Source: Methanoculleus sp.
GTDB taxonomy: Archaea; Halobacteriota; Methanomicrobia; Methanomicrobiales; Methanoculleaceae
Reading direction: 5' to 3'
Assembly (NCBI RefSeq): GCF_020696975.1
Contig: NZ_JAJGBK010000032.1
Coordinates: forward strand, 62,001 to 126,000
DNA length: 64,000 nt
Shown: positions 1 to 64,000 of the stretch, one piece after another
How the letters are laid out: the number at the start of each line of letters is the position of its first letter
Numbering within the stretch: the stretch's first letter is position 1
Program-made: the position numbers and the translations under genes
Notes under the pieces: model-generated
What the model was told of the DNA's origin: nothing
Database searches by the model: none
What the model saw: only the letters and a program-made list of their open reading frames with translations

Positions 1-255
1 GCCTACGGGAACGACGGGACGACGCTTGCCCTCCCCTACCAGCCAGAATATATCGGGAAAAACCGCTTCGACCTCGAAGACCGGTACGGTATCAGGGTGA
101 TCCTGCTCGAGATCGCCGCCGCAGAGAGAGGGGGCGGGTTCGTGTATATCACCTACTATAACCCGGACACCGGGCTTGACGAGCTCAAGCTTTGCTACGT
201 CGCTCCGGTGGACGATGAGTGGTTCGTCGGCTCCGGCGTATATGCCGGAGCGTAA
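1..255 (+). CDS. C-terminal fragment of a cache-domain sensory protein
   Basis: An open frame enters from the left edge and ends at TAA 253-255; no start is in the window. The 84 visible residues end in 'DEWFVGSGVYAGA', the characteristic last strand of extracytoplasmic cache sensor domains, preceded by 'YITYYNPDTG'. Cache domains bind small ligands outside the cell, in chemoreceptors, kinases or stand-alone secreted proteins. Because the protein stops right after the cache fold, no cytoplasmic signalling module follows, so it is either a secreted single-cache protein or has its other domains upstream. The fragment is not in the ORF track because it has no internal start. Confidence 0.7.
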   Translation, partial: AYGNDGTTLALPYQPEYIGKNRFDLEDRYGIRVILLEIAAAERGGGFVYITYYNPDTGLDELKLCYVAPVDDEWFVGSGVYAGA

Positions 256-425
256 CCCGGATCACCTTTTTTTTGCTCGAGAAGAACTCCCGTCGGGGAT
301 CGCACCCCGCCTGTTTCCACCATCTGACCCCGAACCGGCCAAAGGATCCGGGCCCGACCCGGTACCTCGCTATCGACCTCGGGCTCAACGGCGTTGTGAC
401 GATGGTTGAACCAGGGCGCGATAGT

Positions 426-1163
426 TCACCAGAACCCGGGCACCAGAACGAAGAACGCCCAGCCCATGTACTCGCGGCCGTAGCCGAAGTACTCGTCCTG
501 GATGCGGTGGAGGTAGTCGATCACGAAGTCGCGGTCGGGGTGGTCAGGGTTCTCCCTGAGCCACGAGAGGACCGCCTGCCAGATCCCCGACTCGTAGCCG
601 TCCCAGTCGTCCTGGTTCGACCGGATGACGGCGGCGATATCAAACCCGGCCTCCCGGGCGGTTTCAAGGATCTCGTACTCGGTCAGGACGTCGGGCCACT
701 CCCGGGCGAACTCGGGCGGGGTGCGGTCGGACCGCCAGCAGCGGTCGCCGATGACGATCGTCCCCTCGTCATGGACAAGACTGAGGAGGGAATCAAGCGT
801 CGCCGCAAACCCGCCCCGGATGTGGGACGCGCCGACCGATGCGGCGCAGTCGAACGGCTCGTCGGGGACGTAGTCACGGGCGTCCATGCACCGGACGGCG
901 AGCCTGCCGGCAAGCCCCGCCGCCCGGAACGTCTCCTCCGCCCGGGTGCAGGCGTCCTCCCGGGCCTCGATACCGAGGCCGGATATCCCGTACTCGCGCC
1001 CCCAGAGTTCGAGGATCGTCCCGTTCCCGGACCCGACCTCGACGACACGATATCCCTCCCGGAGCCCGGCGGCCCTCCCCGCGGCGAGCACCTTCTCCGG
1101 TGTCGTGGGGTTCATGATCGCGAGCCCTCCCTGGGTTATGCTGACAAGTTCGTTCTGTTCCAT
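426..1163 (-). CDS. Class I SAM-dependent methyltransferase
   Basis: A 245-residue soluble protein. The glycine-rich SAM-binding motif I 'VVEVGSGNG' lies at about residues 40-48, followed by an acidic strand end ('LGIEAREDA') and motif 'VRCMDARDY', the usual Rossmann methyltransferase order. The ORF track starts at 1262, but ATG 1163 is preceded by a clear AGGAGG about 9 nt upstream on the minus strand, so I chose that start. The substrate cannot be inferred; the family resembles generic small-molecule methyltransferases. It stands alone, divergent from the lipoprotein gene at 1318. Confidence 0.8.
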   Translation of the reverse strand: MEQNELVSITQGGLAIMNPTTPEKVLAAGRAAGLREGYRVVEVGSGNGTILELWGREYGISGLGIEAREDACTRAEETFRAAGLAGRLAVRCMDARDYVPDEPFDCAASVGASHIRGGFAATLDSLLSLVHDEGTIVIGDRCWRSDRTPPEFAREWPDVLTEYEILETAREAGFDIAAVIRSNQDDWDGYESGIWQAVLSWLRENPDHPDRDFVIDYLHRIQDEYFGYGREYMGWAFFVLVPGFW

Positions 1164-1317
1164 GCTCCGTGGTCCTCCTGACGGTTGCGTACATGGTGCA
1201 TCTTCAGCCCATATAATCCGTGTAGCATCGCCGGGCAGGGGAGTTCGTGGGCTCTGAAGCACCTGGAAGTGGGAGCGTATGGGAAACTACAAATAGCGCC
1301 GTAAAAGAAGGATCTGT

Positions 1318-1968
1318 ATGCAAGGGCGCCATATCCTGCTCCTGATCTTCCTTGCGGCCGCCGTCGTCATCGCCGGCTGCACGGCGCCGGAGAATACTGC
1401 TCCAGACAGCCAGCCACCTTCCCCCACCCCATCCTCGGCGCCGGTCGAGGCGGTGGGAGCGGGCCAGCCGGCCCCCACACCGGCCGTGCCCGCCCGGGCC
1501 GGCGGGGCACCCCAGAGCGTGGAGTTCGTCGACCCGGCAACCTACCACATCCCGAGCCCGACGCCCACAATCGCGATGACGAAACAGCCAAACGACCTCC
1601 GCGTCCTCGAAGGTATGAGCACGTATGCGGTGGTGACCAGTGAGAAACTCTCTCCTGCGCCCCGGGATTTCGCCACCGAGGCCTACCACATCCCCTTCCC
1701 CTACTGGGCGGTCAACGTGAGCGCGGTGCCGATAGGCGATTTTCCTCTGATCACGGTGGAGATCCGCGATCCAAAGGACCCGAACCGGGTCATCGAGACG
1801 ATCCGCTACTCAAGAAACGAGTTTCCGACATCGGACAGGAAATTCAACGAGAAAGACCAGCGGTTCCTCATCAAAGAGGGGTACAGGGACTACTGCTTTG
1901 TCGTCCATACAGAGTCGATACGATCGTTTAAGATCACCGTCTACGTCCCGACAAAGTACCTTGTCTAG
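1318..1968 (+). CDS. Predicted lipoprotein of unknown function
   Basis: 216 residues with a lipoprotein signal: a positively charged start, a hydrophobic stretch at residues 5-18, and the lipobox 'VIAGC' with Cys21. A Pro/Ala/Ser/Thr-rich linker (about 24-65) follows, typical of surface-anchored archaeal proteins, and then a globular domain with 'YHIPFPYWAVNVSAVP'. No catalytic motif was recognised. It is probably anchored on the outer face of the membrane. It ends convergently, overlapping the downstream minus-strand gene by 4 bp, so the two form tail-to-tail units. Confidence 0.65.
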   Translation: MQGRHILLLIFLAAAVVIAGCTAPENTAPDSQPPSPTPSSAPVEAVGAGQPAPTPAVPARAGGAPQSVEFVDPATYHIPSPTPTIAMTKQPNDLRVLEGMSTYAVVTSEKLSPAPRDFATEAYHIPFPYWAVNVSAVPIGDFPLITVEIRDPKDPNRVIETIRYSRNEFPTSDRKFNEKDQRFLIKEGYRDYCFVVHTESIRSFKITVYVPTKYLV

Positions 1969-2609
1969 GCGGGAGGGACCTCCCCCACTTCCTCTGCGAC
2001 CCGGAGTCTCTGGTTGTAATCCCCTATCGCGGTGACGTACTCCCGCCACTCCTGATCCGCCCGGGCGAGGTTATCCTCTACCGCGGCGTATGCCTGCATA
2101 TCGTAGGCGGCCGCGGCCGAGGACCAGAGGGAGAAGGCGCGGTTCAGGTGGTCGAGCGCCCGGACGTAGGCTGACTGCGCTTCGAGATACGCATCGGGGA
2201 CCGCGTCGGCACTGATGACCTGCCGATGGTAGGCCGTAACAGCCCCTCCATATTCGGCGATGGCCGCAAACTCCCGCACGGGGGCGTCGGCCTCAGCAAG
2301 CGACGGGTTTGCCGGCCGGGATCTCATATGGGCCGAGACCTTCTCCGAGACCTGCGCAAGGTCGGCTTCCGCTGCCGCCACATGGCTCCCGAACGCCGTG
2401 ACGTCCCGATCATAGGTGTAGTTCTCAAAAAGCGTCCACCCGATGAAGGCGGCGGCTATCACGGCAATCACCACTCCCGCGGCGGTGAGCGCCTTCCTCC
2501 AATCGATGGCGACCTTCGGGAGGCGGGGAATCTTCAGATCCGGGAGGCTCGGGATCTTCAGGTCCGGGAGGTCCGGGAGGCCCGGGATCGGTATCTCCAC
2601 GGCCCTCAC
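1965..2609 (-). CDS. Membrane-anchored protein with LPDL repeats, unknown function
   Basis: 214 residues from GTG 2609. The N-terminus has short repeated 'LPDL(K)IP' units (about residues 8-30), then one transmembrane helix at about 40-61 ('ALTAAGVVIAVIAAAFIGW'), then an Ala-rich helical, probably coiled external domain. The ORF track extends to 2792, but a GGAGG lies just upstream of GTG 2609 and the extension is the antisense-frame shadow of the neighbour. The start overlaps the stop of the transglutaminase-like gene (GTGA at 2606-2609), indicating translational coupling. Function unknown; the pair likely works together at the cell surface. Confidence 0.65.
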   Translation of the reverse strand: MRAVEIPIPGLPDLPDLKIPSLPDLKIPRLPKVAIDWRKALTAAGVVIAVIAAAFIGWTLFENYTYDRDVTAFGSHVAAAEADLAQVSEKVSAHMRSRPANPSLAEADAPVREFAAIAEYGGAVTAYHRQVISADAVPDAYLEAQSAYVRALDHLNRAFSLWSSAAAAYDMQAYAAVEDNLARADQEWREYVTAIGDYNQRLRVAEEVGEVPPA

Positions 2610-3565
2610 GCTCCTCCCGCCGCCGGCAGCCGGGCCGGGCTGATACGGTACTCGGCCGGCGCGGGGATGTAGCGGAGCGGGATGATCTCCGGGGTCTCCG
2701 ACCTCACGCTCGGTATACCCGCACCGTTGACGTCGCCGATGGCGAGCGGTCTCCCCCAGCGTGCTGTGGTGGAGGACGAGACGTTCCCCCACTCAAAATC
2801 CGTCCCCTCGATGTAGTAGTAGTGCTTTCCTTCGTATGTGAAATACTTCGGCGTGTACTTCGCGTAATAGGGGTTGAACGCATCCATCCGGATCCCGATG
2901 GCCATGTGGTTCGAGTATTTGAGCAGCACCGTATCGTAGCCGAGAGCGTCAAGCAGCCCTGTCATCAGGATGGCCGCATCCTCGCAGTCCCCCCTCCCGT
3001 CGACGAGCATCTCGACGGGATACTTGGGGTACTCGATACCATCATCCAGGGACCGGACATGCCGCGGGAGGACCCCTTCGATGTAAGAGGTCGTGTTCTC
3101 GTCCTTATCGTAGGGGATCTGCTGGACAAAGAAGACGAGGTTCATCAGCCGGAAGTACTCCTTGTCCGGGTTGTCGACCGGGGGGGCGATCCGGCCGGCA
3201 AGGTCCTCAAGGATCGGCCGGTCGGCGGGGGCGAGGGCATACCTTCCCCAGGCGAGATGGTCGGCATACCGCGGGGTTTCCCGGGCGGCGGAGAAGAGCG
3301 CCTCCGGGACCCGGATCTCCGTCGTGTGGACGCCGCCGTCGATCGACATCCACCGGAACGCCCGGGTGTAGACCTCGCCGTCGTCCGGGAAGGGAGTCGC
3401 GGTCGGCAGGGGTGCCGGCGGCACATATTCAGGCGGGGCCAACACTCCCACTCCAGGGGACCCAAAGCCGATCGGCTCCCCGAGGAGGACCGGTTTCACT
3501 ACGAGGGCGACGACCAGGATCACGATCCCGCCCGCGAGGACGGGGATAACATCCTTCCATTCCAT
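2606..3565 (-). CDS. Membrane-anchored transglutaminase-like cysteine protease-fold protein
   Basis: 319 residues. An N-terminal transmembrane helix (about 6-26) is followed by a Pro-rich linker (40-60) and a transglutaminase-like domain. The core 'GRGDCEDAAILMTGLLDALGY' places Cys194 at the start of the active-site helix, with His220 in 'SNHMAIG' and a later Asp in 'IEGTDFEWG', the Cys-His-Asp triad order of the family. Such archaeal proteins are presumed extracellular peptidases or amidases; the substrate is unknown. It is the first gene of a two-gene unit, coupled to the LPDL-repeat protein by a 4-bp overlap. Confidence 0.8.
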   Translation of the reverse strand: MEWKDVIPVLAGGIVILVVALVVKPVLLGEPIGFGSPGVGVLAPPEYVPPAPLPTATPFPDDGEVYTRAFRWMSIDGGVHTTEIRVPEALFSAARETPRYADHLAWGRYALAPADRPILEDLAGRIAPPVDNPDKEYFRLMNLVFFVQQIPYDKDENTTSYIEGVLPRHVRSLDDGIEYPKYPVEMLVDGRGDCEDAAILMTGLLDALGYDTVLLKYSNHMAIGIRMDAFNPYYAKYTPKYFTYEGKHYYYIEGTDFEWGNVSSSTTARWGRPLAIGDVNGAGIPSVRSETPEIIPLRYIPAPAEYRISPARLPAAGGA

Positions 3566-3590
3566 AGTAGAACCCCGAGCAACGGCCTCC

Positions 3591-3631
3591 GGTAGAGATA
3601 TTTGATATCTACCGTTAAAAAACGTTAACGG
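3591..3631. promoter_or_regulatory. Two adjacent inverted repeats upstream of the transglutaminase-like gene
   Basis: Between the gene start at 3565 and the acetyltransferase gene are two nested dyads: GGTAGA (3591-3596) with TCTACC (3608-3613), and CCGTTA (3612-3617) with TAACGG (3626-3631). The stretch between is AT-rich with a TATA-like 'gatatcaaatatc' on the minus strand. This is a plausible promoter/operator for the minus-strand operon. No regulator can be assigned. Confidence 0.35.
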
Positions 3632-3722
3632 TTGTGCTCAGGTGTCTTATCATTCCGAAAAGGGTTAATATATGGATGAAACGCAAAAGGGGGGCAGAGT
3701 CTTCCTGCCGTCCGCCCGACCG

Positions 3723-4247
3723 TCACGTTTCCGGGTCCTCGTCGCAGACCTCAAACGCCGGAGAGTAGACGACGGTCCCCCCCGGGGTGCCGGGACGGAG
3801 TTCGAGCACCATGAACGCCTCGTCCGGTACCGGGTACGGCGCCGCAAAACCCTTCTCGTGCGCCGGGGAGAACCCGAACCGGGGGTAATAATCAGGGTGC
3901 CCGAGGACGATGACGGCGCCGTAGCCGAGCCGCCGGGCCTCTTCAAGCCCCCGGCGAATGAGCGCCGACCCGATCCCCTGCCGCTGGAAGAGAGGGTCCA
4001 CCCCCACCGGGGCGAGCGCAAGGACCGTGCCGCCGCCGGTCGTCTCCGTGGGAGTGAAGAGGATATGACCGACGACACGGCCATCCATCTCTGCGACCAG
4101 GGAGAGAGCGGGAACGAACTCCGGCGACTCCCGGAGCATATCGACCAGCCGCGCCTCATTTTCACGGCACGCACGCCGAACCACGTCATGGACCGCCGGG
4201 TAGTCCTCACTCGTCTCAGGCCGGATCCGGACCGGGATGGATCTCAT
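3723..4247 (-). CDS. GNAT family N-acetyltransferase (YhbS-like)
   Basis: 174 residues with a complete GNAT fold. The acetyl-CoA pyrophosphate-binding motif A is 'FQRQGIGSALIRRG' at about residues 87-100, preceded by 'LAPVGVDP', and followed by 'GYGAVIVLGHPDYYPRFGF', the signature found in YhbS-type acetyltransferases. The acceptor substrate is not known for most members. It is a single-gene unit, downstream of glgP on the same strand with only 44 bp between them, so possibly read through from that promoter. Confidence 0.85.
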   Translation of the reverse strand: MRSIPVRIRPETSEDYPAVHDVVRRACRENEARLVDMLRESPEFVPALSLVAEMDGRVVGHILFTPTETTGGGTVLALAPVGVDPLFQRQGIGSALIRRGLEEARRLGYGAVIVLGHPDYYPRFGFSPAHEKGFAAPYPVPDEAFMVLELRPGTPGGTVVYSPAFEVCDEDPET

Positions 4248-4291
4248 AACTACAGGTAGCCTCCGTTATCTCTTGAGCCTGCCGGAACCGG

Positions 4292-6487
4292 TCAGCGGGG
4301 GAGGCAGGGCTCCTCGAGGCCGGCCGTCTGCCTCCCCGGCCCGGCCGCATACATGCAGACCGAGGGATAGTAGTGCGTGACGTAGTCCTTGAGCATCCGG
4401 AGAGAGCAGAACTGCGGCGCGATGCTCTTGATCGACTCCTTCATCATCCGGACCCACCTGTGCGGGACGTCGACCATCGACCGCGAGTAGTAGAGCGGGG
4501 CTATCTCGTTCTCGATGAGGTCGTAGAGGGTGTTTGCATCCTCCCGTCGCTCCCCCGTGTAGGCGGCGCGGCCCTCGATGCCCCAACCGTTCCTGCCGTT
4601 GTAGCCCTCGATCCACCAGCCGTCGAGGACCGAGAGGTTCAGCACCCCGTTCATCCCCGCCTTCATCCCGCTCGTGCCGCTCGCCTCCATGAGCGGGATG
4701 GGGGTGTTCATCCAGACGTCGACCCCGTGGACCATGTAGCGCGCCAGCCGCTCGTCGTAATCCTCGACAAACGCAATCCGGCCCCCGAACCGGGGGTCCT
4801 GGGCATACTGGTAGATCTCCTGGAGGAGACGTTTGCCGTGCTCGTCGGCCGGGTGAGCCTTCCCGGCAAAGATGAACTGCACCGGCCTCCAGCGGTTGTT
4901 CACGATCCGGTCAAGCCGGTTCAGGTCCTCAAAGATGAGGTTCGCCCGCTTGTACTCGGCGAACCGACGGGCAAACCCTATCGTCAGCGCCGATGTATCG
5001 AGCATGAGCCCTTCGGCCGCGAGGTTCTCGGGCTCGTCCCGGTGTCTCGCCCATTTCTGGCGCTTCCGCTCCCGGATCCGGGAAAAGAGTTTCATCTTCA
5101 GCCACTGGTGCTCGCGCCAGAGGTCCTCATCCGGGATCTCGTCGACCACCTCCCAGATGGCCGGGTTGTCGTAGTCCTCCCGCCAGTTCGGGTGGACCGA
5201 GTCCATGTGCCGGTCAAAGAGCCCCTCGATCCGGTGGTTCAGCCACGTGGGCATGTGGACACCGTTCGTGATGGCGTCGATCGGCACCTCCTCGAGAGGG
5301 AGGTCGGGCCAGAGGGGCTGCCACATCTCCCGGGCGACCTCGCCGTGCTTCTTCGAGACACCGTTATGGAACCGGCTCATCCGGAGGGCAAAGGCCGTCA
5401 TGTTGAACCCGGCGCCCGGATTATGCGGGTCCTCTCCGAGCGCCATGAACTCGTCCCACGAGAGATCGAGCGACGGGCAGTACCCGCGGAAGTACTTCGC
5501 CATCAGGTCTTCGGGGAAGACGTCGTGGGCGGCGGGGACGGGGGTATGAGTGGTGAAGACCGAGGTGCCCCGGACCTGTTCGCGCGCCTGGTCCGGCGGC
5601 ATACCGGCGACCAGCCGCTCGCGGAGCCTCTCAAGGATGGCAAACGCGGAATGGCCTTCATTTAAATGCACCGCCGAGTAGTCGATACCCAGGGTATGGA
5701 GGACCTTCCGCCCGCCGATACCGAGCACCACCTCCTGCCGGAGCCGGCATTCGAGTTCTTTTAAGTAGAGACGGTGGGAGATGCTCCGGTTCTCGGGGAG
5801 GTTCTCGTCGATATGGGTGTCGAGGAGGTAGAGGGGGACCCTTCCCACCTGGACCTTCCAGACCGCGACGTAGATGGGGGGGTCGATCAGGGGGACCTGG
5901 ACCACGAGCTGCCGGCCGTCGTCATCGAGGACCCGGAGGACCGGGGCGGCATCGCGGTCCAGGATCTCGGCAACGTTCTTCTGCCACCCGTCCGCCTCGA
6001 TGTGCTGGTGGAGGTAGCCTTCGGCGTACATAAACCCGACGGCGACCGTCGGGACCCCGAGGTCGCTCGATGCCTTGATATGGTCGCCCGCGAGGATCCC
6101 GAGCCCCCCCGCGTAGAACGGGAGCGAGTGGTGCAGCCCGAACTCGCTTGAGAAGTAGGCGATCGTCAGCGGCACCCGGCCGGGGTAGTGCTGCGCGAAC
6201 CAGCTCGTCCTCGGCTCCATGTACTGTCGGAACCGGTGCATGATGATGTCGTAACGGCGGAGAAACTCAGGGTTCGCTGCCGCCCGCTCAAAGAACCGCG
6301 GCGGGGTCTCAAGGAGCATCCTGACCGGGTTGTGGCGGCTCATCTTCCATTCCGCCCGGTTCAGCAGCTTGAAGAGGACGCTCGCCGAGGAGTGCCAGCT
6401 CCACCAGAGGTTGTACGCGAGGTCGACCACGCCGAATATACGCTCGGGGACGTGGGCGAACCGGTCATAGGGTATCTCCGTCTTCAT
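4292..6487 (-). CDS. glgP: Alpha-glucan phosphorylase (GT35, short form)
   Basis: 731 residues. It releases glucose 1-phosphate from glycogen-type glucans using phosphate and pyridoxal phosphate. The PLP site 'EASGTSGMKAGMNG' lies near residue 605, with 'NEGHSAF' near 275 and 'FTTHTPVPAAHDVFP' before it, all typical of the short bacterial/archaeal phosphorylase family. The N-terminus 'NLWWSWHSSA' is also characteristic. Methanogens store glycogen, so this is probably the mobilising enzyme. The neighbours are not other glycogen genes. The start ATG 6487 matches the family N-terminus. Confidence 0.93.
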   Translation of the reverse strand: MKTEIPYDRFAHVPERIFGVVDLAYNLWWSWHSSASVLFKLLNRAEWKMSRHNPVRMLLETPPRFFERAAANPEFLRRYDIIMHRFRQYMEPRTSWFAQHYPGRVPLTIAYFSSEFGLHHSLPFYAGGLGILAGDHIKASSDLGVPTVAVGFMYAEGYLHQHIEADGWQKNVAEILDRDAAPVLRVLDDDGRQLVVQVPLIDPPIYVAVWKVQVGRVPLYLLDTHIDENLPENRSISHRLYLKELECRLRQEVVLGIGGRKVLHTLGIDYSAVHLNEGHSAFAILERLRERLVAGMPPDQAREQVRGTSVFTTHTPVPAAHDVFPEDLMAKYFRGYCPSLDLSWDEFMALGEDPHNPGAGFNMTAFALRMSRFHNGVSKKHGEVAREMWQPLWPDLPLEEVPIDAITNGVHMPTWLNHRIEGLFDRHMDSVHPNWREDYDNPAIWEVVDEIPDEDLWREHQWLKMKLFSRIRERKRQKWARHRDEPENLAAEGLMLDTSALTIGFARRFAEYKRANLIFEDLNRLDRIVNNRWRPVQFIFAGKAHPADEHGKRLLQEIYQYAQDPRFGGRIAFVEDYDERLARYMVHGVDVWMNTPIPLMEASGTSGMKAGMNGVLNLSVLDGWWIEGYNGRNGWGIEGRAAYTGERREDANTLYDLIENEIAPLYYSRSMVDVPHRWVRMMKESIKSIAPQFCSLRMLKDYVTHYYPSVCMYAAGPGRQTAGLEEPCLPR

Positions 6488-6557
6488 CGCGACGGGGCAT
6501 TACCTGTTGCACCTGATAAGTGCTTCTGTCACGAGGACCGGCCGGGGGAAAACCGGC

Positions 6558-6836
6558 TCATCGCCGCTTTTCACGCTCCATGACCTCGCGGATCTTCCGC
6601 TCCTCCCATTCCCTGCCAAAGACCCGGTCCCCGGCAAAGACGCCGATCGCGTGCAGCGCCAGGCCCACGCCCCAGAAGATGGTCACCCAGTAGAACCAGA
6701 GGCCCCCGGGATCGGTCAGGATGTTGAAGGCGAAGAGGAGGACGTTGACGATGATGTAGGCGGCAAGGTGCACATAGAAGCCCTGCAGCCCCTCGACATA
6801 CTCCTTTGCACGCGCATACCGTTCCTGTTCGTCCAT
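6558..6836 (-). CDS. Small 2TM-domain membrane protein
   Basis: 92 residues with two predicted helices (about 19-38 and 46-66), a charged N-terminus 'MDEQERYARAKEYVEGL', and a basic/acidic C-terminal tail. The layout matches the 2TM domain family, in which a short amphipathic segment precedes two helices ending in 'WKEREIRKLME'-like tails. Its function is unknown; in bacteria similar domains occur fused to histidine kinases. It lies upstream of glgP on the same strand with a 70-bp gap. Confidence 0.75.
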   Translation of the reverse strand: MDEQERYARAKEYVEGLQGFYVHLAAYIIVNVLLFAFNILTDPGGLWFYWVTIFWGVGLALHAIGVFAGDRVFGREWEERKIREVMEREKRR

Positions 6837-6860
6837 GAGGATGTGGTAAACAATCAGAGT

Positions 6861-6874
6861 AGATATTAATATCT
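6861..6874. promoter_or_regulatory. Palindromic TATA-like element
   Basis: The 14-bp perfect palindrome AGATATTAATATCT starts 25 bp upstream of the 2TM gene start (6836). Its AT-rich centre sits at about the distance expected of an archaeal TATA box on a short-leader transcript, so it may be a promoter, an operator, or both. Confidence 0.35.
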
Positions 6875-7082
6875 GCTACCGGGCGGCCCGGGCCTGCAGG
6901 GAGCAGAACCTGCGCCTCTCTCCGTCGCCGGCAATATTCGGACAGTAGCGAGGTTCCTTCCGGGATAAAACCGGAAGCGTTCAGAAAGTTTTTGTTAAGT
7001 CACACGCAGTTCAGCCGAAATAGATCGAAAGGTATTATACTGGCCTTGTGCCGATGTTCATCCACCAAAGACCCGGAGGAGC

Positions 7083-7817
7083 ATGACTACAATGCGGCAG
7101 ATGATCGAGGCGGTCGACCTCACGAAGGACTACGGCAGCGTCACCGCGGTGAACAGGGTATCGTTCTCGGTCGCGGAAGGGGAACTCTTCGGCCTGCTCG
7201 GTCCGAACGGCTCGGGCAAGACGACGATGATCCGGATGCTGACCGGACAGGTCCGGCCGACCGCGGGATCGGCCCGGGTGATGGGGCTCGATGTGGCCGA
7301 CGATCCCATCGCGGTCCGCAGACTCGTCGGGATCATCCCCGAGCAGGAGACCCCGCCGAGTTTCCTCACCGCCGAGGAGTACCTCCACTTCGTGGCCCGC
7401 ATCCGCAACCTTGACGCCGTCGAGGAGCGGTGCGACCACTGGTTTGACCTGCTGGAGTTCGGAGAGAAGCGCAACGTCCTCTGCAAAGACCTCTCGCGGG
7501 GCACCCGGCAGAAACTGATGTTTGCGCAGGCCTTCCTCCACCGGCCCCGGCTCGCCCTCATCGACGAACCGCTGATCAACCTGGACCCGATCGTGCAGCG
7601 GACGGTCAAGGACTTCCTGGAGGACTACGTCCAGGACGGCGGGACCGTCTTCCTCTCCACCCACATCCTCGAGATCGCCGCCGAGATCTGCGACCGGATC
7701 GGGGTCATCCATAACGGCAGGCTCCTCTCCTGCGGCCGGACCGAGGACCTTGCCGGGTCCGGCCGCAGCCTTGAACGTTTCTTCCTCGACCTGGTGCGGG
7801 GCGATGCCGGTGCCTGA
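7083..7817 (+). CDS. ABC transporter ATP-binding protein (DrrA/CcmA-type)
   Basis: 244 residues. Walker A 'GPNGSGKTT' (about 40-48), a variant signature 'LSRGTRQK' and Walker B 'LALIDEPL' define an exporter-type ABC ATPase. It pairs with the downstream permease, whose start overlaps it by 14 bp. GGAGGA at 7075-7080 is too close to ATG 7083 but well placed for the in-frame ATG at 7092, which may be the true start. The cargo is unknown; related systems move drugs, lipids or gliding factors. Confidence 0.88.
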   Translation: MTTMRQMIEAVDLTKDYGSVTAVNRVSFSVAEGELFGLLGPNGSGKTTMIRMLTGQVRPTAGSARVMGLDVADDPIAVRRLVGIIPEQETPPSFLTAEEYLHFVARIRNLDAVEERCDHWFDLLEFGEKRNVLCKDLSRGTRQKLMFAQAFLHRPRLALIDEPLINLDPIVQRTVKDFLEDYVQDGGTVFLSTHILEIAAEICDRIGVIHNGRLLSCGRTEDLAGSGRSLERFFLDLVRGDAGA

Positions 7818-9207
7818 CCTCTTCTTTACAATGATGAAGGAGGAGTGGCGGATGCACTCGACGGTCTTTGGGAGCCGGGGGTTTGCCCTCTTCCCGGTGG
7901 TGGTCGCCACGTTCGCCTTCCTCGGGTCGCTCACCCTCCCGGTCTTCTCGGACGTCCTCCCGCACCAAACGGCAGCCCTCCTGGCGCTGGTCCTCTTCCT
8001 CCTCATGGGCGTGATGGTCGGGTCGTTCGGGCTTATGGGCCGGGAGTTCATGAACCGCCGGTTCGGGCAGGCAAGCCTGATCGCCTACGCCTCCCGGAGC
8101 CTCCCGGTCTCGGAGCGGCGGATATTTGCCGCTTTTTTCGCAAAGGACACCGTCTACTACATCCTGCTCTACGTCCTCCCCTTCGCGGCTGGGTTTACCG
8201 CAGCAACGCCGTTCGTCTCCCTTGACCCGGCGTTGGGCCTCCTCGCGTTCGTCTCGCTCACGCTCGCCTTCCTCATGGGGCTCTCCGCCGTCTGCCTCCT
8301 CTCGACCCTCTACGCACGCTCCGTCCGGCTCCTCATAGGAGCGGCCGCAGTGCTCGCGGTATCCGGGATTGCGGTCTCACATTCCGGCATCCCCGTCTTC
8401 CCCCCATACGCCTTCCTCCTCGACCCGGCCCCCCGACCGCTCGTGCTCGCGCTCCTCCTCATCCTGGTCCCGGCCGCCGCCTCGGTCCTCCTCGTCACCG
8501 TCGACTACCCGGACCGGACGAAGCGGTTTAGAAACAGCCTCGACCCCATCGCCGGGAGGCTCCGCCGCCTCGGGAGCGCGCACTTCATCGCCAAAGACGC
8601 CCTCGACCTCCTCCGGAGCGAAGGCGGCGCCGGGAAGGTGATCTTCTCCTTCCTCCTCCCGCTCGGGTTGATCTGGGTCTGCCTCCGGATCCTGATCCGG
8701 TTCATCCCGGGGATCGACCCCCTGGTCGTCTTTGCGGTCCTCCTCGGTGTGATATCGGCCACCATCTACAACTGGCTGACGGAGTTCGACTCCTTCTCGG
8801 CCTACGCCTTCCTGCCGGTGGAGGTCGCCGGGGTGATCGACGCCAAACTGAAGAGTTACGCCCTCGCAAATCTCCTCCCGCTCGCGGTCCTCGTGCTTGC
8901 GGCGGCGACCTCCGCCGGCGGGGCGGGGTCGTTCCTCCCGGCCCTCGCGACCTTCCTCTCGGTCTCTGCCTACACCCTGGCAGTGACCGTCTACCTCACC
9001 GGCCTCTACCCGAACGTCATGCTCTACCATGCCGGGGTCTTCCTCCGCTACGTCCTCGCGACGAGCCCGGCGCTCCTTCTCCTGATCTTCGCGTCGCTCC
9101 TCAACCCCGCGTACGGGTTTTTAAGCCTCCTCCTCGTCCTGCCGGCGGCGCTCCTCATCGCCCGCGGGCGGACGAGGTGGCGGGCGTGGGAGATGCCGGG
9201 GTATTGA
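7804..9207 (+). CDS. ABC transporter permease, multi-spanning
   Basis: 467 residues, strongly hydrophobic with about 12 predicted helices in two halves separated by a charged region near 'DYPDRTKRFRNSLDP'. I start it at ATG 7804, inside the ATPase gene's 3' end, because the track's extension to 7750 duplicates the ATPase reading. The overlap with the ATPase implies coupled synthesis, and together they form an exporter of unknown cargo. The sequence is divergent, and the family was inferred from topology and the neighbour rather than from motifs. Confidence 0.75.
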   Translation: MPVPDLFFTMMKEEWRMHSTVFGSRGFALFPVVVATFAFLGSLTLPVFSDVLPHQTAALLALVLFLLMGVMVGSFGLMGREFMNRRFGQASLIAYASRSLPVSERRIFAAFFAKDTVYYILLYVLPFAAGFTAATPFVSLDPALGLLAFVSLTLAFLMGLSAVCLLSTLYARSVRLLIGAAAVLAVSGIAVSHSGIPVFPPYAFLLDPAPRPLVLALLLILVPAAASVLLVTVDYPDRTKRFRNSLDPIAGRLRRLGSAHFIAKDALDLLRSEGGAGKVIFSFLLPLGLIWVCLRILIRFIPGIDPLVVFAVLLGVISATIYNWLTEFDSFSAYAFLPVEVAGVIDAKLKSYALANLLPLAVLVLAAATSAGGAGSFLPALATFLSVSAYTLAVTVYLTGLYPNVMLYHAGVFLRYVLATSPALLLLIFASLLNPAYGFLSLLLVLPAALLIARGRTRWRAWEMPGY

Positions 9208-9216
9208 CACTTTCAC

Positions 9217-9237
9217 CCCGCGCACGGCGCGGGTTTT
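9217..9237 (+). terminator. Hairpin plus T-tract after the ABC permease
   Basis: A 7-bp perfect stem CCCGCGC/GCGCGGG with a 3-nt loop (ACG) is followed directly by TTTT, beginning 9 bp after the permease stop codon. It would end the ABC exporter transcript. Confidence 0.65.
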
Positions 9238-9262
9238 AGTCAGGTGCGGGAGACTCCCGGGT

Positions 9263-9640
9263 ATGCTGAAAAGAGCAGGCTACCTCCAGAGGTGCAGGTG
9301 CGCCGCAGTCGATGAAGAGGGGAGAACCTGCCGGATCGTCGAGGTCGTGCTCCACGGCCGGCGGTTCGGGGTCAGGGTCGGGGAACTCCGGCAGGCGCTC
9401 GACGGCCGGCGCCCTGCCCGGGTCGGACCGCTCCGCGATGATTGGGGGATGGTCCTCGGGGGCACGGTCGGCCGCGCGGAGCGGTCTCGGTCGGGAGCGG
9501 CGATCGTCGTTGAACTCGTCACCGGGGAGCGCTACACTGTCCCGGCCGCGGCACTCCGGGCAGTCCTCGCCCGTGCCGCCGCCTTCGCGCCCATCGCCGC
9601 CGTCCTCCCTGCCGGCAGGCGGACTCCCGTCACCGGGTGA
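9263..9640 (+). CDS. Hypothetical small basic protein
   Basis: 125 residues, rich in Arg, Ala, Val and Gly. No motif was recognised: the N-terminal 'CRCAAVDEEGRTCRIVEVV' has three cysteines, and the rest alternates short beta-prone stretches such as 'RRFGVRVGELRQAL'. The start ATG follows a terminator hairpin, so it must have its own promoter. Its 3' end overlaps the convergent YigZ-like gene by 11 bp. Codon use matches its neighbours, which supports it being real, but no function is offered. Confidence 0.5.
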   Translation: MLKRAGYLQRCRCAAVDEEGRTCRIVEVVLHGRRFGVRVGELRQALDGRRPARVGPLRDDWGMVLGGTVGRAERSRSGAAIVVELVTGERYTVPAAALRAVLARAAAFAPIAAVLPAGRRTPVTG

Positions 9641-9998
9641 CCCCGGCTTCCCGGATCGCGGCCTCCCCGGCATCGCGAAACGCCCTCCCGACGTTCCCCG
9701 GACCGAGGAGCACCCCGCCAAAGATCCTTGAGACGACCAGCGCATGGTTCCCGAGGGCGTGCTTCCGGAGGAGGTCGAGGAGCACCCGCCCCGGGCGGCC
9801 GACCTCGGCGTCGCTCCGGAACTCCTCAACGGAGCCGCATCGCCAGGCGGCGCAGTGGTGGGCCGCTTTCCGGTAGGCCTCCCGGTGGCCGGCAAGGACC
9901 TGCCCGATATCCCCGGGGTCTTCGATCCGGTAGAGGTGCGCGTAGAACCGGGACCGCCGGACCTCGATCACGGCGGTCCCGAGGGGCTCGGCCGTCAC
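9630..9998 (-). CDS. YigZ/IMPACT-family N-terminal domain protein
   Basis: 122 residues. It matches the UPF0029/IMPACT domain: 'RRSRFYAHLYRI' at the start, 'HHCAAWR' in place of the usual HxCxAY, 'DAEVGRPGRVLLDLL' and 'HALVVSRIFGGVLLGPGNVGRAF'. Bacterial YigZ and eukaryotic IMPACT have a second domain after this; here only the N-terminal domain is present, as in some archaeal members. The family is linked to translation control through Gcn1/Gcn2 in eukaryotes; the archaeal role is unknown. It follows the phosphatase gene with a 4-bp overlap (9995-9998). Confidence 0.8.
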   Translation of the reverse strand: MTAEPLGTAVIEVRRSRFYAHLYRIEDPGDIGQVLAGHREAYRKAAHHCAAWRCGSVEEFRSDAEVGRPGRVLLDLLRKHALGNHALVVSRIFGGVLLGPGNVGRAFRDAGEAAIREAGVTR

Positions 9999-10504
9999 GC
10001 CGCCACCCGTCTCCTCGAGTACTCGTCCCAGTGCGCCTCAAGAAATCCCCGCATCCCCCGGCCGGGTTTGTATGGCGGGTATATCCGGCGGTAGGCCGCC
10101 TCGGCCCCGGCGAGGCTCTCCCCGGGCAGGGCATCGGTGTAGGCCACAAGATACAGGAGCCCGATCGCCGCCGATCGAGAGACCCCGAAGCCGCAGTGGA
10201 CCAGCACCGGCCGCCCCGCCGAGAGGCACCGGTCGATGAACGCGAGAGCGGCATCGATCGCCTCTTTGGGGATATCGTCGGGGTCCCGTGAGTCGACCAG
10301 GTTGAGCATCAGCCGGTTCCCCCGCCGGGCGACAAGGTGTTCGGGGTGGTCCGGCGGCACCGTGCCGATCGGCGAGTAGGTGACCGCCAGGCAGTGGTAG
10401 GGACTGCGGCAGGCATGGACCACGCACCAGGTCTCGTGGGTCTCCACAGCGACCTCGTAATCCTCCTGCGTCCCGACATAGAGGTTCGGGTAGATCTCGA
10501 TCAC
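9995..10504 (-). CDS. Dual-specificity protein phosphatase
   Basis: 169 residues from GTG 10504, chosen because GGGAGGG sits 8 nt upstream and the family sequence begins here ('IEIYPNLYVGT'). The Cys-based phosphatase loop 'HCGFGVSRSA' gives CX5R with Cys104 and Arg110; the general acid is probably Asp71 or Asp74 in 'NLVDSRDPDD'. It should dephosphorylate Ser/Thr/Tyr phosphoproteins or other phosphate esters. It lies directly downstream of the ROK kinase gene (16-bp gap) on the same strand and overlaps the YigZ-like gene, suggesting a three-gene operon. Confidence 0.85.
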   Translation of the reverse strand: MIEIYPNLYVGTQEDYEVAVETHETWCVVHACRSPYHCLAVTYSPIGTVPPDHPEHLVARRGNRLMLNLVDSRDPDDIPKEAIDAALAFIDRCLSAGRPVLVHCGFGVSRSAAIGLLYLVAYTDALPGESLAGAEAAYRRIYPPYKPGRGMRGFLEAHWDEYSRRRVAA

Positions 10505-10520
10505 GGCGTTCGCCCTCCCG

Positions 10521-11447
10521 TCACCGCGCCTCGAGCGCCCAGGCCGCCGCCCCGAGGAGGGGTGCCTGTCCGGCAAGTTCAGAGACGGCGATCCGGGGGA
10601 GGGCAAGGAAGCGGTCGATGCAGGGCTCCATGTGCCGGATCACAACATCCCCGTGGTAGCGGGCGAGCGGTCCGTCGAGGACGAGCACCTCGGGGTTGTA
10701 GGCGACGATGACGCTCGAGACTCCCCGGGCGTTCACCCGGCCGAGCGCCTCCATGAAGGCGAGGGCGACCGGGTCCTCCTCGCGGGCCGCCGCAAAGATC
10801 GCCCGGGTCGAGGAGGCGTCAAACGCGACCGGGCCGGGATCCGCCTCCTCTCGCCATGCCGCAAAGAACCGGGGGATGTTCTTTGCCGAGGCGTAAGCCT
10901 CCCAGTGGCCCCTATACCCGCACCCGCAGACGAGGTTGTAGCGGGTATCGACCGTGATGTGCCCGACCTCCCCGGCGTTCCCGGTCATCCCGAGGAGGAG
11001 TCGGCCGTTCACCACGGCACCGCCGCCGATCCCGGTCGAGAGGGTGACGTAGACGACGTTGTCGGAGCCGCGGGCGGCGCCTGCCCACCGCTCGCCGAGG
11101 ACGCCGGCCCGGGCGTCGTTGATGAGCGCGACCGGCAACCCGAACCGCTCCCGGAGCGGGCCGGTGATCTCCACGACCGGAAATGCCATGTTCGGGGAGT
11201 GTACGACCCACCCGCGGCCGAGGTCCAGGGGCCCGGCCGACGCGACCCCGATCGCCGTGACGTCGCGCCCTTCGGGCAGGGCAAGGAGCGCCTCCACCTC
11301 TGCCATGATCGCGGCGGTGACCACCTCCCCGCCGGACCCCGCGGTCGGGGTCGGAACGGCATCATGGGCGAGAACGGTCGCATCGGGACCCACCAGGGCG
11401 GCGCGGAGGTTGGTCGCGCCGAGGTCAACGGCAATCACGGTCGTCAT
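10521..11447 (-). CDS. ROK-family sugar kinase (glucokinase-like)
   Basis: 308 residues from ATG 11447; an AGGTGA lies upstream and the family start 'MTTVIAVDLGATNLRAAL' is reproduced. The ATP phosphate-binding loop is at 8-16, the catalytic base Asp111 in 'INDARAG', and 'GEVGHITV' carries the zinc-ligand His163. The zinc motif reads 'CGCGYRGHWE' (Cys174, Cys176), with His where many ROK proteins have the last Cys. The likely substrate is glucose or an N-acetyl hexosamine; glucose would fit the glucan phosphorylase nearby. The track's 5' extension to 11705 covers the feo promoter and is not coding. Confidence 0.88.
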   Translation of the reverse strand: MTTVIAVDLGATNLRAALVGPDATVLAHDAVPTPTAGSGGEVVTAAIMAEVEALLALPEGRDVTAIGVASAGPLDLGRGWVVHSPNMAFPVVEITGPLRERFGLPVALINDARAGVLGERWAGAARGSDNVVYVTLSTGIGGGAVVNGRLLLGMTGNAGEVGHITVDTRYNLVCGCGYRGHWEAYASAKNIPRFFAAWREEADPGPVAFDASSTRAIFAAAREEDPVALAFMEALGRVNARGVSSVIVAYNPEVLVLDGPLARYHGDVVIRHMEPCIDRFLALPRIAVSELAGQAPLLGAAAWALEAR

Positions 11448-11518
11448 ATGAGTCACCTCTCGTTCTCCTCGAATTACGCGGAGCCCGGGCATAAACCTAC
11501 GCTTCCGTGCCGGAGCAA

Positions 11519-11528
11519 GGTATATCAA
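11519..11528 (+). promoter_or_regulatory. TATA-like element of the feo operon
   Basis: 'GGTATATCAA' lies about 25-30 bp upstream of the tandem dyads and about 50 bp before the feoA start codon. This spacing would put the transcription start inside the first operator dyad. Confidence 0.4.
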
Positions 11529-11543
11529 CCCCCTGTGCCAACA

Positions 11544-11574
11544 TTTAGGCATACCTAAATTAGGGAAACCTAAA
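11544..11574 (+). promoter_or_regulatory. Tandem DtxR-type iron-regulator operator
   Basis: Two TTAGG-N4-CCTAA dyads lie 15 bp apart: 11544-11559 (TTTAGGCATACCTAAA) and 11559-11574 (ATTAGGGAAACCTAAA). They abut the feoA start codon at 11575. The half-sites TTAGG/CCTAA match those of DtxR/IdeR boxes, and a dtxR-family gene ends the same operon, so this is very probably the autoregulated iron operator. Binding here would cover the transcription start and block initiation. Confidence 0.8.
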
Positions 11575-11817
11575 ATGATCGCCATGGAAGAGATGCTGCT
11601 TGATTTAGAACCGGGCACGCAGGGGACCGTCACCCGGTTTGTCGGAACTCCGAGCTTTATCCGGAAACTCAGAACCATCGGTATCAGGGAAGGCAAGACC
11701 CTCACCGTCGTCGCCCGCCACCCCCTCGGCGGCCCGGTTGTGGTCGATGTGGACGGACGGCAGATAACACTCGGCCGCGGGATGGCCCGGCGGGTCGGCG
11801 TGGCGGTTACCCTATGA
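11575..11817 (+). CDS. feoA: Ferrous iron transport protein A
   Basis: 80 residues forming a single SH3-like FeoA domain ('LEPGTQGTVTRFVG', then 'RTIGIREGKTLTVVARHPLGGPVVVDVDG', 'ITLGRGMARRV'). FeoA binds the cytoplasmic side of FeoB and supports Fe2+ uptake. ATG 11575 directly follows the operator; ATG 11584 in frame is an alternative. There is no clear ribosome binding site, so the transcript may be leaderless or have a very short leader. The stop overlaps the feoB start by 4 bp (ATGA). Confidence 0.92.
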   Translation: MIAMEEMLLDLEPGTQGTVTRFVGTPSFIRKLRTIGIREGKTLTVVARHPLGGPVVVDVDGRQITLGRGMARRVGVAVTL

Positions 11818-13529
11818 AGACGATCGTCCTGATGGGCAACCCGAACGTCGGAAAGAGCGGGATCTTCTCGCGGCTGACGGGCACCCGGGTCATCGCCTCG
11901 AACTACCCCGGGACCACCGTCGACGTCTCCCGCGGGGAGATGCAGACCCCGACCGGGCCTGCCGGGGTGATCGACGCGCCCGGCACCTACTCCCTCTCCC
12001 CCTCAAACCCCGCAGAAGAGGTCGCTGCCGTAGTCCTTGATCAGGCGGACCTCGTCGTCAACGTCATCGATGCAACCAACCTGGAGCGGAACCTCTACCT
12101 GACCCTTGAACTCCTGGAACGCGGGGTCTCCGCAGTCGTTGCGCTCAACCTCCAGGACGAGGCGAAGCACCGGGGGATCGCGATCGACGCCGCCGAACTT
12201 GAGCGGCTCCTCGGGGTGCCGGTCGGCCCGACCGTGGGCCTCTTCGGGGAGGGGATACGGGAACTCGTCGAGCGGTTCCGCGAGGCCCGCCCCTCGGGGA
12301 CGGTCCGGCCCATGAGCGAGGAGGAGCGGTGGGCGACGGTCGGCCGGATCACCGGGGCGGTCCAGGTGGTCACCCACCGCCACCCCACCCTCGGCGACCG
12401 GATCGCGGAGGCGAGCATCAAGCCGGTGACCGGAGGCCTGATCGCCGCAGCCGTCATCGCCGCCGCGTTTCTGGCGGTCAGGTGGATCGGGGAAGGGCTG
12501 ATATCGTTCGTCTTCGAGCCGCTCTTCGACCTCTACACCCCGATCGCCATGCAGGCGAGCGACCTCCTCGGTCCCGGCCTCCTGCACGATATCCTGATCG
12601 GACGGTTCATTGAGGGCGGGATCGACTACGAGCAGTCGATGGGGCTTCTGACGACGGGGCTGTATGTCCCGTTCGCCATGATCCTCCCCTACATCGTGGC
12701 CTTCTACATTGTCCTCTCGATCCTCGAGGATACCGGCTACCTCCCCAGGCTCGCGACGCTGGCCGACACCTTCTTCCACCGGCTCGGCCTGCACGGCTAC
12801 GGGATCGTCCCGGTCATCCTGGGGCTCGGGTGCAACGTGCCCGGAGCGCTGGCCAGCCGGGTGCTGGAGACGAAGAAGCAGCGGTTCATCGCCATAACCC
12901 TCGTCTCGATCTCGGTCCCCTGCATGGCCCAGACCGCGATGGTCTTCGGGGTGCTCGGGTCGTTCGGAATGGGCTACGTGGCGATCGTCTTTGGAACCCT
13001 CGCGCTCGTCTACGTCACCGTAGGCCTGCTCCTCGACCGGATGGTGCCGGGGCAGTGCCCGGAGATCTTCTTAGAGATCCCGCCCTACCGGATGCCGGAT
13101 CCCCGGGCCACCGGCATGAAGGCCTGGATGCGGGTGCGCGGGTTTATCAGGGAGGCGGTCCCGTACCTCTTCATCGGCATCCTGCTCGTCAACCTCCTCT
13201 ACGCGGTCGGGTTCTTCGACCTGCTCGCGGCCGTCTTCGCCCCGGTGATGCAGACCTGGCTCGGGCTCCCTGCCGAGGCGACCGCCGCCCTCCTGGTCGG
13301 GTTCCTCAGAAAGGACCTCGCGGTGGGGATGCTCGTCCCCCTCGGGATGACCCCCGAGCAGCTCGTCATCGCGGTGACGATGCTCACGATCTACTTCCCG
13401 TGCGTCGCGGCGTTCGTCGTCCTCCTGCGGGAGATGGGGATGCGGGGGATGCTCACCGCCGCAGGCGTGATGCTGACGGCGGCGCTCCTCGTCGGGGGTG
13501 CGCTGCGGCTGGTGCTGATTGGGTTTTAA
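11814..13529 (+). CDS. feoB: Ferrous iron transporter FeoB
   Basis: 571 residues. The N-terminal G domain has G1 'GNPNVGKS' (8-15), G3 'DAPG' (54-57) and G4 'NLQD', followed by a membrane domain with two gate regions including 'LGLGCNVPGALASRVLETKKQRF' and 'VGFLRKDLAVGMLVPLGMTPEQ'. It imports Fe2+ across the membrane. The protein is somewhat shorter than the 650-770 residues of many bacterial FeoB proteins but keeps all core segments. It is coupled to feoA and followed by the dtxR-family gene, an iron-controlled operon. Confidence 0.95.
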   Translation: MKTIVLMGNPNVGKSGIFSRLTGTRVIASNYPGTTVDVSRGEMQTPTGPAGVIDAPGTYSLSPSNPAEEVAAVVLDQADLVVNVIDATNLERNLYLTLELLERGVSAVVALNLQDEAKHRGIAIDAAELERLLGVPVGPTVGLFGEGIRELVERFREARPSGTVRPMSEEERWATVGRITGAVQVVTHRHPTLGDRIAEASIKPVTGGLIAAAVIAAAFLAVRWIGEGLISFVFEPLFDLYTPIAMQASDLLGPGLLHDILIGRFIEGGIDYEQSMGLLTTGLYVPFAMILPYIVAFYIVLSILEDTGYLPRLATLADTFFHRLGLHGYGIVPVILGLGCNVPGALASRVLETKKQRFIAITLVSISVPCMAQTAMVFGVLGSFGMGYVAIVFGTLALVYVTVGLLLDRMVPGQCPEIFLEIPPYRMPDPRATGMKAWMRVRGFIREAVPYLFIGILLVNLLYAVGFFDLLAAVFAPVMQTWLGLPAEATAALLVGFLRKDLAVGMLVPLGMTPEQLVIAVTMLTIYFPCVAAFVVLLREMGMRGMLTAAGVMLTAALLVGGALRLVLIGF

Positions 13530-13539
13530 GGAGAGGAAG

Positions 13540-13965
13540 ATGCGCCGAAAGACCAAGGAAGAGTACATCGAGATCATCTGCTCCCTTGTGAGGGAGGAGG
13601 GGCGTGCGCAGACCGGGCGGATCGCCGAGGCGATCGACGTCAAACCCCCCTCGGTCACCGAGATGCTCCGAAAACTGGAGCGGGAAGGCCTCATCGTCTA
13701 CGAGTCGTATGCGGGCGCGACGCTGACCCCGGCAGGCGAGGGGATGGCCCGGGAACTCCAGGGACGGCACCGGACGTTCGCGGACCTCCTGGAGATCCTC
13801 GGGGTCGCCGGGGAGACCGCGGAGGTCGACGCCTGCCAGTTCGAGCACCACGTGAGCCCCGAGACCCTGGACCAGCTCCGGCTCTTCCTCAAGTTCCTCA
13901 GGGAAACCCCCGAAGGCCAGCGCAGCCTTTCGGCATTCAGGGAGTTCCGAACGGAGCAGGAGTGA
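13540..13965 (+). CDS. DtxR-family iron-dependent transcriptional regulator
   Basis: 141 residues from ATG 13540, preceded by GGAGAGGAAG; the track's upstream ATG 13519 lies inside feoB. A winged helix (about 10-60, 'TGRIAEAIDVKPPSVTEMLRKLEREGLI') is followed by a dimerisation/metal domain. Candidate metal ligands are Glu8, Glu11, His77, Cys99, Glu102 and His103 ('DACQFEHHV'). Cys at position 99 resembles iron-responsive DtxR/IdeR, whereas manganese-responsive MntR has Glu. It most likely represses feoAB through the operator upstream of feoA. Confidence 0.9.
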   Translation: MRRKTKEEYIEIICSLVREEGRAQTGRIAEAIDVKPPSVTEMLRKLEREGLIVYESYAGATLTPAGEGMARELQGRHRTFADLLEILGVAGETAEVDACQFEHHVSPETLDQLRLFLKFLRETPEGQRSLSAFREFRTEQE

Positions 13966-13972
13966 GCAGGGG

Positions 13973-14203
13973 TCAGACGTCCTCCCCCACCGCCATGCAG
14001 GGATACTTCTCCCGGGGATACCGGCCCTCTATGGACTCGCGGATGAACTGTTCCTTTGATGCCGCCGTGCGAAGATCGTCATAGACCTCTTTCGGCACGC
14101 CGGCGTAGCGGTAAGAGTTCCCGTTCTCACAGTTGATGAGGAGCGCTTTCGTTGTCGGGTCGTAGCCGACGGACCGTACACCCATGGCTGACTGCTGAGG
14201 CAT
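13973..14203 (-). CDS. KTSC domain protein (copy 1)
   Basis: 76 residues from ATG 14203 ('MPQQSAMGVRSVGYDPTTKALLI'). The whole protein is one KTSC domain: 'SVGYDPTTKALLINCENGNSYRYAGVPKEVYDDL' and 'ESIEGRYPREKY'. These small domains occur as C-terminal additions to lysyl-tRNA synthetases or as free proteins; the function is not established. It lies 68 bp downstream of a second copy on the same strand. The track's long ORF (to 14554) runs antisense-frame through that copy and is not used. Confidence 0.8.
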   Translation of the reverse strand: MPQQSAMGVRSVGYDPTTKALLINCENGNSYRYAGVPKEVYDDLRTAASKEQFIRESIEGRYPREKYPCMAVGEDV

Positions 14204-14271
14204 ACGGCCGGGTGTGGCGGGCGAAGGTGATAGGGGTTGCGGCGGGGTACGCCGGAGGCCGGACCGGCCGG

Positions 14272-14484
14272 TCACCGGACCTTCTCGTAGGGGTAGCGCA
14301 GCCGGATGAAATCGCCGAAGTACCGGCCCTTCGACCGGGCACCGAGAAACCCTTCGTAGACGGCAGCCGGCACCCCGACGTAATGGTAGACCCCGCCGCT
14401 GTGGAACTCGACCTCCAGAATCTCGTCTTCCGGGTCGTAGCCGACCGATTTGATGTTGGTGGACTCGACGGCCTGGCGCTGCAT
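14272..14484 (-). CDS. KTSC domain protein (copy 2)
   Basis: 70 residues from ATG 14484 ('MQRQAVESTNIKSVGYDPEDEIL'); the 20 residues before it in the track are Pro-rich and out of family. The domain carries 'LEVEFHSGGVYHYVGVPAAVYEGFL' and ends 'FIRLRYPYEKVR'. It is clearly homologous to the downstream copy, indicating an old tandem duplication. No partner gene gives a clue to function. Confidence 0.8.
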   Translation of the reverse strand: MQRQAVESTNIKSVGYDPEDEILEVEFHSGGVYHYVGVPAAVYEGFLGARSKGRYFGDFIRLRYPYEKVR

Positions 14485-14637
14485 GAACGGCGGTAGAGGG
14501 GGCGAGGGGGGATAAGGGTTGTGGGCGGTGAGGGGGCCGGGCATCGCAGAACATGAGTGATATCTCAGTTCACTTGCACCGCCGTTCCGACAGGCTCATA
14601 ACCTCGCGGTGCCATCCCGCTCTTCGAGGCTACCGAT

Positions 14638-14925
14638 ATGGCACGAAGAGACGTAACCGCCGATGAAGCAAAGGCGATGGGCGAGCAGCTTGGGATCACC
14701 TGGAAGGAGTTCGACGTCGAAGAGTTCCGGCGCGGGATGGTCGTGGAACTTGAGCACGGTCTCCACGACCCGGTAACGAACGTCACCGACGACGACCTCT
14801 TCCTGACGGCAAAGATTGCGCTTGCGCACTTAAACGAGTTTCCGGACTACTACGACCGGCTTGAGAAGATGGAGGAAGAGGCGGAGGCTTACTGGGCGGA
14901 GCAGAAGGCGACGGCGGCGCGGTGA
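14638..14925 (+). CDS. DUF5661-family protein
   Basis: 95 residues, acidic, helical and cytosolic. The sequence 'FRRGMVVELEHGLHDPVTNVTDDDLFLTAKIALAHLNEFPDYYDRLEKME' matches the conserved core I recall for DUF5661, a small family of unknown function found in archaea, bacteria and phages. Its conserved His, Glu and Asp residues could bind a metal, but this is not known. It is a stand-alone gene converging on the TM2-like gene. Confidence 0.7.
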   Translation: MARRDVTADEAKAMGEQLGITWKEFDVEEFRRGMVVELEHGLHDPVTNVTDDDLFLTAKIALAHLNEFPDYYDRLEKMEEEAEAYWAEQKATAAR

Positions 14926-14930
14926 AGCCG

Positions 14931-15278
14931 TCACCACCACGACAGGTCCGCCGGGGCGGCGGGGAGGAGGAGAAGGCTTGCTATCCAGACCGCGGCGAAG
15001 AGGAAGACGGCAACAATACTGCTCTCGCGGTAGGGGATCGCTCCCTCGTTCATCCTCTGTGCCGTGACGTACGCGTCGTACGTGCCGTAGAGCCAGACGG
15101 CCACTCCGGCGGGGGCAAAACCAAGAACCCCGGCAAGTGTTCCGGCGAGGATGAAGAAGCCGCGTGAAAACTGCCCGTTATACGCCTGGCCAAGCCCGGC
15201 AAAGACGAGGGAGAGAAGGGCGGAGAACCCTGGATTCTTTGATTCATGGGTAACTGAAGGGGTAACACCGAAGGCCAT
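14931..15278 (-). CDS. Small TM2-like membrane protein
   Basis: 115 residues from ATG 15278. 'NPGFSALLSLVFAGLGQAYNGQFSRGFFILAG' is the conserved opening of small archaeal TM2/DUF5683-type proteins. It predicts two helices around residues 20-60 and a third near the C-terminus ('IVAVFLFAAVWIASLLLL'). The function is unknown. It ends 5 bp from the convergent DUF5661 gene. No clear ribosome binding site precedes ATG 15278, so the start is provisional. Confidence 0.65.
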   Translation of the reverse strand: MAFGVTPSVTHESKNPGFSALLSLVFAGLGQAYNGQFSRGFFILAGTLAGVLGFAPAGVAVWLYGTYDAYVTAQRMNEGAIPYRESSIVAVFLFAAVWIASLLLLPAAPADLSWW

Positions 15279-15409
15279 AGCAGACACCGGCACCTGAAAG
15301 GGCGCCGCAAGGAGAAATGCTTTGTGGACGGTCGGGCCTGCACCGGGAGGGCCCGGTGCGGAACGGTCGGCCAGCAACACCTATTGCCGCTCCCCTCCAA
15401 CCATGAGGC

Positions 15410-15619
15410 ATGGAACGGCGCCAGAACACGGAATGGATCGGGATACGGCAACGCCGGGTCATCGATGAGAACGATTACTATGCCGACCGGCTCTATGAGA
15501 GCCAGCGGGCTGCAACCGCCCACGCCCGGCAGCTGGAGCGCCAGGGAAAGGACGTCCTCGTCCTTCCGGCTACCCGCGAAGGGGGGCACCGGGGCTACGC
15601 CGCCTTCTTCAGGAGATAG
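15410..15619 (+). CDS. Small hypothetical protein
   Basis: 69 residues, highly charged, with no membrane segment and no recognised motif. 'ENDYYADRLYESQRAATAHARQLERQGKDVLVLPA' predicts a helix then a strand, reminiscent of small proteins that read a modified residue or nucleic acid, but nothing specific can be said. Codon composition fits the neighbours. About 190 bp of gene-free sequence follow. Confidence 0.45.
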   Translation: MERRQNTEWIGIRQRRVIDENDYYADRLYESQRAATAHARQLERQGKDVLVLPATREGGHRGYAAFFRR

Positions 15620-15811
15620 GATTCCGATACCACAAGGGCAGCCGCCCGGCTCGCTATCCGGTGGAGGTCAATCTGAGCGCGGGCGGAGGCCTTCGGGCGG
15701 GGTCAATAACAGAGTGGGGGGCGAACCCCATCCACATTCCCCATTCCTTTGTCGGCCCCGGGTCTGATATATTCCCCCTACGCCGGGGGTTTGAGGGTTG
15801 AACCGGCCGGT

Positions 15812-16399
15812 TCAACCCACCCGGCACTCCCGGAACGCCGGGACCGTGCACCGCTCCCGCCACTCGTCGCGGAGGACCCCCCAGACGTCGATATCCTCAA
15901 AGACGCCCCACTTCCGGCCGTGCTCCCGGAGGTGCGCCTCGTGCCGCATCCCGCACTTCGCCATCACCCGGCCCGATGCGGGGTTGCGGGAGAAGTGCAT
16001 GGCGTAGACCCGGTGCAGCCCGAGGACGGAGAACCCGCACTCGATCACCGCCCGTGCGGCCTCGGTGGCATACCCCCGGCCCCAGTAAGGTCTCCCCACC
16101 CAGTAACCAAGTTCCCCCCGCCCGTGGCGGCGGTTGATCTCGACGAGCCCGGCCGCTCCCACGAGATCCCCTTTCCCGGCCCGGGTGACGGCGTAGACGG
16201 CGTGCAGCCCCTTCCGGAACCCGGCGGCGTGGGTGGCGATCCAGGCCTCCGCCGCCCCGTCGGGGTAGGGGTACGGGATCTCGAGCGTGCGGGACGCAAC
16301 GGCGTAGTCGCCGGCGAGCCGCTGGACCACGGGGGCGTCCTTTGGGGTGAACGGCCGCAGCACGAGACGGTCGGTCACGAGGATGGGCTGGCCGGTCAT
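15812..16399 (-). CDS. RimJ/RimL-type GNAT acetyltransferase (copy 1)
   Basis: 195 residues with the RimJ-like GNAT pattern: 'LVTDRLVLRPFTPKDAPVVQRLAGDYAVA', 'HGRGELGYWVGRPYWGRGYATEAARAVIECGF' (acetyl-CoA motif), and 'HRVYAMHFSRNPASGRVMAKCGM'. This subfamily acetylates protein N-termini or small molecules; the substrate is unknown. Its ATG overlaps the stop of a close paralogue upstream by 4 bp, so the two are co-expressed products of a tandem duplication. Confidence 0.88.
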   Translation of the reverse strand: MTGQPILVTDRLVLRPFTPKDAPVVQRLAGDYAVASRTLEIPYPYPDGAAEAWIATHAAGFRKGLHAVYAVTRAGKGDLVGAAGLVEINRRHGRGELGYWVGRPYWGRGYATEAARAVIECGFSVLGLHRVYAMHFSRNPASGRVMAKCGMRHEAHLREHGRKWGVFEDIDVWGVLRDEWRERCTVPAFRECRVG

Positions 16400-16956
16400 A
16401 CGGGCATCCTGTGCGCCCCGGGCGGGTTGACGATCCCCCAGACATCAACATCCTCGTAGACACCCCACTTCCGGACATGCTCCCGGAGCCGGCCCTCGTG
16501 CACCATCCCGCACTTCTCCATCACGCGCCCGGAGGCAGGGTTCCTGGAGAAGTGCATGGCATGGATCCGGTGCAGGCCAAGAGCGGAGAACCCGTAGCCG
16601 ATCACCGCCCGGACCGCCTCGGTGGCATACCCCCGGCCCCAGCATGACCGCCCTATCCAGAACCCGAGTTCGCCACGGGCGTGGTCGGGATCGATCTGTA
16701 TCCGGACGCCGCCGATCAGGCTCCCCTCCCGGGCGAGCGTGACGCCAAAGCCCATCCCCTCACCGCGCTCGACGCCCTCGCAGAGGGAGGTGATCCAGAT
16801 CTCCGCGAGGCCGTCCGGGTAGGGGTAGGGGAGGAGGGTTGTCGCGGCAACGGCGTAGTCCCCGCAGAGCCGCTGGACCGTGCGGGCGTCCGCAAGGTTG
16901 AACGGCCGGAGGATGAGGCGGCCGGTCGCGAGGGTGGGCTGCTTCTCCATAGGCAT
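16396..16956 (-). CDS. RimJ/RimL-type GNAT acetyltransferase (copy 2)
   Basis: 186 residues, clearly paralogous to the downstream gene: both carry 'MHFSRNPASGRVM.KCGM' and 'DVWG' near the end. The acetyl-CoA motif is 'RSCWGRGYATEAVRAVIGYGF'. Differences lie mainly in the 40-85 region that shapes the acceptor pocket, suggesting different substrates. It is the first gene of the pair, and the next gene starts within its stop codon. Confidence 0.88.
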   Translation of the reverse strand: MPMEKQPTLATGRLILRPFNLADARTVQRLCGDYAVAATTLLPYPYPDGLAEIWITSLCEGVERGEGMGFGVTLAREGSLIGGVRIQIDPDHARGELGFWIGRSCWGRGYATEAVRAVIGYGFSALGLHRIHAMHFSRNPASGRVMEKCGMVHEGRLREHVRKWGVYEDVDVWGIVNPPGAHRMPV

Positions 16957-17189
16957 ATGCTCATGGCGCCGGCTGGATATAAGTCCTGCCGCACCCCCCG
17001 TCGACCGGCCGGAAACGGCAGCAGAAATGAGTTCCGGCAGGCGTCTCCTCCCCGCGCGATATCACTCCGACTTATACCTTGATCTCTCATTCTTCACGGT
17101 TACGAGGCGTAGTGGCGATAATGGGCGACGTGAACGAGGCAATTCAGATAAGAGCACAAGATATCACCGGTATTCGCAAACCAGCAACC

Positions 17190-17198
17190 TTTATTAAT
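17190..17198 (+). promoter_or_regulatory. TATA box of the GAPDH gene
   Basis: TTTATTAAT lies about 28 bp before the GAPDH start codon at 17222, and no ribosome binding site is present between them. The spacing predicts transcription starting at or very near the ATG, that is, a leaderless mRNA. Confidence 0.5.
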
Positions 17199-17221
17199 TT
17201 TTGTTCTGTATTCCAACATGC

Positions 17222-18247
17222 ATGATCAAAGTCGCGATCAACGGGTTCGGCACCATCGGCAAACGGGTAGCCGATGCGGTCGCCGCTCAGCCCGATATGG
17301 AAGTTGTAGGGGTCTCAAAGACCAGCGTCTCTGCGGAAGCGTTCATCGCAAAAGAGCGCGGCTACCCCCTCTACATCTCGGATCTCTCAAAGAAGTCGGC
17401 ATTCGAGAAGGTCGGGCTTGAGGTCGCCGGCGACGTCGAGACGATGCTCAAGGCCGCCGACGTCATCATCGACGCCACCCCCGGCGGCGTCGGGGAGAAG
17501 AACCGGCCGATCTACGAGCGCCTCGGCAAGAAGGCCGTCTTCCAGGGCGGCGAGGACCACGAGGTCGCCGGGTTCTCCTTCAATGCCCACGCAAACTACC
17601 GCGAGGCCGAAGGGCACCAGTTCGCCCGGGTCGTCTCCTGCAACTCCACCGGGCTCGTCCGGCTCATCCACGCGATGGACCAGGCATTCGGGGTCGCACG
17701 GGTCCGGGCGGTGATGGTCCGGCGGGCTGCGGACCCCGACGACGTCAAACGGGGGCCGGTGGACGCGATCGTCCTCAACCCGGCGACCATCCCGAGCCAC
17801 CACGGCCCCGACGTCAAGACCGTCCTGCCGCAGATCGATATCGTCACCCTCGCGATGATCGTCCCGACGACGTTTATGCACATGCACAGCATCCAGATGG
17901 ACTTAAAGAAAGAGACCACCCGCGAAGAGGTGCTGAAGGTCTTTGAGAACCACAGCCGGATCGGGCTCGTCCGTAAGGTTACCGGGATCAAGAGCAACGC
18001 CCAGCTCCGGGAGTACACCCAGGACCTCGGCAGGCCGAGGACGGATCTCTGGGAGAACGGGGTCTTTGAGGAGTCGGTCTCGGTCCTGAACGGCAAGGAG
18101 TTCTACTGCTTCCAGGCCATCCACCAGGAGGCCGACGTCGTCCCCGAGAACGTCGACTGCATCCGCGCCCTGATGGGAACCGTCAAGGATCCGGAAGAAT
18201 CCATCCGGATGACCAACGAAGCGCTCAAGCTCGTCGCCATCGGGTGA
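17222..18247 (+). CDS. gap: Type II glyceraldehyde-3-phosphate dehydrogenase (archaeal)
   Basis: 341 residues from ATG 17222 ('MIKVAINGFGTIGKRVADAV', the exact family start; the track's 17201 start is too early). The Rossmann motif is at 7-12 and the catalytic Cys140 in 'VVSCNSTGLVR'. The archaeal phosphorylating enzyme interconverts glyceraldehyde 3-phosphate and 1,3-bisphosphoglycerate using NAD(P), mainly in gluconeogenesis in methanogens. A hairpin terminator follows. It stands alone, with a TATA box at 17190 and probable leaderless transcription. Confidence 0.95.
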   Translation: MIKVAINGFGTIGKRVADAVAAQPDMEVVGVSKTSVSAEAFIAKERGYPLYISDLSKKSAFEKVGLEVAGDVETMLKAADVIIDATPGGVGEKNRPIYERLGKKAVFQGGEDHEVAGFSFNAHANYREAEGHQFARVVSCNSTGLVRLIHAMDQAFGVARVRAVMVRRAADPDDVKRGPVDAIVLNPATIPSHHGPDVKTVLPQIDIVTLAMIVPTTFMHMHSIQMDLKKETTREEVLKVFENHSRIGLVRKVTGIKSNAQLREYTQDLGRPRTDLWENGVFEESVSVLNGKEFYCFQAIHQEADVVPENVDCIRALMGTVKDPEESIRMTNEALKLVAIG

Positions 18248-18263
18248 ACGGCCAGGACCGGGG

Positions 18264-18299
18264 GGGAGAGATAATACTCTCCCTCGCAAAACAGTTTTT
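18264..18299 (+). terminator. Hairpin and T-tract after GAPDH
   Basis: GGGAGAG (18264-18270) pairs with CTCTCCC (18277-18283) around an ATAATA loop, and TTTTT follows at 18295-18299. It lies 17-52 bp after the GAPDH stop codon. Confidence 0.6.
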
Positions 18300-18350
18300 C
18301 TGAGGGCGGCAACCCTCAAGCACCGGGAGGTCTGGGACTCCCCCACCGCC

Positions 18351-18388
18351 CGCGCTTCGCGCTCCTCCCGCCCCCTTGCGGGGGCGGG
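18351..18388. repeat. GC-rich double hairpin at the edge of the AT-rich island
   Basis: CCCGCCCCC (18367-18375) and GGGGGCGGG (18380-18388) form a perfect 9-bp stem with a TTGC loop, preceded by a smaller dyad around CGCGCTTCGCG. It sits just where base composition drops at about 18.4 kb. It could be a terminator read from either side, or a dispersed palindromic element; comparison with other genomic copies is needed to decide. Confidence 0.5.
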
Positions 18389-18430
18389 CAGTGCGTGGCG
18401 ATATCCTCCATCAGGAATTAGTCGCTAGGC

Positions 18431-18751
18431 TCAAGATTTGGGGCATTTGTAGATAAAGGCCATTACAGCAAGGGCCGCTATGATCAGCCCGACCGTAATA
18501 GCAGATCCCATGTCTTGGGCGGTCTGAGTCTCTGACAACAGTGAGATTTTGGCCACCACAAAGAGAGTTACAAAGGCAAAGATTACCTTTACACCAGCTA
18601 AAGTTAGATTTCCAAAGGATGATGTTCCAATACTAGCGTCCGACCTGATGCACAGGAGGGTTAATTGAGAGATAGTATTCCCCGATGAGCGTGGTGAGGA
18701 ATAATCCCATAACATAAAGAAAACCAAAGACCAGTATCGTAGTTGTTTCAA
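18431..18751 (-). CDS. Membrane-protein fragment, possibly the frameshifted 3' part of the upstream gene
   Basis: 106-codon frame whose last 60 residues are clearly membrane-like ('LAGVKVIFAFVTLFVVAKI' and 'AITVGLIIAALAVMAFIYKC'). It overlaps the 215-residue membrane protein gene by 119 bp in another frame, and the overlapped N-terminal part looks unlike a protein. No good start codon lies after the overlap. A one-base shift near 18633-18660 would join both frames into one protein of about 280 residues. Either this is the 3' part of a frameshifted gene or a separate small gene. AT-rich compared with its surroundings; function unknown. Confidence 0.4.
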   Translation of the reverse strand: MKQLRYWSLVFFMLWDYSSPRSSGNTISQLTLLCIRSDASIGTSSFGNLTLAGVKVIFAFVTLFVVAKISLLSETQTAQDMGSAITVGLIIAALAVMAFIYKCPKS

Positions 18752-19280
18752 TTTCCACTTGATAGCGATAATTCTGACTTACCGTGTACCCTGCTCCAAG
18801 GAGAGCGACGATAATTTGTGCAGTGATGAGTGAAAAGATAAACGAAAGTATTCTTTCACGATGTTGCTCGATAATGTTTCTCCACTCAGTCTGCGGGAAA
18901 TATGATCGAAAACGAATAATACTGGTTTCCGAAGGATTACCATGAATGCGAATGACCAAGAGTGTGGCCATCGTTGTCGAGATAACAAGTAGGGAAGTGA
19001 TGGAATCAAAAGTCACACTTAAGGTTAATAAAATCACGATATACGACACCATCAGAGGAATAGACAGTAGGAAATAAATTGTCGCAACAAATCTAACCTT
19101 CCGTTTCAAACTTTCGTAGTTCTGCCTATGATATATGCCCAATAGTGATATCTGCGCCGATAACCATGGCATAACAAAGTATAGCGTTAAGCCAAAGAAA
19201 ATAATGACTAGACCAGCAATGGCAATTTCAGGGAGTTCGGGATCTGACGGAATCGGCACTTCTGATATATCTAAAGCCAT
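18633..19280 (-). CDS. Multi-spanning membrane protein of unknown function (AT-rich island)
   Basis: 215 residues with about five predicted helices (about 17-37, 65-87, 90-110, 143-165 and 178-199) and an acidic N-terminus 'MALDISEVPIPSDPELPE'. No known family was recognised. A cytoplasmic loop 'HGNPSETSIIRFRSYFPQTEWRNIIEQHRER' lies between helices 3 and 4. Codon use is AT-richer than in flanking genes, consistent with transfer from another genome. The gene at 19289 lies 8 bp upstream in the same direction, so they form an operon. Confidence 0.55.
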   Translation of the reverse strand: MALDISEVPIPSDPELPEIAIAGLVIIFFGLTLYFVMPWLSAQISLLGIYHRQNYESLKRKVRFVATIYFLLSIPLMVSYIVILLTLSVTFDSITSLLVISTTMATLLVIRIHGNPSETSIIRFRSYFPQTEWRNIIEQHRERILSFIFSLITAQIIVALLGAGYTVSQNYRYQVEIETTTILVFGFLYVMGLFLTTLIGEYYLSINPPVHQVGR

Positions 19281-19288
19281 TCTATCGC

Positions 19289-19480
19289 TCAGGATACCAT
19301 TTTGGAATCCAATTTCATTTGCTTATCTTTCCGCCGATTTATGACTATATTAAATATTACAAACAAATACATAAGAGATAGGCCGATAATGATGTAACTC
19401 TGTAACACAGCCCAGACGCTGGCAGTCCCTAAAAGGAGAGAGCCTATAAACTGTATCACCGAAAAAACATTTTGAGGCAT
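19289..19480 (-). CDS. Small two-helix membrane protein (AT-rich island)
   Basis: 63 residues: 'MPQNVFSVIQFIGSLLLGTASVWAVLQSYIIIGLSLMYLFVIFNIVINRRKDKQMK' gives two helices and a strongly basic C-terminal tail. It has no recognised family. It sits immediately upstream of the larger membrane protein on the same strand and shares its AT-rich composition, so the two were probably acquired and are expressed together. It may be a toxin-like, accessory or chaperone peptide for its partner, but no evidence favours one role. Confidence 0.5.
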   Translation of the reverse strand: MPQNVFSVIQFIGSLLLGTASVWAVLQSYIIIGLSLMYLFVIFNIVINRRKDKQMKLDSKMVS

Positions 19481-19879
19481 CCCTTCGCACCCACCTTCCC
19501 GCTCTTACCCTCTCAAAGATACAAACTATCTACAGATATATAAGATCGCCTATATTCAGTGATAAGGGTGCCTGTACCCCATGATTTTACAAGGCTATAA
19601 CCTGAATCTGAAATTCAGACTTCTCTACATCTCTCACAATGCCTGAATTTCCTTTCATAGGCGACAGCGATAGGGGTATCATCTGCACATCCCCTTTCAA
19701 TAAACTGACAGCGAGGTGATTCCGCTTGCGCGCTTCCAGCAGAAAGACAAAAAATTCAAAGAACCGACCATAACCGATTGGATAGAAAATGTACGTAAGC
19801 CCTACTTAAGGAAAATAGAATCGTGTGCATCGACGCTCCCAGAAGAAGCATTAACTCCCCGGCAAACCCACTTCTTTTC
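19481..19879. other. AT-rich gene-free stretch
   Basis: 399 bp between the island operon and tyrS with no convincing gene. The 61-codon ORF at 19716-19901 has no ribosome binding site and runs into tyrS. Near 19607-19619 is the odd-centred dyad TCTGAAATTCAGA. AT-rich stretches such as 'ATATATAAG' near 19535 could be the divergent island promoter. tyrS presumably has its promoter in the last part. Confidence 0.4.
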
Positions 19880-20827
19880 ATGGATCCGTACGAACTGGTG
19901 ACGAGGAATACCGTAGAGGTCGTCACCGACGAGGAACTGCGCGCGCTCATCGACCGTCCGGTCAAGCGGGTCTACACCGGCTACGAGCCGAGCGGAGAGA
20001 TCCACCTCGGGCACATGGTGACGGTGAACAAGCTGATGGACCTACAGCAGGCAGGGTTCGAGGTGACCGTGCTCATCGCCGATCTCCACGCCTTCTTGAA
20101 CCGCAAGGGCACCATGGAGGAGATCCGGGAGATCGCCGAGTACAACCGCCTCTGCTTTGAGGGGCTCGGCCTCCGGGGCGCAAAGTATGTCCTCGGGTCG
20201 GATGTGCAGCTCACGCCGGAGTACGAACTCTCGGTCCTGAAACTCTCCCAGGCAATCACCCTCAACCGGGCGAAGAGGAGCATGGACGAGGTCGGACGGC
20301 AGATGGAGAACCCGACGGTCTCGCAGATGGTCTATCCGATCATGCAGATGGTCGATATCGCGACACTCGAAGTGGACGCCGCCGTCGGCGGGATCGACCA
20401 GCGAAAGATTCACATGCTCGCACGGGAACACCTCCCCTCGATCGGGTATCCGGCGCCGGTCTGCATCCACACGCCGATCATCAACGGCCTCGACGGGAAG
20501 AAGATGTCGTCCTCGGCCGGAAACGTCATATCGGTCGCCGACTCCGAAGAGGATATCAAACAGAAGATGAAGAAGGCGTTCTGCCCGCCCGAGGTAGAAA
20601 ACAACCCGGTGCTCGAGATCCTGCACTACCACGTCTTCCCCCGGACCGGGACGGTCACCATCCGCCGGCCCGCGAAGTTCGGCGGGGACCGGGAGTTTGC
20701 GACCTACGAGGACCTCGAGCGGGCTTACGCCGCCGGCGAGGTCCATCCCCTGGACCTGAAGACGGCCGCCGCCGCCCACCTCATCGATATCCTCGCCCCC
20801 GTACACGACTACGTCTGCAGCAGGTGA
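19880..20827 (+). CDS. tyrS: Tyrosyl-tRNA synthetase, archaeal type
   Basis: 315 residues from ATG 19880 ('MDPYELVTRNTVEVV'). It charges tRNA-Tyr with tyrosine. Class I signatures are 'YEPSGEIHLGHM' (HIGH-like) and 'KMSSS', with 'NPTVSQMVYPIMQMVDIATLEVDAAVGGIDQRKIHMLAR' between them. It lacks the C-terminal S4-like domain of the bacterial enzyme, as archaeal TyrRS does. The next gene, rio1, begins 7 bp after its stop, so tyrS, rio1 and the KH gene may form one transcript. Confidence 0.95.
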   Translation: MDPYELVTRNTVEVVTDEELRALIDRPVKRVYTGYEPSGEIHLGHMVTVNKLMDLQQAGFEVTVLIADLHAFLNRKGTMEEIREIAEYNRLCFEGLGLRGAKYVLGSDVQLTPEYELSVLKLSQAITLNRAKRSMDEVGRQMENPTVSQMVYPIMQMVDIATLEVDAAVGGIDQRKIHMLAREHLPSIGYPAPVCIHTPIINGLDGKKMSSSAGNVISVADSEEDIKQKMKKAFCPPEVENNPVLEILHYHVFPRTGTVTIRRPAKFGGDREFATYEDLERAYAAGEVHPLDLKTAAAAHLIDILAPVHDYVCSR

Positions 20828-20834
20828 TCCGGCC

Positions 20835-21629
20835 GTGAGCCGCGAAGAAGAGCACGAACGATTCGACCGCGAGATCGAGGCGATGGGCGTCAGGATAAAA
20901 GACGCCAATACGGTGAAGGTACGCGACGATGTCTTTGACGAGGTCACCCTGATGGCCCTCTACAAGCTCGTCCACAAGAAACTCCTCTCCGTCATCGGCG
21001 GCCCGATCAGCACGGGAAAAGAGGCGAACGTCTTCTACGGCGAGCGCGACGGGCAGGGGGTCGCGATCAAGATCTACCGTATCCAGACCGCGAACTTCAA
21101 GGCGATGACCGAGTATCTCGCGGGTGACCGCCGGTTCTCGAGTGTCCGCGGGACGCGCAAGGGCCTCATCTTCGCCTGGACAAAAAAGGAGTACAGCAAC
21201 CTCGCCCGGGCGCACGATGCGGGGATCCCGGTCCCCGAACCCCTTGCGTTCGATCGAAACATCCTCTTAATGGGGTTCCTCGGGCGTGACGAGGTGCCGT
21301 ATCCCCAGCTCCGGAACGCCGATATCGAGGATTACGGGGCGGTATACCGGGATATCCTCGGTTACATCCAGCGGCTCTACCAGGAGGCGCGTCTGGTCCA
21401 TGCCGATCTCTCCGAATACAATATCCTCTATCACGAGAAACCCTACCTGATCGATATGGGACAGGCGGTCACCCTGGATCACCCGCGGGCGCCCGCGTTT
21501 CTGGTCCGGGATATAAAGAACCTCAATCGATATTTCTCCCGCTACTGTGATGTGCCGGACGAGCAGGAGATCATCAGCGCAATCACCGGCACCGAACGCC
21601 GGCAGCCCGCACAACCGGGAGAAGGGTGA
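20835..21629 (+). CDS. rio1: RIO1-type serine protein kinase
   Basis: 264 residues from GTG 20835. RIO kinases act in small ribosomal subunit maturation. The RIO ATP loop 'STGKEANVF' is at 59-67, the ATP-contacting Lys79 in 'VAIKIYR', the catalytic loop 'HADLSEYNIL' near 187, and the metal-binding Asp in 'LIDMGQAV'. The RIO1-specific N-terminal helices and the 'NLARAHDAGIPVPEP' segment are present. The KH-domain gene follows 4 bp after the stop, and Rio1 with Dim2/Pno1 is a known functional pair in 18S-type processing. Confidence 0.95.
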   Translation: MSREEEHERFDREIEAMGVRIKDANTVKVRDDVFDEVTLMALYKLVHKKLLSVIGGPISTGKEANVFYGERDGQGVAIKIYRIQTANFKAMTEYLAGDRRFSSVRGTRKGLIFAWTKKEYSNLARAHDAGIPVPEPLAFDRNILLMGFLGRDEVPYPQLRNADIEDYGAVYRDILGYIQRLYQEARLVHADLSEYNILYHEKPYLIDMGQAVTLDHPRAPAFLVRDIKNLNRYFSRYCDVPDEQEIISAITGTERRQPAQPGEG

Positions 21630-21633
21630 GATC

Positions 21634-22176
21634 ATGACCACACAGGAGATGAAAGTTTCAGCCGCAAGGATCGGTGTACTCATCGGCAAGAGCGGGTCGA
21701 CAAAACGCGAGATCGAAGAGAAGACCGGGATAGCCCTCCAGATCGACAGCGAGGAGGGGATGGTGACGATCGAGGGGGAGGATCCCGTCAGCGTCATGAC
21801 GGCGACGAACGTCGTCTCCGCGATCAACCGGGGATTCTCGCCGGAGCGTGCGTTCCGGCTCCTTGAAGACGAGGATATGATGCTCGATGTCCTCGACCTC
21901 GCGGAACTCTCAGGGACGACCCGGCAGCTCGAGCGGCTCCGCGGCCGGATCATCGGGAAGGCGGGGACGTCCCGCGCCCAGATCGAGGATATGACCAGCA
22001 CGGAGATCTCGGTCCAGGGCAAGACCGTCGCGATCATCGGTCTTCCCGACCAGGCCGAGACCGCGAGGAAGGCGATCGAGATGCTGATCCAGGGCGTGCC
22101 CCACGAACACGTCTATGGGTTCCTCGACCGGAAGAAGAAGGAAGCAAAACAGGCGATGCTGGAGTACTATTCGTGA
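21634..22176 (+). CDS. KH-domain RNA-binding protein (Dim2/Pno1-like)
   Basis: 180 residues from ATG 21634 (GGTGAG just upstream). Two KH domains are visible: 'ARIGVLIGKSGSTKREIEEKTGI' and 'RLRGRIIGKAGTSRAQIEDMTSTEISVQGKTVAIIGLPDQAETARKAIEML', the second with the canonical GxxG loop. The ending 'GVPHEHVYGFLDRKKKEAKQAML' is typical of the archaeal Dim2/Pno1-like family, which binds the 3' end of small-subunit rRNA. Position right after rio1 supports a role in ribosome biogenesis. Confidence 0.9.
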   Translation: MTTQEMKVSAARIGVLIGKSGSTKREIEEKTGIALQIDSEEGMVTIEGEDPVSVMTATNVVSAINRGFSPERAFRLLEDEDMMLDVLDLAELSGTTRQLERLRGRIIGKAGTSRAQIEDMTSTEISVQGKTVAIIGLPDQAETARKAIEMLIQGVPHEHVYGFLDRKKKEAKQAMLEYYS

Positions 22177-22220
22177 TGCGGCCGGGGCCATGCGACCCCG
22201 CCCATGGCCATAACAATACG

Positions 22221-22241
22221 TGCAGTCTGCAGTCTGCAGTG
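22221..22241 (+). repeat. Three 7-bp tandem repeats running into an ORB
   Basis: TGCAGTC, TGCAGTC and TGCAGTG lie head to tail at 22221-22241; the last unit forms the first bases of the ORB-like sequence that precedes hel308. This may be slippage, or additional half-sites for an initiator or regulator. Confidence 0.5.
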
Positions 22242-22254
22242 GAAACGAAGGGGT
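22235..22254 (+). other. Solitary origin recognition box (ORB-like) next to hel308
   Basis: TGCAGTGGAAACGAAGGGGT differs from the origin-box consensus of this window only at its second base and has the full GGGG string. It ends 4 bp before the hel308 start codon, in the position of a leader or ribosome binding site ('AAGGGG'). It is about 3.2 kb from the main box cluster. Confidence 0.65.
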
Positions 22255-22258
22255 ATAC

Positions 22259-24397
22259 ATGGAGATAGCGGGTCTCCCCATCCCGGCGGATCTTGTCGCC
22301 GGCTACGCCCGGTGCGGGATCACCGAACTCTACCCGCCGCAGGCCGCCTGCGTCGAGGCGGGGCTTTTCTCGGGGAAGAACCTCCTCATCTCCATCCCGA
22401 CGGCGAGCGGCAAGACCCTGGTCGCCGAGATGGCGATGCACCACCAGGTGGCGAGCGGGGGCAAGTGCCTCTACATCGTTCCTCTCCGGGCGCTCGCGAG
22501 CGAGAAGTTCGAGGAGTTCTCAGGAAAGGGGCTCCGGATCGGGATCGCCACCGGCGACTTCGACCGCAGGGACGACTATCTCGGGCGAAACGATATCATC
22601 GTCGCAACGAGCGAGAAGGTGGACTCGCTCCTGCGGAACCGGACGCCGTGGCTTACCGATATCAGCCTGCTCGTCGTGGACGAGGCCCACCTCATCGACG
22701 ATCCCTCCCGGGGGGCGACGCTTGAGATGGTGATCGCGAAACTCCGGCACAGGAACCCGGGCATGCAGATCATCGCCCTCTCGGCGACGATCGGGAACCC
22801 TGCCGACCTTGCCGGGTGGCTGGACGCCGCGCTCGTCGAGAGCGACTGGCGGCCGGTCGACCTCCGGGAAGGCGTCTTCTTTGAGGACGCCATCCGGTTC
22901 GCCGAGAGCACCCGGGAGGTCGAGCGCAAAAGCAAGTACGAGGACCTGGACCTCGTCCTCGATACGGTCGCGGAGGGCGGGCAGTGCCTGGTCTTCGTGA
23001 GTTCAAGGAAGAACGCCGAAGCGTTCGCGAAACGCGCGGCTTCAGGCCTGAAACTCGGAAATCCCGTCCTCGCCGGCTACGCCGACAGAATCCGCTCGAA
23101 CGCCGCGACTGATATGGGAAAGACCCTTGCCGCCTGCGTCGCGCAGGGCGCGGCCTTCCACCACGCGGGGCTCTCGCGGGAGGAGCGGCAGATCGTTGAG
23201 GCGGGGTTCCGGGAGGGAGAGATCAAGACGATCGCCTCGACCCCGACCCTCGCGGCCGGCTTGAACCTCCCCGCCCGGCGGGTGATCGTCCGCGACTACC
23301 TCCGGTTCAGCGCCGGGGAGGGGATGCTCCCGATCCCGGTCCGGGAGTACCGGCAGATGGCCGGCCGGGCCGGGCGGCCGCACCTCGACCCCTACGGCGA
23401 GGCGGTCCTGATCGCGAAGTCCGAGGAGATGGTCGAGGAGCTCTTCGCCTGCTACATCGAGGCGGACGCCGAGGATGTCCGGAGCCGGTGCGCCGACGAG
23501 GCGGTCCTCTGCACTCACATCCTCTCCCTCATCGCGACCGGTTTTGCCCGGGAGCGCGACGAGGTGCTCGGGTTCATGGACGGGACGTTCTATGCCCACC
23601 AGGGCGAGAGCCCGCGGGCGCTCTCGCGGGCGGTCCACCGGGCGCTTGAGTTCCTGCGCGAAGCGGAGATGATCACCGAGGTGGGGGAGTGGCTCGAGCC
23701 GACGGAGTACGGGTCGCTCGTCTCCCGGCTCTACATCGATCCGAGGAGCGCCGAGGTGATCGTGACGGCGATGACGGGCCAGAAGGACTACACCGATATC
23801 GGCCTGCTGCACCTCCTTTGCTCGACACCCGATATGCCGACGCTCTTTGTGCGGCGGGACGACATCTATCTCCTCGACCGGTTCCTGGCCGACCACCGCG
23901 ACGACCTCTGGATGGAGATCCCCTGGGACGCGGGCGAGGGGTTCGACCGGAGCCTCAAGACCGCGCTCCTCCTGGCCGACTGGGCAAACGAGGTCGCTGA
24001 GGACGAGATCTGCCGGCGTTACAACGTCGGCCCCGGGGACGTCTACGGTATGGTGGAGAGCGTTGCCTGGCTGGTCCACGCGAGCCGCCACCTTGCCGGG
24101 CTCTTTGCCCCGCACCTCGCGGGCCCCATCGAAGAGATGGAGCTCCGGACCAAGCACGGTATCAAGAAGGAACTCCTGCCCCTCATCAGGCTCCGCGGGA
24201 TCGGGCGCGTCCGGGCGCGCCGGCTCTTTGACAACAACCTTGGATCCATCGAGGCGCTCCGCGCGGCCGGACCGGAGAAGGTCGGGAGAGTCCTCGGGCA
24301 GGGGATTGCCGCCCGGATATTCGAGCAGCTCGAGGGGGCGCGGGAGGAGATCGGGGAGGTCTCTCTGGAGCAGTCGACCCTCTCCCGGTTCGGGTGA
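22259..24397 (+). CDS. hel308: Hel308 ATP-dependent DNA helicase (Ski2-like)
   Basis: 712 residues from ATG 22259. Hel308 unwinds lagging-strand forks and acts in fork repair. Walker A 'IPTASGKT' (46-53), the DEAH-type box '[10 protein letters not shown]', '[10 protein letters not shown]' (motif III), and motif VI '[11 protein letters not shown]' are all present, then a winged helix and a ratchet region with '[14 protein letters not shown]'. The C-terminus '[19 protein letters not shown]' is the helix-hairpin-helix domain. The family usually has 690-720 residues, so it is complete. cgi121 follows 7 bp later. An ORB-like sequence directly abuts the start. Confidence 0.94.
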
Positions 24398-24404
24398 ATA
24401 AGAT

Positions 24405-24920
24405 ATGACAAAACCAGCGTGCGATATCTACCCGGCGGTCTTCACCGTCGATGACAAGATGAGGTTCTTAAACGAGATCCGCACGATCGCCGATGCGTGC
24501 GATACCCATATCATCCTCTTTGACGCCGACCGCCTGGCCGGGCGCGATCACGTGGAGGCGGCGCTCCGGCACGCCTGGCGGTCGTGGACCGGCGGTGAGC
24601 CGATAGCAAACTCGTTCGAGATGGAGGCGCTCCTCTACGCCGCGGGAACCCGGCAGTGCCAGGTGGCCTCGGCCTTCGGGGTCCACCCGGGGGAGAACCA
24701 CTCCTACATCGCCGTCTGCCCCCCGGCGCCGGGGGTCCGCGACCGGCTTGCCGGTCTTGTCCGGTTCGCCGACGGGGACTGGGATGGGATCGAGCCCGCA
24801 AAGCGGGCCCTTCTTGCGGACCTCTTTGATATCACGCCGGAAGAGGTCGCGGTCGTCGGCGAGGACAGGTTCCGCGATCTCGTCCTTGAACGGGTGGCGC
24901 TCCTCGACGTCTACCGCTGA
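24405..24920 (+). CDS. cgi121: KEOPS complex subunit Cgi121
   Basis: 171 residues. KEOPS makes the universal N6-threonylcarbamoyladenosine (t6A37) of tRNAs; Cgi121 binds the tRNA 3' end and the Bud32 kinase. The recognisable core is 'ANSFEMEALLYAAGTRQCQVASAFGVHPGENHSYIAVCPP', followed by a C-terminal helical part 'ITPEEVAVVGEDRFRDLVLERVAL'. The other KEOPS genes are not in the window. The gene follows hel308 by 7 bp, an arrangement I recall from other methanogens, and its end overlaps the convergent moaB by 10 bp. Confidence 0.9.
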   Translation: MTKPACDIYPAVFTVDDKMRFLNEIRTIADACDTHIILFDADRLAGRDHVEAALRHAWRSWTGGEPIANSFEMEALLYAAGTRQCQVASAFGVHPGENHSYIAVCPPAPGVRDRLAGLVRFADGDWDGIEPAKRALLADLFDITPEEVAVVGEDRFRDLVLERVALLDVYR

Positions 24921-25408
24921 CCCGCGGAGGCGTGGGTGAGGATGTGCCGGATCTCGGGGATGATGATCTTTTTTGCGGCAAGCGTGACCGCCTTCGTCGA
25001 GCCCGGGGTGCAGAAGACCACCCGGCCGCCGGCGACCCCGGCGATCGCCCGGGAGAGGATCGCGGCGGTCCCGATCTCATCGTAACTCTTGAGCCGGAAG
25101 AGTTCTCCGAACCCGTCGATCGTCTTCTCAAGCAGCGGCGCGACCGCCTCGATCGTCACGTCGTCCGGCGTGAGCCCGGTCCCCCCGGTGACGATGACGC
25201 AGGTGGCGCGCGTAAGCGCCGTCCGGACCTCGGCGCGGATCCGCTCGATATCGTCCGGGACGATGGCGTAGTGGGTCACCTCGATACCCGCAGCGGTGAG
25301 GAGGTCGATGAGGGTCTTCCCGCTGGTATCGCTCTCCGGCTTCCGGCTCGAGGAGACGGTGATGACCGCACCCGTCACAGCGAGGGGCTTAAGATGATTG
25401 CTCTCCAT
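24911..25408 (-). CDS. moaB: Molybdenum cofactor biosynthesis protein MoaB/MogA family
   Basis: 165 residues. It adenylylates molybdopterin before metal insertion (Mo or W cofactors are needed by methanogen formylmethanofuran dehydrogenase). The MPT-binding signature 'VIVTGGTGLTPDDVTIEAV' is intact, followed by 'GEFELFR'-equivalent 'GELFRLKSYDEIGTAAILSRA' and 'VFCTPGSTKAVTLA'. It stands at the left border of the origin region with its 5' end facing it, so its promoter lies next to the leftmost ORB. Confidence 0.92.
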   Translation of the reverse strand: MESNHLKPLAVTGAVITVSSSRKPESDTSGKTLIDLLTAAGIEVTHYAIVPDDIERIRAEVRTALTRATCVIVTGGTGLTPDDVTIEAVAPLLEKTIDGFGELFRLKSYDEIGTAAILSRAIAGVAGGRVVFCTPGSTKAVTLAAKKIIIPEIRHILTHASAGQR

Positions 25409-25480
25409 AGGATCTTCCAGTACTCCTGTACCGCGTATTTTACTTCTTTCTATCTCCCGCGAAGCGGGGCGCCATCCCCA

Positions 25481-25500
25481 ACCCCTTTGTTTCGACTGGA
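25481..25500 (-). other. Origin recognition box ORB-1
   Basis: Read on the minus strand it is TCCAGTCGAAACAAAGGGGT, identical over 20 bp to the box at 26403 but inverted; the identity extends through GG GG beyond one variable base. The G-string points left, away from the repeat block. Confidence 0.85.
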
Positions 25501-25644
25501 GAGTCAGGGGGGCCCCGGGGGTCGAGGGGGTGGTTGAGGGGGGAGGGGAGGGGAGAGATCCCGGGTTCTTCGGCGGTTAATAGGGTTTATCGTAGTTTTG
25601 CGTAGAGATTCCCGTAAACCGGAGGGGCCAGTCCGGCGGGGGAG

Positions 25645-25975
25645 GAGAGAGGGAGCCGCGGGTTGTTAGTGAGGATCCGGGATGGGAGAGAGGGAGCCGC
25701 GGGTTGTTAGTGAGGATCCGGGATGGGAGAGAGCCGGGATCCCGAGATGACGTTGTGGGTTGTTGATAAAGATCCGGGATGGGAGAGAGCCGGGATCCCG
25801 AGATGACGTTGTGGGTTGTTGATGAGGATCCGGGGTAGGAGAGAACCGTGACCGGGGAATGTCGATGAGGATCTGGGGGTGGGAAGATAAGCACTGGAGG
25901 CTACCGATGAGGAGCCGGGCGGGAAGAGGAGGAGCATTCGAGGTTGTCAGTGAGGAGCCAGGGAGGAGGGAGTTC
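25645..25975 (+). repeat. Tandem repeat block within the origin region
   Basis: Two identical 41-bp units (25645-25685, 25686-25726), two near-identical 56/57-bp units (25727-25782, 25783-25839) and about three degenerate units follow. Each unit centres on 'GGTTGTT(A/G)(G/A)TGAGGATCC' and ends 'GGGATGGGAGAGA' or a variant. The longer units carry extra sequence around 'CGGGATCCCGAGATGACG'. Long minus-strand ORFs through it are by-products of the repeat. Confidence 0.9.
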
Positions 25976-26009
25976 AACCCGATAGCGGTTTGATCGTCCC
26001 CTGACTCTG

Positions 26010-26310
26010 ATTGATCCAGGATCCTTTCGCACCGTTCCCGGGTTTCCTCTTTATTTCCAGCTTTGTATCTTCCTGTTCCTGGTTCTCGTCTCACTACTTT
26101 GGGTTTCTCTTGCCCCCTGCTTCCCGTTCTCCTCTCCTGACTTCCAGCTTCTCGTGCTCCCGGACCTTTTCTCTCTGTCCCTGGTTCTCCTCTTACTGTT
26201 TCAGGTTTTCTCTTTCTGCGCTATTCCTTTTTGTTGTTCCAGTCCTTTTTCCCTGTATTTTTTTTCTTCTCTTCATTTTTTGCTCTTCTTCTTGTACTCT
26301 GTACTGTACC
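26010..26310 (+). other. Pyrimidine-rich tract, candidate duplex unwinding element
   Basis: About 300 bp of T/C-rich top strand with long runs such as TTTTTTTTCTTCTCTTC near 26260-26276. Inside are two loose copies of 'CCTGGTTCTC(G/C)TCTYACT' about 102 bp apart (26078 and 26180). It lies between ORB-1 and ORB-2, where the duplex would be melted. Confidence 0.55.
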
Positions 26311-26327
26311 GGTAAAACTTTATATCT
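26311..26327 (+). promoter_or_regulatory. Strong archaeal promoter element in the origin
   Basis: 'TAAAACTTTATATCTTG' combines a purine-rich BRE-like run with TTTATATC, facing orc1/cdc6 about 300 bp upstream of it. No convincing gene lies in between, so it may drive a leader RNA or a long-leader initiator transcript. Confidence 0.5.
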
Positions 26328-26372
26328 TGAGTTTCAGAGGTACACATGACTATCATCATCACTTTTGATTGT

Positions 26373-26394
26373 ATGATACAACCTGGTGTATCAT
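26373..26394. promoter_or_regulatory. Inverted repeat next to ORB-2
   Basis: ATGATACA (26373-26380) and TGTATCAT (26387-26394) are perfect 8-bp arms around ACCTGG, ending 8 bp before ORB-2. This is typical operator geometry, possibly for a regulator of the initiator gene or of origin firing. Confidence 0.55.
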
Positions 26395-26402
26395 CATCAC
26401 GT

Positions 26403-26422
26403 TCCAGTCGAAACAAAGGGGT
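26403..26422 (+). other. Origin recognition box ORB-2
   Basis: TCCAGTCGAAACAAAGGGGT, identical to the inverted ORB-1 and followed by CGGGG. The G-string points toward orc1/cdc6. Confidence 0.85.
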
Positions 26423-26521
26423 CGGGGCGATCCCGGGATCCCTCCTCCCGGACATCTCCCGGTATCATCCTCCTCACCCGGAGTTCGCCGGGATTCTCCT
26501 GCCAGCCCCTCCCTTTCGAGT

Positions 26522-26541
26522 TCCACTGGAAACGAAGGGGT
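26522..26541 (+). other. Origin recognition box ORB-3
   Basis: TCCACTGGAAACGAAGGGGT, the same orientation as ORB-2, 119 bp away and 78 bp before the initiator start codon. It agrees with the mini-ORB core known from archaeal origins (CCACTGGAAAC...AAGGGGT). Confidence 0.88.
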
Positions 26542-26619
26542 TATCAGTCACGAAAACGATCATATTAAGGGTCCCTGACACGAAAATCTCCTGTCCGGGT
26601 AACCCCCTCCGGTGACACC

Positions 26620-27903
26620 ATGTCGGACGATAAGACTAATCCAATGGGACTATTCAAAAAATACCTGACCAATAGACGTATATTTAAGAACAGGGAGGTT
26701 CTGCGCCACAGCTATCGTCCTCACATTCTTCCTCACCGGAAACCGCAGATCGACGAGCTCGCCTCTATCCTTGCCCCTGCCCTCACGAACGAGACCCCGT
26801 CAAACATCCTCATCTACGGCAAGACCGGGACCGGGAAGACGGCAACGGTCCGGTACGTGGGGACCGAGCTTGAGAACGCAAGCGCCCTTGCCGGGACGAA
26901 GTGCAAGATCGTCCACCTCAACTGCGAGGTGATCGATACCCAGTACCGTGTCCTCGCCCAGATCGCAAACTGCCTCGACGACGCCGACGAGCACCCGAGC
27001 GACAGTACCCGAAGCCACATCCCGATGACCGGGTGGCCGACCGACCAGGTCTACATGGAGCTCAAGAACCAGCTCGAGAGCAACGGCGGGGTGATGGTCA
27101 TCATCCTCGACGAGATCGACAAACTCGTCAAGAAGAGCGGCGACGACACCCTCTATAACCTCACCCGGATCAACTCCGACCTCAAGTTCGCGAAGGTCAG
27201 CATCATCGGGATCTCAAACGACCTCCGGTTCACCGACTTCCTGGACCCCCGGGTCCTCTCCTCCCTCTCCGAGGAGGAGATCGTCTTTCCCCCCTACAAC
27301 GCCCCGCAGCTCTGCGACATTCTCCAGCAGCGCGCCGAGATGGCCTTCGTCGAGGGGGCGCTCGACGAGACGGTCATCCCGCTCTGTGCGGCGCTCGCGG
27401 CCCAGGAGCACGGCGACGCCCGGCGGGCGCTCGACCTCCTCCGGGTCTCGGGGGAACTTGCGGACCGCGAGAACGCCGCCGGCGTGAGGGAGAAGCATGT
27501 CCGGATGGCCCAGGAGAAGATCGAGACCGACAGCATGGTGGAGTGCGTCTCCACCCTCCCGACCCAGAGCAAGGCGGTCCTCTACGCCATGCTGATCCTC
27601 GAGCAGATGGGCAAACGGATCTTCACGAGCGGGGAGGTCACGGTGGTCTACCGGGAGATCGCGCGGATCATCGATCTCGACGTCCTGACGCACCGCCGGA
27701 TCACGGACCTCATCTCCGAACTCAACATGCTCGGGGTCATCAACACCCGGGTCGTCTCCCGCGGCCGCTACGGCCGGACGAAGGAGATGTGGTTCGATGC
27801 AACGACAAGCAAGATCGAGGAGGTCGTCACGCGCGACCCGAGGCTGGATGACCAGAGGCTCAAAGACCTCGATATCAACCGTTTAAGAGCAATGTTCAGG
27901 TGA
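26620..27903 (+). CDS. cdc6: Orc1/Cdc6 replication initiator
   Basis: 427 residues from ATG 26620 (GGTGA upstream). It binds ORBs and loads the MCM helicase. Walker A 'YGKTGTGKT' (66-74), Walker B 'VIILDEIDK' (about 160-170), sensor 1 'IIGISND', sensor 2 'HGDARRALDLL', and a C-terminal winged helix ('LPTQSKAVLYAMLILEQMG...SGEVTVVYREIA') are all present. Its length fits archaeal Orc1/Cdc6 proteins. It lies beside three ORBs, so it likely controls its own origin and promoter. The Lrp-type gene follows after 4 bp. Confidence 0.96.
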   Translation: MSDDKTNPMGLFKKYLTNRRIFKNREVLRHSYRPHILPHRKPQIDELASILAPALTNETPSNILIYGKTGTGKTATVRYVGTELENASALAGTKCKIVHLNCEVIDTQYRVLAQIANCLDDADEHPSDSTRSHIPMTGWPTDQVYMELKNQLESNGGVMVIILDEIDKLVKKSGDDTLYNLTRINSDLKFAKVSIIGISNDLRFTDFLDPRVLSSLSEEEIVFPPYNAPQLCDILQQRAEMAFVEGALDETVIPLCAALAAQEHGDARRALDLLRVSGELADRENAAGVREKHVRMAQEKIETDSMVECVSTLPTQSKAVLYAMLILEQMGKRIFTSGEVTVVYREIARIIDLDVLTHRRITDLISELNMLGVINTRVVSRGRYGRTKEMWFDATTSKIEEVVTRDPRLDDQRLKDLDINRLRAMFR

Positions 27904-27907
27904 GACT

Positions 27908-28399
27908 ATGGACGAGAAGGACCGTATCCTCCTCCACCTCCTGGAGGAGAACTGCCGCACTCCGACAAAAGAACTCGCGGTGCTGGCCGAGATGAGTGAA
28001 GAGGATGTAAAGAGCCGGATCGGCCGGCTCGAGGCCGCCGGTGCCATCCGCCGCTACGGAGCGGTCGTCGACTGGGAGCGGGCCGGGGACGGGAACGTCG
28101 CCGCGGTGCTCGAGCTCAAAGTCTCGCCCGAGCGGGACTTCGGCTACGACCGGATCGCCGAGCGGATCGCCCGGTTCCCGCAGGTCCGGTCGCTCCGGCT
28201 GATGACCGGCGCCTACGACCTCCAGATCCTGGTGACCGGGCCGAGCATGCACGAGATCGCCCGGTTCGTCTCCGAGCAGATCGCTCCCATGGACCGGATC
28301 CGCGAGACGGCGACGCATATCATCATGAAGACCTACAAGGAGAACGGCACCACCTTCGCCGAGCGCGAAGAGGTCGAGCGTCTCCCCTACTCGTTCTGA
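27908..28399 (+). CDS. Lrp/AsnC-family transcriptional regulator
   Basis: 163 residues: an N-terminal helix-turn-helix ('DRILLHLLEENCRTPTKELAVLAEMSEEDVKSRIGRLEAAGAI') and an RAM-type ligand domain ('VAAVLELKVSPERDFGYDRIAERIARFPQVRSLRLMTGAYDLQILVTG'). Such proteins sense amino acids and form octamers. It starts 4 bp after cdc6, with the ribosome binding site overlapping the cdc6 end, and the following aminotransferase gene begins 11 bp after it, so it probably controls this amino-acid gene. Confidence 0.9.
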   Translation: MDEKDRILLHLLEENCRTPTKELAVLAEMSEEDVKSRIGRLEAAGAIRRYGAVVDWERAGDGNVAAVLELKVSPERDFGYDRIAERIARFPQVRSLRLMTGAYDLQILVTGPSMHEIARFVSEQIAPMDRIRETATHIIMKTYKENGTTFAEREEVERLPYSF

Positions 28400-28410
28400 G
28401 GTGAGACGCG

Positions 28411-29571
28411 ATGAGGGATTTCATCTCGGCACGAGCCCGGGCCATACCCCCGTCGGGGATCCGGCGGTTCTTCGACATCGCCCAGACGATGGAAGACGTC
28501 ATCTCCCTGGGTGTCGGGGAGCCGGACTTCGTGACCCCCTGGTGCGTCTGCGAGGCCTCGATCTACTCGATCGAGCAGGGGTCGACCGCCTACACATCAA
28601 ACAAGGGGACCCCCCAGCTCCGGGCCGCCATCAGCCGCTACCTCGACACCCACTTCGGGACCCGGTATGACCCCGAGGAGGAGATCATCGTCACCTGCGG
28701 GGTCTCGGAGGCGGCCGATATCGCTATTAGGGCCGTGACGGACCCGGGCGACGAGGTGCTGGTCGCGGAGCCCTGTTACGTCTCCTACACCCCCTGCGTC
28801 TCCCTCGCCGGCGGCGTCCCGGTCACCGTTCCCTGCCGGGCGGAGGACGAGTTCCGGCTGACGCCCGAGGCGCTTGCGGAGAGCATCACGCCAAAGACGA
28901 AGGCGCTCATCGCGAACTTCCCGAACAACCCCACCGGCGGGGTGATGCAGGAGGCGGACTGGCGCGGTATCGCCGACCTCCTCGTCGACCACGACCTCCT
29001 CCTCATCAGCGACGAGGTGTATGGGGAGCTCACCTACGACGGCAACCACTTCTCGCCGGCGAGGCTCCCGGAGCTCTATGAGCGGACGATCACCTTAAAC
29101 GGGTTCTCGAAGGCCTTCGCCATGACCGGGTGGCGGATCGGCTACCTCTGCGCTCCGCCGGCGATCACCGCGGCGGCCTTGAAGATCCACCAGTACGTCG
29201 CGCTCTGCGCTCCCGTAATGGGCCAGATTGCGGCGTATGAGGCGCTCCGGATCGGGGAGGCCGAGAAGGACGCCATGGTCCGGGAGTACCGCCTCCGGCG
29301 CAACCTCTTTGTCGACGGGTTAAACAAACTCGGTCTTACGTGCCACGTCCCGAAGGGTGCGTTCTACGCCTTCCCCTCGGTGGCGAGCACCGGCATGACC
29401 GATGTCGAGTTCGCCGAGTCGCTCCTGCGCGAACAGCATGTGGCGGTCGTGCCAGGGAGCGTCCTCGGCCCCTCGGGCGCCGGGCACGTGCGGTGCGCCT
29501 ACGCGGTCTCGCGCGACGATCTCAAGGAGGCACTCGCGCGCATGGCAACCTTTCTGGAGTCAATAAAATAA
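28411..29571 (+). CDS. Pyridoxal-phosphate aminotransferase, class I/II (aspartate family)
   Basis: 386 residues, fold type I. 'VISLGVGEPDFVTPWCVCEASI', 'TAYTSNKGTPQLR', 'NFPNNPTGGVM', 'LLISDEVYGELTYDG' and the PLP-lysine site '[20 protein letters not shown]' (Lys near 234) are all present. Substrates are probably aspartate or aromatic/branched amino acids with 2-oxoglutarate; the sequence alone cannot choose. The upstream Lrp-type regulator gene supports amino-acid metabolism. A second aminotransferase of this class lies at 54836. Confidence 0.92.
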   Translation: MRDFISARARAIPPSGIRRFFDIAQTMEDVISLGVGEPDFVTPWCVCEASIYSIEQGSTAYTSNKGTPQLRAAISRYLDTHFGTRYDPEEEIIVTCGVSEAADIAIRAVTDPGDEVLVAEPCYVSYTPCVSLAGGVPVTVPCRAEDEFRLTPEALAESITPKTKALIANFPNNPTGGVMQEADWRGIADLLVDHDLLLISDEVYGELTYDGNHFSPARLPELYERTITLNGFSKAFAMTGWRIGYLCAPPAITAAALKIHQYVALCAPVMGQIAAYEALRIGEAEKDAMVREYRLRRNLFVDGLNKLGLTCHVPKGAFYAFPSVASTGMTDVEFAESLLREQHVAVVPGSVLGPSGAGHVRCAYAVSRDDLKEALARMATFLESIK

Positions 29572-29678
29572 ATTAATCTCCATAATTCTCCGGGAGAGAA
29601 AATCATAACTCTTTTATATGAAACTCATGTCCGGATAACGGTTAATTTGCTGTCCGACAGGTGAACGACGGGTGGAGA

Positions 29679-29698
29679 ACCCCTTTATTTCCACTGGA
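29679..29698 (-). other. Origin recognition box ORB-4
   Basis: On the minus strand: TCCAGTGGAAATAAAGGGGT, one transition (C to T in AAAC) away from the canonical core. It faces left. Confidence 0.8.
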
Positions 29699-29895
29699 GA
29701 TGTGGATTTATTCGGGGATCCGGAGAGCCGGGATCGCATCATCCCCATTTCCCGGGTATGCATCCGGTCCAGGAAAATGCCGCCAGATCATCGGGTTCGC
29801 ATCCGCGCTCCGATGAGCCGAATTCGATCACAGATCAGCCTGTCAATCCGGAGAAAACTCCACGCAGCAGCCCTGGATGTATAGAAGATGATTTT

Positions 29896-29915
29896 TCCAG
29901 TGGAAATGAAGGGGT
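29896..29915 (+). other. Origin recognition box ORB-5
   Basis: TCCAGTGGAAATGAAGGGGT on the plus strand, about 200 bp from ORB-4 and opposite in orientation. It shares the AAAT variant with ORB-4, separating this pair from the ORB-1 to ORB-3 group. Confidence 0.8.
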
Positions 29916-30248
29916 TCAGATCCGGTGCCGGCCGGGCGTGGGCGATCGCTCATCCCCGGAAGGTAGATATACCAAGGCCGTTCGCCCTCCCGGACGGCCG
30001 GATCTTCGTCACCTGCGGACTTACGATCCCGCCGGGTGCCCGGCCGGGTCCCAGTGGTCCTGGTGCCGTGCCGTAGCGGGAGTGGCGGTCGCTCTGGAGC
30101 GATCTCTGCTCTGCGGGGGCGGAGCGCGGGCCCGGGGAACAAATATGGGCTGAGATGCCCCGGCTGCTTTTAAACCGGGTGGCCGTTTTCCCGGTATCGG
30201 ATTGTAACGTTTATCACCCAGTATCGCTCCATCCTACATGATAGAACA

Positions 30249-31259
30249 ATGAGTTGTACTATTATCGTCGGCGGGTTCTTTGGTGACGAAGGGAAGGGCA
30301 AGATTGTAGCCCACATCGCTCACCAGGACAGACCATCCATCATCTCCCGGGGCGGCGTCGGTCCGAACGCAGGGCATACGGTTCGCATTGGGGAGAAAGA
30401 GTACGGTGTCAGGATGGTTCCCTCCGGGTTCGTCTACCCGGAAGCAGCCCTCATGATCGGGAGCGGCGTGCTCGTCGACCCCCGGGTCTTCCTCCATGAG
30501 GTCGACCTGCTCGGTGTCCGGGACAGGACCTTTATCGACGGGCGGTGCGGCGTCATCGAAGAGGAGCATATCGCCCGGGACAGGGGAAGCGAGCATCTCA
30601 GCAAGAAGATCGGGAGCACCGGGACCGGATGCGGCCCGGCGAACTCGGATCGCGTTCTCCGGACATCCCGGCAGGCAAAAGACGTCCCGGAACTCGCGGA
30701 CTTCATCACCGACGTGGCCCAGGACGTCAACAGCGCTCTCGATAACGGTGAGACGGTCCTTCTTGAGGGGACCCAGGGCTTCGGGATCTCCCTCTACTTC
30801 GGGACCTACCCGTTCGTGACGAGCAAGGATACCTCCGCCTCGCAGATCGCCGCCGACAACGGCGTCGGCCCGACCCGGATCGACGACGTCATCGTCGTCT
30901 TCAAGGCCTACCCGACCCGTGTCGGGGAAGGCCCCTTCTCGACCGAGTTGTCGGTTGAGCGGTCGCACGAACTCGGTATCGAGGAGTTCGGGACCGTCAC
31001 CCACCGGCAGCGCCGGATCGGCACCTGGGACGGGAAGATGGCGCGCTACTCGGCGATGATCAACGGCTGCACCCAGGCGGCGATCACCGGGATCGACCGG
31101 ATCGACCCGGCCTGTTTCGGCGCGACGGAGTACGACCGGCTGAGCCAGAAGGCAAAGGACTTCATCGCTCAGGCCGAGAAAGACATCGGCAAGCCCGTCA
31201 CCCTGATCTCGACGGGCCCCGAGATGTCCCAGATCATCGATCTCCGGAGTGAGTTATGA
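30249..31259 (+). CDS. purA: Adenylosuccinate synthetase
   Basis: 336 residues, the short archaeal form. It joins IMP and aspartate with GTP in AMP synthesis. The GTP-binding start 'GGFFGDEGKGK' contains the catalytic Asp, with 'GGVGPNAGHTV' and 'LLEGTQGFGISLYFGTYPFVTSKDTSA' typical of PurA. Its ATG lies 7 bp after 'ATGATAGA' with no clear ribosome binding site. Stop overlaps the start of the zinc-protein gene by 4 bp. Confidence 0.95.
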   Translation: MSCTIIVGGFFGDEGKGKIVAHIAHQDRPSIISRGGVGPNAGHTVRIGEKEYGVRMVPSGFVYPEAALMIGSGVLVDPRVFLHEVDLLGVRDRTFIDGRCGVIEEEHIARDRGSEHLSKKIGSTGTGCGPANSDRVLRTSRQAKDVPELADFITDVAQDVNSALDNGETVLLEGTQGFGISLYFGTYPFVTSKDTSASQIAADNGVGPTRIDDVIVVFKAYPTRVGEGPFSTELSVERSHELGIEEFGTVTHRQRRIGTWDGKMARYSAMINGCTQAAITGIDRIDPACFGATEYDRLSQKAKDFIAQAEKDIGKPVTLISTGPEMSQIIDLRSEL

Positions 31260-31441
31260 GAAAGGACCTCATAAAGATCCTCTGCTGCCCGGTCTGCAAG
31301 GGCGACCTCGTCCTCTCGGTGACCGACGAGCGCGGCGAGGAGGTACTGGAGGGCACCCTCCGGTGCGCGGTGTGCCGTGTTGATTACCCCATCAACGAAG
31401 GCATCCCGAACCTCCTCCCGGAGACCGCCTCCGAGGACTGA
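31256..31441 (+). CDS. Trm112-like zinc-ribbon protein
   Basis: 61 residues. Four cysteines, 'CPVC' (11-14) and 'CAVC' (37-40), form a zinc ribbon followed by 'VDYPINEGIPNLLPE', the signature of the Trm112/UPF0434 family. Archaeal Trm112 activates several methyltransferases of tRNA, rRNA and release factor. It is translationally coupled to purA (ATGA overlap). Confidence 0.88.
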   Translation: MRKDLIKILCCPVCKGDLVLSVTDERGEEVLEGTLRCAVCRVDYPINEGIPNLLPETASED

Positions 31442-31449
31442 TCCCGTCG

Positions 31450-31989
31450 ATGTCGGAGATACATCTCAACCAGCGGGGCATAAACGCCATCGTGGTCCCT
31501 GACGAGGTCGAGGCGACGCCGGGAAGCGACCTCGCCCTCCATATCATCAACCACGGTCCCCCACTCCACATCACCCTCGCCTCCTCGGACTCTGCGGCCT
31601 TCACCGATTTCTTCCACGAGAACCTCTACGTGAACAAGACCGAGGAGTTCCGTATCCCCGTCCGGGAGAACGCCTACCCCGGGGTCTTCTCGATCGAGGT
31701 CATCGCCGGCTACGGCGCGAAGAGGGCGAAGTTCCGGGTCGCCGTCAGGGAGCGGCCGGAACCAGACCCGGAACCCGTCCCGGAACCGGCCGTCCCGGCC
31801 GCCCCGGCCGCGGCTGTCCCGGCAATAACCCTTCCGGCGCTCCCTCCCCTCCCGGTCCTTGCCCCCGTTGCCGTGGCCCTGGTCCTCTATGGGCTCTGGT
31901 TCGTCTACCGGGTTGATCTCCTGAACGCCGCTTCGTTTGCGGCGCTGCTTATCGGGGTCATCCTCACATGGTCGCGGCAGCGGTCGTAG
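31450..31989 (+). CDS. Membrane protein with an N-terminal beta domain, unknown function
   Basis: 179 residues. A predicted all-beta domain (about 1-100) is followed by a Pro/Ala-rich linker ('EPDPEPVPEPAVPAAPAAAVP') and two hydrophobic segments ('PVLAPVAVALVLYGLWFVY' and 'AASFAALLIGVIL'). I recall similar proteins next to cobalamin genes in halophiles and methanogens, but no function is known. The start lies 8 bp after the Trm112 gene and its end overlaps cbiB by 22 bp, so it belongs to the purA-cbiB transcript. Confidence 0.6.
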   Translation: MSEIHLNQRGINAIVVPDEVEATPGSDLALHIINHGPPLHITLASSDSAAFTDFFHENLYVNKTEEFRIPVRENAYPGVFSIEVIAGYGAKRAKFRVAVRERPEPDPEPVPEPAVPAAPAAAVPAITLPALPPLPVLAPVAVALVLYGLWFVYRVDLLNAASFAALLIGVILTWSRQRS

Positions 31990-32888
31990 TCGCCGCGTCG
32001 CTGCTGGTGGACCGGCTGATCGGGGACCCGCAGTCGCGCTACCACCCGGTGGCGCTGCTCGGCCGGTTCATCGGGTGGTGGGGGGTCCCGGGCCGCTACC
32101 CGGTCAGCATCCAGCGCCTGGTCGGGGTCGCGGGAACCCTTCTGACGGTGGCGCTCTTCACCATCCCCTTCGCGCTCGTAGACCTCGCGGCCCCCTGGTT
32201 CCTCTACCTTCTCCTCGCACCCTTCCTCCTCAAGGCCTGTCTCGCCTGGCGGGCGCTCGAGGAGCATGCCGCCGCCGTGGTGCGGGCGCTTGAGGGGGCC
32301 GGGATCGATGCGGGGCGCTCAACGGTCGGGATGATGGTCAGCCGGGATACGGCGCGCCTCGACTCCGAGCACGTCCTCTCGGCGGCGTATGAGTCGATGA
32401 CCGAGAACCTGGTCGACAGCATCATCTCCCCGCTCTTCTACTTCGGGCTCTTCGGGCTTGCCGGGGCCGCCGCCTTCCGGGCGATCAACACCCTGGACGC
32501 GATGCTCGGCTACCGGGACGAGCGGGTTTGGATCGGGTGGTTTGCGGCCCGCACCGACGACGTCGTAAACTTCGTCCCGGCCCGGCTGACCGGTCTCGTC
32601 CTCCTCGCCTACTTTGCGGCAAAAGGCCGGTTCCGACCGGCGTATGCAGCCCTCCGCCGCGATGCGAAGAAGCGGCCGGGGTTCAACGGCGGGATCCCGA
32701 TGGCGATCATCGCCGGCGGTGTCGGGATCCGGCTCGAGAAGCCGGGCGTCTACACCATCGGCGATCCGGAGCGCTCCCTTGCCGAGGGAGGGGCCGGGAT
32801 CGTCGCCGCGGTCCGGGCGGCGACGGTCATCTTTGCTATCCTCGAGATCGCCGCACTATTTTTATTGGGGTCCATGAGCTATACATAG
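31968..32888 (+). CDS. cbiB: Adenosylcobinamide-phosphate synthase
   Basis: 306 residues, multi-spanning. It attaches aminopropanol phosphate to adenosyl-cobyric acid, a late step of cobalamin synthesis needed for methanogenic methyl transfer. Recognised segments are '[24 protein letters not shown]', '[33 protein letters not shown]', '[15 protein letters not shown]' and '[17 protein letters not shown]'. It overlaps the upstream gene; pdxS follows after 5 bp, with its ribosome binding site overlapping the end of cbiB. Confidence 0.93.
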
Positions 32889-32893
32889 AGGTA

Positions 32894-33790
32894 ATGAAAC
32901 TCGAGGAACTGAGATTTGGCACCGAGCTGATCAAGCGCGGCTTTGCGTCGATGCAGAAGGGCGGCGTCATCATGGACGTGGTCAACGCAGAGCAGGCCGA
33001 GCTCGCCGAAGAGGCCGGTGCCGTCGCCGTCATGGCGCTTGAGAGAGTCCCCGCCGATATCAGAGCGGCCGGGGGCGTGGCCCGTATGGCCGACCCGCAG
33101 AAGATCGCCGAGATCATCGATGCGGTCTCCATCCCGGTGATGGGGAAGGCCCGGATCGGCCACTTCGTCGAGGCGCAGATCCTGGAAGCGCTTGGCGTGG
33201 ACATGGTCGACGAGAGCGAGGTGCTGACCCCGGCGGACGAGCAGTTCCATATCGACAAGACCCGGTTCTCCGTGCCGTTCGTCTGCGGCGCCCGGAACCT
33301 CGGGGAGGCGCTGCGCCGTATCAACGAGGGGGCGGCGATGATCCGGACGAAGGGCGAGGCCGGGACCGGGAACGTCGTCGAGGCGGTCCGGCACATGCGG
33401 GCGATCATGGGCGAGATCCGGAGCCTGCAGGGCCTCTCGAACCAGGAACTCATCGACCGGGCCCGCGATATCGAGGCGCCGGCGGAACTCGTCATCGAGT
33501 GCGCAGAGCGCGGCCGGCTCCCCGTCGTGAACTTCTCCGCCGGCGGGATCGCGACGCCTGCCGACGCGGCGCTGATGATGCAGCTCGGGGCCGACGGTGT
33601 CTTTGTCGGGTCGGGCATCTTCAAGTCCACGAACCCCGAGGCGACCGCCCGGGCGATCGTCGAGGCCGTGAACCACTACGACGACGCGAAGGTGATCGCG
33701 GAGGTGAGCCGGGGGCTCGGCGACGCGATGAAGGGCCTCGACATCCACATGCTCCGCGCAGAAGAGGTGTTGCAGACCCGTGGGCGTTAA
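32894..33790 (+). CDS. pdxS: Pyridoxal 5'-phosphate synthase subunit PdxS
   Basis: 298 residues from ATG 32894 (GAGGTA upstream; the track's longer version is wrong). PdxS builds PLP from ribose 5-phosphate, glyceraldehyde 3-phosphate and ammonia. Landmarks are '[38 protein letters not shown]', '[13 protein letters not shown]'-like '[37 protein letters not shown]' and '[14 protein letters not shown]'. The pdxT start lies inside its 3' end (11-bp overlap), as expected for a two-subunit enzyme. Confidence 0.96.
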
Positions 33791-34358
33791 GGTCGGTGTT
33801 CTCGCCCTCCAGGGCGACGTCGCCGAGCATATCACGGCGTTCCGCGAGGCGCTCGCAGACCGGCCGGGTTCAATGGTCGTCTCGGTCCGGCATGCGGAGG
33901 ATCTCGCGGACCTCGACGCCCTCGCGATACCGGGCGGGGAGTCGACGACGATCTCCCGGCTGATGGGAAAGAACGGGCTCTATGAGCCGATCGCGGAGTT
34001 CGAGGGCGGGATCTTCGCCACCTGCGCGGGAATGGTCCTTATCGCCGACCGGGTGGACGACCCCCGGGTCCGGCCCCTCTCCCTCATCCCGATGCATGTG
34101 GCACGCAACGCCTTCGGCCGGCAGGTCGACTCCCGCGAGGCGATGCTCGAGGTTGCCGGGCTCACGGAGCCGTTCCGGGCAGTCTTCATCCGGGCGCCGG
34201 TGGCGACGGACGTTGACCCTCAGGTCCAGGTGCTCGCCCGGATACCGGAGGGGATCGTCGCCGTCCGGCACGGGCCGCACATGGCGTTCGCCTTCCACCC
34301 CGAACTCGGCGGGGATCTCCGGCTGCACCGGATATTTCTCGCGGGGCTCGGGGTATAG
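33780..34358 (+). CDS. pdxT: Pyridoxal 5'-phosphate synthase glutaminase subunit PdxT
   Basis: 192 residues from GTG 33780. It supplies ammonia from glutamine to PdxS. The class I glutaminase triad is visible: Cys82 in '[13 protein letters not shown]' and the His-Glu in 'AFAFHPEL' near residue 176; 'IPGGESTTI' is the family loop. The overlap with pdxS couples their synthesis. Confidence 0.95.
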
Positions 34359-34475
34359 GCCCCGGTCCCGCTCATCCTGCGGTCCTCCGACGCGAGCCTT
34401 CATACACCGGCACCGCCAACCTCTTTTACTGGATTGAAGCGCCCCGGAGGTTTCCGTCGGGGCGGATGTGTGACC

Positions 34476-34610
34476 ATGACAGGCAACGACAGAGACGACG
34501 AAGGATGTTGTATCGGTTCACGGATGAAGAAGGGTTCCTGCGGCTGCGGTTGCGGCACGCGGAGCGCGCTGAAGGAAAAAAAGGGAGAGGACGGGCCGGC
34601 AGAGGAGTGA
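34476..34610 (+). CDS. Cys-rich 44-residue peptide (candidate)
   Basis: Too short for the ORF track. ATG 34476 to TGA 34610 encodes 44 residues with five cysteines in 'DDEGCCIGSR' and 'KKGSCGCGCGTRS', a pattern fit for a metal or cluster ligand. Charged ends (Asp/Glu first, Lys/Glu last) and a match in base composition support translation. The ribosome binding site is weak ('GGATGTGTG'). It is in the 400-bp gap before the Cys-rich DUF2703 gene. It might be a small metal-binding protein; existence needs conservation evidence. Confidence 0.45.
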   Translation: MTGNDRDDEGCCIGSRMKKGSCGCGCGTRSALKEKKGEDGPAEE

Positions 34611-34758
34611 TCCTCTTCCAGAGCCCTGGAGCAGTCCGGGCCTCGATCTTGATCAGGGCGTCCCGGTTCCACCCCACTCCCGGCAAAACGGCTGGAGAGC
34701 GCGTCTTTTTGGGAGGCGACAGGAAGATGTTCTGTCGGCATCAATGGAGAAGTATACC

Positions 34759-35163
34759 ATGAAGAAGGAACTCGTCATAGAATGGAACCATATCGGAGAG
34801 GAGATCGAGAAGACCGCCGAAGAGTTTGAGGAGACCGGGATGGCGCTCTCGGCCGTTCTCGCCGAGATCCGGATGCTCCTCGAGATGGAGGGGGTCAGGG
34901 TCCGGATGAATGAGACCGTTCTCCCCGATGATGCCCCCCCGGGATCAGAGAGCCTCCTCTTCAACGGGGTCCCGGTCGAGGACCTTCTCGAAGGGGTCGA
35001 GGTGACCGCCGCAGCCTGCTCCTGCGCAGGGTGCGAGACCTGCGGGGAGGGCTGCGAGGAAGACGCGGAGTGCCGGACGCTCCGCTACAACGGTGAGGCG
35101 TACGAGGCGATCCCGCCGGAACTGCTCGGGCGGGCCGCCGCAAAAGCGCTTGAGCTGGAGTGA
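34759..35163 (+). CDS. DUF2703 Cys-rich protein
   Basis: 134 residues from ATG 34759 (GGAGA at 34746, 8 nt upstream; ATG 34744 is too early). 'ELVIEWNHIGEEIEKTAEEFEETGMALSAVLAEIRMLLEMEGVRVRMNETVL' and 'ACSCAGCETCGEGCEEDAECRTL' match DUF2703, whose members carry several conserved cysteines and may bind metal. Function is unknown. It stands alone, close to another Cys-rich small ORF upstream. Confidence 0.8.
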   Translation: MKKELVIEWNHIGEEIEKTAEEFEETGMALSAVLAEIRMLLEMEGVRVRMNETVLPDDAPPGSESLLFNGVPVEDLLEGVEVTAAACSCAGCETCGEGCEEDAECRTLRYNGEAYEAIPPELLGRAAAKALELE

Positions 35164-35170
35164 GGGTGTC

Positions 35171-35863
35171 TCAGTCCTCCGGCCCGTAGCGCCGCCGGAG
35201 GATTGCCGGGACCCCTGCCGGGGCTCCGGCAGCTGCATCCGCGAAGGCCGGAGGATCGCCGGCGATGCGGTTCTGGGGGAAGAGCGCCGCCGGGGCCACG
35301 GGGGTTGCCTGCGCCTCCCGCCACTCCCAGACGGCGTCCATCACAGCGTCCGCCGTCGCCATGACGCTCGCGGTCCCGACGTCCACCACGACGGGGTTCC
35401 TGATGTTCCATCGCTCGACGACCGTGTCGAGGAGCCGGCGCCGGACCGTCCAGACCATCGGCGGGTGCGGGTGCGCAAGCAGGTGGTCGAGTTGCTCCGC
35501 CCAGACCGCGCCCTGGAGCTCGAACCTTCCCACCTCGTCGATCGCCACAAGATCGGTCTCGTGCGGGTCCGGCGGTGCGAGCGCCCTGCGGCCGAACGCG
35601 AGCCCCTCGGGCCGGAAGTAGAACCGGCCATGGGCCTCGCACCCGGGATCGGGGTCGACCGAGCAGAGCTCCTCCTGCTTGCCGGTGGCGAGGTCGACCA
35701 GGGTGAACCCCGATCTGCGCCCGTCCCGCATGTGGCCGGGGGCGATGACCCCGTGGACACGCACGTTCAGCCCGACGATGAGCCCGAGGACCAGGTGCAG
35801 GAACGTCGTCTTGCACTGCCCCTGCCCGCCGGTGATGATGAAGACCGGCGCCCGGCGGCTCAT
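35171..35863 (-). CDS. THEP1-like NTPase (DUF2478-type)
   Basis: 230 residues from ATG 35863. Walker A-like 'ITGGQGQCKTTFL' (10-22) and Walker B 'LVAIDEVGRFELQG' are in the order seen in THEP1/nucleoside-triphosphatase proteins, with 'VWTVRRRLLD' and 'VVDVG' after them. The Gly normally preceding the P-loop Lys is Cys17, which is unusual. NTP hydrolysis is expected but not sure. It is divergent from the cyclophilin gene, with about 230 bp between. Confidence 0.75.
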   Translation of the reverse strand: MSRRAPVFIITGGQGQCKTTFLHLVLGLIVGLNVRVHGVIAPGHMRDGRRSGFTLVDLATGKQEELCSVDPDPGCEAHGRFYFRPEGLAFGRRALAPPDPHETDLVAIDEVGRFELQGAVWAEQLDHLLAHPHPPMVWTVRRRLLDTVVERWNIRNPVVVDVGTASVMATADAVMDAVWEWREAQATPVAPAALFPQNRIAGDPPAFADAAAGAPAGVPAILRRRYGPED

Positions 35864-36098
35864 CGGAGGAGCCCTCCGCTGCCGAAGATCGGACGGAGAA
35901 TGGTGGATATGTCCCGGCCGGGGAGAATGTTCGCTCCGGAGTACATGCATATACTTCCGGGCTGCTCATATAAATTATTTTTACTTATACGGTTTGTTTA
36001 TGCTATGTAGTTGACACGGTGAACCGCGGTCCCGGTTGCCGGATCTTCCATCAGTATAAGTAGAAAAGCGGGACAATACCATAACGGAGTGAATGATT

Positions 36099-36584
36099 AT
36101 GGCTGAAAAGAGTGTTGTGCTCCATACGACGATGGGCGATATCACGATCCGGCTCTACGACGATATGCCGGTGACCGCGGGGAACTTTGCAAAACTCGCG
36201 AAATCCGGGTTCTACGACGGGACGATCTTTCATAGGGTCATCGCGAACTTCATGATCCAGGGCGGCGATCCCACCGGGACCGGTACCGGCGGGCCGGGCT
36301 ACACCATCACCGACGAGTTCGTGAAGGGCCGCTCGAACCGCCGGGGCACGATCGCGATGGCGAACACCGGCCGCCCGAACACCGGCGGGAGCCAGTTCTT
36401 CATCAACCTGGTCGACAACACCTACCTCGACTGGGACGACCCCCGGACGCCGAGCGCCCACCCGGTCTTTGGCGAGGTGGTGGAAGGGCTCGACGTCGTC
36501 GACAAGATCGGGAAGGTCCGGACGGACTCATCTGACAGGCCCAGGACCCCCGTCCGGATCGAGAAGGCCGAAGTCCTGGAGTAA
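36099..36584 (+). CDS. ppiA: Peptidyl-prolyl cis-trans isomerase, cyclophilin type
   Basis: 161 residues from ATG 36099, with GGAGTG 36086-36091 well spaced; ATG 36093 is too close. It catalyses proline isomerisation during folding in the cytoplasm. The cyclophilin core 'FHRVIANFMIQGGDPTGTGTGGPGYTITDEF' and 'GTIAMANTGRPNTGGSQFFIN' has the catalytic Arg and the binding-site residues. Short loop forms like this are typical for archaea and bacteria. An oligo-T run follows. Confidence 0.95.
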   Translation: MAEKSVVLHTTMGDITIRLYDDMPVTAGNFAKLAKSGFYDGTIFHRVIANFMIQGGDPTGTGTGGPGYTITDEFVKGRSNRRGTIAMANTGRPNTGGSQFFINLVDNTYLDWDDPRTPSAHPVFGEVVEGLDVVDKIGKVRTDSSDRPRTPVRIEKAEVLE

Positions 36585-36587
36585 CCC

Positions 36588-36595
36588 TTTTTTTT
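36588..36595 (+). terminator. Oligo-T tract between cyclophilin and RNase III-like genes
   Basis: Eight T residues lie between the cyclophilin stop and the next ATG. Oligo-T runs alone can terminate archaeal transcription, so this likely ends the cyclophilin mRNA, at least in part, while the next gene's ATG directly follows. Confidence 0.5.
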
Positions 36596-37060
36596 ATGAA
36601 CGCGAGTGATACCGACGGGATGCGCCGGCTCGAGGAGCGGATCGGCTACGTCTTCACCGACCGCACCCTGCTTCTCCGGGCGCTCACCCGCCTCGCCTAC
36701 ACCCTGGAGACGGGCCTTCCTCCCGCCGCCCACATGGACGCCCTCGCGACCCTCGGCGACGCGGTCATCAACGTCGTCGTCGTGGAGGCGGTGATCGCGG
36801 ACGGTGCGCACGATAAGGGCGCGATCACCAACCGCAAGATGAACCTGGTGAACATGTCCCGGCTCCGGGCTCTCGCAGAGGATCTCGACCTCGCGGACCA
36901 CGTCCGCTGGGGAAAGGGCGAGGCCGCCCAGAGGGTCTGGACATCCGGCCGGGTCCTCGCCGAGTGCCTGGAGGCGCTCATCGGCGCCGTCTACCTGGAC
37001 GGCGGGATGGAGGCAGCCGCGGGAGTTCTCCGGCGGCTCGGGCTCACGGAGAGGGTGTAA
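36596..37060 (+). CDS. Mini RNase III-like protein with altered catalytic residues
   Basis: 154 residues consisting only of an RNase III fold; no dsRNA-binding domain is present. 'ALATLGDAVINVVVVEAVI' aligns with the RNase III signature 'LEFLGDSIL', and 'VLAECLEALIGAVYLDGG' with 'VLADTVEALIGG'. Asp55 and the final Glu are kept. The first acidic position is Asp, the second (normally Glu) is Ala51, and the third (normally Asp) is Glu, so cleavage activity is uncertain. It may process rRNA or tRNA like bacterial Mini-III, or be a non-cutting RNA-binder. The start follows an oligo-T run and has no ribosome binding site. Confidence 0.75.
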   Translation: MNASDTDGMRRLEERIGYVFTDRTLLLRALTRLAYTLETGLPPAAHMDALATLGDAVINVVVVEAVIADGAHDKGAITNRKMNLVNMSRLRALAEDLDLADHVRWGKGEAAQRVWTSGRVLAECLEALIGAVYLDGGMEAAAGVLRRLGLTERV

Positions 37061-38342
37061 CCCCCTCCTCGCCTGTCTCCCCCGGCGCCGGAACCGCGGC
37101 CGGCGGGCGCACGAGAAGCCAGGCGGTGGCGAACCCGACCGCGGCAAGGGCCGCGACGAGCGGGAAGACACCGAGGTAGGTCCCGGTCGCCTCCCGGACG
37201 AAGCCTGCAAGCTGCGGGCCGGCGATCGCCCCCGCACCGTAGGCGAGGAAGACGACCCCGTAGCAGCGCGGGTAGTCGCACGTCCCGAAGTAGGAGGCCG
37301 TCGCCGCCGGCGCGATCGCAAGCCAGCCTCCAAGGCAGCCCCAGAGGACGGCGAAGGCGACGATGTAGGCCGGCACCCCCGGCACGAGCCAGATCAGGAG
37401 CGATGCTCCCGCGATCAGCGCGAACGTCAGCATCGCGGCCTTCTGCGGGGTTATCCGGTCGGCGAGGCTCCCGAACCCGGGCCTCCCTAACCCGTTGAAG
37501 ACGGCGAAGAACCCGACGAGGAGCGTCGCGAGCCCCGCATCCACCCCGGCGACCTCGGTCCCGACCGGTTTTGCGATCGAGATCGCGGCAAGCCCCGCAA
37601 GGCAGCCGACGAAGTAGCAGGCAAAGAGCCCGTAGAACGTCCCTGTCTTGAGCATCGCCCGCCGGTCGCACTCGCAGACCGGGACGGTTCCGACCCCGGG
37701 CGCGGGAGGGGTCCAGCCCGCCGGCCGCCAGCCTCCCGGCGGGAACCGGAGCGGCAGGGCGGCGAGGAGGAGGACGGCGATGAGCACCGCCCCGAAGATC
37801 CGGAACGTCGGCATCACGCCGTAGGCGGCGATCAGGGCTCCTGCTGCGTTTGCGGTGACAAACGCCGAGAACCCGAACCCGAGCAGGGCAAGCCCCACCG
37901 CGAGTCCTCGCCGGTCAGGGAACCACCGGGCCGCGACGGCGACTGGCGCCCCGTAGGCGATCCCGACGCCGAGCCCGCCGATGACGCCGTAGACGACGTA
38001 GAGCGCCTCGACCGACGTCGCCGTCGAGGCAAGCAGCCAGCCGAGCCCGGTGAGGAGCCCGCCGACGGCCGTCACCCTCCTCGGGCCGTAGCGCTCGATG
38101 TACTTCCCGGCAAGCGGCATCGCTATCGCAAAGAAGGCGAGGAAGACCGAGAACGGGAGGAGAACCTCCCCGGCCGTCACCTCCCGGCCGAGCGCCGCGG
38201 TGAAGTGCGTGGCAAGCGGCGCCACAAAGACGCTCCAGGAGTAGATGCTCCCGAGACAGAGGTTGATGAGGAGGCCGAGGGCGACAAGCCCCCACCGTCC
38301 CCTCTCTGCAGGGAGGCCGAAGATCGTCGGTGCATCCGGCAT
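37044..38342 (-). CDS. MFS transporter of the OFA (oxalate/formate antiporter) family
   Basis: 432 residues from ATG 38342, with GGAGG upstream; the track's 695-residue version reads antisense-frame into acs. About 12 helices; 'LGSIYSWSVFVAPL' near the N-terminus and 'GPRRVTAVGGLLTGLGWLLAS', 'NGLGRPGFGSLADRI' are typical of OFA transporters. It lies 5 bp after acs, so acetate or another short carboxylate is the likely substrate. A cytoplasmic loop has 'PVCECDRR' with two cysteines. Confidence 0.85.
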   Translation of the reverse strand: MPDAPTIFGLPAERGRWGLVALGLLINLCLGSIYSWSVFVAPLATHFTAALGREVTAGEVLLPFSVFLAFFAIAMPLAGKYIERYGPRRVTAVGGLLTGLGWLLASTATSVEALYVVYGVIGGLGVGIAYGAPVAVAARWFPDRRGLAVGLALLGFGFSAFVTANAAGALIAAYGVMPTFRIFGAVLIAVLLLAALPLRFPPGGWRPAGWTPPAPGVGTVPVCECDRRAMLKTGTFYGLFACYFVGCLAGLAAISIAKPVGTEVAGVDAGLATLLVGFFAVFNGLGRPGFGSLADRITPQKAAMLTFALIAGASLLIWLVPGVPAYIVAFAVLWGCLGGWLAIAPAATASYFGTCDYPRCYGVVFLAYGAGAIAGPQLAGFVREATGTYLGVFPLVAALAAVGFATAWLLVRPPAAVPAPGETGEEGVTPSP

Positions 38343-38347
38343 AAGGT

Positions 38348-40237
38348 CTACTCCTCCAGCGTCGATATGTCGCCCGGGTCCATGCCGAGCTCGCGGGCTT
38401 TTAAGACCCGGCGCATGATCTTGCCGCTCCGGGTCTTTGGGAGCCGGTCCATGTACTCGATCTCGGCCGGGACCGCGACGGGGCCGAGGTTTTTCTTCAC
38501 GTGCCGGGCGAGTTCCTCGGCAAGATCGTCGCCGGGATTCGCGCCCACGCGGAGGGTGACGAAGGCCTTGATGACGTTCCCCTTCAGGGCGTCGGGCTTC
38601 CCGATGACCGCCGCCTCCGCCACGGCCTCGTGGGAGACGAGGGCGCTCTCGACCTCCGCGGTCCCGATGTTGTGCCCGGCAACGACGATCAGGTCGTCGG
38701 CCCGGCCGATGACCATGATGTAGCCCTCCTCGTCCTTCACCGCAAGGTCGCCTGCGGTGTAGCAGCCAGGAATGGTCTCCCAGTAGGTGCGGTAGCGCTC
38801 GTCGTTCCCGTGGACCGTCCGGAGCATCGCGGGCCAGGGCTCCCGGATGACCAGGAACCCGCCCGTCCCCGGCGGGACGGGGTTGCCCATTCGATCGACG
38901 ACATCGACGACGGCGCCCGGGATGGGTTTGCCGGCAAACCCGGGCTTCATCGCTTCGCCGACCATCGTCGTCACCATGTGCATCCCGGTCTCGGTCTGCC
39001 ACCAGGTGTCCACGACCGGGCACCGCCCGCCGCCGATCCGGTGGTAGTACCACTCGAACGCCTCGGGGTTGAGCGGTTCCCCGACGGAGCCGAGGACCCG
39101 GAGCGTCGAGAGGTTGTACTTCGCCGGCCACTCATCGCCGTAGCGCATGAACATCCGGATCGCCGTCGGGGCGGTGTAGAAGATCGTCACCCCGAGGTCC
39201 TGGACCAGCCGCCAGTAGGCGCCCGGGTCCGGGTAATCGGGCGTCCCTTCGGCGATGACGACGGTCGTCCCGACGGCGAGCGGGCCGTAGACGATGTAGC
39301 TGTGGCCGGTGATCCAGCCGGGGTCGGCGGTGCACCAGAAGACGTCGCTCTCCCTGACGTCGAAGACGCACTTTGTGGTGTAATAGGTCCCGACCATGTA
39401 GCCGGCGCAGGTGTGGACGATCCCCTTCGGCGCCCCGGTCGAGCCGCTCGTATACAGGATGAAGAGCGGGTCCTCGGCATCCATCACCTCCGCCGGGCAG
39501 TCCGGCGCGGCTTCTGCTGTGAGGGCCATGTAGTCGACCTCCCGGGCCGGGTCGAGGTCAGGCCCCCGGCTCTCCCGCCGGAGGACGACGACGCGCTTGA
39601 CGGAGGGTGCACTCGCGAGCGCTTCCGTTGCTATCTCCCGGAGCGGGACGGTCTTTCCCCGCCGGTAGCCGACGTCCGCGGTGACGAGGATCTTTGCCCC
39701 CGCGTCGTTGATCCGCATCGCGAGCGCACCCGCCCCGAACCCGCCGAAGACGACCGAGTGGACGGCCCCGATCCGGGCGCAGGCGAGCATCGCGACGACC
39801 TGTTCGGGGACGAGCGGCATGTAGATGCAGACCCGGTCGCCCTTCCCGACACCGAGGGCCTTCAAACCGTTTGCAAACCGCATCACCTCGCGGTAGAGGT
39901 CTTCGTAGGTGAAGGTCCGCTCAGCCCCATCCTCACCGCGCCAGACGATCGCCGGCTTATCCTTCCGCTCCCCGGCGGCGTGGCGATCCAGGCAGTTGTA
40001 GGTTATGTTCAACTTCGCGTCGACAAACCACCGGGCATACGGGTAGTTCCACTCCCTGACCCGGTCCCATGGTCTGAACCAGGCGAGCTCACGGGCTATC
40101 CGGTCCCAGAACCCCTCCGGATCGCGCATGAACTCGCTGTAAGCCTGCGCGTAATCCGGCACCCGGGCAGCCGCCCTGCACCGGGGATCGGGGGTGTAGC
40201 GCTTCTCCTCCAGTTTCACGGCGAACGTCTGTTCCAT
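38348..40237 (-). CDS. acs: Acetyl-CoA synthetase (AMP-forming)
   Basis: 629 residues from ATG 40237 ('MEQTFAVKLEEKRY'). It activates acetate for biosynthesis; hydrogenotrophic methanogens need acetate as carbon source. The AMP-binding motif is 'FILYTSGSTGAPKGIVHT', with 'DTWWQTETG', 'YTAGDLA' and the C-terminal 'LPKTRSGKIMRR' carrying the regulatory lysine. It heads an operon with the OFA transporter. Two CATGAT-type palindromes lie upstream, one just 15 bp before the start codon. Confidence 0.96.
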   Translation of the reverse strand: MEQTFAVKLEEKRYTPDPRCRAAARVPDYAQAYSEFMRDPEGFWDRIARELAWFRPWDRVREWNYPYARWFVDAKLNITYNCLDRHAAGERKDKPAIVWRGEDGAERTFTYEDLYREVMRFANGLKALGVGKGDRVCIYMPLVPEQVVAMLACARIGAVHSVVFGGFGAGALAMRINDAGAKILVTADVGYRRGKTVPLREIATEALASAPSVKRVVVLRRESRGPDLDPAREVDYMALTAEAAPDCPAEVMDAEDPLFILYTSGSTGAPKGIVHTCAGYMVGTYYTTKCVFDVRESDVFWCTADPGWITGHSYIVYGPLAVGTTVVIAEGTPDYPDPGAYWRLVQDLGVTIFYTAPTAIRMFMRYGDEWPAKYNLSTLRVLGSVGEPLNPEAFEWYYHRIGGGRCPVVDTWWQTETGMHMVTTMVGEAMKPGFAGKPIPGAVVDVVDRMGNPVPPGTGGFLVIREPWPAMLRTVHGNDERYRTYWETIPGCYTAGDLAVKDEEGYIMVIGRADDLIVVAGHNIGTAEVESALVSHEAVAEAAVIGKPDALKGNVIKAFVTLRVGANPGDDLAEELARHVKKNLGPVAVPAEIEYMDRLPKTRSGKIMRRVLKARELGMDPGDISTLEE

Positions 40238-40251
40238 TGTACCACTTTTAA

Positions 40252-40265
40252 CATGATTAATCATG
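40252..40265. promoter_or_regulatory. Palindromic operator near the acs start
   Basis: CATGATTAATCATG is a perfect 14-bp palindrome ending 15 bp upstream of the acs start codon. Confidence 0.6.
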
Positions 40266-40442
40266 CCGAATTGCCCCGGTCAGGACCCCTATGGGTCCGA
40301 TGCCGTGCAAAAGCGGAATGATCTCCCGGGTCCGCCGGCCGTTATGGCCGATCGGTCCGTGGTCGTGCTGCCGTGCATGGGGCCGCGGGCAAACCCGTGC
40401 CGGCCCCGCCGGGCGCCTCCTCCCGTGCGGCGCCCCTATCTT

Positions 40443-40458
40443 ACATGATCTATCATGT
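40443..40458. promoter_or_regulatory. Second palindromic operator upstream of acs
   Basis: ACATGAT and ATCATGT arms around a CT centre repeat the CATGAT/ATCATG half-sites of the start-proximal palindrome, 190 bp further upstream and inside the AT-rich promoter-like segment. Two matching dyads suggest a common regulator and perhaps looping. Confidence 0.6.
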
Positions 40459-40539
40459 GAAATTTGTCACGATCAATAATGTAGAATATGGAGATAAATC
40501 TTGCGGTGGGGTGACGGGGTCGGCACTCCGCCTGATATC

Positions 40540-41481
40540 CTACAGCCAGCCCTTCCGGTTGATGGCCACCGCGATGAGCGAGGAGACGATCAGGGAGAGG
40601 ACGAGGATGATGAGGAACCCGTTCGGGTTGTCCTCTAAGGGGACCGGGACGTTCATACCGAGGAAACTCGCGATCATCGTCGGGATCGCGAGGATGATCG
40701 TGATCGACGTGAGGAGTTTCAGGATGTTGTTGAAGTTGTTTGATATGATCGAGGCGAAGGCGTCCATCGTCTCGGTCAGGATCGTCGAGTAGGTGTTCGC
40801 CATCTCGATCGCCTGCTTGTTCTCGATGATGACGTCCTCAAGAAGGTCGGTATCGTCCTCGTACATCCGGAGCGGCTGGAACGTCAGGGTCTTGTCGAGG
40901 ACGATCTGGTTGCTCCGAAGCGACGTCGAGAAGTAGACGAGACTCTTCTTTAGGTTCATCAACTGGATCAGCTCCCTGTTCCGCATCGACTGGTTCAGTT
41001 CGGCCCCGATCCGGTCGGAGACCCGCTCGATCTGGCGCAGGTACTGGAGGAAGTAGGATGCGTTCAAAAAGAGGATCTGCAGGACGAACCGGGTCTTCTT
41101 GAAGGTATAAAACGACTTCACCCGGCCGTTCGCGAAGTCCTGGACGATCGGGTTCTCGCGGAGACAGACCGTGACGATGGTATCGGGCGTAACGATGATT
41201 CCAAGCGGCATCGTTGTGTAGAGGATCGTCTGCTCGGGGTAGGGGATCGGGATGTCGATGACGATCAGGGTGATGCCGCTCTCGGTCTCGGTCCGCGGGC
41301 GCTCCTCCTCGTCGAGCGCCGCCCGGAGGTAATCCCCCGGGACGGAGAGGTTTGCCGCGACCTCCTCGATCTCCTCGATCGAGGGGTTGATCAGGGAGAC
41401 CCAGGAACCGGGCTCGAACCGGCCGGTCTCCTCCGTTTGGGGCACCGGAGTTGTCTCAACCGTCCGATAGATGCGGAGCAT
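40540..41481 (-). CDS. corA: CorA-family divalent metal transporter
   Basis: 313 residues from ATG 41481; the track's GTG lies in the GGAGGTGA ribosome binding site. A soluble N-terminal domain with long helices ('YFLQYLRQIERVSDRIGAELNQSMRNRELIQLMNLKKSLVYF') ends in two membrane helices, with the Mg2+ selectivity motif GMN in 'SFLGMNVPVP'. It lets Mg2+ (or Co2+) into the cell as a pentamer. The C-terminus is short and basic as usual. Not linked in an operon. Confidence 0.94.
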   Translation of the reverse strand: MLRIYRTVETTPVPQTEETGRFEPGSWVSLINPSIEEIEEVAANLSVPGDYLRAALDEEERPRTETESGITLIVIDIPIPYPEQTILYTTMPLGIIVTPDTIVTVCLRENPIVQDFANGRVKSFYTFKKTRFVLQILFLNASYFLQYLRQIERVSDRIGAELNQSMRNRELIQLMNLKKSLVYFSTSLRSNQIVLDKTLTFQPLRMYEDDTDLLEDVIIENKQAIEMANTYSTILTETMDAFASIISNNFNNILKLLTSITIILAIPTMIASFLGMNVPVPLEDNPNGFLIILVLSLIVSSLIAVAINRKGWL

Positions 41482-41561
41482 GCGGTTTGTCACCTCCTGA
41501 TCCGTTCACAGGATAGGATTGTCCGCGTGGCGGGAAGAAGGTATGGACTTGTGTGTCGGGT

Positions 41562-41569
41562 AAAAAAAA
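41562..41569 (-). terminator. Oligo-T terminator of hppA
   Basis: Read on the minus strand, the hppA stop is followed within 4 bp by eight T residues, a typical archaeal intrinsic terminator. Confidence 0.6.
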
Positions 41570-41572
41570 GGG

Positions 41573-43597
<2,025 letters not shown>

Positions 43598-43684
43598 CTC
43601 TTTCTATTCCTCCGATTGAGTAATATACAAAGGGATTTCACCCACTTAAATATGCGGAAAAGTCCCGGAGAGATCCGGTGATGG

Positions 43685-45088
43685 TTAACTGAAATCCATC
43701 ACTTCGGGCTGGAGCGTCTGGAGATCGATCACGAACGCGCGCGCGGGCGTAGGATTGATATTCATCTGTTTCTGAAACGATGTCTGCGATTGCCACGTGC
43801 CCGTGTTCACCCCGAGGACCCCCCGGTAGCGGGTGATGCCGCAGATGTGGACGTGGCCCGTGAGGAGGATCTCGGGAAGGGGATCGATGACGAGCCGGTC
43901 GGTCTTCATCGCGGCGATGGGGGTCCGCATCCCGTAGGGAGAGGCGAGCAGCCGGCGTTTCAGCATCTCATCCATGATCTCGCCGGGCCGCTCGTAACTC
44001 GCCCCCGGGATGAGCCCGATCATGTCGTCGATCGACCGGCCGTGGTACATCAGGACCCGGACGCCCTGGAGGTTCAACAGGCAGGGGTTCTCCACGAGGG
44101 TGCAGTTTGCCGGGAACCTTGTGGTGAACTCCGGCGGGATCGCCGGCTGGGGTTCGGCCATCCTGACGACGTCGTGGTTCCCTGGAGCGGCAACGATCCG
44201 GATCCGTGAGGGGAGGTCGCGGAGCATCTCGCCGAAGACGTCATACTGCTCGTAGATGTTCTTGATCGTCAGTTCCTGGTCCTGGCCGGGGTAGATCCCG
44301 ATACCGTCGACGAGGTCGCCGGCGATCAGGAGGTAGCCGGCATCCGAGTCCTGGAGCCAGTCGGCGAACCGGTTCCACCCGTCCTCGAGGAAGGTGTCGC
44401 TTCCCACATGGACGTCGGAGATGAGGACCGCTTTCCCCGGCCGATCGCTCTTGAACGGGGCGTTGTTGATCGGGACGTCGGGCCGGAAGAGCTGTTCGGC
44501 GAAGAAGAGCCCGCCGTCGCTTGAGAGTTTCCCCTTGACCCCGAGCACCTCGTCGGGGAGGATCCGTTCGGCCTCGGCAAACGAGTCGTCCCTCCCTTTG
44601 TTGAAGAGCACCCGGATGGCCCCGGTGGGGTCCTCCACCTCGACGAGCCGGTGCCCCTTCGCGGTCGTCCGGACGTCGGCCACCATCCCGATGACGCTGC
44701 ACTCTTCGTCGCGGTAGCGGTGGGGGGACTTCTGGAGCGCCTCGATCGGCATCACGGTCATCCGGCTGCGGAGCATCCCGGCCAGGTTGTTGTAGCGGTC
44801 CCGGAAGTAGTGGACGGCGTCCTCGTGGCCGCTGACGCTTCCCGTGGTCCCGGCGCTCCCCATGATCACCTCGAGTTCCGGATCGACGAGGAACCGGGTT
44901 CCGTCCCGGACCTTCCGGAGCCCCGGGATATGCTCGGGGGAGACGACCGGGGTGCCGTCGGGGACCCCTGCCGCAATCCGGTCGATGAGCGTAGGATCGT
45001 TTTGCTCGCGGATGTAATCTACGACGTCGGGGTGGACCTGATGCTTCAGCGCAAGGAACCGGCGTACGATCTCGGCGTTGGCGAGCAT
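43685..45088 (-). CDS. polB: DNA polymerase D small subunit (DP1)
   Basis: 467 residues from ATG 45088. DP1 pairs with DP2 in the replicative archaeal polymerase and supplies 3'-5' exonuclease. An OB fold ('VIGMVADVRTTAKGHRLVEVEDPTGAIRVLF') precedes a calcineurin-like phosphoesterase domain with all metal motifs: 'DVHVGSDTF', 'GDLVDGIGIYPGQ', 'GNHDVVRMAEPQPAI', 'YHGRS' and 'LTGHVHICGI'. An intact metal site indicates active proofreading. The DP2 gene is not in the window. Confidence 0.95.
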   Translation of the reverse strand: MLANAEIVRRFLALKHQVHPDVVDYIREQNDPTLIDRIAAGVPDGTPVVSPEHIPGLRKVRDGTRFLVDPELEVIMGSAGTTGSVSGHEDAVHYFRDRYNNLAGMLRSRMTVMPIEALQKSPHRYRDEECSVIGMVADVRTTAKGHRLVEVEDPTGAIRVLFNKGRDDSFAEAERILPDEVLGVKGKLSSDGGLFFAEQLFRPDVPINNAPFKSDRPGKAVLISDVHVGSDTFLEDGWNRFADWLQDSDAGYLLIAGDLVDGIGIYPGQDQELTIKNIYEQYDVFGEMLRDLPSRIRIVAAPGNHDVVRMAEPQPAIPPEFTTRFPANCTLVENPCLLNLQGVRVLMYHGRSIDDMIGLIPGASYERPGEIMDEMLKRRLLASPYGMRTPIAAMKTDRLVIDPLPEILLTGHVHICGITRYRGVLGVNTGTWQSQTSFQKQMNINPTPARAFVIDLQTLQPEVMDFS

Positions 45089-45191
45089 GGACTCATGATA
45101 TTCTCCCCCGGGCAATATGGGTTTATCTTTTTTCGCACTTCGCCTCCGGACAACCTATGTATATGAAGGGATAGCATTTTCTTTAGAGCAA

Positions 45192-45860
45192 ATGTCGGAT
45201 ACCACCTGGCTGCAACGTGTAGCATTGGCCTTTGCGGCGTTCCGGGAGAGCGATCACCCGGTTGTCTCTCTCGCCCGGGACGTCCTCTGGGTCGTCGCGG
45301 TTGTGGGGGGTATCGCCCTTCTCCTCTACCTCTTCGCCGGCACCTGGCCGGCGGTGGTCACGATCGAGTCCGAGAGCATGGTCCCGAACATGAACGTCGG
45401 CGACCTGGTGCTCGTCGTCGACGAGGACCGGTTCGGGAGTCTCGTGACATGGGCCGAGGGGCAACAGACCGGGCATACATCCTTCGGGAACTACGGCGAC
45501 GTGATCATCTACCGGCCGAACGGCGTCGACTCCGTTCACCCGATCATCCACCGGGCGATGACCTACGTCGATACCCCGGCGGTAGTTGAGTCGGGGCTCG
45601 GGGCTTACTACGCCGACCCGCACGGCGGCTACATCACCAAGGGGGACAACAACCCCTATATCGACCAGGGGAACCTCCGGCTCCCGGGCGTCGGGGTTGT
45701 CGAACCGGTCAGGAAGGAGTGGATTGTCGGCAAAGCCCTCGTCGCGGTGCCGCTCATCGGCTACCTCCCCCTGCACCTCGCCGAGTTCGCCGTCGTCGTC
45801 ATCATCCTCATCCTCATCCACGACTTCGTCATTGCGCGCCGGAAAGGGAAAGACGAATAA
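45192..45860 (+). CDS. Signal peptidase I (archaeal S26B type)
   Basis: 222 residues from ATG 45192. It removes signal peptides on the outer membrane face. The N-terminal helix (about 31-50) precedes the catalytic Ser62 in 'IESESMVPNMNVGDLVLV'; 'HPIIHRAMTY' has the His that replaces Lys in the ER-type enzymes, and 'YITKGDNNPYIDQG' the Asp. A C-terminal helix 'FAVVVIILILIHDFVI' gives a second anchor. It precedes cofH-1 on the same strand, though without a functional link. Confidence 0.93.
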   Translation: MSDTTWLQRVALAFAAFRESDHPVVSLARDVLWVVAVVGGIALLLYLFAGTWPAVVTIESESMVPNMNVGDLVLVVDEDRFGSLVTWAEGQQTGHTSFGNYGDVIIYRPNGVDSVHPIIHRAMTYVDTPAVVESGLGAYYADPHGGYITKGDNNPYIDQGNLRLPGVGVVEPVRKEWIVGKALVAVPLIGYLPLHLAEFAVVVIILILIHDFVIARRKGKDE

Positions 45861-45883
45861 ATTGAGTTACGAGAGTTAGTACG

Positions 45884-46972
45884 ATGCCGTATCCACTGCA
45901 CGACCTGCTCGACGATGTGCTTGCCGGCCACCGGCTCACGGAAGAGGAGGCCGTCCGCCTCCTTTCGACCCGCGATCGGGACGTCTGGACGATCGCCGCC
46001 GCCGCGGACGAACTCCGCGAGGCGAAGGTCGGCGACCGCGTCACCTACGTCCGGAACCAGAACATCCACGTCACCAACGTCTGCAAGAACCTCTGCGGGT
46101 TCTGCGGGTTCGGGCGGCGGGCGGACGATCCGGAAGCGTTCTGCGACGACATTGCGACCGTGCGGGAGAAGGCCCGGACGGCGATGGCGCGGAGGGTCAC
46201 CGAGATCTGCCTCCTCTCGGGGGTGCACCCCGACTACACGCTCGACTCCTACGTCGACCTCATATCCTGCGTCCGGGAGGCCGCGCCCGGCGTGGATATC
46301 CACACGGCAAGCCCCGACGAGATCGCCTGGGCGGCGGAGCGGAGCGGGGTCTCGACCGTCGCGGTCATCGAGCGGCTCCGCGAGGCGGGGCTCGGGACCC
46401 TCCAGGGGACGGCGGCCGAGATCCTGGTGGACGAGGTCCGGCGGGTGATCTGCCCGAGGAAGTGCGACACGGCGACATGGGCCCGGGTCATCCGCGAGGC
46501 GCACGGCATGGGCATCCGGTCGACAGCGACGATCATGTACGGCTCCTATGAGGGCGAGGCGGACCGCGCCCGACACCTCGCGATCCTCCGCGATATCCAG
46601 GACGAGACCGGGGGGTTCACCGAGCTCGTCCCGCTCTCCTTCATCCATCAAAAGACCCCCCTCTACCGGGCGGGGCAAGCCCCGCCCGGGGCGACCGGCC
46701 GGGAGGATATCCTGATGGTCGCGGTCGCCCGGCTCTTCCTCGACAACTTCGACCACATCCAGGTCTCGTGGGGGAAGGTGGGGACGAAGCTGACCGAGAT
46801 GGCGCTTCTTGCCGGGGCGGACGACCTCGGAGGGACGATGTTCTGCGACGACGTCTCGGTCGATGCCGGCGGCGAGGGCGCCGACTACCTGGACCCGGCC
46901 GAGATGCAGCGGATCGCCGCGGACCTCGGCCGGACCCTCCGGCAGCGGACGACGACCTACGAGATGGTGTGA
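45884..46972 (+). CDS. cofH: FO synthase subunit 2, CofH paralogue 1
   Basis: 362 residues, radical SAM. CofH with CofG makes the deazaflavin FO, the chromophore of coenzyme F420. The cluster motif is 'CKNLCGFCGF' (Cys67, Cys71, Cys74), with the N-terminal 'LLDDVLAGHRLTEEEAVRLLSTRDRDVWTIAAAADELREAKVGDRVTYVRNQNI' typical of CofH. It shares most of its sequence with the gene at 47416; CofG is not in the window. Differences are clearest in residues 130-190 ('HTASPDEIAWAAERSGVSTVAVIERLREAGLGTLQG'). Confidence 0.9.
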   Translation: MPYPLHDLLDDVLAGHRLTEEEAVRLLSTRDRDVWTIAAAADELREAKVGDRVTYVRNQNIHVTNVCKNLCGFCGFGRRADDPEAFCDDIATVREKARTAMARRVTEICLLSGVHPDYTLDSYVDLISCVREAAPGVDIHTASPDEIAWAAERSGVSTVAVIERLREAGLGTLQGTAAEILVDEVRRVICPRKCDTATWARVIREAHGMGIRSTATIMYGSYEGEADRARHLAILRDIQDETGGFTELVPLSFIHQKTPLYRAGQAPPGATGREDILMVAVARLFLDNFDHIQVSWGKVGTKLTEMALLAGADDLGGTMFCDDVSVDAGGEGADYLDPAEMQRIAADLGRTLRQRTTTYEMV

Positions 46973-46980
46973 ACCCGGGT

Positions 46981-47295
46981 TCACATCCTGTTTAAGGCCT
47001 CTCTCCCCGACATCCCGATCTCGACCCGGCGCTGGACCGCCGGAAGGTTCGCCGCCTTCACCTCGGCATCCATCAGGCCGTCGAGGTTGTCGAGGGTCGA
47101 CTCCTCCGAGACGCCGACGATCGCCGCAGGAACCCCGACGTTCGCCAGCGCCTCGATATCGAACCCGGCAGTCCCGATCATCCCCTCGTCGGTCACCCAG
47201 ACCATCAGGCTGGTGCCCCCGACCGGGATGACGTAGCCGTATGCGTCCTTGTAGCTGAGCCTTGTGCGCTGGTGGCACAGGATCTGTTGAGCCAT
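46981..47295 (-). CDS. DUF1805 family protein
   Basis: 104 residues. 'KDAYGYVIPVGGTSLMVWVTDEGMIGTAGFDIEALANVGVPAAIV' matches the DUF1805 family (YunC in Bacillus), small proteins of unknown function with a PII-like or barrel fold. It lies on the opposite strand between the two cofH genes, 8 bp after the end of cofH-1, so the duplication of cofH is not a simple head-to-tail repeat. Confidence 0.78.
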   Translation of the reverse strand: MAQQILCHQRTRLSYKDAYGYVIPVGGTSLMVWVTDEGMIGTAGFDIEALANVGVPAAIVGVSEESTLDNLDGLMDAEVKAANLPAVQRRVEIGMSGREALNRM

Positions 47296-47415
47296 GGCCG
47301 GCGGGATGCCCCCGATGAATGATAAGTGTTGCGCTCCTCCCGGGTGCGCACCCGAAAGTTCATCTCCTGACCGCGCCCAGAGAGATCATTCCGTCGCGCG
47401 AGACGGTTGAGGTGT

Positions 47416-48510
47416 ATGACCCCGCCACTGCGACAGGTCCTCGAAGACGCGCTCGCCGGCCACCGGCTCACCGAGGAGGAGGCCGTCCGCCTCCTCTCGA
47501 CCTGCGATCGGGACGTCTGGACGATCGCCGCCGCCGCGGACGACCTTCGCGAGGCGAAGGTCGGCGATACCGTCACCTACATCCGGAACCAGAACATCAA
47601 CGTCACCAACCTCTGCGTGAACGCCTGCGGGTTCTGCGGGTTCTCCCGCAAACCGGGCGACCGGGATCTCTTCTGCTACGACGAAGCCGCCGTCCGCGCA
47701 AAGGCCCGGATGGCGGTAAGCCGCAATGTCACCGAGATCTGCACGGTGAGCGGCCTCCACCCGGAGTTCGACGCCCAATCCTACGTCGATATCATATCCT
47801 GGATACACGATGAGGCCCCCGCGGTCCACATCCACGCGAGCAACCCGATGGAGATGGCGTATGCCGCGAGAAAGAGCGGCCTCTCCACCCGGGAAGTGCT
47901 CATCGGGATGAAGCACGCGGGCCTCTCCACCCTCTGCGGGACGGCGGCCGAGATCCTGGTGGACGAGATCCGGCGGGTGATCTGCCCGGAGAAGATCGAC
48001 ACGGCGACCTGGGTCCGGGTCATCAAAGAGGCGCACAATCTCGGGATCCGGTCGACGGCGACGATCATGTACGGTCACTGCGAGAGCGAGGCGGACCGCG
48101 CCCGGCACCTTGCTATCCTCCGCGATATCCAGGACGAGACCGGGGGGTTCACCGAGTTCGTCCCGCTCTCCTTTGTCCACCACAAGACCCCCCTCTACCG
48201 GGCGGGACGCGCCCGGCCCGGGGCGACCGGGAGGGAGGACGTTCTCATGGTTGCCGTCTCGCGCCTTTTCCTGGATAACTTCGACCACATCCAGGCCTCC
48301 TGGGTGAAAGTGGGGACGAAGATGGCCGGGATGGCGCTTCTTGCCGGGGCGGACGACCTCGGCGGAACGCTCTTTGAGGAGAGCATCTCCCGGGAGGCGG
48401 GTGCGCGCGATACCGATTACCTGGACCCGGAGACGATGCGGCAGATGGTCGCGGACCTCGGGCGGACCTTCCGGCAACGGACGACGACCTACGGTCTCGT
48501 ACCGGGTTGA
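47416..48510 (+). CDS. cofH: FO synthase subunit 2, CofH paralogue 2
   Basis: 364 residues from ATG 47416; TTG 47407 in the track is not needed. Radical SAM Cys67, Cys71 and Cys74 in 'CVNACGFCGF'. It aligns over its whole length with cofH-1, sharing the ends 'GTAAEILVDE.RRVICP' and 'RQRTTTY', but has different central residues ('HIHASNPMEMAYAARKSGLSTREVLIGMKHAGLSTLCG'). One copy may be the F420 enzyme and the other a specialised paralogue, or both may act with CofG under different conditions. Confidence 0.9.
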   Translation: MTPPLRQVLEDALAGHRLTEEEAVRLLSTCDRDVWTIAAAADDLREAKVGDTVTYIRNQNINVTNLCVNACGFCGFSRKPGDRDLFCYDEAAVRAKARMAVSRNVTEICTVSGLHPEFDAQSYVDIISWIHDEAPAVHIHASNPMEMAYAARKSGLSTREVLIGMKHAGLSTLCGTAAEILVDEIRRVICPEKIDTATWVRVIKEAHNLGIRSTATIMYGHCESEADRARHLAILRDIQDETGGFTEFVPLSFVHHKTPLYRAGRARPGATGREDVLMVAVSRLFLDNFDHIQASWVKVGTKMAGMALLAGADDLGGTLFEESISREAGARDTDYLDPETMRQMVADLGRTFRQRTTTYGLVPG

Positions 48511-48636
48511 TCTCCGGGGACGGCCGGGATGCTTCGCCCCGGCTCTCCAATTCATGCCCGAAAAATTATAAATATCGTCAAATCCAGTACGCCTCCTCGT
48601 TACCGGCCGAATCCCGGTGATTGGGAGGTGAAAGAG

Positions 48637-48795
48637 ATGGTAAATGGTCTCATTGGTCTTGCAATCCTCTTCTTTGTACTGGCACTTGTCTTTGCCTTAT
48701 TGGGAGCACGGGGGGTTGCGGGGATGTCGATGTCGATCGCGAAGTGGCTGGTCATCATCTTCATCGTCCTCGCGATCATATCGCTGCTGCTCTGA
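48637..48795 (+). CDS. Small DUF1328/YtjA-like membrane protein
   Basis: 52 residues from ATG 48637, with GGGAGGTG upstream. Two helices: '[19 protein letters not shown]' and '[19 protein letters not shown]', with a Gly/Ala loop '[10 protein letters not shown]'. This is the form of UPF0391/DUF1328 proteins; their function is not known. The track begins far upstream, but the ribosome binding site fixes the start. Confidence 0.75.
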
Positions 48796-48852
48796 CCGCC
48801 GGCCGGGCTCGTGAGCCGTTTTATGGGGTTACGGGGCCCGGTGTCCCGGTCC

Positions 48853-49404
48853 TCAGTCCTCCGGCCGGAGGTACCTGACGATCGTATCCGCAACCGCTAT
48901 GGCCTTCTGCATCGCCTGCTCGTCGTTGCGGATATCCCCCGGGTTATACCCCCTGCCGCAGACGTAGCCGAGGTACGAGAACTCGTGGGCGTTCAGGAAC
49001 CCCTCCAGCGTCTCAAGCGACCGCTCGCCCCCCCGGTCGGCGCAGACAGCGACGGCTACGGCTCCCCTCCCCGAAAGCCTTCTGTCGTGGAAGAGGGAGT
49101 AGGTCCGGTCGATCAGGTTCTTCGTCTGGCCGTTGATGTCGTAGTAGTAGGTCGGGGCGCCGAGGACCAGCACCTCGCAGTCGATCATCTTCTGCGCGAC
49201 GTCGGCCCAGTCGTCGTCCTCTATTGCGCACCATTTCGCCTCCCGGCAGGCCTCGCAGCCGGTGCAGGGCCGGATATCCATATCGGCAAGCGTCAGGTAC
49301 TCGGTCTTTATACCCGCCTCCCGCACCCGGTCGAGGATGGTGGTGACGAGCGTCGCGGTGTTGCCGTTCCTCCGCATACTTCCGGAGATCCCGAGAACGT
49401 TCAT
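48853..49404 (-). CDS. Iron-sulfur flavoprotein (Isf-like NADPH-dependent FMN reductase)
   Basis: 183 residues, flavodoxin-like fold. 'GISGSMRRNGNTATLV' binds FMN phosphate, and 'GAPTYYYDINGQTKNLIDR' the isoalloxazine ring. The compact cysteine motif C47-X2-C50-X2-C53-X5-C59 ('PCTGCEACREAKWC') is that of archaeal Isf proteins, which hold a 4Fe-4S cluster and reduce O2 or peroxide. It probably acts in oxidant defence. Overlaps the DUF123 gene by 4 bp at its start. Confidence 0.88.
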   Translation of the reverse strand: MNVLGISGSMRRNGNTATLVTTILDRVREAGIKTEYLTLADMDIRPCTGCEACREAKWCAIEDDDWADVAQKMIDCEVLVLGAPTYYYDINGQTKNLIDRTYSLFHDRRLSGRGAVAVAVCADRGGERSLETLEGFLNAHEFSYLGYVCGRGYNPGDIRNDEQAMQKAIAVADTIVRYLRPED

Positions 49405-49856
49405 ACCCTACCCTCGCCCCCCTCGTTCTTGATGCTTGTGATCCGGGCATCGAGGTCGAGACTGCGGAATGCCGCGAGGATCTCGGGGACCGGGTCGCCG
49501 GGGCGGTAGAAGAGGTGCGAGGAACAGGCACAGTCGCTGCACCCGAAGTCGGGGACGGAGGCCCTGCCGAGGGCCCGGGCAAGATCGCACTCGCAGTCCC
49601 GTTCCGTCGCGGCGGTGACGGCGGCGGCGAGGGTGAAGCGCGGGGAAAGAAGGAGGTGGTCGATGTGCCACCGGGGAGAACGGTCGCGCTTTTGGGCGAG
49701 CCGGATATGCCGCATTACCCGGATAAGCCCGCCGCTCCCCCGGGCGGAACCCACGTAGATGTGCCGGCCGCGGGCAAACTCCCGCGCCCCGAGGGCCCCG
49801 ATACGGACCTGGCAATCCGGGTTCTCGAGGATGAGGGCGTAGACCCCCTTATCCAT
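49401..49856 (-). CDS. DUF123 (GIY-YIG-like) family protein
   Basis: 151 residues from ATG 49856; the track's N-terminal 73 residues are spurious. 'KGVYALILENPDCQVRIGALGAREFARGRHIYVGSARGSGGLIRVMRHIR' and 'PRWHIDHLLL' mark DUF123, related to the GIY-YIG nuclease fold. Cysteines in 'GCSDCACSSHLF' near the C-terminus suggest a metal site. Function unknown. Its start overlaps the MBL hydrolase gene by 8 bp and its end the flavoprotein, forming a three-gene operon. Confidence 0.78.
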   Translation of the reverse strand: MDKGVYALILENPDCQVRIGALGAREFARGRHIYVGSARGSGGLIRVMRHIRLAQKRDRSPRWHIDHLLLSPRFTLAAAVTAATERDCECDLARALGRASVPDFGCSDCACSSHLFYRPGDPVPEILAAFRSLDLDARITSIKNEGGEGRV

Positions 49857-50451
49857 AGAACCGGAGCGCCTCCCGCGCGGCCGCGATATGCCTCCCGCCG
49901 CCGCGGGCGACGGGCTCGCCGTGCCCGGGGTAGAGTCCCTCGACATCAAGCGCCGCGAGGCGTTCGATGGATGCCGCAAGTGCGGTCCGGTCCCCGCCCG
50001 GGAAGTCGTAGCGCCCGAAGGACCCGCCCGTAAAGACGGTGTCCCCCGAGAAGAGGACCTTCGCCGCTTCGTCATAGAGGCAGATCCCGCCCGGGGTGTG
50101 ACCCGGGGTGTGGATTACCCGGAGATCGCCGACCCGGTCGCCGTCGGCAAGGACGGTCCGGGGGGCGATCCCGGGCGACCGTGCGCCGAAATGCATCGCG
50201 AGGCTCCGGGTGTCGTCGACGAGGCCTGGCGCGTCCGCAGCGTGGATGCAGACGGCGGCGTCGTTGCAGAGCCGCGCGATCTCTTTGACATGGGCGATGT
50301 GGTCGTAGTGGCCGTGGGTGATGATGATCGTCTCGATCCCTCCCGCATACGGCTCTACCGCCATCGGGAGAACGCCCGCGTCGATGAGGATGTTTCCGTA
50401 AACAAACGAGTTAGCGTAGGTCGTGCCGCTCGCGATCCACCGGACTGGCAT
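49849..50451 (-). CDS. Metallo-beta-lactamase-fold hydrolase
   Basis: 200 residues from ATG 50451. Zinc motif 'THGHYDH' at 45-51 and later 'HTPGHTPGG', 'FSGDTVF', 'YPGHGEP' give the complete binuclear site. It resembles glyoxalase II and small MBL hydrolases of unknown substrate; length and motif spacing are normal. It is divergent from thiC with about 10 bp between start codons, so the two genes share a very short promoter region. Confidence 0.9.
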   Translation of the reverse strand: MPVRWIASGTTYANSFVYGNILIDAGVLPMAVEPYAGGIETIIITHGHYDHIAHVKEIARLCNDAAVCIHAADAPGLVDDTRSLAMHFGARSPGIAPRTVLADGDRVGDLRVIHTPGHTPGGICLYDEAAKVLFSGDTVFTGGSFGRYDFPGGDRTALAASIERLAALDVEGLYPGHGEPVARGGGRHIAAAREALRFYG

Positions 50452-50461
50452 GCAGACTAAT

Positions 50462-51766
50462 ATGGCTTCCAGACAAATGGTTCTTATGCACACCCTTGTT
50501 CATGCGTGCCTGCGCGGGGTCCCCCCGGAGGTGGAGACGATCGCCCGGGAGGAGGATCTCGTCCCCCACCGTGCCGCCCGGGCTGTCGCCCGCGGACGGA
50601 TCGTCATCCCGGCAAACCCCGTGCGGCCGCACCGGCTCTGCGCCATCGGTGAAGGCTGCAGGGTCCGGGTCAACGTGAACGTCGGGACGTCGGGCACCCG
50701 GTGCGACGAGGATCTTGAGATCGAGAAGGCGCAGGCAGCCCTCCGGGAGGGGGCGGACGCGCTGATGGACCTCTCGACCGGGGGCGATCTCGTCCGGATC
50801 CGGCAGAGGATCCTGAAACTCGATGCGCCGGTCGGGACGGTCCCGGTCTACGAAGCGGTCCGGCGGGCGGGGAGTGCCGCGGACGTCGACGCCGACCTGC
50901 TCTTCTCCGTCATCCGGGAGCACTGCCGGCAGGGCGTGGACTTCCTGACCCTGCACTGCGGGGTGAACCGCCAGGCGCTCGCGTCGCTCCAGGCCGACCC
51001 CCGGACGATGGGCGTCGTCAGCCGCGGCGGGGCCTTCCACGTCGCGATGATGGCCGCGACCGGCGAAGAGAACCCCCTCTACGCCGAGTACGACTACCTC
51101 CTCGAGATCCTCGCCGAGCACGACGTCGTCGTGAGCCTCGGCGACGGGATGCGCCCGGGTGCGCTCGTGGATGCCGGCCGCCTCGCGAAGACGACCGAGT
51201 ACCTGACGCTCGGCCACCTCGCAAAACGGGCGCTCGCCGCCGGAGTGCAGCGGATGATCGAGGGGCCGGGGCATATCCCGGCCGACCAGATCGGCTACAA
51301 CGTCCGGATGCTCAAGGAGGTGACCGACGGCGCCCCGCTCTACCTGCTCGGCCCGCTTGTGACCGACGTGGCGCCGGGTTACGACCATGTCGTGGGGGCG
51401 ATCGGCGGGGTGATCGCCTGCATGAACGGCGCCGACTTCCTCTGCATGGTCTCACCGGCCGAACACCTGGCGCTCCCGGACGTCCGCGACATCGTGGAGG
51501 GGACGCGGGTGGCGCGGATCGCGGCGCATGTCGGGAGCCTCTCCCGCGCCGCGGGGAAGACGAAGAACCGTGAGATCCGGATGGCGGAGGCCCGCCGGGC
51601 GCTCGACTGGGAGAAGCAGTTCGAGGCGGCGCTCACCCCCGAGGAGGCCAGGCGCATCCACGAGCGGGACGGGGAACTTGAGACCTGCTCGATGTGCGGC
51701 GACCTCTGCGCCGTCAAGATGGTGCGCGAGATCCTTCCGGGCCCGCAAGAGCGAACAGAGCCGTGA
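50462..51766 (+). CDS. thiC: Phosphomethylpyrimidine synthase ThiC
   Basis: 434 residues from ATG 50462 (50486 is an alternative). It converts AIR to HMP-phosphate in thiamine synthesis by radical SAM chemistry. Typical segments: 'INANVGTSG'-like 'VNVNVGTSGTRCDEDLEIEKAQAALREGADALMDLSTGGD', 'FLTLHCGV', 'SRGGAFHVAMM', 'EGPGHIPADQI' and the C-terminal cluster motif 'CSMCGDLCAVK' (CX2CX4C). Short ThiC forms lacking the N-terminal extension are typical for archaea. Divergent from the MBL gene. Confidence 0.95.
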   Translation: MASRQMVLMHTLVHACLRGVPPEVETIAREEDLVPHRAARAVARGRIVIPANPVRPHRLCAIGEGCRVRVNVNVGTSGTRCDEDLEIEKAQAALREGADALMDLSTGGDLVRIRQRILKLDAPVGTVPVYEAVRRAGSAADVDADLLFSVIREHCRQGVDFLTLHCGVNRQALASLQADPRTMGVVSRGGAFHVAMMAATGEENPLYAEYDYLLEILAEHDVVVSLGDGMRPGALVDAGRLAKTTEYLTLGHLAKRALAAGVQRMIEGPGHIPADQIGYNVRMLKEVTDGAPLYLLGPLVTDVAPGYDHVVGAIGGVIACMNGADFLCMVSPAEHLALPDVRDIVEGTRVARIAAHVGSLSRAAGKTKNREIRMAEARRALDWEKQFEAALTPEEARRIHERDGELETCSMCGDLCAVKMVREILPGPQERTEP

Positions 51767-51789
51767 GAAGGGCCGCTCGCACCCTCTTC

Positions 51790-52197
51790 TCACTTCATCC
51801 CGGACTGCCCATCGATCCAGGCGATGATCGCGTCCCGGCTCCGCCGGTAGGCCGCAAGCACCTTCTCCTCGGTCCCGGCGGCCCGGGCAGGGTCGGGGAA
51901 GTCGACGTGGATCGTCTCTTTTGTCCAGGGGAACATCGGGCAGACACCCCCGGCGCAGAGCGCGATGGCGTAGTCCATCTCTTTGCCGTCGAAGAGGGTG
52001 AGGTCCTTCGCCCGCTGGCCCGAGATGTCTATCCCGATCTCGTCCATCACCCGGACGGCGAGGGGATCGAGGGCGGTCGGGGCAATCCCGGCGGAGCAGA
52101 CCTCGTAGCGGTCGCCGTAGCGGGCGCGGAGGTAGCCTTCCGCCATCTGGGTCCGGGCGGCGTTGTTCGTGCCGATGAAGAGCACTCTCTGCTTCAT
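51790..52197 (-). CDS. ArsC/low-molecular-weight phosphatase-like protein lacking the nucleophilic Cys
   Basis: 135 residues. The family phosphate loop (CTGNSCRSQMAEG in thioredoxin-type arsenate reductase) here reads 'FIGTNNAARTQMAEG': the first Cys is Gly9 and the second is Ala14, though Arg15 is kept. The resolving pair Cys81 and Cys86 ('LCAGGVCPMFP') is present. Chemistry through Cys-thiol attack should be impossible, so arsenate reduction or phosphatase activity is doubtful. It may be a binding or regulatory protein. It follows purE, separated by an oligo-T terminator. Confidence 0.85.
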   Translation of the reverse strand: MKQRVLFIGTNNAARTQMAEGYLRARYGDRYEVCSAGIAPTALDPLAVRVMDEIGIDISGQRAKDLTLFDGKEMDYAIALCAGGVCPMFPWTKETIHVDFPDPARAAGTEEKVLAAYRRSRDAIIAWIDGQSGMK

Positions 52198-52221
52198 GCC
52201 CCTCCCCTCTGCGGCAGGGTG

Positions 52222-52227
52222 AAAAAA
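52222..52227 (-). terminator. Oligo-T terminator of purE
   Basis: On the minus strand six T residues lie after a short GGCC-GGGAA-GGCC dyad, between purE and the ArsC-like gene. Confidence 0.45.
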
Positions 52228-52259
52228 GGTTACGTGACCGGCCTTCCCGGCCCGGTGTA

Positions 52260-52652
52260 TCAGGCCTGCCCCGCGCCGAGGATCCGGACCGCGAGCAGGC
52301 CGGCGTTCTCGCCGTTATCGACCCCGACGCAGGCCACCGGGACGCCTTTTGGCATCTGGACGATCGAGAGGAGGGCATCGATGCCCATCAGTTTCCCGCT
52401 CACGGGGACGCCGATCACCGGCCGCCGTGTCTTCGAGGCCACGACGCCGGGAAGGGCCGCCGAGAGCCCGGCGATCGCGATGAAGACCCGGGCGTCGCTC
52501 CCTTTCACGTAATCGTCGAGCCTCTCCGGGTCCCGGTGCGCCGAGATCACCCGGTAGTCGTAGGAGACACGGTGCTCTTTTAAGACTGTAAACACCTTCT
52601 CTGCGATGGGGCCGTCGGAGGCCGAACCGCAGATCACCGCGACATCAACCAT
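52260..52652 (-). CDS. purE: N5-carboxyaminoimidazole ribonucleotide mutase PurE
   Basis: 130 residues from ATG 52652. It moves the carboxyl group in purine synthesis. '[14 protein letters not shown]', '[15 protein letters not shown]' and '[28 protein letters not shown]' are the substrate loops. GGAGG lies immediately before the ATG, which is too close, so the start is by homology. Shorter than bacterial PurE (about 165) but complete in motifs. Divergent from the aminotransferase. Confidence 0.92.
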
Positions 52653-52784
52653 CCTCCTTCGGTATGCCCCTGCCCCCTCATCTCTCTGCCGGTATCGCAC
52701 CGTGGAGAGGTTGATAAGAATCCGCATCCAAGTTCCTTGCAGGAACTGCGTCCCGACGTGACGCGACGATATGGACTGATCCAC

Positions 52785-54373
<1,589 letters not shown>

Positions 54374-54431
54374 CGCAAAAAGTGATGATTATCAGTATCC
54401 GGTGCGACTACTACCACAGGAAGGAATTGGA

Positions 54432-54839
54432 ATGACGATAAAACTTGGATTCGTCGTCGCGGAGTTCAACCGCGACATCACCTATATGATGGAGATCGAG
54501 GCACGGGAGCACGCCGGCTTCCTCGGGGCGGAGGTGGCCGAGACGATCTATGTCCCCGGCGCCTACGACATGCCGCTCGCGATCAAGAAACTCCTGACCG
54601 ACGGGACTGTCGACGCCGTCGTCACGATCGGGTGCGTCATCGAGGGCGCGACCCAGCACGACGAGATCGTCGTCCAGCACGCGGCCCGTAAGATAATCGA
54701 CCTCTCCCTTGAGTTCGGAAAACCCGTCTCTCTCGGCATCTCCGGGCCGGGGATGACCCGGATGGAAGCGACCGAGCGTATCGACTACGCGAAGCGTGCC
54801 GTTGAGTCGGCCGTCAAAATGGTCCAGCGATTGGGATGA
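54432..54839 (+). CDS. ribH: 6,7-dimethyl-8-ribityllumazine synthase
   Basis: 135 residues from ATG 54432 (AGGAATTGG upstream). It makes the direct precursor of riboflavin. '[15 protein letters not shown]', '[16 protein letters not shown]', '[26 protein letters not shown]' and '[12 protein letters not shown]' are the ligand loops. The overall length is typical for archaea. The next gene starts within its stop codon (ATGA at 54836). Confidence 0.95.
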
Positions 54840-55966
54840 AGGGCCTCTCGGATAAGGTTGCGGCGATCGCCCCCTCGGCGACGATCGAGATCTCGAACGC
54901 CGCAAAGAGGATGGCCGCGGAGGGTGTCGACGTCATCAGCCTCTCGATCGGGGAGCCGGACTTCGATACCCCAGAGCACATCAAAGACGCCTGCATCGAG
55001 GCGCTCTCGCGCGGGGAGACCCATTACGCCCCGAGTGCCGGTATCCCGGCCCTGACGGCCGCGATCGCGGAGAAACTCACCCGCGAGAACGGCGTCCCGG
55101 TAAAGCCCGACGAGGTAATCGTCACCTGCGGGGCGAAAGACGCCATCTACGAGGCGATGGAGGCCGTCCTGAACCCGGGAGATGAGGTGCTCATCCTCGA
55201 CCCCTCCTGGGTCTCCTACGAGCCCTGCGCCCGGCTCGCGGGTGCCACAGCCAGGCACCACCCGCTCTCCCCCGAGACCTTCCAGGTCGACGATACGCTG
55301 CTAGACGCCGTCGGCCCCCGGACGAAGCTGATCGTCGTCAACTCCCCCTCGAATCCCTCCGGCGCAGTGCTGAACACGGACTCGCTCCGGCTCATCGCCG
55401 ATATCTGCCGGGACCACGACCTCTACGCGCTCTCGGACGAGATCTACGAGAAACTGGTCTACGGAAAAGAGCACGTCTCCCTCGCCTCCCTCCCTGATAT
55501 GGCGGAGCGGACGATCACCATCAACGGGTTCTCGAAGGCCTACGCGATGACCGGGTGGCGGATCGGCTACGCGGCCGCTCCCCGTCCGATCGTCCGGCAG
55601 ATGGAGAAGGTGCAGCAGCACACCATCTCCCACCCGACGACGTTTGCGATGTTCGGCGCCGTCGCGGCGCTCGAGGGTCTGCAGGACTGTGTTGAATCGA
55701 TGCGCCGCGAGTTCGAGCGCCGGCGCGACTACCTCGTCCCGGCGCTCCGCGATCTCGGCTACACGACCGCTCCCGCAGACGGGGCTTTCTACGCCTACGT
55801 CAACGTCGACGGCGACGATATGGCGATCGCCCGCTCCTGGCTCCGGGACGCCCACGTGGCCGTCACCCCGGGAACTGCGTTCGGCACACCCGGCTGGCTC
55901 CGGCTCTCCTACGCGACATCGATGAAGAACCTCAAAGAGGCCGTCGAGCGGATTGCGCGGGTCTAG
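54836..55966 (+). CDS. Pyridoxal-phosphate aminotransferase, class I/II (aspartate type)
   Basis: 376 residues. '[44 protein letters not shown]', '[11 protein letters not shown]', '[15 protein letters not shown]' and the PLP-lysine site '[20 protein letters not shown]' are all present, typical of aspartate or related aminotransferases. It shares the same overall pattern with the one at 28411, about as far apart as subfamilies. Operon member behind ribH; its stop overlaps the convergent TPR gene by 4 bp. Confidence 0.94.
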
Positions 55967-57633
55967 GACCCCGCCCTCTTTTCCCCGGATAACCGCTGGG
56001 CCCGCTCGTAGTACGGGACCGCCTCGGCTGAGCGGTCGAGATAGATGAGGGCCATCGCCTTCCCCTTGAGCGCCTCGACGTCATCGGGGCAGATGGCGAG
56101 CGCCCGGTCATAGCACTCGAGCGCCTCCTCGGAGCGCTCCAGGATCACGAGGGCGTTTCCTTTCGTGCTCCAGACCCCGGCATTCCCCGGATCGATCTTG
56201 AGCGCCTGCCCGTAACAGGCGAGGGCTTCGCTGTAGCGCCCGAGGATGAAGAGGGCAAGGCCCTTGTTGTACCAGGCGTCCGCGTTCTCCGGGTGGGCCC
56301 GGACCTCCTGGTCGTAGCAGGCGAGGGCTTTGTCGTAGTCCGAGAGGATCGAGAGGATGCTTGCTTTGTTCTTGCGGATCCGGCGGTTCTCGGGATCGAT
56401 ATCGAGCGCCCGCTCGTAGCAGGCGAGCGCCTCCTCGTACCGCCCGAGCCCGTAGAGCGCGTTCCCGTAGTTGTTCCAGACGACGGTGTTCCCGGTCTCT
56501 GTCCGGAGCACCGTCTGGTAGCAGGCGGCCGCCATCCCGTAATCCCCGAGGGCGTAGTAACTCTCGCCCCGGTGGTAGGACGCCCTCGCATGACCGCTAT
56601 CGAGCCGGAGCGTCTGGTCGAAGCACTCGATCGCCTCCTCGTAGCGTTTCTGGGCAAAGAGGACGAGGCCTTTCTGGTACCAGATCTCCGGGTCGGCCGT
56701 GCTCTCCCTGAGCGCCCGGTCGAGCGAGGCGAGTGCGAGGTCGTAGCGTTTCAGCCTCCTCAGCGCCGTGCCTTTATGGTACCATATCCCCGTAAGGTCG
56801 GGGTTGATCCGGAACGCCCGGTCGTAACAATTGATCGCCTCACCGTAGCGTTCCAGGTGGTGCTGCGCCCGGCCCCGGTTGTACCAGGTCTCGGCGTCGT
56901 CGGGCCGGAGGGCGAGGGCCCGGTCGAACGACGCGATCGCCTCGTCGTAGCGCTCCAGGGCCGCGAGCGTGCAGCCCCGGGTCTGCCAGGCCTCGACGTG
57001 GCCGGGGTCGATCTCGAGCGCCCGCTCGTAACAGTCGAGCGCGTCGTCGTACCGGTTGAGGAGGAGGTGGACCGTCCCCCGGGCATACCAGGCGACCCTG
57101 TTCCCGGGGTCGGCGGCGACGACCCGGTCGTAGCACTCGAGGGCCGCATCGTACCGCCGTTCGGCGGCGAGCGCCGCACCCCGGGCCGTCCAGGCCTCGA
57201 TCCGGTCCGGGTCGATCGCAACGACCCGGTCGTAGCAGGCGATCGCGTCGGACGTCCGCCCGAGCTTCCTGAAAGCGTGCCCCCGGATGAGCCAGGCGCC
57301 TGCCGTCCCGGGGGCGAGTTCCACCGCCCGGCCGCAGTACTCGGCCGCCTCCCGGTAGTGCCGGAGGTTGTAGAGCGCCTCCCCGCCGGCGCACCAGAGG
57401 CGGGCGGAGGTCGGGTCGGCCCGGATGGCCTGTTCGAGACACTCGGCTGCCTCCCGGTAGCGCCTGGCGGTCGTGAGGGCGCGTCCCTTGTAGTAGCGGG
57501 CGGCGGTGGTGCCGGCATCCAGGGTGAGCGCCCGGTCGTAGCAGGCGATGGCCCGGTCGTACTGCCCTTGCTCACAGTAGGCCCGTCCCTCTCTGCACCA
57601 CGCCCCGGCGCTCTTCTTCCAGGGAAGCTCCAT
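55963..57633 (-). CDS. TPR-repeat protein with 16 units
   Basis: 556 residues from ATG 57633. Sixteen consecutive 34-residue tetratricopeptide units are readable, starting 'AWCREGRAYCEQGQYDRAIACYDRALTLDAGTTA'; most contain 'W/Y..G.AL..L.RY.EA..CYDRAL..DP'. It forms a superhelical protein-binding scaffold, cytoplasmic, without signal or catalytic domain. Partners cannot be inferred. High repeat similarity points to recent expansion. The track's 914-residue version continues antisense through radC and is rejected. Confidence 0.88.
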   Translation of the reverse strand: MELPWKKSAGAWCREGRAYCEQGQYDRAIACYDRALTLDAGTTAARYYKGRALTTARRYREAAECLEQAIRADPTSARLWCAGGEALYNLRHYREAAEYCGRAVELAPGTAGAWLIRGHAFRKLGRTSDAIACYDRVVAIDPDRIEAWTARGAALAAERRYDAALECYDRVVAADPGNRVAWYARGTVHLLLNRYDDALDCYERALEIDPGHVEAWQTRGCTLAALERYDEAIASFDRALALRPDDAETWYNRGRAQHHLERYGEAINCYDRAFRINPDLTGIWYHKGTALRRLKRYDLALASLDRALRESTADPEIWYQKGLVLFAQKRYEEAIECFDQTLRLDSGHARASYHRGESYYALGDYGMAAACYQTVLRTETGNTVVWNNYGNALYGLGRYEEALACYERALDIDPENRRIRKNKASILSILSDYDKALACYDQEVRAHPENADAWYNKGLALFILGRYSEALACYGQALKIDPGNAGVWSTKGNALVILERSEEALECYDRALAICPDDVEALKGKAMALIYLDRSAEAVPYYERAQRLSGEKRAGS

Positions 57634-57813
57634 CTGGTGATGGATAGCGGTCCTCAGACAAAAGGGTTTCGATAGCAGCCGTGGGTTATCGCCTCTCCGG
57701 GAGAGAAACTTCCCTCTGCCGTCACCCTGTCCCGGGGCTGCATTCCCCCGGTGTGCGGGATCGATTTGGCAACGCATACATGCTCCAGGATCAAAACCCG
57801 GAGTGGGGCAACC

Positions 57814-58482
57814 ATGAAGAGGATGCGTGATATACCGGACCGCGACCGTCCGCGCGAGAAACTGGCAACACGGGGGCCGGAGGCGCTCACCAACGCCGAG
57901 CTGATCGCTCTCCTCCTTGGCCGGGGCACGAAAGGGCGGGATGTCCGGGAGGTTGCGGGCGAGGTCGAACGCTACCTGAAGGATGCCAGAGGCGGTCCGT
58001 CCTACGACGCCCTCCTCGCGATCGACGGTATCGGTTCCGCAAAAGCCTGCGAGATCATGGCCTGTTTCGAGCTCGGGCGGCGGTATCTCGGGGACGATGG
58101 GCTCCACGGGACCCGGATCACCAGCCCCGAGGACATTCTCCCGCTGGTCGCCGAGTTGCGGGACAGGAAGCAGGAGCACTTCCTCTGCATCACCCTCAAC
58201 GGCGCCGGGGAGGTGATCGAGCGCCGGACCGTCACCGTCGGTATCCTGAACCAGAGTCTCGTCCACCCGCGGGAGGTCTTTGCCGAGGCGATCACCGACC
58301 GGGCCGCCTCGGTCATCCTGGTCCACAACCACCCCTCCGGCACGCTCGACCCTTCCACCCAGGATATCGGGATCACCCGGCAACTCGTCGAGGCCGGATC
58401 GATCCTCGGCATCCGGGTGCTCGACCATATCATCGTCACGAAGCGGGGGTATGTCAGCCTCAAAGAACTCGGGCACCTCTAG
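57814..58482 (+). CDS. radC: RadC-family JAB/MPN protein
   Basis: 222 residues from ATG 57814 (GGAG upstream). An N-terminal helix-hairpin-helix region ('LTNAELIALLLGRGT...LLAIDGIGSAKACEIMACFELGRR') precedes the RadC domain with the metal motif 'HNHPSGTLDPSTQD' (HxHx10D). RadC proteins were linked to DNA repair, but the biochemical role is unresolved. Length and motifs are those of a full bacterial-type RadC, which is found in some methanogens, perhaps by old transfer. Confidence 0.93.
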   Translation: MKRMRDIPDRDRPREKLATRGPEALTNAELIALLLGRGTKGRDVREVAGEVERYLKDARGGPSYDALLAIDGIGSAKACEIMACFELGRRYLGDDGLHGTRITSPEDILPLVAELRDRKQEHFLCITLNGAGEVIERRTVTVGILNQSLVHPREVFAEAITDRAASVILVHNHPSGTLDPSTQDIGITRQLVEAGSILGIRVLDHIIVTKRGYVSLKELGHL

Positions 58483-58652
58483 TGCGGGAACGGCGCCCTC
58501 ATACCCGCCCGCAAAAGCGGACGGTTCTCTCCCGGTTTTCTTCGGAATTCCGGGAATTCGCGAGATTTCTGCAGATAATCTTCCCGCTCCACTCCCGATC
58601 CCAAAAAAGTTTATCACCCCTCGTCTGCCAAGAGTATACGAGGCAGACTTAC

Positions 58653-59309
58653 ATGAATACTGGATTTCTCCGGGTGCTGCTCGATCCCGGACGTTTCTTT
58701 GAAGCACGTATGCAGGGGGAGCCGAGCCTGAAGGTGCCGGCGCTGATCGCGCTCGTCATCGGGATCATCGGCGCCGTATCGGCCGCACTCTCGGCGAACG
58801 TGACTATCGCAGCCTTCCCCGCCGACATGCAGGCCTTCGGGTCGATCGGGGTGGCGATCGCCGTGGTCGGCGGCATCATCGGGGGATTCTTCACCTGGGT
58901 TGCCTTCGGCATCGTCTTCTACATCGTCTCGATGCTCTTTGTGGGGGATGGCGACCTCAAGCGGACGCTGGAGTTCACGGGCTACGGGCTCCTCCCCCAG
59001 GTCTTTGGGGGCATCATCGGGGCGGTCTTCTCCTACCAGCTCATCTCAAACCTCACGATCCCGACCGCATCGAGACCCGAGGATATCGCGGTGGTGGTGG
59101 AGGCCCTCACCAACGCCATGCTGGCCGATCCCCTCACGCAGATCATCGGGATCATCTCGATCCTCTTCCTGATCTGGAGCGCAAACATCTGGATCTTCGG
59201 CATGAAGTATGCACGCAACCTCTCCACGCGGAACGCCGCCCTCACCGTCGGGATACCCGTGGGGCTGTACATCCTGATTAACCTCGTCACACTCATCGGG
59301 TTGATGTAA
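58653..59309 (+). CDS. Yip1-domain membrane protein
   Basis: 218 residues from ATG 58653. About five helices with the pattern 'ALIALVIGIIGAVSAALSAN', 'GGIIGGFFTWVAFGIVFYIVSMLF', 'LEFTGYGLLPQVFGGIIGAVFSY' of Yip1-type proteins. Unknown function in archaea; eukaryotic Yip1 acts in vesicle traffic. The next gene's ATG follows the stop codon directly, so it heads an operon with the COG1361 protein and an ABC exporter. Confidence 0.85.
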   Translation: MNTGFLRVLLDPGRFFEARMQGEPSLKVPALIALVIGIIGAVSAALSANVTIAAFPADMQAFGSIGVAIAVVGGIIGGFFTWVAFGIVFYIVSMLFVGDGDLKRTLEFTGYGLLPQVFGGIIGAVFSYQLISNLTIPTASRPEDIAVVVEALTNAMLADPLTQIIGIISILFLIWSANIWIFGMKYARNLSTRNAALTVGIPVGLYILINLVTLIGLM

Positions 59310-60443
59310 ATGAGACCTCGTTACCTTATCCTACTCTCAATCTTCTGCGTCATCGCAGCACTCACCGGACCGGCCAGCGCCGGCCCGGCCGACATCACCG
59401 TGACCTCCTCCACGCTCGACCCGCAGGTCCTGATGAAGGGGGATACCGGGACGCTCACGATCGTGATCCAGAACACCGGTGCCGAGACCGTCGCCATCAA
59501 GAGCGCCCGGCTCTACGGCAGCGGGGTCGTTCCCTTAAGCGAACCCTACCCCTCGGTCGGGGAGCTCGGCGCCGGGAACACGAAGACATTCACCTTCACC
59601 GTCCGGGCGGATGGGGGCGAAGGGACGTTCTACCCGCAGTTCGTGCTTGACTTCCGTAACGACGGCAGCCTCCGCCACCCGGTCCCCGTCCAGGTCGAGG
59701 ATACCCCGCTCAGCGCCTCGGTGATCAACAAGCCGGACGCCTTTGCCGAGGGCCGGACGGCCGACATCACCGTCCGGGTCGGCAACCCCCGCCCGAACGC
59801 CGCTTCCGGCGTCCAGGTGATCCCGATAGGAACGGGCTTCACCGCCACCCCGACCGGCGGGTTCGTCGGCGCCCTCGCGCCTGACGCGGCCGGGACGGTC
59901 ACGTTCAACCTGACCCCGACCGCCGAGACGGACGTCACGTTCCAGGTCGTCTGGAGGAACGGCATCAACACCCACACCGCGGATCTCGTGCTGCCGGTCA
60001 CGTTCGGCGAAGACAAACGGCAGGCGGACCCGGTCATCACGAACGTCGAGGTCACCCCCGAGGCCGGGAGGTACCGGGTCGTCGGCGATATATCGAACGC
60101 GGGCCTCGAGTCCGCCCGGTCGGTGGTGATCGCCCCCGGCGCCCCGGCAGCCCCCACCGATCCCTTCCGGATCTATGTCGTCGGAACCCTCGATCCCGAC
60201 GACATCTCCTCGTTTGAGGTGACGTTTAAGGCCGAGAGAAACGTGACCGAGGTCCCGATCGTCGTCGAGTACCGTGACGGCGACGGCAACCGGTATACCG
60301 CGACGACGATGGTCGGGCTCGGCGGTGCAACCCTGCCCGCCGAGGGATCGGGCGGCGATCTCCCGGTCGTTGCCATCATCGTCGTCGTCCTCGTCGCGCT
60401 CGGGATCGCCGGTGCCATCTACTACTCCTGGAGACGGACGTAA
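59310..60443 (+). CDS. COG1361-type surface protein with signal peptide and C-terminal anchor
   Basis: 377 residues. A signal peptide (1-24, ending 'GPASA') is followed by beta-sandwich repeats ('VLMKGDTGTLTIVIQNTGAETVAIKSARL', 'AEGRTADITVRVGNPRPNAASGVQV', 'YRVVGDISNAGLESARSV') and a C-terminal helix 'LPVVAIIVVVLVALGIAGAIYYSWRR'. Such proteins are exposed on the outer surface. Immediate coupling with a MacB-like ABC gene pair suggests an extracellular adaptor of that transporter. Confidence 0.85.
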   Translation: MRPRYLILLSIFCVIAALTGPASAGPADITVTSSTLDPQVLMKGDTGTLTIVIQNTGAETVAIKSARLYGSGVVPLSEPYPSVGELGAGNTKTFTFTVRADGGEGTFYPQFVLDFRNDGSLRHPVPVQVEDTPLSASVINKPDAFAEGRTADITVRVGNPRPNAASGVQVIPIGTGFTATPTGGFVGALAPDAAGTVTFNLTPTAETDVTFQVVWRNGINTHTADLVLPVTFGEDKRQADPVITNVEVTPEAGRYRVVGDISNAGLESARSVVIAPGAPAAPTDPFRIYVVGTLDPDDISSFEVTFKAERNVTEVPIVVEYRDGDGNRYTATTMVGLGGATLPAEGSGGDLPVVAIIVVVLVALGIAGAIYYSWRRT

Positions 60444-60448
60444 CGACG

Positions 60449-61120
60449 ATGCCGGTCATCAGTTTTGATGCGGTCAGGAAGGTCTATCCCCTCCCGGCGG
60501 GCGACGTCGTGGCGCTGGACGGCGTCGATCTCGCCATCGAGGAGGGCGAGTTCGTCCTGATCATGGGGCCGTCGGGGTCGGGGAAGTCGACGCTCCTAAA
60601 CATCATGGGCTCGCTCGACGTCCCGACCTCGGGCGAGGTCACCATCGCCGAAAAGAGGATCAGCAGGATGGACGACGACGAACTGACGCTTCTGCGGCGG
60701 GACCACATCGGGTTCATCTTCCAGCAGTTCAACCTCATCCCGCTCCTCTCGGTGGTCGAGAACGTCGAGTATCCCCTGATCCTGCGTGGCCAGCAGAACG
60801 GGTCCCGCGAGAGGGCACAGGAGGTCCTCGCCGCCGTGGAGATTGCAGAGACGCACTTCTCCCACAAGCCAAACGAGCTCTCGGGCGGGCAGCAGCAGCG
60901 GGTGGCGATCGCGAGAGCACTCGTCAACGACCCCGACTTCCTCCTCTGCGACGAACCGACCGGGAACCTGGACTCAAAGACCGGGACCGCGATCATGACC
61001 CTCCTCGACCGGATGAACCGCGAGGAGGGCAAGACCATCGTCATGGTCACCCACGACCCGCGGATGACCGACTACGCCGACCGGACGATCCGGCTCGTCG
61101 ACGGGAGGGTGGCCGAGTGA
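60449..61120 (+). CDS. ABC transporter ATPase (MacB/LolD type)
   Basis: 223 residues. '[25 protein letters not shown]' (Walker A), '[22 protein letters not shown]' (Q-loop), '[32 protein letters not shown]' (signature and Walker B) and the 'GSLDVPTSG' segment are typical of the MacB/LolD group. It powers the permease whose start overlaps its stop (GTGA at 61117). Together with the COG1361 protein it resembles lipoprotein or peptide export systems. Confidence 0.95.
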
Positions 61121-62262
61121 CCTTCTTTGACCTCGCCCGCCGGAACGTCACCCGCCACTGGCTCCGGTCGGTCCTCGCGGTCGTCGGGATCGTCATCGGT
61201 GTCGTCGCGATCGCGTCCCTCGGGATCATGGGCAACAGCATCGGCCTGATGTTCGACGACATGGTCAGCGACGTCGGGGATACCCTCATCGTCTCCCCGG
61301 CGATGGGGTCGGGGAGCGACAGACTCACCGACCGGCAGGTCGACGATATCAAGCGGGCGGTTGGCTCAAACCAGGTCATACCCTTTGCGACGACCGTCGA
61401 CAAGATCACCGTCGGCGGGGCATCGAGCGGCGCGATGATCTACGCGATCCCCGCCTCCGATATCCCGTCTCTCCTGGAGACGGAGTCGGGGGGCTACCCG
61501 AGGGATACGGGCGCCGGTTGCCTGATCGGGAGCCAGCTTGCCGCGAACAGCCAGGAGAACGGCCTGAAACTCGGTGCCCGGGTCCGGATCGGCGACGAGA
61601 CCCTCCGGGTGGTTGGCGTCCTCAAAGAGCGGGGGATGGGGTTTGACATCAACCCCGACTACGCCATCGTCGTGCCCTACGCCTGGTACTCGAACCACTA
61701 CAATGAGAAGGAGTACGACCAGGCGATCGTGAAGGTCCGGGACGTCAACGACATCGATGCGGTCAAGGAGTCGATCGATCAGCGGATGAATCGCCGGGAG
61801 GACACCGTCAACGTCATGGATACCCGGGGGATCCTCGAGAGCGTCTTCTCTGCCGCCGACTCGATCACGGTCTTTCTGATGGGGATCGGCGCGGTCTCGC
61901 TCCTTGTCGCCGGGGTCTCGATCTTAAACGTCATGCTGATGTCGGTGACCGAGCGGATCAAGGAGATCGGGGTTCTGCGGAGTATCGGCACCCGCCGGAG
62001 CGAAGTGATGCGGATGTTCATCTACGAGGCCCTCTTCCTCGGGGTTGCGGGCGCCCTCATCGGGGGGGTGCTCAGTTTCGGTGTCGGCTACGTGATGACG
62101 GCGGTCCTCGTCGGGAACCCGGACTTCCTCTTCAACCCGGCAAGCCTCCTCTACATCGTCTTCGGGATGGGGTTCGGCGTCTTCACGAGCGTGGCCTCCG
62201 GGCTCTACCCGGCGTGGAAGGCGGCACAGTTGAACCCGATCCAGGCGCTCCGCCACGAGTGA
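61117..62262 (+). CDS. ABC transporter permease (MacB/FtsX type)
   Basis: 381 residues from GTG 61117. One N-terminal helix ('LRSVLAVVGIVIGVVAIASLGIMG'), a long external MacB-like domain (about 45-250), then three helices with FtsX motifs ('VSLLVAGVSILNVMLMSVTERIKEIGVLRSIGTRRSEVMRMFIYEALFLGVAGALIG'), ending 'YPAWKAAQLNPIQALRHE' as in most MacB proteins. It works as a mechanotransmitting exporter; the cargo is unknown. Confidence 0.94.
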   Translation: MTFFDLARRNVTRHWLRSVLAVVGIVIGVVAIASLGIMGNSIGLMFDDMVSDVGDTLIVSPAMGSGSDRLTDRQVDDIKRAVGSNQVIPFATTVDKITVGGASSGAMIYAIPASDIPSLLETESGGYPRDTGAGCLIGSQLAANSQENGLKLGARVRIGDETLRVVGVLKERGMGFDINPDYAIVVPYAWYSNHYNEKEYDQAIVKVRDVNDIDAVKESIDQRMNRREDTVNVMDTRGILESVFSAADSITVFLMGIGAVSLLVAGVSILNVMLMSVTERIKEIGVLRSIGTRRSEVMRMFIYEALFLGVAGALIGGVLSFGVGYVMTAVLVGNPDFLFNPASLLYIVFGMGFGVFTSVASGLYPAWKAAQLNPIQALRHE

Positions 62263-62267
62263 GGGCC

Positions 62268-62531
62268 TTACCCCATACACTTCTCTTTCTGGCGCTCGAT
62301 ATCCGCGTGGAGCGTCTTGACGGCTTTTCCGGTCCCGGGAGGCGCGCCCGGGAGGAGGGTGAGCCGCTCGTCCTCCCCCTCGGCGATGAGGAGGGCAACC
62401 GGGGTCAGGCTGATGACGGCGGTCCCCCCGCCGTCGATGACGAACGTCCGGATGACGGGGATGATGCACCGGTCGCCGACCCTCCGCCCGCCGCCGACGA
62501 CGAACTCGGTCCCGTCAGGCACCCGCAGCAC
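62268..62531 (-). CDS. Small GerW-like protein
   Basis: 87 codons; GTG 62522 may be the true start (GAGGTG is better placed for it). 'FVVGGGRRVGDRCIIPVIRTFVIDGGGTAVISLTPVALLIAEG' resembles part of the GerW/YtfJ domain, including the 'VTPVAFL'-like end. It overlaps the end of the DUF2953 gene by 17 bp and shares its strand with another GerW gene at 63214, forming a cluster. Confidence 0.6.
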   Translation of the reverse strand: MLRVPDGTEFVVGGGRRVGDRCIIPVIRTFVIDGGGTAVISLTPVALLIAEGEDERLTLLPGAPPGTGKAVKTLHADIERQKEKCMG

Positions 62532-63192
62532 CTCTTCCCGAGACCCGGCGGAGCCGGTCCCTGACCGGTCTCTGCAGGAGAGCCTGCACGACCGGGACGA
62601 GGATCAGGAGCGGGCGGCGGACCTGCAGTTTGAGCACGAACGTCCCCTCAAAGATCCTCCGGTCAAAGACGGGGGTCATCACGAAGTCGATCGCCTCCAC
62701 CGGCCAGAGGGCGTAGCGGGCGGCGGTGCAGTAGCCGTAGACGATCCCGGTATCGGCGGGGCTCCCGAGGCCGAGGGTGATATCCCCCCGGAGCGTCTCA
62801 AGGTAAAGGGACCGCAGGACGGCGTCGAGGATCCTCTCGATCTGGGGCCAGAGGTCGACCGCGGTGGCGAGGAGTTCCTGCGGCGAAGGGGCCGGCCCTC
62901 TCTCCTCGACCCTCTCCTCCTCTACTTCCGGCTTTTCGGCCGCCATCCTGGCTATGTCCCGGGTCACGACCGGGCGGCCGGCGATGAGGACCTCGAGGAC
63001 CTGGACCCCGTCGGCGACCCGGACCCGCGCCCCCACGATGCCCCAGGCTACGACGGCCGTCCCCCGGGCGCTCTCCCGTCTGCAGTCAGCGACCGTCGAG
63101 AGGGTCACCGGAACCAGGTAGAGGGCAAGCAGGACGAGGATGAGGATGACGGCGACAACGAACAGGATCCAAAAGAGAAGCGTCGCTGCCAT
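62515..63192 (-). CDS. DUF2953 membrane protein
   Basis: 225 residues. An N-terminal helix ('LLFWILFVVAVILILVLLALYL') is followed by a cytoplasmic or external domain with 'LYLETLRGDITLGLGSPADTGIVYGYCTAARYAL', the characteristic segment of DUF2953. In Bacillus members (YtfI) lie beside the GerW gene (ytfJ), as here, so the gene pair is conserved across domains. Function unknown. Confidence 0.8.
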   Translation of the reverse strand: MAATLLFWILFVVAVILILVLLALYLVPVTLSTVADCRRESARGTAVVAWGIVGARVRVADGVQVLEVLIAGRPVVTRDIARMAAEKPEVEEERVEERGPAPSPQELLATAVDLWPQIERILDAVLRSLYLETLRGDITLGLGSPADTGIVYGYCTAARYALWPVEAIDFVMTPVFDRRIFEGTFVLKLQVRRPLLILVPVVQALLQRPVRDRLRRVSGRGAAGA

Positions 63193-63213
63193 GGAGAGGA
63201 AGGGAAGAGACCT

Positions 63214-63654
63214 TTACGCCTCTTCTTCCCCGCTGACCGGGATCTCCCTTCCTTCTTCCGATACCCAGGGCATCTTACCCTTGCGCTGCTGCATCATCTC
63301 CGAGCCTTTCTCGAGCACCTTCTCGACGTGCGGGCCGACGGTCTCGCCGATAGCCGTGACGACCTCGGCGATCTCGCTCTTCTTCTTCAAGGAGATCACC
63401 TGGATGCCCTCGGGGCCGGGAACACCTTTGGTGATGATGATCAGGGCAACGGCCGATATGCCGCCACCGCCACCGGTTCCGGCTCCGCCGTGCTGGCTGC
63501 CCTCCCTGAGTCCTCCTGACCCTTCGCCGGCGCCGAACCCCAACCCGAACTCGGCGACCGGTATGATCACCCGCTCACCGGCATCGACCGGGGCACCGAG
63601 GATTGCGCTCGCGCAGAGTGTTCTTGCCAGCTGATCGACGGTTATCTGGAGCAT
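63214..63654 (-). CDS. GerW/YtfJ-family protein
   Basis: 146 residues from ATG 63654 ('MLQITVDQLARTLCASAILGAPV'); an upstream start (63681) is possible. 'GAPVDAGERVIIPVAEFGLGFGAGEG', a Gly-rich stretch and 'ISAVALIIITKGVPGPEGIQVISL' match GerW. Bacillus GerW is a spore germination protein, but the family is also in methanogens, which do not sporulate, so a different basic role is expected. It is the upstream member of the GerW-DUF2953-GerW-like set. Confidence 0.85.
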   Translation of the reverse strand: MLQITVDQLARTLCASAILGAPVDAGERVIIPVAEFGLGFGAGEGSGGLREGSQHGGAGTGGGGGISAVALIIITKGVPGPEGIQVISLKKKSEIAEVVTAIGETVGPHVEKVLEKGSEMMQQRKGKMPWVSEEGREIPVSGEEEA

Positions 63655-63814
63655 TGATTCGCCAGTCACACTATTCACCACAGGTATTCCACTCTCCGGC
63701 CTCGTATATAAGGCTTGGGGTTTCCCGGCGCTCTGGAACGGATGGATGCCCGGCTACGCCCCCCGTGCGGCCGGCTGGCCGATAGGGGGTCGGTATCGTC
63801 CCGGATCGCCCGCC

Positions 63815-64000
63815 TCATAGCAGGATCCGCCCGCCCACGGCGAGTGCGCTGATGATGGCAAGACCAAGGATGGCCACAAGCAGCCGCCGGATCATGGGGT
63901 GGGGAACCCGGCCGAAGACGGCCCTGATCTCCCCCCGGTAGAGGTAGGCAAACAGCCCGGCGATCAGGAAGAAGAATAGCCATTCGCTCGGCTGGGCGAG
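63815..64000 (-). CDS. C-terminal fragment of a membrane protein (runs off the window)
   Basis: An open frame from the window's right edge to TGA 63815-63817, absent from the ORF track because it has no start in the window. The 61 residues contain two hydrophobic segments ('EWLFFFLIAGLFAYLY' and 'RLLVAILGLAIISALAVGG') with a basic loop 'RGEIRAVFGRVPHPMIRR'. Family unknown. It is on the same strand as the GerW cluster, about 160 bp upstream of it. Confidence 0.55.
   Translation of the reverse strand, partial: LAQPSEWLFFFLIAGLFAYLYRGEIRAVFGRVPHPMIRRLLVAILGLAIISALAVGGRILL

Follow-up and report, generated by a model that had tools for sequence, protein, structure and literature searches.

Results

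A probable origin between moaB and orc1

The intergenic region between a moaB-like gene and orc1/cdc6 in Methanoculleus sp., a methane-producing archaeon, is very probably the main chromosomal origin (oriC), of the ordinary archaeal kind, and it is accompanied by satellite ORBs ahead of hel308 and behind an aminotransferase gene (aat) that would be further Orc1 sites (Table 1). We hold this combined explanation with considerable confidence. The identification of oriC rests on evidence that is indirect but strong, namely the clustering of the boxes, their agreement with a published consensus, the arginines of Orc1, conservation across the order and skew flips in two relatives. It takes Orc1 binding to be as in known families. 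The window analysed is a stretch of 64,000 nt (positions 62,001–126,000 of contig NZ_JAJGBK010000032.1, forward strand, assembly GCF_020696975.1), handled as contig 7 of a genome of 2,287,273 bases in 33 contigs; relatives with 96–97% identical Orc1 are recorded as Methanoculleus.

Table 1. Features of the origin locus (window coordinates) and ORBs at the haloarchaeal hel308-cgi121 loci.
Feature	Position	Strand	Remarks
Left satellite ORB	22235–22254	+	1 mismatch; 27 bp before hel308 ATG; G-run toward core
hel308, repair/fork-restart helicase	22262–24397	+	NF002654, 1053.6 bits, above cut-off
cgi121, KEOPS subunit	24405–24920	+	NF011465, 140.6 bits
moaB-like gene, divergent from orc1	24911–25408	-	TIGR00177 domain, 125 bits
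Core ORB, left	25481–25500	-	0 mismatches to TCCASTSGAAAYRAAGGGGT; 73 bp upstream of moaB
Core spacer	25501–26402		902 bp; left half purine-rich, right half pyrimidine-rich; fast-evolving
Tandem repeats	25644–25848		TRF; 41-bp and 56-bp units
Conserved AT-rich module	26312–26402	+	~90 bp, kept in Methanoculleus relatives; adjoins inner + core ORB
BRE/TATA-like AAAACTTTATAT	26314–26325		in module
AGAGGTACACATGA	26336–26349		in module; unique in genome
Inverted repeat ATGATACA..TGTATCAT	26373–26394		beside + core ORB
Core ORB, right inner	26403–26422	+	0 mismatches to TCCASTSGAAAYRAAGGGGT
Core ORB, right outer	26522–26541	+	0 mismatches to TCCASTSGAAAYRAAGGGGT; 98 bp upstream of orc1
orc1/cdc6 initiator gene	26620–27903	+	NF001625, 607 bits
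Lrp/AsnC-type regulator gene	27908–28399	+	LysM/LrpA models, under cut-off
PLP aminotransferase gene (aat)	28411–29571	+	NF005816, 536 bits, under cut-off
Right satellite ORB	29679–29698	-	0 mismatches; ~110 bp past aat stop; G-run toward core
Second right satellite ORB	29896–29915	+	0 mismatches
Haloarchaeal ORBs behind hel308-cgi121	L059 3959; L060 4065; L061 3638; L062 5869; L063 3897		five loci

The top match of the moaB-like gene is moaB_proteo, under that model's cut-off. The gene after aat is purA, and both right satellite ORBs lie in the gap between the two. No known RNAs were found at 21000–31500 (Rfam, E 0.1). To the left of the locus, GC content at 17000–21000 falls to 0.48–0.56 against a background of 0.65, possibly marking a foreign insert.

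The initial annotation had read this region as a candidate chromosomal origin with three 20-bp boxes fitting TCCASTSGAAAYRAAGGGGT, two of them identical 20-mers in inverted orientation bracketing about 900 bp. All three are exact matches, far above chance (0.03 matches with up to three mismatches are expected in the entire window), and 25481(-) and 26403(+) are indeed the same 20-mer, inverted, with 902 bp between them. The count of three fell short, as six boxes are present and 22235(+), 29679(-) and 29896(+) had been missed. The genome scan that it called for was run over 2.29 Mb and the boxes are not scattered: all six matches with at most two mismatches lie in one 7.7-kb stretch at orc1, and exactly three mismatches add three further matches. 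ORBs were found in 150/150 genomes of an order-wide sample, where a reversed control pattern gave almost none, and by our own tally from whole-genome scans of 20 relatives (at most two mismatches) 87 of 105 matches fall either at the orc1 locus or directly ahead of hel308. Most relatives of family f1 keep the left core ORB (-) locked at a distance of about 73 bp to the start of moaB and the right core ORBs (+) near -217 and -98 of orc1, the outer one being 96–99 bp upstream of orc1 in nine family-f1 loci.

Two relatives have sites elsewhere. In G027 a second ORB-like pair lies about 17 kb left of orc1 (C1:386847-386866 and 387011-387030), and in G011 TCCTGTGGAAACGAAGGG[GA]T recurs at a distance from orc1 (C1 710548, 736063, 832607 and 836800), probably as an unrelated repeat.

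The initiator gene adjoins the boxes, as annotated, and the closest solved structures to its product are Sulfolobus Cdc6-1 and Aeropyrum Orc1 (PDB 2qby_A, E 8e-105; 2v1u_A, E 3e-102). All four ORB-contacting arginines, assigned via Aeropyrum numbering with an alignment offset of 12, are kept, as two pairs in the winged-helix motifs THRRITDL (357) and SRGRYG (380). The locus thus has what is expected of an ORB/Orc1-type origin: inverted ORBs flanking an intergenic stretch, albeit one of modest AT-richness, an initiator-type orc1/cdc6 beside them, and a concentration of the genome's ORBs at this one place. GC skew, computed from sampled 20-kb stretches of three complete close relatives with p taken over all rotations, splits best within 0.5% of the genome from orc1 in G034 (p 0.03) and within 3.5% in G004 (p 0.0035), but gives no signal at orc1 in G040 (p 0.30). 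The skew change anticipated for an origin here is therefore present in two of the three relatives, and together with the unscattered boxes it supports the origin proposed at the outset.

A second orc1/cdc6 paralog is encoded on another contig, C31 (L057 1345-2493; NF001624, 578 bits), and its winged helix lacks the RR arginine pair. A TACAAT..ATTGTA inverted repeat stands directly before its ATG, which suggests self-regulation. A seventh, degenerate ORB (TCCAGTGGAAATTGGGGGGT / ...TGGGGGGGT; L057 5231-5250 (-), L058 7960-7979 (+)) lies between mch and an ABC transporter, 2.8 kb from this paralog, and is also found in G040, about 1 Mb from the G040 origin. One could imagine that initiation takes place at another site, such as the C31 gene, and that the boxes at orc1 serve as operators in the promoters of a regulon under Orc1, much as Orc1-2 of Saccharolobus islandicus regulates transcription and is not an initiator (PMC9738581). 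We consider this most improbable, given that the Orc1 encoded here has the initiator RR and RGR arginines, that the C31 paralog, without the RR pair, is accompanied by no more than a single degenerate box at 2.8 kb, and that two relatives show a skew flip at orc1.

A diverged spacer and a conserved module

Within the putative oriC, the repeat block described in the initial annotation is recovered by TRF as a 41-bp unit repeated 2.2 times at 25644-25733 (100%) and a 56-bp unit repeated 2.6 times at 25701-25848 (90%), and the pyrimidine tract is likewise real, with 13–22% purine at 26041-26280. The tract's description as easily melted holds only modestly: the spacer's third quarter has an AT content of 0.46 and its final quarter one of 0.63, and the best 50 bp reach 0.72. 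The repeats themselves are not supported as a conserved origin element. The unit occurs nowhere else in the organism's own genome at up to two mismatches, BLASTN of the spacer against other Methanoculleus spacers returned no match, and core spacers across the order span 142–973 bp, with many relatives having only about 140–330 bp between the inward core boxes. The spacer in the window owes its 902 bp to material that has no BLASTN match in the other Methanoculleus spacers. Since the block has no counterpart there and so many relatives manage with a short spacer, sequence comparison indicates that it is lineage-specific padding, at most with a conserved composition.

That composition is nevertheless distinctive. 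The purine fraction around a switch in the spacer is 0.67 and then 0.27, and the same change from a purine-rich left to a pyrimidine-rich right recurs in 18/18 Methanoculleus spacers of at least 400 bp (median z 8.1), each exceeding all 100 of its own shuffles; these 18 come from related genomes and are hence non-independent, while the sequence itself has diverged. Nothing like it was seen in the aat-purA gap, taken as a comparison. The sign of the switch is opposite to that of the chromosomal GC skew. The pattern may reflect a fast-evolving spacer inside the Methanoculleus origin that is kept by composition, not by sequence.

In contrast to the spacer at large, the module next to the inner right core box is conserved. 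It contains AGAGGTACACATGACTATCATCATCA, which has a single occurrence in the genome at up to three mismatches. The arms of its inverted repeat, paired by pattern and with four sequences lacking one recognisable arm, form 127 Watson-Crick pairs out of 144, where shuffled sequences gave a mean of 114 and a maximum of 124 in 5000; compensatory pair types (TA/CG and AT/GC/CG) occur, and in family f4 the equivalent position is taken by another inverted repeat. The AT-richest 50 bp of the spacer often falls inside or beside the module. A small ORF starting from ATG 26346 behind GAGGT is not a gene, as its stop positions vary. We propose the module as a duplex-unwinding element and a likelier melting site than the repeat block; it may instead be a buried promoter, giving orc1 a long leader.

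Melting within the repeat block and pyrimidine tract, or their use as a landing pad for Orc1 on single strands, would suit the preference of A. pernix Orc1 for T-rich ssDNA (PMC8287685) and the recurrence of the switch in all the long Methanoculleus spacers. We nonetheless think it rather unlikely, because the sequence is not conserved, many relatives lack the expansion and the AT-richest 50 bp tends to sit in or beside the module, which we prefer as the site of opening.

Satellite boxes at hel308 and behind aat

Counted over non-redundant loci of the order, an ORB lies upstream of hel308 in 51/74 relatives, 27–48 bp away and always on the plus strand (51/51). Methanoculleus-like loci have it in 19 of 20 cases, with the distance to the ATG exactly 27 bp in each; among the other loci of the order it is present in 32 of 54, at 27–48 bp. 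Behind aat an ORB is found at 52/106 loci (26/27 Methanoculleus-like and 26/79 others), on the minus strand in 52/52, and the second right satellite is shared by most, not all, family-f1 relatives. Where hel308 has moved away from orc1, to 10.8 kb in G009 and G003 and to 43 kb in G037, the ORB is still directly upstream of the helicase gene, and from this movement with the gene we conclude that the left satellite belongs to hel308. Family f5 has a degenerate hel308 ORB and mostly lacks the right one, so the satellites are not essential in every member. Among the Methanosarcinales genomes listed, no match was found near hel308; satellite-like sites in Methanosarcina (TCCAGTGGAAATAGTGGGGT) include one in G225 within a radical-SAM coding region (PVEIVG), which was not counted.

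The hel308 box is not a coding extension, as distances of 27–48 bp do not keep a fixed frame, nor is it a ribosome-binding site alone in the lineages with 40–48 bp spacing, although at 27 bp from the ATG its GGGGT end could be partly ribosome-binding. A weak TATA-like AACAATACG precedes the box by about 15–20 bp, a spacing that would place the start of transcription inside the box, so that bound Orc1 would repress or time the helicase. Behind aat, a TATA-like CTCTTTTATA with a short dyad, CTGTCCGACAG, after it (29606-29660) is partly conserved and could mark an unannotated transcript.

The geometry of the satellites is fixed, the outer boxes facing inward and the core boxes outward, and the right pair of family f1 repeats the -/+ design. 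Both features would fit a single initiation zone of about 8 kb, in which Orc1 on each of the six boxes loads MCM or loops DNA and helicases set off from several points. We regard such a zone as unlikely: relatives in which hel308 sits 10.8 or 43 kb away from orc1 keep the left box at the helicase gene, the distance from box to orc1 ranges over 3.6–6.7 kb, and the right boxes of family f2 are -/-, not inverted. Somewhat less unlikely, though still improbable, is that all satellites including the hel308 box mainly titrate Orc1 in the manner of datA, without gene-specific regulation. Haloarcula hispanica oriC2D is a precedent for this (PMC3936714), yet it has 11 boxes against one to two per site here, and titration leaves unexplained both the exact 27-bp spacing at hel308 (19/19 loci) and the movement of the box with the gene.

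Discussion

Proteins of the Orc1 family bind ORBs, open the DNA and load MCM. At the origin proposed here, Orc1 encoded next door would bind 25481(-), 26403(+) and 26522(+), the DNA beside these core boxes would open, most likely in the 26312-26402 module, and MCM would be loaded on both sides of the opened DNA. The satellites would provide further sites for the same protein. At hel308, where the box overlaps the expected transcription start, Orc1 could repress or time expression of the helicase, a role that the upstream sequence makes slightly more probable than its absence. The pair behind aat might mainly hold surplus Orc1, like the downstream cluster of Haloarcula oriC2; by that analogy titration at the right pair is an appreciable possibility, though short of an even chance. 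With similar reserve, we suggest that across the Methanomicrobiales Orc1 may be a dedicated regulator of Hel308 through the ORB in its start region, wiring initiation to fork rescue, with the Methanoculleus spacer kept by composition alone.

Archaeal origins have been described, yet for the most part it is unsettled how initiation is held back or scheduled in archaea, the one experimental case cited here being Haloarcula oriC2D. The occurrence across the order of extra boxes at hel308 and downstream of orc1 suggests a control circuit: orientation-locked additional initiator sites, one of them tied to hel308 even when the gene has moved, are candidates for control by the initiator itself, a parallel to the DnaA boxes of bacterial promoters. 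Methanoculleus is common in biogas reactors, and the analysis provides a precise predicted origin map for it.

The origin itself appears to be of a known kind. The published ORB consensus for Methanomicrobia is TCCA[GC]T[GT]GAAA[CT][AG]A[AT]GGGGT, and the present boxes, like those of the Methanomicrobia origins in DoriC and Ori-Finder 2, have the identical consensus and an intergenic position next to orc1/cdc6; the description of those origins includes neither satellites tied to hel308 and aat nor the 26312-26402 module (PMC4164010). In the open-access literature searched, we found no description of the satellite layout, of the module or of such a control circuit, and by sequence comparison the layout and the module seem to go beyond the known type.

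Haloarcula hispanica offers the closest parallels for individual features. Its oriC2 also has initiator sites downstream of the initiator gene, and the ORB-rich oriC2D restrains oriC2, likely by titration of Cdc6E (PMC3936714). Its 11 boxes lie directly behind cdc6E, whereas here the region directly downstream of orc1 is not ORB-rich and one or two boxes lie about 3 kb away, 1.8–2.0 kb past the orc1 stop, with one more at hel308; the right satellite pair may still function in a similar way. In oriC1 of the same species an inverted repeat lies within the ORB pair and beside one of its boxes (PMC3936714), as it does in the module, but that repeat is G-rich and ATGATACA/TGTATCAT is not.

For Haloferax volcanii an ORB cluster has been predicted at purO and 'cgi' (PMC4164010), and 'cgi' is possibly cgi121, so that ORBs would stand beside this gene there as well. 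In five haloarchaeal loci, chosen for having a box near hel308, an ORB lies close behind the hel308-cgi121 pair, in varying orientation and far from the core origin pair (17–40 kb where both could be placed), whereas in the Methanoculleus window the box is ahead of hel308. The haloarchaeal box may be a remnant of an earlier arrangement held in common. Finally, the DNA-damage regulator Orc1-2 of Saccharolobus islandicus shows an Orc1-family protein acting on promoters (PMC9738581), as we envisage at hel308, although it is a non-initiator paralog that uses ANTTTC, and the boxes described here are canonical ORBs of the initiator type.
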